A DNA stretch of 33,874 bases, taken from the NCBI GenBank assembly GCA_021736575.1, contig JAIPFP010000040.1, positions 1 through 33,874 on the forward strand. The letters run 5' to 3'. The notes beneath the pieces are model-generated. The model was not told the origin of the DNA and ran no database searches. It saw nothing but the letters and a program-made list of their open reading frames with translations. Below, in pieces: positions 1 to 33,874 of the stretch. The position numbers and the translations under genes are program-made. Numbering within the stretch: the first letter of the stretch is position 1; each line of letters begins with the position of its first letter. Source of the stretch: Pirellula sp. GTDB lineage: Bacteria; Planctomycetota; Planctomycetia; Pirellulales; Pirellulaceae.

Positions 1-1
1 C

Positions 2-1129
2 ATTTCCAAAGCGGAAGCAGGGAAAACGCTCAAGAAATTCAAGGGAACCGCTTGGGATCAAAGTCCATTATTCAAGAAAATTTATGAAGAAGAGTATGGT
101 CAATTCGGTGGCGAACCCTACGGTTGCTTGGTTGCGGATTATCACTTTGACCACAGCCCGCCAGATGTGGCATTGCTCACAGAGATGATGCAGATTTGCT
201 CTGCGTCTCACACACCCTTGATCACGGGTGCGTCCCCTACTCTGTTCCAATTGGAGAAATGGCAAGAGCTCAACGATAGACGCGACTTGACCAAGATATT
301 CGCAACGCCCGAATATGCGGCGTGGCGATCCTTGCGGGAGGCCGACGATTCGCGGTACTTGGGATTATGCTTGCCAAGGTATCTCGCTAGGTTACCGTAC
401 GGATCCAAGACAGATCCGGTCGAAGATTTCGATTTTGAAGAAACCGTCGACGGCAGCGATCATTCCAAGTATTGTTGGGCCAATGCAGCGTACGCGATGG
501 CGACGAATATCACCCGGTCATTCAAGCAGTACGGTTGGAGCACCTCGATTCGAGGGATCGAGTCAGGTGGGGCAGTCGAAGGTTTGCCGACACACACGTT
601 TCCGACCGAGGATGGCGGTGTCGACATGAAATGCCCAACGGAAATCGCCATCAGCGATCGCCGGGAAGCGGAGTTGGCAAAGAACGGGATGATGCCATTA
701 ATCCATAAGAAAAACAGTGACTTCGCGGCATTCATCGGAGCGCAGTCGCTTCAAAAACCCGTCGAATACGAAGATCCGGATGCGAGCGCTAATGCTAATC
801 TGTCTGCTCGGCTTCCCTACCTGTTTGCTACATGTAGGTTTGCGCATTATCTCAAGTGCATGGTGCGTGATAAGATCGGTAGCTATCAGGATAGAGGTTC
901 TCTTGAAGGATGGCTCCAGAGTTGGATCACTCGCTACGTGGAACCCAATCCTGCAGCTGCGACGCAGGATGACAAAGCCCGTCGTCCACTAGCAGAAGCC
1001 AAAGTGGTCGTAGAAGAGGACCCGAGCAATCCTGGTTACTACAAGTCCAAGTTTTTCCTTAAGCCGCATTATCAGCTTGAGGGTTTAACGGTTTCGCTTC
1101 GGTTGACTTCACGTTTGCCTTCGGCTTAA
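2..1129 (+). CDS. tssC: T6SS sheath large subunit TssC/VipB/ImpD (5' truncated by window start)
   Basis: Frame is open from nt 2 (ISKAEAGKTLKKFKGTAWDQSPLFKKIYEEEYGQFGGEPYGCLVADYHFD), with TssC signatures IYEEEYGQFGGEPYG and YCWANAAYAMATNITRSFKQYGWSTSIRGIESGGAVEGLP. The ORF-track start at 128 is an internal TTG. Confidence 0.95.
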   Translation: MSKAEAGKTLKKFKGTAWDQSPLFKKIYEEEYGQFGGEPYGCLVADYHFDHSPPDVALLTEMMQICSASHTPLITGASPTLFQLEKWQELNDRRDLTKIFATPEYAAWRSLREADDSRYLGLCLPRYLARLPYGSKTDPVEDFDFEETVDGSDHSKYCWANAAYAMATNITRSFKQYGWSTSIRGIESGGAVEGLPTHTFPTEDGGVDMKCPTEIAISDRREAELAKNGMMPLIHKKNSDFAAFIGAQSLQKPVEYEDPDASANANLSARLPYLFATCRFAHYLKCMVRDKIGSYQDRGSLEGWLQSWITRYVEPNPAAATQDDKARRPLAEAKVVVEEDPSNPGYYKSKFFLKPHYQLEGLTVSLRLTSRLPSA

Positions 1130-1281
1130 TTTTAACAATTGTCCACATGGTTTGTTTCGCATTGGATGCAAAGAAACGCATGTGTGAGTCTGGTTGCGTT
1201 TCATTTCGCTTCCTTGTTTTGTTCGATTTGTTTTGATCGTAATAAGATAATTTGTTCTTCACTCATTTAGGAGAATTTCCA

Positions 1282-1839
1282 ATGATTTTGGTTCGTATCG
1301 ATGGCATTACGGGCGACTGCAATATTAACGGATTCTGCACCGATAAAAATAATGCGTATTTCACCGCCGATAGTTTCAGTTTTGGAGTCGAGCGAGAACT
1401 ATTGGACAGTGCTAAAGGTGGAACTCAGGACATCAACATTGGCGTCGGGGAGATGCAAGAGTGTTCGATTTCCAAAAGTATGGATACCGCCTCGGCCTAT
1501 CTAGCCCGCAAAGCGATCAGCGGTTCGTCATGCAAAACAGCAGACATCTGTTTCGTGGAGGCCATAACCGACGACAAAAACAAGCAATTCAACGTTGTTT
1601 ATTTGCATTACAAGTTAGACAATGTTTTTATTAAAAGTTGGACGATTTCTGGGGATGCGGATGATCGGCCGACCGAAGATGTCGCACTCTGGTACAACAA
1701 AATTGCCTTTGTCTATTTTCCAACGGTGGATGGTAAAACCTTTGGCACGGGCCACACGTGCGAATGGGATCAAGTGAAGGCAAAGCAGTGGACTGATTCC
1801 AAACTTCCCAAGGCAGTGGAAATGCACCCTGCGACTTAG
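1282..1839 (+). CDS. hcp: T6SS tube protein Hcp (copy 1)
   Basis: MILVRIDGITGDCNINGF... with SISKSMDTASAYL and DDRPTEDVALWYNKIAF, Hcp-family pattern. ATG at 1282 is preceded by an AGGAG-type RBS at about 1269. Confidence 0.9.
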   Translation: MILVRIDGITGDCNINGFCTDKNNAYFTADSFSFGVERELLDSAKGGTQDINIGVGEMQECSISKSMDTASAYLARKAISGSSCKTADICFVEAITDDKNKQFNVVYLHYKLDNVFIKSWTISGDADDRPTEDVALWYNKIAFVYFPTVDGKTFGTGHTCEWDQVKAKQWTDSKLPKAVEMHPAT

Positions 1840-2029
1840 GGTTGATGACTCGCAGATCGGGTGAAGGGATCGCATTGGATTGACCATGAACGACAATGCA
1901 TGCGGTGGATTAGCCCGGTCCGCTCATGAGTGGTTTGCACGTTTGTATTAATCGTCCGACGTGTATCGTCGGACGATACACTCCGGCCGTCAGGAGCATT
2001 TTCTTCGAAATCGCTATTGGAGTTGCGGC

Positions 2030-2554
2030 ATGATTTTGGTGCACATTACGGATGTGAAAGGGGACGTCAACATTCCCGGTTACACCGATTGGTTTGTCGC
2101 CGAGAGTTTTGATTTTTCGATCGGTAAGAAAGTCGAATCGGTCGATTCGAGTAATCGTGATATTGAGGTTGTGAAGGACAACGATCAGGAGCTGTCAATA
2201 TCAAAGTCGGTCGATTGTGCAACCGTTTACTTGATGTACAGCGTGATGAAAGGTCGAAAGGATTCGGGGACCAAGAGCACTTGCAGTGTCGATATCCATC
2301 TCGTCCAAACTACGGAAGAAGGAGGTGGAGTAAAGGCATTCTTGCTAATTAGAATCGAAAACGCCATCATCAAGGACTGGGGCATTGATGGGAGCGGCGA
2401 CGATCGTCCAACTGAGAATTTGAAAATTTGGTTTAACAAGGCAGCGATGAAGTACCGTGCCACAACGGATGGGAAAATATACGTCACGCATGGCCCGAAA
2501 GGGTGGGACGAGCAAGAGAACAAGGATTTCAAGCCGGCCGCGTTGACCAATTAA
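2030..2554 (+). CDS. hcp: T6SS tube protein Hcp (copy 2)
   Basis: MILVHITDVKGDVNIPGYTDWFVAESFDFSIG...ELSISKSVDCATVYL...DDRPTENLKIWFNKAAMKY. The ATG at 2030 is preferred over the GTG at 1961 because the upstream 23 aa are not Hcp-like. Confidence 0.9.
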   Translation: MILVHITDVKGDVNIPGYTDWFVAESFDFSIGKKVESVDSSNRDIEVVKDNDQELSISKSVDCATVYLMYSVMKGRKDSGTKSTCSVDIHLVQTTEEGGGVKAFLLIRIENAIIKDWGIDGSGDDRPTENLKIWFNKAAMKYRATTDGKIYVTHGPKGWDEQENKDFKPAALTN

Positions 2555-2590
2555 TTATTGATTGGATGCCTTTCACGGATAGTGGGTTCT

Positions 2591-3436
2591 ATGTCTTCCT
2601 CTTCGATTCAGTGGCTTCGAAATGCCGATCTTCAGTCCTCCCTCAAAAGTTTGCAAGCTGAGGTTCGAGATAATCCCTCGGACCCAAAACATCGGATTTT
2701 TCTGTTTCAATTGCTCTCGATCATGGGGCAATGGGACAGGGCCCTCAATCAACTGAATGTGTTACGGGAATTGAGCGCCGAGTCCCTCTCGCTTGCGCAA
2801 ACCTATCAAGAGACATTGAATTGCGAAGCCTTACGACGCGACGTCTTTGCGGGTAATCGCTCGCCGCTTCTTTTTGGCGAGCCAGAGAGTTGGATGGCAT
2901 TGGTTTTTGAGTCGCTCAAAATTTCTTGCCAAGAAGGGAAAGAGGCCGAAGCAAGCACCCTTCGTTCGAACGCGTTTGAGGATGCACCAACCACGTCGGG
3001 AACGATCACGCTGTTTCCCGTTAAATCCTCGCAGGATGACAAGAGTCCCCCCGAGGTTGCTACGTTTGAATGGATTGCCGATGCGGATTCAAGGATAGGC
3101 CCATTTCTTGAGGCCATCATCAATGGAAAGTATTTTTGGATACCTTTTCAGCGAATTCGGACTATTTACCTGGAAAAAGTCGCCGATTTGCGAGACTTGG
3201 TTTGGCTACCGGCGAGATTTGAGTGGTCCAATGGAGGCGAGACCGTGGGATTCGTACCGACTCGCTATCCAGGGAGTGAGACGCAATCCGACGATCAAGT
3301 ACGGATGGGTTGGAAAACCATTTGGAATCCGGCTGGTCAAGATACTTTTGTCGGTCTGGGACAGCGAATACTAGCTACCGATGTTGATGAATACCCGTTG
3401 ACCAAAATCGCGAAAATAGAATTGAGTCACGAGTAA
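2591..3436 (+). CDS. tagJ: ImpE/TagJ (SciE)-family T6SS accessory protein
   Basis: N-terminal TPR-like LQAEVRDNPSDPKHRIFLFQLLSIMGQWDRALNQLNVL...ALRRDVFAG and C-terminal IWIPFQRI/VWLPARFEW, typical of ImpE. It sits between hcp and tssE. Start taken at ATG 2591. Confidence 0.82.
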   Translation: MSSSSIQWLRNADLQSSLKSLQAEVRDNPSDPKHRIFLFQLLSIMGQWDRALNQLNVLRELSAESLSLAQTYQETLNCEALRRDVFAGNRSPLLFGEPESWMALVFESLKISCQEGKEAEASTLRSNAFEDAPTTSGTITLFPVKSSQDDKSPPEVATFEWIADADSRIGPFLEAIINGKYFWIPFQRIRTIYLEKVADLRDLVWLPARFEWSNGGETVGFVPTRYPGSETQSDDQVRMGWKTIWNPAGQDTFVGLGQRILATDVDEYPLTKIAKIELSHE

Positions 3437-3441
3437 CCTGA

Positions 3442-3942
3442 ATGGCTGAACTAACGCAACGTGAACGCCTTCAGCCTTCTTTGTTGGATCGCTTGACAGA
3501 CGACGCACCCAAGGATCTCAATGAATCACGCGAATCGAGAGTGCTCACTTTGCAAAGGTTGCGAGAGTGTGTTTTACGGGATATTTCGTGGTTGTTAAAT
3601 ACCGAGAATGCGGAGCCCGTGTTGGATCTGGATGTTTACCCTGCAGTCCTAACGTCGGTGATTAATTATGGGATTCCAACGGTGGCGGGATTGACCGCGT
3701 CGGGGCTCGATCTGAAAAAGCTAGAAGTACAAGTTCGTGACTCGATTATCGCGTATGAACCGCGAATTCTTAAGAAGGGTTTGCAAGTGACAGTCTATTA
3801 TTCAGATGAGCTCATGAGCCGTAAGACGTTAATGTTCGAGATCGATGGCGAGTTATGGGCGCAGCCCGTCCCGATGCGTATGTACTTGCGGACAGAGTTG
3901 GACTTGGAAACTGGGAAAGTCACGATCAAGGAGACTCGGTGA
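3442..3942 (+). CDS. tssE: T6SS baseplate subunit TssE (gp25-like)
   Basis: LQPSLLDRLTDDAP...LRECVLRDISWLLNTEN...SVINYGIP, gp25/TssE pattern. Position directly before tssF. Confidence 0.92.
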   Translation: MAELTQRERLQPSLLDRLTDDAPKDLNESRESRVLTLQRLRECVLRDISWLLNTENAEPVLDLDVYPAVLTSVINYGIPTVAGLTASGLDLKKLEVQVRDSIIAYEPRILKKGLQVTVYYSDELMSRKTLMFEIDGELWAQPVPMRMYLRTELDLETGKVTIKETR

Positions 3943-3945
3943 TCG

Positions 3946-5826
3946 ATGGATCCACGACTTCTCGAGTTTTATAACAAGGAACTAATGTACATCCGTGAAA
4001 TGGGGGGCGAGTTTGCCCGTGAGTTTCCGAAAATAGCAGGTCGATTGGGCTTGGACGGATTCGAGTGCGCGGATCCCTATGTTGAGCGGCTGCTCGAGGG
4101 GTTTGCCTTTTTGGCTGCCCGAGTCCATCTGAAGCTGGACGACGAGTTTCCCAAGTTCACCGACCACTTGCTGGAGATGGTGTACCCTCAGTATCTTTGT
4201 CCAAAACCCTCGATGGCAGTTGTGCAGTTCGAACCTGACGTAGACGAGGGAAATTTAGTCGATGGATTCACGCTCGAACGCGACACGTCGCTCAAGAGCT
4301 TGTTAGGACCTGGCGATCAGACGGCCTGCGAGTATCGCACATCCCAACCAGTCACGTTATGGCCGATCAGGATCGAGAGTGCTTCGTACATGAGCCGAGA
4401 TGTCGTGGCTGCACGACTTCCCGGGCGGCTTCATGATGCGAAGGCGGTACTCCGAATCAAACTGAAATCGCTGAGCGGAAATTTGTTTCGAGATCTTGCA
4501 ATAGATCGGTTACCCATTTATCTACGTGGTCGCGATACGCGAACCATGTTGCTGTACGAACAGATATTTGCCAATGCAAAGGGGATTGTGGTTTCGTGGG
4601 AACATCGCGGCAACGTTGAGATGGTTGAGCTCGATTCCAAGATTTTGCCAATGGGTTTCGACGATGCGCAAGCTCTGCTGCCTGCGAGCTTTCAGTCGTT
4701 TCAGGGTTACAGATTGGTCAATGAGTACTTTGCGTTTCAGGAACGTTTTCTTTTTTTTGAATTGACGGGATTGCAGAAGAGCCTTTCGCGTTGCACGACC
4801 GACGAATTGGAAATTACGATCCCAATGAATAGGCTGCAATCCCGTTTGGAAAACCTGGTGGATGCAGATAACTTTGGACTTTTTTGCTCTCCCGTAATCA
4901 ACCTTTTCCCTCATCGCGGGGATAGGATTCACGTTAACGATTCTGAAGTGGAGTACCATGTTGTACCGGATCGTACACGACCTATGGACTTCGAAGTCCA
5001 TTCGGTATTGAAGGTCGTTGGTCTTGATTCGGATTCCAACGCGGCCAAAGTTTTTCGGCCTTTTTACGACATCAGTGACGCAGATCTTGACGAGGAGCAT
5101 GTTCAGACTGCTTATTATTCGCTCAGTAGAACACAACGACAATTATCTACCAAGCAACGTCGAAAAGGTCCTCGGACCAGCTACGTGGGTAGCGAGGTCT
5201 ATCTGTCGATTGTCGATTCCGCTAACGCGCCTTATGCTTCGAATCTCAACCAATTGGACTTGCGATTGCTTTGTACGAATCGCGACTTGCCAATCACGAT
5301 TCCGATTGGCAAGTCCAACACAGACTTCACGCTTGAATCCGGCGCTCCGGTTCGCTCGATTCGTTGTATGGCTGGTCCAACAGAACCAAAGCCATCCTTT
5401 GCAGCCATGGCGGGGGAGCGAAGCTGGCGATTGATCAGCCACCTTTCTCTCAATTACTTGTCGCTTGTCGAAGGAAAAGGAAAGGGAGCGACTGCGTTGC
5501 GGGAAATGCTTTCGCTGTATCAAGAAGCGTATGAGCAGGGCAATGTTCATCAGACCGATGGAATTGTTTCGGTAAATGCAAAGCCAATTGTTCGTCGTCT
5601 TTCGCAACGAGGCCCTCTGACGTTTGGCAGAGGGCTTGAAGTGACGCTCAATTTCGATGAGTCGCGGTTTGAGGGATCGGGTGTGTTTCTGCTGGGTGCT
5701 GTGCTTTCCGATTTCTTTAGCAAGTATGTTTCGCTGAACTCCTTTACGCAGACCGTGCTTCGCACAGTGGAACGTGGAGAGGTAATGAGATGGCCAATCA
5801 ACATCGGTCGTCGTCAAATAGTCTAA
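3946..5826 (+). CDS. tssF: T6SS baseplate subunit TssF (ImpG/VasA)
   Basis: MDPRLLEFYNKELMYIREMGGEFAREFPKIAGRLGL...CADPYVERLLEGFAFLAARVHLKLDDEFPKFTDHLLEMVYPQYL, canonical TssF N-terminus. Confidence 0.96.
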   Translation: MDPRLLEFYNKELMYIREMGGEFAREFPKIAGRLGLDGFECADPYVERLLEGFAFLAARVHLKLDDEFPKFTDHLLEMVYPQYLCPKPSMAVVQFEPDVDEGNLVDGFTLERDTSLKSLLGPGDQTACEYRTSQPVTLWPIRIESASYMSRDVVAARLPGRLHDAKAVLRIKLKSLSGNLFRDLAIDRLPIYLRGRDTRTMLLYEQIFANAKGIVVSWEHRGNVEMVELDSKILPMGFDDAQALLPASFQSFQGYRLVNEYFAFQERFLFFELTGLQKSLSRCTTDELEITIPMNRLQSRLENLVDADNFGLFCSPVINLFPHRGDRIHVNDSEVEYHVVPDRTRPMDFEVHSVLKVVGLDSDSNAAKVFRPFYDISDADLDEEHVQTAYYSLSRTQRQLSTKQRRKGPRTSYVGSEVYLSIVDSANAPYASNLNQLDLRLLCTNRDLPITIPIGKSNTDFTLESGAPVRSIRCMAGPTEPKPSFAAMAGERSWRLISHLSLNYLSLVEGKGKGATALREMLSLYQEAYEQGNVHQTDGIVSVNAKPIVRRLSQRGPLTFGRGLEVTLNFDESRFEGSGVFLLGAVLSDFFSKYVSLNSFTQTVLRTVERGEVMRWPINIGRRQIV

Positions 5827-6887
5827 AGCGACTATCGACGCTTCAACGCGAACCCGAAAAGTTCAATTTTCTATCGGCCATTCGAATATTGGATGGCATT
5901 TTCCTAGACCAACCTCCGACCGGAACATCGAATCGTCCATCGAGTGAGTCGGTCCGAATTGGCCAAGAAGCGACATTGAATTTCTCGCCAAGATCGATAG
6001 CCAGCTTCAAGACTCGGACGGTAGACGGTCGCTATCGATTGCTTACTTTCTTCTTGGGAATATTTGGTCCCAACGGTCCGATGCCCGTTCACTTGACGGA
6101 TTTCGCCCAGCAGCGAATTCGGCATCATCAAGACGAAGCACTGTCAAATTTCGTAGATATTTTTCATCATCGCATGGCCTGTTTCTTCTATCGTGCGTGG
6201 GCAGCAAGCCAGCCCACCGTGCATATGGATCGACCTGAGACAGACAGGTTCACCATGTACTTAGCATCTCTATGTGGACTGGGACAATCCTCGCTTAGGC
6301 AACGCGATGCAATGCCTGACAATGCCAAACTTTACTTTGCGGCCCATCTTGCGGCCTCGCCCAAACACAGTTCGGGATTGACATCCATTCTGCGTTCGTT
6401 TTTCAAGGCCAACGTGGAAGTGATTCCGTTTGTTGGTCACTGGATCAAACTGCCGGAAGACTGCTACTGCAAACTTGGCACAACACCCGATTCTGGGATG
6501 CTTGGTATCAATCTAACTTTGGGTTCAAGAGTGAGGGACTGCCAACAGCGTTTTCGAGTTGTATTGGGACCCTTGGGGTTTGAAAAATTCTGTCAGCTTT
6601 TGCCACATGGATCGAGCATGAAACGGCTCCGATCCATTATTGACCAGTATATCGGTCTGGAGCTCTCGTGGGACGTGCAGCTCGTTCTGGCGAAGGAAGA
6701 AGTTCCTCGATTCACTTTGGGTCGGCAAGGCCAACTGGGGTGGACTACTTGGCTTGCCAGTCACAGATTGCAAAAAGATGCGGATCAACTTGTAGTGGAT
6801 CCCTACGATGAATCACGAAATAGACTAAGACCGTCGCGGCATGGCAACAATATTGCACCGCGCGAAACGTCAACCACGGGAGCCTAA
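5790..6887 (+). CDS. tssG: T6SS baseplate subunit TssG (ImpH/VasB)
   Basis: EPEKFNFLSAIRILDG...LTFFLGIFGPNGPMPVHLTDFAQQRIRHHQDEALSNFVDIFHHRMACFFYRAWAASQP, canonical TssG. Overlaps tssF by 37 bp. Confidence 0.95.
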   Translation: MANQHRSSSNSLKRLSTLQREPEKFNFLSAIRILDGIFLDQPPTGTSNRPSSESVRIGQEATLNFSPRSIASFKTRTVDGRYRLLTFFLGIFGPNGPMPVHLTDFAQQRIRHHQDEALSNFVDIFHHRMACFFYRAWAASQPTVHMDRPETDRFTMYLASLCGLGQSSLRQRDAMPDNAKLYFAAHLAASPKHSSGLTSILRSFFKANVEVIPFVGHWIKLPEDCYCKLGTTPDSGMLGINLTLGSRVRDCQQRFRVVLGPLGFEKFCQLLPHGSSMKRLRSIIDQYIGLELSWDVQLVLAKEEVPRFTLGRQGQLGWTTWLASHRLQKDADQLVVDPYDESRNRLRPSRHGNNIAPRETSTTGA

Positions 6888-6889
6888 CT

Positions 6890-9631
6890 GTGTCCGAGAT
6901 CAGTCGTTCAAAGCTATTTGGAAAACTCAATTCACTGGGTTATAAAGCGATCGAGAGCGCGACTACTTTTTGCAAACTCAGGGGAAATCCCTACGTTGAG
7001 ATTGTGCACTGGTTTCATCAGATTCTCCAGCTTCAAGATTCGGACCTGCATCAGATCATCAAGAAGTTCGAGTTACAGCCGTCTCGTCTCGCCAAGGATT
7101 TCACAGATGCACTCGACCGATTACCGCGAGGTGCGACGAGCATTTCCGATCTATCGTCGCACGTGGACGAAGCGGTTGAAAGGGGATGGTTGTACGCGAC
7201 CTTGATGTTTGGACAGTCCCAAGTTCGCGTTGGCCATTTGATTTTGGGTTGCCTCAAGACACCTACTCTGCGAAACACGCTTTTGGGGATTTCACGAGAA
7301 TTTGAAAAGGTCAAGATCGATCAGTTGTCGGAGAACTTCGCCAATATCGTAGGCGCTTCACCGGAAGAGTCCCTTCAAAGCAAAGATGGGAGCTCTGTTG
7401 GTGGAGGAGCCTCGCCAGGTGAAGCCAGCGGAGCCATGCCAGGCGAATCCAAAGGTCAAGACGCGCTCAATAAATACACGGTTGATTTGACCGAACTGGC
7501 TCGTGCGGGCAAGATCGATCCAATCGTAGGGCGGGACGAAGAGATTCGTCAAGTCGTCGATATCTTGATGCGACGTCGACAAAACAACCCGATTTTGACG
7601 GGCGAAGCAGGGGTCGGAAAAACGGCGGTTGTCGAAGGATTTGCACTCCGAATCGTGGCTGGGGATGTTCCACCTGCGCTCAAGGATGTTTCTCTGCGCG
7701 CGCTCGATGTCGGTTTGTTGCAAGCTGGCGCGAGCATGAAAGGGGAATTTGAGGAACGACTCAAGCAGGTCATCGAGGCCGTGCAAGCATCTCAGAAACC
7801 GATCATCCTTTTCATCGATGAAGCGCACACACTGGTGGGGGCAGGTGGTGCCGCAGGTACAGGCGATGCTGCTAATTTGCTTAAACCAGCTCTTGCACGA
7901 GGAACGCTGCGAACCGTCGCCGCTACGACTTGGGCAGAATACAAAAAGCACATCGAAAAAGACCCCGCACTGACCCGACGTTTCCAAGTGGTTCAAGTCG
8001 ATGAACCTTCGGAGGAGAAAGCAATTCTCATGATGCGTGGGCTTGCTTCAACACTGGAGAAACACCATCGCGTGCAAATCTTGGACGAAGCCATCGAAGC
8101 GGCTGTAAAGCTCTCGCATCGGTACATTCCCGCTCGGCAATTGCCAGACAAATCGGTCAGTTTGCTGGATACCTCGTCCGCTAGAGTTGCCATCAGTCAG
8201 CACGCAATTCCAGCCGCAGTGGATGACTCTCGCCGCCGGATCGAGGCATTAAAGACGGAGTTGGAGATCATCGACCGAGAGAAGATAGTGGGAGTGGCGA
8301 CCGAGGATCGCGAGCATGCCGTTCGGGAGAAGATGCTGGAAGAGCACGTTCGTCTCGCTGGTCTGGAAGAACGTTGGAAAACGGAAAAGAAACTGGTAGA
8401 AGACATTCTACAGATTCGCGCCAAACTGCGTGAACGAAGCGGCAAAGTCGAAGGGACGCATAGCAAACTAGAAGCTCAAGCCGATACGGTAGCTGCAGCC
8501 GTTGCCCCAGCCGAAGCAGCCAGTAGCTTGACTGAGGAGCAACGTGCCAAATTGCTGTCGATGCTCAAAGACAATCAAGACAAACTAGCGGAACTGCAAG
8601 GAGATAACCCGTTGATTTTGCCGACGGTGGACGAACAGGCGGTTGCTTCGGTCGTCGCGGATTGGACTGGGATCCCAGTTGGACGCATGGTAAAGAACGA
8701 AATTGAAGCAATCCTTTCACTGGGAGAAACGCTAAACAAACGCGTTATCGGCCAACGTCATGCGCTCGATATGATCGCCAAGAGAATTGAGACGTCGCGA
8801 GCCCGATTAGACAACCCAAACAAGCCTATCGGTGTCTTCATGCTGGCTGGCCCGTCCGGGGTCGGTAAGACAGAAACAGCCATGGCTTTGGCTGAGTCTC
8901 TTTATGGTGGCGAGCAAAATATGGTTACCATTAACATGAGCGAGTTTCAAGAAGCTCATACTGTGTCCACCCTCAAAGGGGCTCCTCCGGGTTACGTAGG
9001 CTATGGTGAAGGTGGTATTCTGACTGAAGCGGTTCGACGCAAGCCCTATAGCGTTGTGTTGCTCGATGAAGTGGAAAAGGCTCACAGCGATGTGCACGAG
9101 ATCTTCTTTCAGGTCTTCGACAAGGGGATCATGGAGGATGGCGAGGGACGCATGATCGACTTCAAGAACACTCTCATTCTCCTAACCACGAATGTCGGCA
9201 GCGATTTGATTATGAACATGTGCAAAGATCCGGAACTCATGCCGAGTCCCGAAGGAATCGCCAAAGCCTTGCGAGAGCCGCTTCTCAAGGTGTTTCCCGC
9301 CGCGTTGCTCGGAAGAATTGTGACCATCCCCTATTATCCGCTCAGCGATGAGATGGTTGCCAACATTTGTCGTCTCCAGTTGGGACGAATCGAAAAGCGA
9401 ATCGCCTCGAATCATAAACTGCCGTTCGTTTACGATGACGATGTTGTTCAATTGATCGTAAACCGATGCACCGAGTTGGAAAGCGGTGGTCGAATGATCG
9501 ATGCGATCCTAACCAATACTTTATTGCCATCGATTAGCCGCGAAATGCTAAATCGGCTGATGGCGGGCAGCAAGATCTCGCAAGTCCGCGTCGCGGTTGA
9601 CAATGGTGAATTCACTTATCTGTTCGATTGA
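6890..9631 (+). CDS. clpV: T6SS sheath-disassembly AAA+ ATPase TssH/ClpV
   Basis: GTG start. Two AAA+ modules (Walker A GEAGVGKT and AGPSGVGKT; Walker B ILFIDEAH and [11 protein letters not shown]), a ClpV-type N-domain, and a position in the tss operon. Confidence 0.96.
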
Positions 9632-9659
9632 ACGAACCCCTTCCTGCGGAGAGCAATTC

Positions 9660-10775
9660 ATGGCGAAAAAAAACTTGATCGCTATCGAGGAACAATGGCT
9701 GGATGACCTATCCAAACTCGCGTTACCTAGCGGCGTAAGCGTGGCGAACGTTGAGGCGATGCTTGCGATCAAGCCAATTAAAGTAAGCATCGAAATTGTT
9801 TTGCCAAAAGAAGCTGCGAGTGTTGATTTCGATCAAAAGAAAAACGGTGATGTCAAAAAATTCCGAAGCGCCTTCGACAAGAAAGTTTCGGAATTCTTTG
9901 GGGAGATTGTGCTTGAAGACGAGCCCAAAGACGCAAAGGAGATCCTAGAAAAGCTGAACTCTTATATTGAAAAAGCTGTCAAAGCGTATCGAGTAACTCT
10001 GCGGACTGCCATTGCCAAAGAGATCGGTGCGAAGGCCGACGACCTCATGTCGGTTGGTTCGATAAGCTTCAAGGAGATTGAATTCCACTTCGGGGTTGTC
10101 GAGGATTCCAAAGAAAGCGAACTTCTCGATTTGACAAAGGCCTTTAAGCGGACAAAGAAAGTTCAGCACTTTGGGATCGCTTGGAAAGGTACGCAGTGTG
10201 TGGTTGGAGTCAAGCTTAGGAAAGAGTTTAAGCCGGCGGAGTTAAAGTCGCTTGCGAACGAGTTGGCACAAGGCGCTAAAAAAGTGGCTGGCGAGTTCGT
10301 GGCTTTCTCGAAGACAAACGTAGACATTTCCTTCTCGGAAAAGGACACTCGCCCGGCCGATTGGCTTGTTCGAGAAGCATTCAAGATCCAAACCGGACGT
10401 CAAGTTCACGTTGGCTTTGGAATCCTTCAGCCGCCTGACGACAGTGCCGGAGGGAATGCTACGGAAGTATTAAGGACAGTCAAAGCTACTGCCAAAAGTG
10501 CGGGCAGAACGATTTCTGAAATACAAAAATCGGAAGACAGCGATGACAATCTGCGCAAGCTCGTTGGAGACATAGCCAAGTCACTTGACTCGCTGAAAAA
10601 GGCTTTCACAGCCCCTGACACATTCGTCAACGTCAAACAATCCGAAGTCGACAAACTCATCAGATTCTTTCAAAGCGTAAAGCCTGAAAATTTGAGTTTA
10701 AAAAACGACCGCGATATTTTAAAGAGTTGCGAACAATTCGTTGCGATTGCAAACAAGATCGAAATGCCGGAATAA
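9660..10775 (+). CDS. Hypothetical Lys-rich protein directly downstream of clpV
   Basis: ORF with ATG at 9660 after a GGAGAG-like RBS, 371 aa. No family recognised. Same strand as and adjacent to clpV. Confidence 0.75.
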   Translation: MAKKNLIAIEEQWLDDLSKLALPSGVSVANVEAMLAIKPIKVSIEIVLPKEAASVDFDQKKNGDVKKFRSAFDKKVSEFFGEIVLEDEPKDAKEILEKLNSYIEKAVKAYRVTLRTAIAKEIGAKADDLMSVGSISFKEIEFHFGVVEDSKESELLDLTKAFKRTKKVQHFGIAWKGTQCVVGVKLRKEFKPAELKSLANELAQGAKKVAGEFVAFSKTNVDISFSEKDTRPADWLVREAFKIQTGRQVHVGFGILQPPDDSAGGNATEVLRTVKATAKSAGRTISEIQKSEDSDDNLRKLVGDIAKSLDSLKKAFTAPDTFVNVKQSEVDKLIRFFQSVKPENLSLKNDRDILKSCEQFVAIANKIEMPE

Positions 10776-10857
10776 TTGTGCGTCAACGTATCAGAACCCA
10801 AAGCGTGAGCGAGAGATTCTAATGCGGTACCCTCAATAGACATTGAATGGCGACCTG

Positions 10858-10949
10858 CTAGCCACTAAAAGGCACAAAGTCCACAAAAAGTTTGAAAGTT
10901 CGATTCAACAGATCATCCGGTTTGTGGCTTTTGTGATTTTTGTGGCTAG
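10858..10949. repeat. Imperfect long inverted repeat between convergent genes (possible bidirectional terminator or dispersed repeat)
   Basis: Left arm ctagccactaaaaggcacaaagtccacaaa (from 10858). Right arm tttgtggcttttgtgatttttgtggctag (10921-10949). Its reverse complement ctagccacaaaaatcacaaaagccacaaa pairs closely with the left arm. Confidence 0.7.
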
Positions 10950-11004
10950 TAAATGGCAAGGTGCGTGAGGATACTCATAGTTGCTTAGATTGCCCGCCGG
11001 TTCA

Positions 11005-11967
11005 TCACGACTCGGTCGAAGAATCGATCTTGGTGACGCGTTCCTTTAGCCAATGATGACCTTGCGATGGTAGATCGACGTCTTCGTTTCGCATGGTGTT
11101 CCATAGGGACTGAGCATGTCCCAAATCCAAGGAGAAAGTCATAGACATAGGCGCTAAAAGTAACCGAACTAACTCAAAACCTTTGTTCCGAGACTCTTCT
11201 GACTCCTCGCAATTCTTCACCAAGTTGCATATGAGAGTCGCTATTGCTCGCAGGAGTGTCTCCGATCGAACCGTCGATGGCTCGGTGCTATCCTCGGACA
11301 TGAAACAGAATCTCTTGATCGCCGACTCCAGACTGCCCCTCATACGAAAATTGCTTGTGATATATTGCGACAGCTCGGCACTGTTCATTTTCCATGTCAA
11401 GGCGGGTAGGGCAAACAAAACCTTGTGACCTTCGATCCCAGGGTCGCCGGTGTGGGTTCTGTGGATCGTCGTCGGACCTTCGATATCAATGATGCACGGC
11501 TTCGATGATCCAGATAGGACTACGAGCGCTACTTGGTTTGGCTCAAGCGGATACTCTCTGAACTGGTCAGCAAAATGAATGGGGCATGTGCTGGAAGATG
11601 TGTTTCGTAGCATGACGTACTGGCTTGTGGATCCAGTTAGAGCCACGGTTTTGGATGGCTCGACCGTGGCAATGGATTGAGTGGATACGCACTTGATTCT
11701 CGCCATATCTCCAGCGATCTCTATCGGCTCGCGTTGTTCGTAGACCGATAGCGAGAAAAGGAGATTCTGCAAGAGACTTCTAAATTTTGGATGCCCAACA
11801 TCCGCAGGAATGGAGACGATCGCGCTTTCTCCGGTCGGTTCGATCTGTTTGGAGAAATTGATTCTTCCGGAGGAAATTTGTTCAAGCCAGCCATTTGCTG
11901 ATAAATACGCTTTCAATTGTTCCATTTCGACGGCGTTCATTGCCGATCGGAAATTCTGAAAAGTCAT
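11005..11967 (-). CDS. Hypothetical protein, 320 aa
   Basis: Long ORF overlapping the upstream SPINDLY-like gene by 4 bp (ATGA), implying coupled translation. No family recognised. Confidence 0.75.
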   Translation of the reverse strand: MTFQNFRSAMNAVEMEQLKAYLSANGWLEQISSGRINFSKQIEPTGESAIVSIPADVGHPKFRSLLQNLLFSLSVYEQREPIEIAGDMARIKCVSTQSIATVEPSKTVALTGSTSQYVMLRNTSSSTCPIHFADQFREYPLEPNQVALVVLSGSSKPCIIDIEGPTTIHRTHTGDPGIEGHKVLFALPALTWKMNSAELSQYITSNFRMRGSLESAIKRFCFMSEDSTEPSTVRSETLLRAIATLICNLVKNCEESEESRNKGFELVRLLLAPMSMTFSLDLGHAQSLWNTMRNEDVDLPSQGHHWLKERVTKIDSSTES

Positions 11968-13997
11968 GGTGCCCCGTCGTTAATGCTGGTAAGCGATTTC
12001 GAAAACAGATCCATCATTGCATCTTGAAATTGATTTGCAAATCCAGTCATATCGCACATGGGCGAGGCCAGCAAGTCCGCCCGAAGCTGCTTCCTCGTTT
12101 GTCGCATCTCTTCACGTCGGTTCGCGAGACGAATTACATTTTCGATGTAACCCGCGCGGTTATGAGCAATCCAGTCGCCTCGACGAAGTGCATGTAGGAT
12201 ACTGTGGACGCTGCGGCCTGCCATTCGTTCTTCCAATTTGCTCACAACAGGAACCCCGCGCGACAGCGAGTAGACAGCTCCATGCATAGAATGAACGGGG
12301 AATGAGTCGAGCGTTACGTCGAGCTGACTAACTTCATCGTGGATCAAGTCCACCGAATTGGTCGTTTGAAATTGAATTCGATGGCTTTCGATTCCACAAC
12401 GTGCAAACCAATCGCGAATATCGTTTTGGAGTGTTGCATCCACATAGGTTGGGCCAATAAAGATCAACTCAGAATCGACGACACTCGACAAGACTTCGGA
12501 CCAAGTCTCAATCAGGTTGTCATTCAAAGTCTCGGGAAGGCACAGGCAGCCGCACCGATAGGATTGCGACTCAGAGAGTCCCTGAAATTGGGAGGGCTCG
12601 CTAGGGTATGCCGGAGGTTTAAAGCAAAAGGCGCAGTTCTCGAGCCTATAAATCTTTTCTATGAAAAAAGGCTCGAGATCCGGAGGGAGGAGCAGCGAGT
12701 CTGCGAGGACGTAGTCCATTTCCGAAAGCCCGGAGGTTCCGAGGAATTCCCTCCAAGCAATTTGGATAGGTGCAGATCTTCTCGCAAACACATGCAGACG
12801 ATTGTTCCGACCGTGTCCGATGGTGTCGATGAGGATATCTAGTTTGTCATCGCGAATCAACGAAGCCAATGCTTCGTCGTTGAGGATGCTCGTATTCTTG
12901 ATGTACGGGTGATCCGCAGAGTTTTCAGGTAGCGAGTTTCGACGGCTGGATTCGTCCAAATAGACGGTCCAAGCAATCTTCGAGGAATCGCAATGAGAAA
13001 TCAAGCTGCTTAACCATGGGGCAATGCCTGCGGGATACGTCGCAAGACTAGGCTCGGAGCTTGCCAGTATCCCCACTCGGACTGGACGAATCGCAGGTTG
13101 AGTTTGGTCGTTTGCTCGAGCGACCAAGGATGGATCTCGTTCGGAAAGGGATTCAGACGGACCTGTGAAACCATGCTTGCTCAGGCTTTCGGAGAGGTTG
13201 AGACCCCATCGTGTTGCCTCATCGAACAACCGTTCTGTGGATACCCGAGGATAATGCGTCAAGATGTTTAGCCACATACTTTGCGCTACGAACGAGGGTC
13301 TTTCCATCTCAAACACACGGTCTAGGCACAGCAACGATTCCGAAATTCGGCCACGCATGAAATTGAGTTCACCGATTTGCCTCAAGATTTCCGGTTGATT
13401 CGGCCGGATTTGAATGGCTCGAACTAGGCAATTGATCGCGCTGGAGTATTGGTGGAGTTGTCGATGACAATGTGCTTGGTTAACGAGAATTCCTTCGTCC
13501 TCCGGAAACATCTTGTTTGCCTGTCGGTAGTTTTCAATCGCCTCGTCCCAGTCCGCAGTTGCTACGAGAGCCCTTCCTCGATTGCCCAGAGCGAGTCGCG
13601 CATCGGCAGCGGTACACGTTGGCATCTTCAGAACTTGAGCGAACAGCTCGATTGCACGCGGCCAGTTTTCCATTGAGGCAAAGACAGTACCCAAGTTGAT
13701 GAGCGTCCCACATTCGGGATTGAGCTCGAGTGCCTGCTCGTATGCGTTGCGAGCCTGATCGAAGCGTTTGAGTTCGAAAAGGGCAATCCCCAAGTTAAAG
13801 AAACCGACGTCAATCCTGGGAGCTATTTTGGTTACGGATGTGTAGCATTCTCCTGCAAGTTGCCAATATCCAAGCTCGCCTGCCGCAGATCCCAGTTCAA
13901 AATGCCATCGTGGGCTTTGTGGCTCAGCTTCAATTTGCGCAATCAAAAGCCTTAATTCCGGGTGATTTCCAATCAATTCGCTAAAAGCTTCGTACAT
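11964..13997 (-). CDS. TPR-repeat protein with C-terminal SPINDLY/OGT-like (GT41-type) domain
   Basis: N-terminal TPRs (NLGIALFELKRFDQARNAYEQALELNPECGTLINLGTVFASMENWPRAIELFAQVLKMP). C-terminal OGT-like segment DILIDTIGHGRNNRLHVFARRSAPIQIAWREFLGTSGLSEMDYVLADSLLLPP and LDVTLDSFPVHSMHGAVYSLSRGVPVVS. Confidence 0.85.
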   Translation of the reverse strand: MYEAFSELIGNHPELRLLIAQIEAEPQSPRWHFELGSAAGELGYWQLAGECYTSVTKIAPRIDVGFFNLGIALFELKRFDQARNAYEQALELNPECGTLINLGTVFASMENWPRAIELFAQVLKMPTCTAADARLALGNRGRALVATADWDEAIENYRQANKMFPEDEGILVNQAHCHRQLHQYSSAINCLVRAIQIRPNQPEILRQIGELNFMRGRISESLLCLDRVFEMERPSFVAQSMWLNILTHYPRVSTERLFDEATRWGLNLSESLSKHGFTGPSESLSERDPSLVARANDQTQPAIRPVRVGILASSEPSLATYPAGIAPWLSSLISHCDSSKIAWTVYLDESSRRNSLPENSADHPYIKNTSILNDEALASLIRDDKLDILIDTIGHGRNNRLHVFARRSAPIQIAWREFLGTSGLSEMDYVLADSLLLPPDLEPFFIEKIYRLENCAFCFKPPAYPSEPSQFQGLSESQSYRCGCLCLPETLNDNLIETWSEVLSSVVDSELIFIGPTYVDATLQNDIRDWFARCGIESHRIQFQTTNSVDLIHDEVSQLDVTLDSFPVHSMHGAVYSLSRGVPVVSKLEERMAGRSVHSILHALRRGDWIAHNRAGYIENVIRLANRREEMRQTRKQLRADLLASPMCDMTGFANQFQDAMMDLFSKSLTSINDGAP

Positions 13998-14157
13998 ATG
14001 CCTTGGTCTTTCCTTACCCTTTCAAACCAAGTACATTGTATGGAACTTTGTCGGTTTTGAGATACGTTAACGTCGATCGAACGCGTCGAAATTGGAATTG
14101 AAAATATCACCTCGAAAATCTAGTTGGTTCGGAACTTTTGTTTAGGAATTCAAGTCA

Positions 14158-14373
14158 ATGTTTGACTTACTCATAGGTATTTTGAACGAACTCAAAGATA
14201 TTCCGGGCTTATCGTTTTTGAAAAGTGTTCATGGACAGTTATTGAGTAAGAGAGAGCAGGTCGGGCATAGCTTAGAGGACGCCCGTACCATGACAGAAAA
14301 CGTAACCGGCTTGTCTTCGCGGATTGGCAAAGTGGTTAAGCAAAACAAGGTTGAGAAGCGCAGGAAGGAATGA
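14158..14373 (+). CDS. Small hypothetical protein, 71 aa
   Basis: Compact ORF between the divergent SPINDLY-like gene and vgrG, same strand as vgrG. Confidence 0.5.
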   Translation: MFDLLIGILNELKDIPGLSFLKSVHGQLLSKREQVGHSLEDARTMTENVTGLSSRIGKVVKQNKVEKRRKE

Positions 14374-14502
14374 GTGCAGATGGGCGCTTGCGGCAGTTTC
14401 CACCGCTCAGCGACCTTCCTAAGTCTTTGCTCAAACAAAGCTCTGGCAAAGATTTTTCATGTGCTTGCATGCCGAAAGGCAAAGTCGTAAAAGGAAATCG
14501 GA

Positions 14503-16578
14503 ATGGCTGAGGAAAGTTTGCATGAAATCACTGGTCCCTTGGCCGCCGACTGCATTTTTAGAGGATTGAAGGGGAGCGATTGTTTGGGGCAACCTTTTAA
14601 TTACGACGTGGAAGTCCTAAGCCGCAAAGTAGACCTTGATCCATTGGACATGATCGGCAAAGACATGTCGGTCGGAGTAAATTTGAAAGAGGGTAAAACT
14701 CGCTACTTTCATGGAATCATTAGTGATTTTTTGAATGCTGGCGTTGTTGGAGGGTATCAGCTCTACCAGCTCACTTTGAAACCTTGGTTCTGGTTGTTAT
14801 CTCACTCTCTCGATTCTCGCATTTTCCAAGAACTGTCGGTGCCGGCTATCTTTGAGAAAGTCCTGAAAGACAAGAACGGCTTCTCGGACTACAGTGTGCG
14901 TTTGAATGCGGAGTATTCACCCAAGGAGTACTGTGTCCAATACCAGGAGTCTGACTTCAGTTTTGTCAGCCGACTGATGGAGCAAGAAGGGATATACTAC
15001 TATTTCTTGCATGAAAAAGAAAAGCACACTTTGGTGATTGCGGATTCGCCATCATCCCATCCAAAACTGAGCGGGAATGGAAAAATACTTTTTCGTGCTC
15101 CGAACGAAGTTGCAGCCGGGGAGGAGCATATCTATCGATGGAAGCATCAAGTTTCTTTTCAGCCTGGAAAGTTTGCAACAAGGGACTTCGATTACAACAA
15201 ACCCAGCGCAGACCTAGAAGTTCGATTGGAGTCGAGCCGTTCTCACCCGCACTCAAAACTGGAGAAGTACGAATACCCAGGTCATTACACTACGACTGCC
15301 GACGGTAATCGTTACTTAAAAATTCGCAACGAAGAGTATGAGGCGAAACACTCTCACATCTCGGGTGTGGCAAGGTCGTACAATTTTTTTGCTGGCGTTC
15401 AATTCGAATTGAGCGAGCACCCACGTGATGGGGAGAATGCTGAGTACACGGTTTTCTCGGCGGAAATAACCCTAAGCTCCGGCGAAATTGAGCAGTTCAG
15501 CGCCAATTCCCGGAATCAAATGGAGGTTGTCTTTATTGCAATACCGAAGGACTCCACATACCGCTCTCCGCGCACCACTATCAAACCCATCATTGCCGGC
15601 CCTCAAACAGCCATCGTCGTCGGTGCAGACGGCAAGGAGATTTGGACCGATAAATTGGGGAGAGTCAAAGTCCAATTTCCTTGGGATCGAGAAGGGAAGA
15701 AAAATGAAAAAAGCTCATGTTGGATCCGCGTTTCGCAGATTTGGTCCGGCAAAGGCTGGGGAAGCATGCATATTCCTCGCATCGGGCAGGAAGTAATCGT
15801 CGAGTTTCTCGAAGGGGATCCGAATCAACCTTTAATCATCGGTCGCGTTTACAACGGCGAGCAAGGTACGCCCTACGATCTACCAACTTTGGCAACGCAA
15901 AGCGGATTGAAATCGCGTAGCACTCCAGAAGGTGACAAAGAAACGTTCAATGAGTTGCGTTTCGAAGACAAAAAAGATAATGAGTCCATCTATTTCCATG
16001 CGGAGAAAGATTTTGAGAGAGTTGTCGAAAACAACGACACCCTCAAGGTCGGTTTCGTCAAAAAAGACAAAGGTGATCAAACGATCGAGATCTACAGAAA
16101 CCAAGATGTAAAGATCGGTACGAGCGAAAGCGATGGCGGGCAGACCATCGAGATTTGGAAAGACCAAAAAGAAACGATTCATACGGGCAATCGGGAGACA
16201 ACCATTACCAAAGGGAACGATACACTGACCGTTTCCGCTGGCAATCGGGAGACAACCATTACCAAAGGGAACGATACACTGACCGTTTCCGCTGGCAATC
16301 GGGAGACAACCATTACCAAAGGGAACGATACACTGACCATTTCCGCCGGCAATCAGACCATTAGTATCCCGGCGGGAAATTGTGAAATTACCGCAGGCAA
16401 AAAAATCGTTCTGACCGTAGGGGGTAGTAGTATTGAAATCACTCCAACCAAGATTCTCATCAAGGCCGCTACGGTTTCGATTCAAGCCGACATGAAAGCC
16501 GAGGTGACTGCCGCTACAACGGACATTCAAGGGAGTGCGATGGTCAAGATAGCTGGCGGAATAATCAAGATGAACTGA
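14503..16578 (+). CDS. vgrG: T6SS spike protein VgrG/TssI
   Basis: SFVSRLMEQEGIYYYFLHEKEKHTLVIAD, GKGWGSMHIPRIGQEVIVEFLEGDPNQPLIIGRVYNGEQGTPYDLP, and a C-terminal beta-helix-like repeat region. Confidence 0.97.
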   Translation: MAEESLHEITGPLAADCIFRGLKGSDCLGQPFNYDVEVLSRKVDLDPLDMIGKDMSVGVNLKEGKTRYFHGIISDFLNAGVVGGYQLYQLTLKPWFWLLSHSLDSRIFQELSVPAIFEKVLKDKNGFSDYSVRLNAEYSPKEYCVQYQESDFSFVSRLMEQEGIYYYFLHEKEKHTLVIADSPSSHPKLSGNGKILFRAPNEVAAGEEHIYRWKHQVSFQPGKFATRDFDYNKPSADLEVRLESSRSHPHSKLEKYEYPGHYTTTADGNRYLKIRNEEYEAKHSHISGVARSYNFFAGVQFELSEHPRDGENAEYTVFSAEITLSSGEIEQFSANSRNQMEVVFIAIPKDSTYRSPRTTIKPIIAGPQTAIVVGADGKEIWTDKLGRVKVQFPWDREGKKNEKSSCWIRVSQIWSGKGWGSMHIPRIGQEVIVEFLEGDPNQPLIIGRVYNGEQGTPYDLPTLATQSGLKSRSTPEGDKETFNELRFEDKKDNESIYFHAEKDFERVVENNDTLKVGFVKKDKGDQTIEIYRNQDVKIGTSESDGGQTIEIWKDQKETIHTGNRETTITKGNDTLTVSAGNRETTITKGNDTLTVSAGNRETTITKGNDTLTISAGNQTISIPAGNCEITAGKKIVLTVGGSSIEITPTKILIKAATVSIQADMKAEVTAATTDIQGSAMVKIAGGIIKMN
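16186..16347 (+). repeat. Three tandem 54-bp units inside vgrG (18-aa unit GNRETTITKGNDTLTVSA)
   Basis: Units begin at 16186, 16240 and 16294. Units 1 and 2 are identical at nucleotide level; unit 3 differs only near its end (accatttccgcc vs accgtttccgct). Confidence 0.95.
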
Positions 16579-16615
16579 ATTCGAGTCACGCCGTAAACCC
16601 AAGGGAACATATGCA

Positions 16616-17500
16616 ATGCGCGTTGCAATAGTCGCAAACTCAGGCTCAGCCACTGGACGCAGGATCGTTCTGAGAGGGGGGCAGATAGCTCGATTCGGCC
16701 GAACGGAATGGACCGATTTCGCATTTCCGAGCGATGCAGCAATGGCGGATGTCCATTTCGCGATTCGTTGCGGAACAGAAATATGCTCGATCCAACGTTT
16801 GGCGGTGGAGCGAGAGACGTTCGTCAATGGTGCGGCAGTAGAAATCGCGCGTTTGGTTGACGGAGACGTCGTTACGGCAGGTCAAACACAGTTCGTCGTC
16901 GAGATCAACGACGGAGCGACAATCGTCGAAAACGATGCGACCATCGCCGTTGTTCCACCTGAAATGTTCGCATCCGAAAGCGTGGAAATAACCGAATTGG
17001 CCACCTACTTTGGCCTGTCCGCGAAAGCGATTGCAGTGGCCCAATCGTGTGAAGTGAAAAGCAGTTTTGAAAGTGAACTCGTGCGGGAAAACTTGCTCAA
17101 GGACGCGATCCGATGGCGTGCTCACACGATGCCCAAGCCAGCCGCCGTGCTTTGGGTAGGCGGATGTGCGAGTGAACAAATGCAATCGGAAAAGTCACAG
17201 GTCCAACTGTCGGCCTTCGGTGCTGCTCTCGCGTGGGCAAACGAGCCGACGGAAGAGAATCGAGAAAAGTCAGCGAGTCTTGCCGAGGAAGCCAAATTCG
17301 AAGGGCTAGGAGGAGTACTAGCAGCGGCCGCAGGTTGGAGCGGTGGTAGCTTGGCACCTGCGGGACTTACGGAAATTCCGCCCGATGATCGCTTGACCGG
17401 TCGATGCGCCTCCATTGTGTTCGACCTGGTCGATGGTGCCGGAACACCCATGGAATCAGCGGCGCGATTGCGAGAATTTTTGAAACGCTCCCAAAGTTAG
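16616..17500 (+). CDS. FHA-domain-like protein with a DUF6931-like C-terminal region
   Basis: N-terminus GGQIARFGRTEWTDFAFPSDAAMADVHFAIRCGTE...FVNGAAVEIARLVDGDVVTAGQTQFVVEI fits an FHA fold pattern. C-terminal LLKDAIRWRAHTMPKPAAVLWVGGCA resembles DUF6931 from memory. Directly downstream of vgrG. Confidence 0.65.
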   Translation: MRVAIVANSGSATGRRIVLRGGQIARFGRTEWTDFAFPSDAAMADVHFAIRCGTEICSIQRLAVERETFVNGAAVEIARLVDGDVVTAGQTQFVVEINDGATIVENDATIAVVPPEMFASESVEITELATYFGLSAKAIAVAQSCEVKSSFESELVRENLLKDAIRWRAHTMPKPAAVLWVGGCASEQMQSEKSQVQLSAFGAALAWANEPTEENREKSASLAEEAKFEGLGGVLAAAAGWSGGSLAPAGLTEIPPDDRLTGRCASIVFDLVDGAGTPMESAARLREFLKRSQS

Positions 17501-17534
17501 TTTTGTCCCATTTCTCAAGGAACGATTCGTTGTA

Positions 17535-20500
17535 ATGTCTAAACTCGCGACCAAGCCGGCAGTTCTCAGGGAATCTTGGCGCCCCGATTCGAACACGGAT
17601 CTGCGGGGCAGACGCCTTATCCTTTTTCGCCGTATCGCATTCCTATGCTTGCTAGGGCTTTTGTCGATTGTCTTTTCGTATCTGCTCTTCAGTCCCTTTT
17701 TTCATCCAACTACCAGATTGTACTTTCTAACCGCTGGTTCCTATGATCGGCTGGACGTTCAGCCCGTTCCGTACTTTCGAGAAGACGCCATCCGATTTCT
17801 GTCCGTCGACGGTCCATTTAAGCGAATCGATGCAACCAATGAATTCTTCCTGCTGGAATCTCCAGAAGCCTGTCGAGAATCTCTCCAACAAATCGCTTCA
17901 ACGATTTCACAATCCTCGGATGTCGTTCTCATCAGTTTGAGTGCCCATCCCACGCTTATCTCTGAAAGTCCATACCTTAAATGCGGTAATGCCGATGATT
18001 CGAAACCCACACTAGCTGCGATTTCGTTAGAAGAAATCATCGAATTACTGGAGAGAGTTACTGCCGGGACAACCGTACTCTTGTTGGATATTGGGCCCAA
18101 ACAGGAACGTTCCTTGGTCGGGGCAGAGCAAGAGAAGTTTATTTCTTCCGTTCAAGACCTAATGAAGAAAAGCACGAGTTCATCCGTTTGGATAATGCTC
18201 TCCAATTCGCCAAACGAGAGTTCGTATTCTTCATCCGAACTAAGAGCTTCCGTATTCTCGTATGCAATCTCTCAGGGCTTGCAAGGAAAAGCGGACCTCA
18301 ACGAAGACAAATCGATTGATCTGGAAGAGTTCTATCGCTACGTGGTTGGTTTCACCGGTTCGACGATCGACAGGAACTCCGGCGGCGTTTCCAAGCAAAC
18401 GCCTCTCCTGTTTGCTACAGGAGTGAATCAAGTCTCTGCTGCTTCCTCGCGTTTGATTGCAAGTGTACCTGAGCCTGTTAACAAATTCTCCTGGAAATCG
18501 ATGATTCCAGGATGGTCCAAGCAAGTCGAAACGGACGAGTCGGACGAAGCAGAACCTAAACCAGCGCATTCAAAAGAAGAGATCGAGAGAAAGGAGAAAG
18601 AAAAAAGTTGGCTCACCGCGTATTGGGAAAAAAAATCAGAGCAAGTTTCCGAAATGGCATTGGATGAATTAAACGACAACATCAACTCCTTGCCTACCTT
18701 CATTGCCAAGCGAGTCAAGAAAACGATTGGAATTGAGGCGGAATCAGTCAGTGATTATGCGACCTCGGATAAAAAAGGGGATAAGGAAGCCGCATCGTCA
18801 AACGGAGATCCAGAAGAAACTTCTTCGTTGGTCCCACCCGTTGAGCCCCCCAAATCCGAACAATCACCGTCTCAAAATCAAACCAACCGCACTTCGCTAC
18901 CCGACTTGTCGAATCTTGGTACACCCAAGCAAACCAATGCGGAGTTGATCCAACTCGCATGGAAATATGCCGATTTTTTCGAAGAACCGTCTGATTCATT
19001 GACTCGGCCGCTCGATCTTGCACCACTTGCATGGCGGTCGTATTTGAATTCGCTGCACGGCATCGAAGAGCGACTCCGTAAAGACGCGGTAATAGATTCC
19101 AAAGAACTCCGCGTGAAATTGCTTTCGGAAATCATCGGTAGTTTGCAATTGGCGACGACCAAACGAGCGAGCGTTGGGCCAATGATCCAAAGTCTCGTCG
19201 AACAGATTCCCTCAATAGGACTTCCAGTCGGTTCTGTGCCAAGCTTTGCGTTGCTCGAACGATTCTCCCATTACGGCGGTCCACCCATTCCGGACTTGCT
19301 TAGACGGCAAATGCAGTTGATGGACGAAGCGGTTCTGGCAAATGATCAGGTACTCTACGATAAATGGTTAAACCAACTACCTGCCGAGGTTTCGAATCAA
19401 TACTGGGAATTCTTCGTCCCCAAACTGTTGTCGCTTCGACCAGCAATGAACTGGCAAGTAAAACGCAGACTTCTAACCCAATGGCGGCAATTGGAACGAC
19501 TGACATTTGATCCGTTGAATTCCAATTCGCAAATACAACGGGACTTGATTGCAGCGAATCGATTGATGTTGCAGAGCACAAGGCTTGCGTGCGACCAATT
19601 CGGAGCCGATTGGGAATCGCGTTGCCTCAAGATCTTGGATAGCGCAGAGCAGACGTTGGTATCCGCCGCTCAAAAATTGGCGCAAATTCAAACAGCGATC
19701 CAATTGAGAAACAATCATTTGAACAACCTGCCAGCATTGCTCCCATGGAGGGAAATCGCCATCGATCGATTTGGAACGGATGCTCTAGACGAGGATGTGG
19801 CGGTTAGCATTCAGGCACTTTCCAAGATTTCCTCACTGTTATTGTACCGAGAGACTTGCGACCTCAACGAACTGAACCGCTATCAGCGACAACTCGTCAA
19901 TGCCACGAGTCGGATCGAAGGCTTCTGGAATAGCGAAGCCAACAACGTTATCACAGGCAACCAAAAAAAGAATGTGGCACCCAATTGGATCGTGGACTCT
20001 CTTCTGTCCACTTCCTTGGTTCGGGGGCCCAATCGAAACCGACTCATCGTCTTAACCCTCCCCTCACCAACACCGCCTACCGAAGAGAAAGTCATCGCGA
20101 CTTCGCTTCCAAAACTTCCATCGAGAGAAACCACCGAGATCAGTCAAATCAAACACGCTCGATTCGTGAATGATGTAGCCCACTTGGCTGAGTTGGGGCT
20201 CGAACCCCCTTTTTTTAAACGCGATCATGCTGTTGTTGAAAATGGGCAAATCGAGGCTTTAGATCCTGAGGCTCATCGCATTCAAATCGAGACATTTTAT
20301 CAAAATCTTCCAGATCGCATTCTCGCAACCATAGCAGAGCAAGCCGACGCAAATCCGCGAGTCAGCGACAGTTTGAAAACGCGGTTATCGAGACTGCGAA
20401 TCGCCGACCACTGTACGCGATTGATGCACGCAGAAAACGCAAGCGACATCGATAGCAAGGCTTCGATTGGTAAGTTGTGGAGCCTTGAGTTTTCCTTGTG

Positions 20501-22973
20501 CCTGAGAAGTAAAAAGAATCTTGTGCGTGAAATGCTTCGGGATGCAGTTCCGGAAGAAGTACCATTCCTTCGCAATGCCATCGACCGTCTTGCGTTTATT
20601 GAATCCGAGTTATCGGGCATTTTATCGGGCATTGCGGAAGCGACCGACCAGCAAACGGTACGATTGCAATCGCGAGGAACGACATCTCTGTCCTTGATTT
20701 CGGACCCAACCGTAACAGGCGAAATTGTATGGAAGAACCTTGGTAAGCCGATCAGCAATGCTTGGTTGTTGGTCGATTACGATAGCGAACTACTCGAAGT
20801 CGAGAGCACATCGGGGCAGGCGCTGACTCGCGTCGGTATGTTGCCCCAACTTTTCGATGAAGGGGTCCGAAATGCAGAGCAGCAATGGATAGCCGCGCAG
20901 GCGAGTGCATCAGAAGGCAAAGAGATTGATGCCGAAATAGCGATCGCCCAGCAACGACTTGATTCCATTCGATCAAGCCAACAGTATCCCGTGCAGCCCA
21001 TCCCTTCGATTATTAAACCGAGTTTGGGAATGGCGCTCGGGCAAGAGGTTGCATTGCCATTTCGTGCCCGACGTATTGGAAAAGGTCCCGAGAAAACAAC
21101 CATCGTTTGGAAACTCGTGAGTGATGGCGCGTACCAACGGTTTGAAACAACGGTGCAGTTACCGTCGCCAAGGAGGATTCGCCTAAAATCCGAAGGACCG
21201 GGCGACACATGGAGCGAAACCGAAGAGGGTATTGTGTTGTTTCCATGGCCAAATCGAACCACGGATTTTCGTATCGGGCTGAGCAACGAAAGCGGAGAAT
21301 CCAAGGTACTGTCCATCGATTTGTTTGCGTGCTTGGAGAATCAAAGCACTTTCTTGCCTGATGGTTTTTTGAATGACGAGATTTCCAACAGGATTGCAGA
21401 TCGAATCGGCGAATTGGAAAAGATCGCATCGGTACCAGAAGTGAATTTGAACGAAGGCACTTCCATCCAGTGGCTGCCCATCCTGGATGCGGCGGGACTC
21501 GTACCGCAGGGATTAAAAGCCCCGGTTGCAAGCGACAGCCCAACGGGAGATGGTTCGGCCTCAATTCATCACGGAATTGTCGTCGTGTTAACCGACAAGA
21601 AAACGAACGAAAAATGTTGGAGACGAATCGATAGTCGCATACGTCATCCCCGAAGTTATCTTGAACCCACTGTCCGTTTTGATGCTGTTTCCGAACGCAT
21701 CACGATGCGGTTTAAGTCCTCGGTCGGCGAATCCTTGTTCAGCGACGGAATTCCGGTAAAAGCGAGGATTCGAGAGCCGTTGCCTCGCGGGACGGAAATG
21801 AAACTGGAGGGAACCGTTTTCGGTCGCGATGAACTGGAGTTGTATTGCCAAGTTCCTGAGAATTCTCCACGTGTCTTGACCATGGAAGTCGATGTGGATG
21901 GCTATCCAAGAGCCTACGTGTTTGAAGTGCCATGTTGGCAAACCAAAACAAACATTCCCGTCTCTTCAGATCTGCAACGCATAGAAATAGTCGAGCCTAG
22001 CGAGGGAACCAGTATTGGTCCGGAGTCCAAATCGCAGTCGGTCATCTTAAAGATCGATGCAATTCCAGGTGCATTTGATAGCCGAGGGGATTCTGTCGAA
22101 GTCGGTTGGGATCTGGATCGGGATCGCGAATTTGCAAACGAACAAACCACGAAATTCACGTCGGATCGACAAGCAGACATACGGCTGTTGACATCGCCGG
22201 TTGGTCGCTTGCTGATGTCGACCAAGGTCTCAGATATTCAACTCGAGTTAAGTACCCCAGCAATTAAGAAGGGACGTGTCAATCTGCTAGCTAAACTCAA
22301 TTCCGGCGGAAGAATTGTGTGGAGCGATCCTGTGGAGATCATTTCTGACTCCGATCCACCCACCATATCAGGAGTGGAACTGTTGCCTGGGCCCTCCCTC
22401 GCGCAAGGTATGGACCTAACGGTTCGAGTTGGTGCCGACGATGCGAATCTAAGTGGAGTTGTTATGGTAGAAGTACTGCTTGATGCAAACGGAGCCGGTA
22501 CCTTTGAGGCGAGCGGTGGGCGACCGAAACCGACGGAACGCCAGCCGGATGGTTCTTGGCTTGCTTTGCTTCCAACCAAAGAGATTTTGCCTGGCAGAGC
22601 CACGCTTTTGGTACGCGCCACGGATCGCGCAGGAAATAAGAGTCTTGTAACGAAATCTTCGGTCGAAATTGTTTCCAAGCAGGAGTGGGATGAGAAACAA
22701 AGTAATGCAGTTCAGGAATTGTCAGGGGCTGTAACTTACTCCGACGATCCAATGACCAATGCCAAGGTCTGGTTGGAGAATGAAAAGGGTGAGACAGCGT
22801 ATCGGACGACCACGAATGAACGAGGCGCGTTTCGATTCGCAAACGTTCAAGCCGGAAAGTACAAGCTTGTAGCGCTTGGGGTCGTCAAGAATCGCCCAAG
22901 AAAAGCGGAACGGCCCATCGAGGTTCTACCTCCACCCGCTCCGGTTGCTCGGGTTCGACTTCAAGCCAAGTAA
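17535..22973 (+). CDS. Giant (1812 aa) single-TM protein: caspase-like (C14-type) N-domain lacking the Cys, long central region, Ig-like and CnaB/carboxypeptidase-regulatory-like C-terminus
   Basis: TM segment IAFLCLLGLLSIVFSYLLF after a positively charged N-terminus. VVLISLSAHPTLISESPYLKC...TTVLLLDIGPKQ followed by MLSNSPNESSYSSSELRASVFSYAISQGLQGKADLNEDKSIDLEEFYRYV (C14-like). C-terminal VTYSDDPMTNAKVWLENEKGETAYRTTTNERGAFRFANVQAGKYKLVALG. Confidence 0.8.
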   Translation: MSKLATKPAVLRESWRPDSNTDLRGRRLILFRRIAFLCLLGLLSIVFSYLLFSPFFHPTTRLYFLTAGSYDRLDVQPVPYFREDAIRFLSVDGPFKRIDATNEFFLLESPEACRESLQQIASTISQSSDVVLISLSAHPTLISESPYLKCGNADDSKPTLAAISLEEIIELLERVTAGTTVLLLDIGPKQERSLVGAEQEKFISSVQDLMKKSTSSSVWIMLSNSPNESSYSSSELRASVFSYAISQGLQGKADLNEDKSIDLEEFYRYVVGFTGSTIDRNSGGVSKQTPLLFATGVNQVSAASSRLIASVPEPVNKFSWKSMIPGWSKQVETDESDEAEPKPAHSKEEIERKEKEKSWLTAYWEKKSEQVSEMALDELNDNINSLPTFIAKRVKKTIGIEAESVSDYATSDKKGDKEAASSNGDPEETSSLVPPVEPPKSEQSPSQNQTNRTSLPDLSNLGTPKQTNAELIQLAWKYADFFEEPSDSLTRPLDLAPLAWRSYLNSLHGIEERLRKDAVIDSKELRVKLLSEIIGSLQLATTKRASVGPMIQSLVEQIPSIGLPVGSVPSFALLERFSHYGGPPIPDLLRRQMQLMDEAVLANDQVLYDKWLNQLPAEVSNQYWEFFVPKLLSLRPAMNWQVKRRLLTQWRQLERLTFDPLNSNSQIQRDLIAANRLMLQSTRLACDQFGADWESRCLKILDSAEQTLVSAAQKLAQIQTAIQLRNNHLNNLPALLPWREIAIDRFGTDALDEDVAVSIQALSKISSLLLYRETCDLNELNRYQRQLVNATSRIEGFWNSEANNVITGNQKKNVAPNWIVDSLLSTSLVRGPNRNRLIVLTLPSPTPPTEEKVIATSLPKLPSRETTEISQIKHARFVNDVAHLAELGLEPPFFKRDHAVVENGQIEALDPEAHRIQIETFYQNLPDRILATIAEQADANPRVSDSLKTRLSRLRIADHCTRLMHAENASDIDSKASIGKLWSLEFSLCLRSKKNLVREMLRDAVPEEVPFLRNAIDRLAFIESELSGILSGIAEATDQQTVRLQSRGTTSLSLISDPTVTGEIVWKNLGKPISNAWLLVDYDSELLEVESTSGQALTRVGMLPQLFDEGVRNAEQQWIAAQASASEGKEIDAEIAIAQQRLDSIRSSQQYPVQPIPSIIKPSLGMALGQEVALPFRARRIGKGPEKTTIVWKLVSDGAYQRFETTVQLPSPRRIRLKSEGPGDTWSETEEGIVLFPWPNRTTDFRIGLSNESGESKVLSIDLFACLENQSTFLPDGFLNDEISNRIADRIGELEKIASVPEVNLNEGTSIQWLPILDAAGLVPQGLKAPVASDSPTGDGSASIHHGIVVVLTDKKTNEKCWRRIDSRIRHPRSYLEPTVRFDAVSERITMRFKSSVGESLFSDGIPVKARIREPLPRGTEMKLEGTVFGRDELELYCQVPENSPRVLTMEVDVDGYPRAYVFEVPCWQTKTNIPVSSDLQRIEIVEPSEGTSIGPESKSQSVILKIDAIPGAFDSRGDSVEVGWDLDRDREFANEQTTKFTSDRQADIRLLTSPVGRLLMSTKVSDIQLELSTPAIKKGRVNLLAKLNSGGRIVWSDPVEIISDSDPPTISGVELLPGPSLAQGMDLTVRVGADDANLSGVVMVEVLLDANGAGTFEASGGRPKPTERQPDGSWLALLPTKEILPGRATLLVRATDRAGNKSLVTKSSVEIVSKQEWDEKQSNAVQELSGAVTYSDDPMTNAKVWLENEKGETAYRTTTNERGAFRFANVQAGKYKLVALGVVKNRPRKAERPIEVLPPPAPVARVRLQAK

Positions 22974-23260
22974 CGGTTCGGCGGAAACGGCGAAATGCAA
23001 ATGAATAGTGCTTGGTTATGAACGGCCCAATAGCTTTGTTTCCCGTCGGCATTGACAAGGAATTGCTAGCAACAAGAAACACATGCATGCAAATTTCGCC
23101 GCATCCAGCTTGCAAGGATTCCATCGACTTATTTCCTTCAATTGCAACATTTTGACTCGAAACGACCCAATTGCGGCAACAAAAAGACTCAAGAAACTCG
23201 AAGGGGCAGGACGATAGACTGGGAGAACTTTAACGATTGTATCGCCCTAAGGCAGTTGAA

Positions 23261-24958
23261 ATGGCCAACCATAACTCCATCCTAACCCTTTTCGTTGGCT
23301 GCCTACTTGCGGCGTTGACGGGTTGCGCTTCGGCGCCAAAGCCGGCGTCCCCATTGCCGCCGACGAGTGCAGCGGTTGGGAACAACACCACGATCGTTGC
23401 GATTGCGTCAACTCCTGTTGCAAGTTCATGCACATTGCCTCAATTCCTCGGACTGCCCGGTATTGGTAAGGGGGTTGGTGGGGTTCTGCATCGCCTGGGG
23501 AGCCGATTATTAGCGGAACTTGATTTGACGGGCCGTTTTCCGGGATTGCAGCCGATGCCTCCGGTTCTTCCTCTCACCGCCCCTGCCAATCTTGAAGAAG
23601 GCGCACCACCAGCGGTCCAAGCTGCGGCTGCGATTAAGCTCGAAGAAGACGCAGCCCCTCAAAAGATTATGGCGCTTCGCTACCTTGCTACCTTGGGTTG
23701 TGGTGGATGTTATGACAAAGTAGAAGATGCTCTGCTCGAAGGCATGAGCGACTGCACCGAAGCGGTTCGCTACGAAGCCGTTAAGGCATTGCAATGCAAA
23801 CCAGAATGCGGATGCAAATACTGCAATGCTCCTTCTTGTTGCAGCACCAAAATTCGAAAACGACTCGGCGAACTGACCACGTGTGAGAAAGAGCCTTCGG
23901 AACGGATTCGGCGAATGGCACGGATTGCCTTGGAGTGTTGCTCAACCAAACCAATCGACGAGGACGATGTTCCGCGTGAAGGGCCACCCGCAATTGCCTC
24001 AACAGAACAGCAGACCCGTTCTGCTGCTCCGGAACTCTTTAACGGTATCGAATTGGTCAGTTTCCACTCGCCTGTTTCATCGATACCGATTGGCGACATG
24101 ATTCTCGCAGAAGTCAACGGCGAAGCGATCTACGAAAGTCAAGTTCTCCCTCTGGTGGATGCCAAACTTCAGGCCAAGGGCGAGTTGGTAGCTGGTCTGT
24201 ATGATGCAGCAGCTCGGCGCAGAGAGTTAAGGACCGAAACGTACCGGGTCATCGATTGGAAACTGATAAGCCAGCAGGCTCAAGGTAGAGTTCGTCAGAC
24301 AAGTACATTCAACTCAATCCAGCCCATGAATGCAAACGAGATTCAAGCATGGTTCGAACGCAACGTATCACTCGACACGACGGTTTCATCCCAGCAGTTG
24401 CTTGCTCATTATGAAGTTCATCGAGATCGCTATCGAACGAATACAAAGGTTCGGTGGGAACATGTCGTTGTCAATGTCGATCAATGCTCAAGTCGAAATG
24501 CTGCGATTGCAAATGCCAACTACCTCAAGAACAAAGCAATGGGTCTCCCTGTCGAACCGCCTGCCGGGTTTTCTCGCGAATCCGTCGACATTTTCACCAA
24601 GGGCTGGACCGATGTGACCGCCATCGACCCAATGGTAATACGGAATACCTTAAGGTCACTGCGGCCAGGACAGGTAAGCAATCCTATCGAAGACAAGAAC
24701 CGAATCCATGTTGTTCGAGTCCTTGAACGTCAAGAACAGGCCGTTGCGCCACTCCATTCTGTTGCAGAACAGATTAGGAAAGAGATTTTGAGCGAACGCA
24801 AGCAAGCGATGGAAGTGCGAGTCCTTTCCCAACTGCGGGCTCAGAGCAAGATATGGACGGTTTTTGATTCTGCGGCAGGCGGCCGAAAAACGGAAGACAA
24901 TCCGTCCGACCAAGCAAGGGAAATGGAACAGAATGCAATACCGACATCTTTCGAGTAA
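23261..24958 (+). CDS. Lipoprotein with Cys-rich HEAT-like region and SurA/PpiC (parvulin)-like C-terminal region
   Basis: Lipobox LAALTGC. Cys-rich helical segment RYLATLGCGGCYDKVEDALLEGMSDCTEAVRYEAVKALQCKPECGCKYCNAPSCC. C-terminal VNGEAIYESQVLPL...HYEVHRDRYRTNTKVRWEHVVV...LRSLRPGQVSNPIEDKNRIHVVRVLER, parvulin-like. Start taken at ATG 23261. Confidence 0.8.
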   Translation: MANHNSILTLFVGCLLAALTGCASAPKPASPLPPTSAAVGNNTTIVAIASTPVASSCTLPQFLGLPGIGKGVGGVLHRLGSRLLAELDLTGRFPGLQPMPPVLPLTAPANLEEGAPPAVQAAAAIKLEEDAAPQKIMALRYLATLGCGGCYDKVEDALLEGMSDCTEAVRYEAVKALQCKPECGCKYCNAPSCCSTKIRKRLGELTTCEKEPSERIRRMARIALECCSTKPIDEDDVPREGPPAIASTEQQTRSAAPELFNGIELVSFHSPVSSIPIGDMILAEVNGEAIYESQVLPLVDAKLQAKGELVAGLYDAAARRRELRTETYRVIDWKLISQQAQGRVRQTSTFNSIQPMNANEIQAWFERNVSLDTTVSSQQLLAHYEVHRDRYRTNTKVRWEHVVVNVDQCSSRNAAIANANYLKNKAMGLPVEPPAGFSRESVDIFTKGWTDVTAIDPMVIRNTLRSLRPGQVSNPIEDKNRIHVVRVLERQEQAVAPLHSVAEQIRKEILSERKQAMEVRVLSQLRAQSKIWTVFDSAAGGRKTEDNPSDQAREMEQNAIPTSFE

Positions 24959-25076
24959 CTAGATGCGTTGAATGGATTTCCAGTTTCTGCAGAAGTAAAG
25001 TAAAATGCCAATGTCGCAAGAAGCAGATTGGAAACTACCAACAGGTGATTGGGACCAATATCCCGATCCGTTGTTT

Positions 25077-25098
25077 GGACGGGACAATGATCCCGTCC
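25077..25098. repeat. Perfect 8-bp inverted repeat in the leader of the caspase/VWA gene
   Basis: ggacggga (25077-25084), caatga, tcccgtcc (25091-25098); 26 nt before ATG 25124. Confidence 0.8.
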
Positions 25099-25123
25099 TA
25101 CACTAATTTTCAGCGAATCAACC

Positions 25124-28100
25124 ATGAACAGCAATAGTGAACCCCAGCGAAACTGGAAGGGGAAATCGCCGGAGGTTATTGACACGGCACGGCATCGTTG
25201 GCAGTCTCAATTGGGTACAGACAATGCCGAGCACCACAAATCTCCGTTGCGATCACTCGATCTCGTTTTGAAATTTTGGCTGGTTCTGGCAATTGGTTTG
25301 TTGTCCGCTTTCGTGGTTCTAATTCTGTATTCTCCGGCAAAAACCCCAGTCATCGCGGTTGGAGCAACCAAGTACAGTTGGCCCATGCCTCCGATCGCGT
25401 GGGCAAAAGAGGACTTGCTCGGTCTGTCTTCGTTGAACGGCAAGACCATTCAGTTTAGGGATTCAAGTGATGAATGGCAGACAAAAACCCAGTCCTTGGA
25501 TGACCTCAGTATTCAATTGAAGGAAGTAGCGACGCTGACAAAGCGAACGGGTTCGCTGGTACTTTACCTGAACATGCATGGTGCAGTCAACGAAAGTGGA
25601 CAGCCCTGTCTAATCCCACCAGGCGCGAATGCCCTGAAGACGAAAGAATGGATCTCAATCGAAGATGTCGTTAATCGACTCTCAAAGGATACCGCCGCGA
25701 ATGTCAACGTTTTAGTAGTCCTTGACTGCGTGCATCAGAGCGTCAATTGGAATGTGGCTCAAGTGGACAACACATTCGTAGACCGCTTGGATTCTTGGGT
25801 ATTGGAACCTGAGGTGGTCAAGATCCTTCAAAATCGCATTGTGTTTTTGACATCGAATTCGCCAGACCAGCAGTCTTGGGGGGGCCCAGAACTGCACGCC
25901 TCTGCGTTTGGAAAAGAGTTGTGGCTCGGCCTAGCGGGTGCGGCGGACCAAACCAGTCGCGATGAAAATCCATCGTCTGGAAATGGGGATGGAATTGTTC
26001 ATTTGCACGAATTGACGACGTATCTTGCATCACACGTGGATCGCTGGTCGCAAGACTCGCGCGGTGCACATCAAGTACCGAAAATGATTCCATCGTCGCA
26101 TCCGAATTTTCAAGTCGCCTTGGCCTTCAAGTCAGGCGAATCGAAACCGCCCAAACACTCGGACTTGGCTAAAGCAAACGTTTCGGCTGATACTTTGACT
26201 GATCTATGGCGAATGATGGAGGAGTTGCGGCAGTTCGAAGTCTTTCGAACAGACCCCAGGAATTGGGCTGAACTCGAACACAAGATTCTTTGGTTAGAGC
26301 AACTCTCCGGCTCAGGCGAGGCATACTTTGAATTGGTAGACAAAAGGGTCCTTCCCGAACTAAGTAAGCAACTCAAGGAATCGGTTGACCGGGCGCGAGC
26401 AACAGCATCGTCCAATAACTATTTCGCGAAAGCTCAGTCGCTTCAAGCTTTTAGCCAAGCTGATAAATCGCCGGCTCATTTACCATCGCTCGCGATGATG
26501 GAATTGACGGGCGAGGTTTCTGGGACTACCGCGATCGAATTGAGAAAACGCCTGCTCGAATTGAATTCTTCAGACGCCCAAGTGCCACTGAATTCCATTG
26601 CGGCATCGGTTGGACTCACATCCGAAGCAAACACCTGGAACGAACTCAATTTTATCGGGATTTTGCGGAAGTACGATTGCTCGTCCATTTGGAATGACTT
26701 GTCGGTGGTCGATGAACTTTTGAAGTTGCGTGATCGATGCGAACGGCTTGCAGTCTTTGGCGATGTCCGTAGCCACCGTTGGCGTCGACCTCAATTGTTG
26801 ATTGCGGATCGAGCCAGACGCAACGCCGAAGATCGACTTATTTTGGGCCCGGACGATGCCGCCTCCGTGCCAGGTAGCGTCAACTGGAGTTCCTTGCAAC
26901 TGGCATTGGATTCGTTGGAGACAGCTAAAGATAGCTCATCTGTTCTTATTGAAAGGGCCGTGGGACTTCGAGACCTAGGCCTTTCCGAGGTAAGTTATCT
27001 TGCCAATTGGATCTGCTCACCCGACACGGAAATGGAAAATTTGGGTAAGTGGAAAACAAACCTCGAGCCGGCATCCGAGCCAATTTCTAACAGTCTTGAA
27101 TCGATCGACACTCTGACGGAAGTTCATCCGATGATTCGCGAAGAAACCGCGATTCAACAGTTGAAACGACTGATGGAGGGGCTGCATGAATTGGGGGAAA
27201 TGCTGGGTAAAGCGCCCATTGACGGAGCCATGAATGTCGAACGATTGAACGGTCTCGTGACCAGCGTCGAGCAAGATCGGAAATCCCTTTCCTTGTTGGT
27301 CGAGGATCATGTGCGACGAGCTTGCAACGAGACTACTCCATATGGGACAGTTGCTCGAGAGATTCCATCGCTATTAAATCTGCCCTTCCTTTCAACCGAG
27401 GATCGCATCGCGTTATGGAACAGACACGACCAAGTGTGCCGAACGTCGCTCGAAAAAAGTAAGCCTCCTGTGCAGAAAGAGTTACTGCCAGGACTACCCT
27501 CGATCATCCCAAGTCTTAATTTGAACAAGAGTCTGCCAGTCGATTCACCGAGTTCTTCTCGCAAGGAAGTGAAACATACACGATACTTGGATCGGATCCG
27601 CAATTGGGAAACACATCCAATCCGAGTTTTGTTAAAGCTGGCCTCGAACGAGGTCGCAAAAACAAAAAAACGCGAAGCGAACCCTGAACTTGATGCAATC
27701 GATCTCATCAACGAACAGTTGCGTCAACATTACGACTCGATGCGCAAATTCAATGTCCAGCATATATCAGATTGGGCGGGTCACTTGGATCTAAAAGGGG
27801 ACGCGGTTGTCACGGATGACTCCGAGAATTGGACAAAGATCTGGTTTGCAGAGCATGTTGAAAGATCGAATTTGTCGGTCTGTCCGGTTCGTAGTGAGTG
27901 GTATGCAACCTTGGATTGCAGAAAGATTGCTTTCAAAGACTTTTTGGCTTGGTACGCCGGACGGACGCTCGACGACTTCTATGCAAATGCAATGGAGGAT
28001 TCCGGTTCGATAAGTCCAGCCCGCACTTACTTTGAGAATGCCGTGCGAGATGTTTTGAATTATGCTGAAACAATTCCGATTTCATCGCACGAAATCGATG

Positions 28101-30334
28101 CCGCAATTCAGAGCATTCAGAAACGCGTGGGCGTTTTGGGGCCGATCGCAAGGAACGGTTTCAAGACAACGGCAAAGCTGGGGCCTCCGATATCGGGATC
28201 AGGATCGGGATCGGACAAAAGTTCCCTCGAAATTTCGGTCCAACCGACGGTCTCCAGCTTGAGTTCGGGCGAGGCATGGGCCATGCCGGTTCCAGCGGGA
28301 CAAGCGACCGCATTGGTTCGCACACCCAAAGGAATATTGCCGAGCGCTCGAATCCCGATACCCATGCCTACTGTCGCAAGCGGCTCTAGCTTTAACATGA
28401 CGTTTCCTACGTTTGAGTCTTCGCTTGCCCATGAGTCCGTTATTGTTTATCGAGGACACGAGTTCAAGTCCCCAATATTTGTAGGAATTGGCATCGTCGT
28501 TGACTTTGAACCGAAACGAGTCGACAGTGGAGAGGTAATCCTCTTCGGAGATCGACAACAGCAGCCATCCATCGTATTTGTTCTCGATTGTTCGTGGAGC
28601 ATGGGGGAGGAGATTCCAGTGGAGGCCATTGACCTTCGCACGCAGTCCCGCCTAGAGCTTGCAAAGGAGAGTATCCTTCGAATGCTCTCGCAAATCGCTT
28701 CACGACCCGATGCACGCGTCGGTGTCCGGTTGTTTGGACACCGGATGGGATGGTCGCGGCCGACGGACGGAAAGTCAGGAATGGTGAGCGGCAAGTCGCA
28801 GATTCTGGTTCAGCCAAATTATCCATCATCGATCCCAGAGGATCTCGTGCCGAGCAAAGATGTCGAAGCCATTTTGCCGCTGGGGCGGTTCACGCCAGAA
28901 ATGATTGGAGGATTGGCCAAGAAACTATCCAACATCGTCCCATGGGGACAATCACCGCTTTATCTTTCCATCGTGGATTCGTTCAAGGACTTCACCGCCG
29001 ATGATAATGCCACAGCGAAAAGCATCGTAATTATAACCGACGGTGATAACTTTCAATTCAATGCTTCGAATCGTCCAGGTGGTGAGCCTGGGGGTACAAC
29101 AAACCTGGAAACGGTGTACCGAGCCTGGAACAACACAAAAATTCCCGTCTTCATTTTGGGTGTCGGAATTTCCGAATCGGAGAACGGCAACACTCGAAAG
29201 ACGCTTCAAGAACTTGCAAACCGAACACAAGGAAAGTACTACGACATCGAACACGGAAACGATCTAATCCGGGCTTTAAACGAACAGTTGGCCATGGGGA
29301 CATACCAAGTCACCAGGTCGGAAGCGAGCCCCGGATTCAAGAAATCCAACGAACCCACCGAGGCAAAGCTAAATAGCCCAATGGAATTAAAACCACTATC
29401 ACTTGAATCCTCGGAATACCTTCTGGAATTCCAATCGATCCAAAAGTTGTTTCAACTCAAGGGTGGTGAGTCTTTGGAGATGTTCGTGCAAGACGATGGA
29501 CAAGACATCGTCAGCAAGCCATACGATCGCTCGACCCCTCAAACGGGTACTTTGAGCCGAGTTGGAGACAACGGCCGCTTGCTTGCACGTGTTCATCGCC
29601 CTTTGCCGCGCCAGAACGGAGTCGTTTTTCCGATTTCAATTCAAGATCCAGATAGCCATTTTACGCCTCGTCCAGACTTTCTATGGATTGAGATTTCTCC
29701 AGTTCTTGAAGGTGCCGTTAAGTCGCGTCAGTCCTATCTTTTTTACGATACGAATTATGAGAGCAAGACACCTGTCCCAATGGTGTCTTGGTTTGCATCC
29801 AATTGGCCCGAGTTGGCCCAAAAAGCGGATGTTCAAGTTTGGGCCAAGTACGGAGTCACGCAGCCCCTGCAGACCATTTCGATTTCGGAAATTCAAAAGA
29901 ACGCCCAGTCATCTTTGTCCGGAGTCTCATTGAAAGGAGTCGATGGCGTTACCTTGCAAATGAGTCTGAATGAAAATCGGCCTGGGGTCGGCAAATTCGA
30001 AGTAAGGCTATCGGAAATACATGACTCTACCTCATTGGGTGTTGGATCAATCGGCATTTATTTCGAGTCCCAAGATTTGATCCAACCGAAGCGAGTGACC
30101 CATCGTTTCGAGTCCGAAAGTGGACTGGTAATTCATACTTTTGAATTTGAATCAACCGAGATGAAGGCGTTGTTGCAATCTGAAAGCTCTCGCTTGACGA
30201 TCCGGTCACGTTCGTCCATCGTCGAGGGAGCATGGCAACTTCAAGATCGGCCACCTATTCGTGTCGAAGTTCGTCGACAGCCGGAGACGTTACCGTTCAT
30301 GCTCCCACCGGCAACGAACAGCCCAAAGAACTGA
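25124..30334 (+). CDS. Giant (1736 aa) single-TM protein: caspase-like (C14-type) N-domain with H...C dyad, long helical region, VWA domain near the C-terminus
   Basis: TM segment FWLVLAIGLLSAFVVLILY. LVLYLNMHGAVNESGQPCLIPPGA and VNVLVVLDCVHQS (H152, C202 by codon count), then VFLTSNSPDQQSWGGPELHASAFGKELWLGLAGAAD...GNGDGIVHLHELTTYL. VWA MIDAS IVFVLDCSWSMGEE and IVIITDGDNF. Confidence 0.88.
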   Translation: MNSNSEPQRNWKGKSPEVIDTARHRWQSQLGTDNAEHHKSPLRSLDLVLKFWLVLAIGLLSAFVVLILYSPAKTPVIAVGATKYSWPMPPIAWAKEDLLGLSSLNGKTIQFRDSSDEWQTKTQSLDDLSIQLKEVATLTKRTGSLVLYLNMHGAVNESGQPCLIPPGANALKTKEWISIEDVVNRLSKDTAANVNVLVVLDCVHQSVNWNVAQVDNTFVDRLDSWVLEPEVVKILQNRIVFLTSNSPDQQSWGGPELHASAFGKELWLGLAGAADQTSRDENPSSGNGDGIVHLHELTTYLASHVDRWSQDSRGAHQVPKMIPSSHPNFQVALAFKSGESKPPKHSDLAKANVSADTLTDLWRMMEELRQFEVFRTDPRNWAELEHKILWLEQLSGSGEAYFELVDKRVLPELSKQLKESVDRARATASSNNYFAKAQSLQAFSQADKSPAHLPSLAMMELTGEVSGTTAIELRKRLLELNSSDAQVPLNSIAASVGLTSEANTWNELNFIGILRKYDCSSIWNDLSVVDELLKLRDRCERLAVFGDVRSHRWRRPQLLIADRARRNAEDRLILGPDDAASVPGSVNWSSLQLALDSLETAKDSSSVLIERAVGLRDLGLSEVSYLANWICSPDTEMENLGKWKTNLEPASEPISNSLESIDTLTEVHPMIREETAIQQLKRLMEGLHELGEMLGKAPIDGAMNVERLNGLVTSVEQDRKSLSLLVEDHVRRACNETTPYGTVAREIPSLLNLPFLSTEDRIALWNRHDQVCRTSLEKSKPPVQKELLPGLPSIIPSLNLNKSLPVDSPSSSRKEVKHTRYLDRIRNWETHPIRVLLKLASNEVAKTKKREANPELDAIDLINEQLRQHYDSMRKFNVQHISDWAGHLDLKGDAVVTDDSENWTKIWFAEHVERSNLSVCPVRSEWYATLDCRKIAFKDFLAWYAGRTLDDFYANAMEDSGSISPARTYFENAVRDVLNYAETIPISSHEIDAAIQSIQKRVGVLGPIARNGFKTTAKLGPPISGSGSGSDKSSLEISVQPTVSSLSSGEAWAMPVPAGQATALVRTPKGILPSARIPIPMPTVASGSSFNMTFPTFESSLAHESVIVYRGHEFKSPIFVGIGIVVDFEPKRVDSGEVILFGDRQQQPSIVFVLDCSWSMGEEIPVEAIDLRTQSRLELAKESILRMLSQIASRPDARVGVRLFGHRMGWSRPTDGKSGMVSGKSQILVQPNYPSSIPEDLVPSKDVEAILPLGRFTPEMIGGLAKKLSNIVPWGQSPLYLSIVDSFKDFTADDNATAKSIVIITDGDNFQFNASNRPGGEPGGTTNLETVYRAWNNTKIPVFILGVGISESENGNTRKTLQELANRTQGKYYDIEHGNDLIRALNEQLAMGTYQVTRSEASPGFKKSNEPTEAKLNSPMELKPLSLESSEYLLEFQSIQKLFQLKGGESLEMFVQDDGQDIVSKPYDRSTPQTGTLSRVGDNGRLLARVHRPLPRQNGVVFPISIQDPDSHFTPRPDFLWIEISPVLEGAVKSRQSYLFYDTNYESKTPVPMVSWFASNWPELAQKADVQVWAKYGVTQPLQTISISEIQKNAQSSLSGVSLKGVDGVTLQMSLNENRPGVGKFEVRLSEIHDSTSLGVGSIGIYFESQDLIQPKRVTHRFESESGLVIHTFEFESTEMKALLQSESSRLTIRSRSSIVEGAWQLQDRPPIRVEVRRQPETLPFMLPPATNSPKN

Positions 30335-30422
30335 GTGCGGCAAAATCCCAAGTCGACGCGAATCGAACGAGCATCCGAACACACCCTACCATTTTTCCTA
30401 GCCTTGTACGCTCTGAGGTGGT

Positions 30423-31232
30423 TTATTCGATTCGGATTTGCCGTTCACTCTGGAAGGAAGGCAAACGCACGATCAAATCAACTTGTTGCGATGCGACCGA
30501 CGTACCCTTGTTTGATGTACCTGAGCCGACGCTTGGCCCGTTTTGCGATGGAGAACGAATCATGGCATTCGGCTCCGGATCCGGAACCGGCATACTCCTT
30601 AGCTCCGGTGGAGCCGCTCGGGGAGGGCGAACCGCGGGCGTCGGCTGAGTGCGACTTGAATCGAATTCCGTTGCAACGCCGTGGCGCGATGGATTCGACT
30701 GTTTCGACTGGGACTGCATCGGATGAGTTGGTTCATCATTGGTGTGCATTGAAACGTTTTCAACGCTCCCAGACGAGCAATTTGAACAAGTGCTTGCACC
30801 TAAAACTCCAGCACCGCCGCCGCACGACGAACAAGAATCGCAGTTCGACGGTTGATAACGATGATGGCTCCAAAGGTTTCGCAGTCGCCGAAGTGCCGTT
30901 GGGCAGCTTCTGCACGTATCGCCTGTGAACTCGCCATCGCATCCGCATGGATCGCAAACAGGCGGTTCGTTGATCTGTTCGTCCCAATAGATTTCGCCAC
31001 AACCAGAACTGCAATGCTTGCTGCGGATATGGTCGGCCACACGATGTCCGATGCCAGCAAACGGTGCCACGTGATCGCCAAAGCTAAATGAATCGCAACC
31101 GTCACTGCATCCACCTCCACAAGTTCCCGAGCCGCACCCATCACCCATCATGCGAATCGAGCAACATCCAACGTGACTCAAAAGTAGCCCTAAACCAAAC
31201 ATCCATCCAACTACGACTGATTTCATTTCCAT
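30423..31232 (-). CDS. Cys-rich planctomycete-type putative lipoprotein
   Basis: Signal peptide-like N-terminus MEMKSVVVGWMFGLGLLLSHVGCC. Cys-rich body, including GCGEIYWDEQINEPPVCDPCGC, a motif style I associate with planctomycete proteins. Confidence 0.75.
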   Translation of the reverse strand: MEMKSVVVGWMFGLGLLLSHVGCCSIRMMGDGCGSGTCGGGCSDGCDSFSFGDHVAPFAGIGHRVADHIRSKHCSSGCGEIYWDEQINEPPVCDPCGCDGEFTGDTCRSCPTALRRLRNLWSHHRYQPSNCDSCSSCGGGAGVLGASTCSNCSSGSVENVSMHTNDEPTHPMQSQSKQSNPSRHGVATEFDSSRTQPTPAVRPPRAAPPELRSMPVPDPEPNAMIRSPSQNGPSVGSGTSNKGTSVASQQVDLIVRLPSFQSERQIRIE

Positions 31233-31244
31233 GCGCCCCTAAGT

Positions 31245-31259
31245 TTGCTTGCACGCAAA
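31245..31259. promoter_or_regulatory. Operator-like palindrome, copy 1 (TTGCTTGCACGCAAA; core TTGC-AC-GCAA)
   Basis: Dyad TTGCNNGCAA in the divergent intergenic region; matches copy 2 in 13 of 15 positions. Confidence 0.45.
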
Positions 31260-31354
31260 TCCAATGGATCGATTGCCCATCAGATGAGTAGCGACCCCGA
31301 ATACTGTTTGTATCGGCCAGTACAATCGATACAATCAGCAAATCTTTCCTGAAC

Positions 31355-31369
31355 TTGCTTGCTAGCAAA
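31355..31369. promoter_or_regulatory. Operator-like palindrome, copy 2 (TTGCTTGCTAGCAAA; core TTGC-TA-GCAA)
   Basis: Same dyad 110 bp downstream of copy 1, ending 17 bp upstream of the aldolase ATG. Confidence 0.45.
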
Positions 31370-31385
31370 CCATTTTCCCTGGATT

Positions 31386-32042
31386 ATGACAAAACAACTT
31401 ATTTTTCAATCCCGGCTCGTCGCAATCATTCGTCTCGACGATTTGTCCGCGGCCACCCAAATCGCCGATACCTTGATCGGAGCGGGAATACGAGCCTTGG
31501 AGTTTACACTCACGAATCCCGATTCCCCGTCTGCAATCAAGTTGATTCGGGAAACCAATCAAGCGATTCGCGTGGGCAACGCGGTCATCGGCCTTGGATC
31601 CGTTCGATCGCTCGAAGAAGCCAAGATCGCAGTCGACTTCGGCGCTCAATTCATCGTCTCTCCGATCGTGTCCATTCCCGTTATCAACTATTGCAAGCAA
31701 AACAATGTCTCGGTGTGTCCGGGCGCATTTACGCCAACCGAGATCGCATTAGCTTGGGATGCTGGTGCTGACATCATCAAAGTCTTTCCAGCCCGTGCAC
31801 TCGGTCCAAATTTTATTCGCGATGTGCTCGCTCCGATGCCCTATTTGAAACTCATGCCAACCGGAGGTGTCGATTTGAAGAACATTGCTGCGTACTTGGA
31901 AGCGGGGGCTGCGGCCGTAGGTATTGGCGGTCAACTACTTGACCCAATCTCTCTTCGAAATAATGACTGGAACGCGATCGCAAAATTGGCACAGCAATAC
32001 GTTGCCGCTTGCCGAACGGAGCATACCGATGGGCGCGAGTGA
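31386..32042 (+). CDS. eda: 2-keto-3-deoxy-6-phosphogluconate (KDPG) aldolase
   Basis: LVAIIRLDD, IGAGIRALEFTLTNPDS, VCPGAFTPTEIALAWDAGADIIKVFPA (Schiff-base Lys), KLMPTGGVDLKNIAAYLEAGAAAVGIGGQLL. Start taken at ATG 31386. Confidence 0.92.
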   Translation: MTKQLIFQSRLVAIIRLDDLSAATQIADTLIGAGIRALEFTLTNPDSPSAIKLIRETNQAIRVGNAVIGLGSVRSLEEAKIAVDFGAQFIVSPIVSIPVINYCKQNNVSVCPGAFTPTEIALAWDAGADIIKVFPARALGPNFIRDVLAPMPYLKLMPTGGVDLKNIAAYLEAGAAAVGIGGQLLDPISLRNNDWNAIAKLAQQYVAACRTEHTDGRE

Positions 32043-33054
32043 AAACGAGAACGAGACGGCAAACAAACTCCAGGTACACGGCGTCTACGATGTCGTAACG
32101 ATTGGCGAGACGATGCTGCGATTGACTCCAGATGCGTTCTTGCGTCTGGAGCAAGCGGAATCGCTCCAAGTGCATGTGGGCGGAAGCGAATCCAATACCG
32201 CCGTTGGGCTTGCGCGATTGGGCAAGCGTGTTGCATGGATTTCGCGGTTGACCGACAACCACTTGGGGCATCGGATTGCCAGAGCCATCGCTGCTCACGG
32301 GGTTGATACGCAGCACGTCGTTTGGACCGATCAAGATCGTGTGGGTTTGTATTTCCTCGAAACAGGTTCTCCACCGCGCAGCAGCCACGTCATTTACGAT
32401 CGAGCAAACTCTGCTTTTTCAAGATTTATTCCATCCGAATTGCCAGCCGGAATCTTCTCGGTAGGCAGGTCTCGATGGCTTCATGTCACGGGCATCTCAC
32501 TCTGGTTGAGCGAGTGTGCTCGAGATCTGATTGGAAATGCTGTTCAACTTGCTCGTGAAGCCGGTTGGCAAGTGAGCTTTGACGTGAACCATCGAACGCT
32601 ACTATGCTCTGCTTCGGCAGCTCAAGTTTACAGCCAGTCGCTTTTCGAGACGGCCGATCTTGTTTTTCTGCCTCGCCGCGATGCAGTCAATCTATGGAGT
32701 CTAGATAACCGTCAAAGCGACGAGTCGGTCATGAACCGACTGTTGAGCATGCGAGCGGGTAGGCCAACTGTGATGACGCTCGGTGAACGTGGTGCCATGG
32801 CAAGCGATTCGACGCATTCGATTCGCAAAGCGTGCGAACCGGTCGAGCCGGTCGGTCGTCTCGGAGGGGGCGACGCATTCTCAGCAGGCTTTTTGTCCGC
32901 TTGGCTGGACAAGCCCGATCTCGATCGCTCGCTAAGCTGGGCGATAGCCACAGCTAGGCTCAAATATAGTATCCCAGGCGATTTACCGTTGATAAATCGC
33001 GTCGAAGTTGAGCGGCTCGTTGACGGGAATCAAAACGAGACGTTGGTTCGATAG
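32029..33054 (+). CDS. kdgK: PfkB-family sugar kinase, probable 2-keto-3-deoxygluconate kinase
   Basis: VVTIGETMLRLTP, HVGGSESNTAVGLARLGKRVAWISRLTDNHLGHRI, and C-terminal PfkB signature VGRLGGGDAFSAGFLSAWL. Overlaps the KDPG aldolase by 14 bp. Confidence 0.85.
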   Translation: MGASENENETANKLQVHGVYDVVTIGETMLRLTPDAFLRLEQAESLQVHVGGSESNTAVGLARLGKRVAWISRLTDNHLGHRIARAIAAHGVDTQHVVWTDQDRVGLYFLETGSPPRSSHVIYDRANSAFSRFIPSELPAGIFSVGRSRWLHVTGISLWLSECARDLIGNAVQLAREAGWQVSFDVNHRTLLCSASAAQVYSQSLFETADLVFLPRRDAVNLWSLDNRQSDESVMNRLLSMRAGRPTVMTLGERGAMASDSTHSIRKACEPVEPVGRLGGGDAFSAGFLSAWLDKPDLDRSLSWAIATARLKYSIPGDLPLINRVEVERLVDGNQNETLVR

Positions 33055-33124
33055 TAGCAGGGCTATGCGACATAAATCAGCTAAGCACATCCGCATATGC
33101 TTTTCATAGGAATTAGACGTTGGG

Positions 33125-33177
33125 CGATAGCCCCGGTTTTCCAATTGCTCGACATTCGTCGAGAACCGGGGCTATCG
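33125..33177. terminator. Strong nested inverted repeat between convergent genes (bidirectional terminator and/or dispersed repeat)
   Basis: Outer perfect 14-bp arms cgatagccccggtt (33125-33138) / aaccggggctatcg (33164-33177). Inner 6-bp stem ctcgac (33148-33153) / gtcgag (33158-33163). Confidence 0.65.
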
Positions 33178-33242
33178 ACCTTCGGCTATCAGTTTGTTTC
33201 ACACGAAGACTCATACCGATGTGCACAGCCACAAATAATGCT

Positions 33243-33874
33243 TTACGGATAGGAGGCGATCTGGAATTCATCGTCTACAAAGTCCACATGAATACTGCCC
33301 CCTTCGTTCTCATCGCGCTTGAGTAATTCCGATGCGATCTTGTTTTGAAGTCGACGTTGGATGACTCTCTTGAGTGGTCTAGCACCATAGACTGGGTCGT
33401 AACCTTCGTTGCTAATCGCATCGATGGCTTTTTCCGTGATGTTCAGTTTGTAGTGGTTCTCGGCAAGCATTTCCTCAAGTTTACGAATCTGCAAGCTCAC
33501 GATTTTTCGAATTTGATCTTTCTTGAGTGGTTCGAAAATAATCGTCTCATCGATTCGGTTTAGGAATTCCGGCAAGAATTTTATTTTGAGCGAATCTTGG
33601 ACCGCCTGCTCCATGTCCTCTTCGCTACCACCCTCGTCGGCGACGCGTTGGATCATTTTGCTGCCTATATTGCTGGTCATGACGATCACCGTGTTCGTAA
33701 AATCGACGGTTCGGTTTTGGCCATCCGTCAATCGACCGTCGTCGAGCACTTGCAAAAGGATGTTGAATACATCCGTGTGGGCCTTTTCGATTTCATCTAG
33801 CAATATAACGCTGTAGGGTCGGCGGCGGACCGCTTCGGTCAATTGGCCACCTTCTTCGTATCCAACGTAGCCAG
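33243..33874 (-). CDS. clpB: ClpB disaggregase, C-terminal part (gene continues beyond the window end)
   Basis: [68 protein letters not shown]...[28 protein letters not shown]. Reading frame is open to nt 33874. Confidence 0.95.

What the first reader, a model, noticed from the sequence alone, without database searches (positions are those of the whole stretch)
16616..30334. T6SS-linked envelope module: FHA protein, giant pseudo-caspase, PPIase lipoprotein, giant caspase-VWA protein
Directly after vgrG, four consecutive same-strand genes encode an FHA/DUF6931-like protein, an 1812-aa TM protein with a degenerate caspase-like domain, a Cys-rich HEAT/SurA-like lipoprotein and a 1736-aa TM protein with an intact-looking caspase dyad plus a VWA domain. 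Both giants have a basic N-terminus followed by one TM, which predicts large extracytoplasmic domains. I know of no canonical T6SS accessory set with this composition. Possible roles are an envelope-anchored protease/sensor that gates T6SS firing, a planctomycete-specific membrane/baseplate adaptor, or a self-intoxication or immunity device. Function is inference; gene content is seen in the sequence.
Basis: partly seen in the sequence, partly recalled or inferred. Interest (0 to 1): 0.85.

Follow-up and report, generated by a model that had tools for sequence, protein, structure and literature searches.

The report
Pseudo-caspase giants replacing T6SS TssM
In one class of Planctomycetes, the bacterial type VI "harpoon" lacks the outer half of its main membrane anchor, and two giant membrane proteins built on mostly dead caspase folds accompany these machines, probably as a new kind of envelope anchor.

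Summary
The four genes are real, but the story is larger than the finding. Giant-1 (1812 aa) and giant-2 (1736 aa) are paralogues over their N-terminal halves: one transmembrane helix, a caspase fold (AlphaFold/Foldseek) and a helical stalk. Their C-terminal halves differ: Ig/transthyretin-like domains in giant-1, a VWA domain in giant-2. Among 100 genomes of the family, the 37 with giant-2 all lie inside the 43 with TssF; none of 57 T6SS-less genomes has it. The link holds when the genes are far apart, and a genome with two T6SSs has two giant pairs. These T6SSs keep TssK, TssL and only the cytoplasmic half of TssM (482-782 aa frames, ending at its third transmembrane helix). Other planctomycetes with T6SS have full-length TssM (48 of 51 at least 1000 aa) and no giants. 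The catalytic dyad is not conserved (giant-2 10/31, giant-1 0/27); the VWA metal-site motif is (31/31). Best explanation: the giants are the periplasmic part of a non-canonical T6SS membrane complex, a structural substitute for TssM's missing half, not a protease. The FHA/DUF6931 protein is a separate vgrG accessory. Function is inferred; nothing was tested at the bench.

The parts
17535..22973 (+). giant-1, 1812 aa: short basic cytosolic tail, one TM (residues 34-52), pseudo-caspase domain, helical stalk, C-terminal Ig-like and transthyretin/CarboxypepD_reg-like domains
17634..17690 (+). giant-1 single N-terminal transmembrane helix (residues 34-52)
   Evidence: hydropathy, net charge +4 inside / +1 outside
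17694..18434 (+). giant-1 caspase-like domain (about residues 54-300), His138 present, Cys position is Ile186: catalytically degenerate
   Evidence: paralogous to giant-2 by hhalign prob 100
23261..24958 (+). secreted lipoprotein (lipobox LTGC) with HEAT-like stretch and C-terminal PPIase (Rotamase_2) domain; relatives carry either a lipobox or an ordinary signal peptide, and shorter ones give no PPIase match
   Evidence: between the giants in many relatives
25124..30334 (+). giant-2, 1736 aa: basic cytosolic tail with W-K/R motif, one TM (residues 51-69), caspase fold, helical stalk, VWA domain, beta-rich C-terminus
25274..25330 (+). giant-2 single N-terminal transmembrane helix (residues 51-69)
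25343..26122 (+). giant-2 caspase-fold domain (about residues 74-333), His152 and Cys202 present here but not conserved in the family
   Evidence: AF2 pLDDT ~95 for this domain, Foldseek top 44 hits caspases; dyad counts
28565..29293 (+). giant-2 VWA domain (about residues 1148-1390) with MIDAS DxSxS at D1155; motif kept in 31 of 31 relatives checked
16616..17500 (+). FHA-like + DUF6931 protein; accessory of vgrG rather than of the giants
14503..16578 (+). vgrG (spike)
1..9631 (+). T6SS tail, baseplate and ATPase genes: tssC (cut at contig start), two hcp, impE/tagJ, tssE, tssF, tssG, tssH; tssK, tssL and truncated tssM lie on another contig (locus L102)

Best explanation
In class Planctomycetia, T6SS uses a hybrid membrane complex. 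TssL (DotU) and a TssM reduced to its cytoplasmic half (TM1-TM2, IcmF-N domain, TM3, stop) remain as the inner-membrane docking platform for TssK and the baseplate. The periplasmic half of TssM is gone; its place is taken by two paralogous single-pass giants, giant-1 and giant-2, with a secreted HEAT/PPIase (lipo)protein encoded between them in many relatives. SHOWN by sequence: composition, co-occurrence, truncation, one N-terminal TM each, caspase fold, VWA with conserved metal-site motif, loss of the catalytic dyad. INFERRED: both giants point N-in/C-out and sit beside TssL and truncated TssM; their caspase-fold domains, mostly inactive, act as dimerisation or scaffold domains just outside the inner membrane; the helical stalks and the Ig-like (giant-1) and VWA (giant-2) parts form the trans-periplasmic cage or channel and reach the outer-membrane side, where the VWA metal site and the lipoprotein may make the contact that TssJ makes with TssM elsewhere. 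Their size would suit the periplasm of planctomycetes, which can be greatly enlarged.
For: Co-occurrence: giant-2 in 37/100 family genomes, all within the 43 with TssF; 0/57 without TssF (Fisher 2e-21, not corrected for shared ancestry). Three of the six missed genomes have giants when their loci are read with profiles: G023, G025, G079. In a second family of the class, 5/5 T6SS+ and 0/11 T6SS-. The pair persists where unlinked (G036, 0.5 Mb apart; G053, G097), and G086 has two T6SSs and two pairs. TssK 43/100, TssL 43/100, but periplasmic TssM (PF06761) 1/100, and that genome has a second T6SS. In the own genome tssK-tssL is followed by a 594-aa TssM matching only PF14331; TM pattern 2+1, ending just after TM3, in most relatives; hhalign to full TssM stops at TM3 (prob 99.3). 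TssM frames are bimodal: 482-782 aa in the class, at least 1000 aa in 48 of 51 other T6SS+ planctomycetes with a match, which have no giant. Giants are neighbours of tssK/L/M, e.g. G004 tssK-tssL-tssM-giant2 and G206 giant1-tssM-giant2. Topology. Precedent: Bacteroidota T6SSiii membrane complex with single-pass PKD and vWA proteins (PMC10781749).
Against: No interaction, localisation or mutant data. The giants show no sequence homology to the periplasmic part of TssM (hhalign prob <1), and neither modelled giant-2 half brings up TssM among the listed Foldseek hits, so replacement rests on complementary distribution and topology, not homology. The truncation, the giants and the class are confounded by shared ancestry: this may be one evolutionary event. 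In the own genome the giants sit beside vgrG, not tssKLM (different contigs). Three fragmented MAGs outside the class have short TssM frames (G368, G371, G381). TssJ could not be tested conclusively.
Confidence: 0.7

Rival explanations
1. The giants are envelope regulators or sensors that gate T6SS firing: giant-2 an active caspase-like protease in at least some species, giant-1 its pseudo-enzyme partner, with the VWA as the sensing or ligand-binding domain.
For: His and Cys are both present in the window and in 10 of 31 giant-2 sequences; VWA metal-site motif always kept; an active/inactive paralogue pair is a common regulatory design (general knowledge).
Against: A gating protease should keep its dyad, but it is lost in 21 of 31 giant-2 sequences while the VWA motif is always kept. 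A regulator does not explain why TssM lost its periplasmic half only where the giants occur.
Confidence: 0.17
2. The giants are accessory trans-envelope anchors that reinforce a minimal TssL-TssM core (for example binding peptidoglycan or the outer membrane across a wide periplasm) without forming the channel; some unrecognised protein does TssM's periplasmic job.
For: Planctomycete periplasm can be greatly enlarged (PMC5394234); adhesin-like VWA/Ig architecture.
Against: No other large membrane protein with the same distribution was noticed beside tssKLM, and two giants accompany each system inspected in full. The search for another protein was not exhaustive.
Confidence: 0.08
3. The giants are T6SS cargo (effectors) or immunity/self-intoxication proteins.
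For: Location next to vgrG in the window and in several relatives.
Against: One pair per T6SS, conserved class-wide at 1460-1910 aa, each anchored by a TM, often far from vgrG and next to tssK/L/M. Cargo is normally variable and swapped between vgrG loci (general knowledge).
Confidence: 0.03
4. Chance linkage: large caspase/VWA proteins are common in planctomycetes and happen to lie near T6SS genes.
For: Caspase-domain proteins are widespread in the phylum (108 of 296 genomes hit by the N-half profile).
Against: Only hits limited to the caspase part occur elsewhere; matches across caspase plus stalk occur only in T6SS+ genomes of the class, and giant-2 is never found without TssF in the 100-genome sample.
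Confidence: 0.02

Closest known systems
Bacteroidota T6SSiii membrane complex TssNQOPR (PMC10781749)
   Same: A T6SS whose canonical membrane complex is replaced by single-pass inner-membrane proteins with periplasmic Ig-like (PKD) and vWA domains plus a lipoprotein; genes obligately tied to T6SS.
   Different: T6SSiii lacks canonical membrane-complex genes; here TssL and the cytoplasmic half of TssM are kept. The giants carry caspase-fold domains, are much larger, and the VWA is on an inner-membrane protein, not on the lipoprotein. The T6SSiii paper reports no caspase domains. Homology between the two sets was not tested.
Canonical TssJLM (T6SSi) membrane complex
   Same: TssK, TssL and the TssM cytoplasmic domain with three TMs are present and partly syntenic.
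   Different: TssM stops after TM3; periplasmic IcmF-related part absent; no TssJ identified; two giants instead.
Acinetobacter non-canonical membrane complex (PMC10564176)
   Same: A lineage-specific set of envelope proteins compensates for loss of a core component.
   Different: There TssJ is missing and TssM is kept and modified; here half of TssM is missing and the added proteins are unrelated giants.
Pseudo-orthocaspases (PMC6426788)
   Same: Bacterial caspase folds that have lost the His/Cys dyad.
   Different: Those are described as Tyr/Ser variants; the giants lose the dyad in many ways and are large membrane-anchored proteins tied to T6SS.

Membership tests
T6SS (type i-like core) | Sheath, tube, baseplate, spike and ClpV genes (TssC, Hcp, TssE/F/G, TssK, VgrG, TssH) | tested here: met
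T6SS (type i-like core) | TssL/DotU inner-membrane protein | tested here: met
   PF09850 E=9e-25 in own genome; 43/100 family genomes
T6SS (type i-like core) | Full-length TssM with periplasmic domain (PF06761) | tested here: not met
   own genome: 594-aa TssM with PF14331 only; PF06761 in 1/100 family genomes, the one with a second T6SS
T6SS (type i-like core) | TssJ outer-membrane lipoprotein | tested here: inconclusive
   no TssJ-like lipoprotein recognised beside tssK in the class, but the candidate beside tssK in an outgroup (G115) also gave no Pfam TssJ match, so the test lacks power
TssM (as homologue of the giants) | Sequence or fold similarity of the giants to the TssM periplasmic region | tested here: not met
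   hhalign prob <1; TssM not among listed Foldseek hits of the two giant-2 models
T6SSiii (TssNQOPR) | No TssL/TssM; TssN five-TM hub | tested here: not met
   TssL and the TssM cytoplasmic half are present; TssN itself was not searched for
Caspase clan (Peptidase_C14 fold) | Caspase fold | tested here: met
   giant-2: AF2 pTM 0.83, Foldseek top 44 caspases/MALT1; giant-1 by profile homology to giant-2 and NCBIfam match
Caspase clan (Peptidase_C14 fold) | Catalytic His/Cys dyad conserved | tested here: not met
   giant-2 10/31 His+Cys; giant-1 0/27
VWA domain proteins | MIDAS DxSxS/T motif | tested here: met
   31/31 giant-2 sequences; PF00092 E=8e-7
PPIase (parvulin/SurA-like) lipoprotein | Rotamase domain and lipobox conserved in the family | tested here: not met
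   present in the window and in L121; four other relatives scanned gave no PPIase match, and several have an ordinary signal peptide
T6SS threonine-phosphorylation FHA protein (Fha1/TagH) | FHA domain plus partner kinase/phosphatase in the locus | tested here: inconclusive
   FHA-like match below cut-off (PF16697 2e-6) plus DUF6931; kinase/phosphatase not searched for

The most novel reading that the evidence does not exclude
A T6SS subtype specific to class Planctomycetia with a hybrid membrane complex: TssL and a TssM cut to its cytoplasmic half, plus an obligate pair of paralogous giants in which an (often dead) caspase fold has been recruited as structural scaffold and a VWA metal site as the periplasmic/outer-membrane connector. 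It would be a case, besides Bacteroidota, of periplasmic T6SS membrane-complex parts replaced by unrelated proteins.
Probability: 0.6. Interest if true: 0.88.

Novelty: new variant of a known kind. Interest (0 to 1): 0.8.

Why it matters
How the T6SS membrane complex arose and how replaceable it is remains open; so far replacement of the canonical complex is described in Bacteroidota (T6SSiii), and T6SSiv lacks it. Here one clade keeps the inner-membrane docking half of TssM and loses the periplasmic half, which separates baseplate docking from envelope crossing, and makes this testable. It would also be an unusual job for the caspase fold (scaffold of a secretion machine), would explain conserved giant caspase-VWA proteins of planctomycetes that have no annotation, and gives a marker for a T6SS type that TssM-based detection misses.

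Tried and rejected
(1) Active family-wide caspase: rejected, dyad not conserved. (2) Giants as a split-off periplasmic half of TssM: no homology by hhalign. A first run contained wrong reading frames for four TssM sequences and was redone. (3) FHA/DUF6931 as part of the giant module: rejected, DUF6931 proteins also follow vgrG in giant-less systems G133 and G264. (4) PPIase as defining feature of the lipoprotein: not conserved. (5) Using PF06761 absence alone as proof of TssM loss: insufficient, because outgroups G115, G264 and G317 are PF06761-negative yet have TssM of 1175-1493 aa; frame length with a custom profile was used instead. (6) Single-protein giant-1 hits in T6SS-less genomes: caspase part only. 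(7) TssJ search inconclusive. (9) Tree of the N-halves: 29 of 30 giant-2 sequences form one group (FastTree support 0.94) that includes members of both families of the class; the deeper giant-1 branches are unresolved. (10) Literature searches found no description of a planctomycete T6SS membrane complex or of these giants; only that Rhodopirellula baltica has T6SS genes (PMC2660368, PMC5394234). Papers outside the open-access library could not be checked.
Full report
WHAT IS THERE. The window is the start of contig C4 of a 353-contig draft genome. It holds T6SS genes tssC (cut), two hcp, impE/tagJ, tssE, tssF, tssG and tssH, then an unrelated insertion, vgrG, and the four genes of the finding. 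Two distant relatives found in a named collection are a Pirellulaceae MAG and a Pirellula sp. MAG; the second repeats vgrG-FHA-giant1-lipoprotein-giant2 in the same order.

THE GIANTS. Giant-1 and giant-2 are paralogues over their N-terminal halves (hhalign probability 100, E=4e-53, residues 36-851 versus 52-778): a short basic cytosolic tail, often with a W-R/K motif (24/33 giant-1, 25/30 giant-2), one transmembrane helix with the net positive charge mostly on the N-terminal side, a caspase-like domain and a long helical region. AlphaFold of giant-2 residues 68-790 gives pLDDT 83 and pTM 0.83, with the alpha/beta domain near 95; the top 44 PDB matches are caspases or the paracaspase MALT1. 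A profile of this region also retrieves ordinary planctomycete proteins that Pfam calls Peptidase_C14, and NCBIfam sees a caspase in both giants below its cut-off. The C-terminal halves differ: giant-1 ends in Ig-like and transthyretin-like domains, giant-2 has a VWA domain followed by beta-rich sequence (the C-half model is of moderate confidence, pTM 0.49).

WHAT IS CONSERVED. In giant-2 the His/Cys dyad of the window (H152/C202) is kept together in only 10 of 31 sequences; in giant-1 the Cys position is never Cys (0/27). The VWA MIDAS motif DxSxS/T is kept in 31 of 31. The family therefore looks like a caspase-fold scaffold with a functional VWA metal site, not like a protease.

LINK TO T6SS. 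In 100 genomes of the family, giant-2 is found in 37, all of them among the 43 that have TssF; none of the 57 others has it (Fisher 2e-21, not corrected for phylogeny). Three of the six apparent exceptions carry giants when their loci are read with profiles (G023, G025, G079); the other three were not resolved, but each has a congeneric genome with giants. In a second family of the class the pattern repeats, 5/5 versus 0/11. The association does not depend on linkage: in G036, G053 and G097 giants and T6SS core are far apart on one contig, and G086 with two T6SSs has two giant pairs. Elsewhere the giants are neighbours of tssK-tssL-tssM (G004, G007, G016, G023, G024, G025, G034, G086, G099, G206, G390).

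THE MISSING HALF OF TssM. TssK and TssL each occur in 43 of 100 family genomes, but the TssM periplasmic family PF06761 occurs in one, a genome with a second T6SS. In the own genome, tssK and tssL on contig C296 (L102) are followed by a 594-aa TssM that matches only the N-terminal family PF14331 and is followed by a PAAR-like DUF4280 gene on the other strand, not by the rest of TssM. The same truncation, with two TMs at the N-terminus and one at the very end in most cases, recurs in some 30 relatives, so it is not a recent frameshift; profile comparison with full TssM stops at TM3. With a profile of the cytoplasmic domain, TssM frames are bimodal across the phylum: 482-782 aa in this class, at least 1000 aa in 48 of 51 other T6SS-bearing genomes that gave a match. 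Those other genomes have no match covering the caspase part and the stalk. Giants and truncated TssM thus go together; full TssM and giants exclude each other, apart from G020, which has one system of each kind.

HOW IT MOST LIKELY WORKS. Canonical T6SS is anchored by TssJ-TssL-TssM, with the TssM periplasmic domain reaching the outer-membrane lipoprotein TssJ (review PMC10433429). Here TssL and the TssM cytoplasmic half would still dock TssK and the baseplate, while the two giants would supply the periplasmic cage. The caspase fold is known to dimerise (general knowledge), which suits a scaffold role; the VWA and the lipoprotein are candidates for the outer contact. This is inference. The closest precedent, the Bacteroidota T6SSiii complex TssNQOPR, also uses single-pass proteins with Ig-like (PKD) and vWA domains plus a lipoprotein (PMC10781749), but without TssL/TssM. 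Planctomycetes can have a greatly enlarged periplasm (PMC5394234), which may explain the size of the giants.

WHAT IS NOT PART OF IT. DUF6931 proteins follow vgrG also in giant-less systems (G133, G264) and are better read as vgrG accessories. The PPIase domain of the lipoprotein is present in the window and in one of the relatives scanned, not in four more; lipobox and ordinary signal peptide alternate.

LIMITS. No experiment; no homology between giants and TssM; shared ancestry reduces the number of independent events, possibly to one; TssJ status unresolved; three fragmented MAGs with short TssM frames outside the class were not resolved; giants in other classes more diverged than the profile can see are not excluded; subscription literature was not searched.

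Noticed in passing
L102 (own genome contig C296) 2163-3947, with tssK 17-1489 and tssL 1486-2127: TssM reduced to its cytoplasmic half; became the key of the main finding.
   Followed up: yes
G009:C555 (L103), G073:C539/C201 (L104, L105), G089:C664 (L106): In these three genomes the cytoplasmic TssM is found as a 202-206 aa piece with TM1-TM2 directly before giant-1; in G009 and G073 a separate 512-521 aa piece carries the rest beside tssK.
   Followed up: partly
G020: L142 (C263), L143 (C250): One family member carries, besides the giant-type T6SS, a second T6SS with long TssM (968 aa or more) and a TssK much closer to the Pfam family, probably acquired horizontally.
   Followed up: partly
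window 11964-13997 (-) and 11005-11967 (-): TPR protein with glycosyltransferase 41 (OGT/SPINDLY-like) match and an overlapping orphan gene, inserted between the T6SS tail genes and vgrG.
   Followed up: no
window 9597-10775 (+): 392-aa orphan directly after tssH, no Pfam (above cut-off) or NCBIfam match; not found in the relatives' T6SS loci that were read.
   Followed up: no
L102 4142-4528 (-): DUF4280 PAAR-like spike protein next to truncated tssM.
   Followed up: no
window 30423-31232 (-): Cysteine-rich putative lipoprotein of no known family, convergent with giant-2.
   Followed up: no
window 31359-33054 (+) and 33243-33872 (-): KDPG/KHG aldolase and PfkB-family sugar kinase pair, then a ClpB C-terminal fragment cut by the contig end; ordinary genes outside the T6SS.
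   Followed up: no
PF06761 in Pfam, phylum-wide: PF06761 misses full-length TssM of several planctomycete families (G115, G264, G317), so TssM absence calls based on it alone are unsafe.
   Followed up: yes
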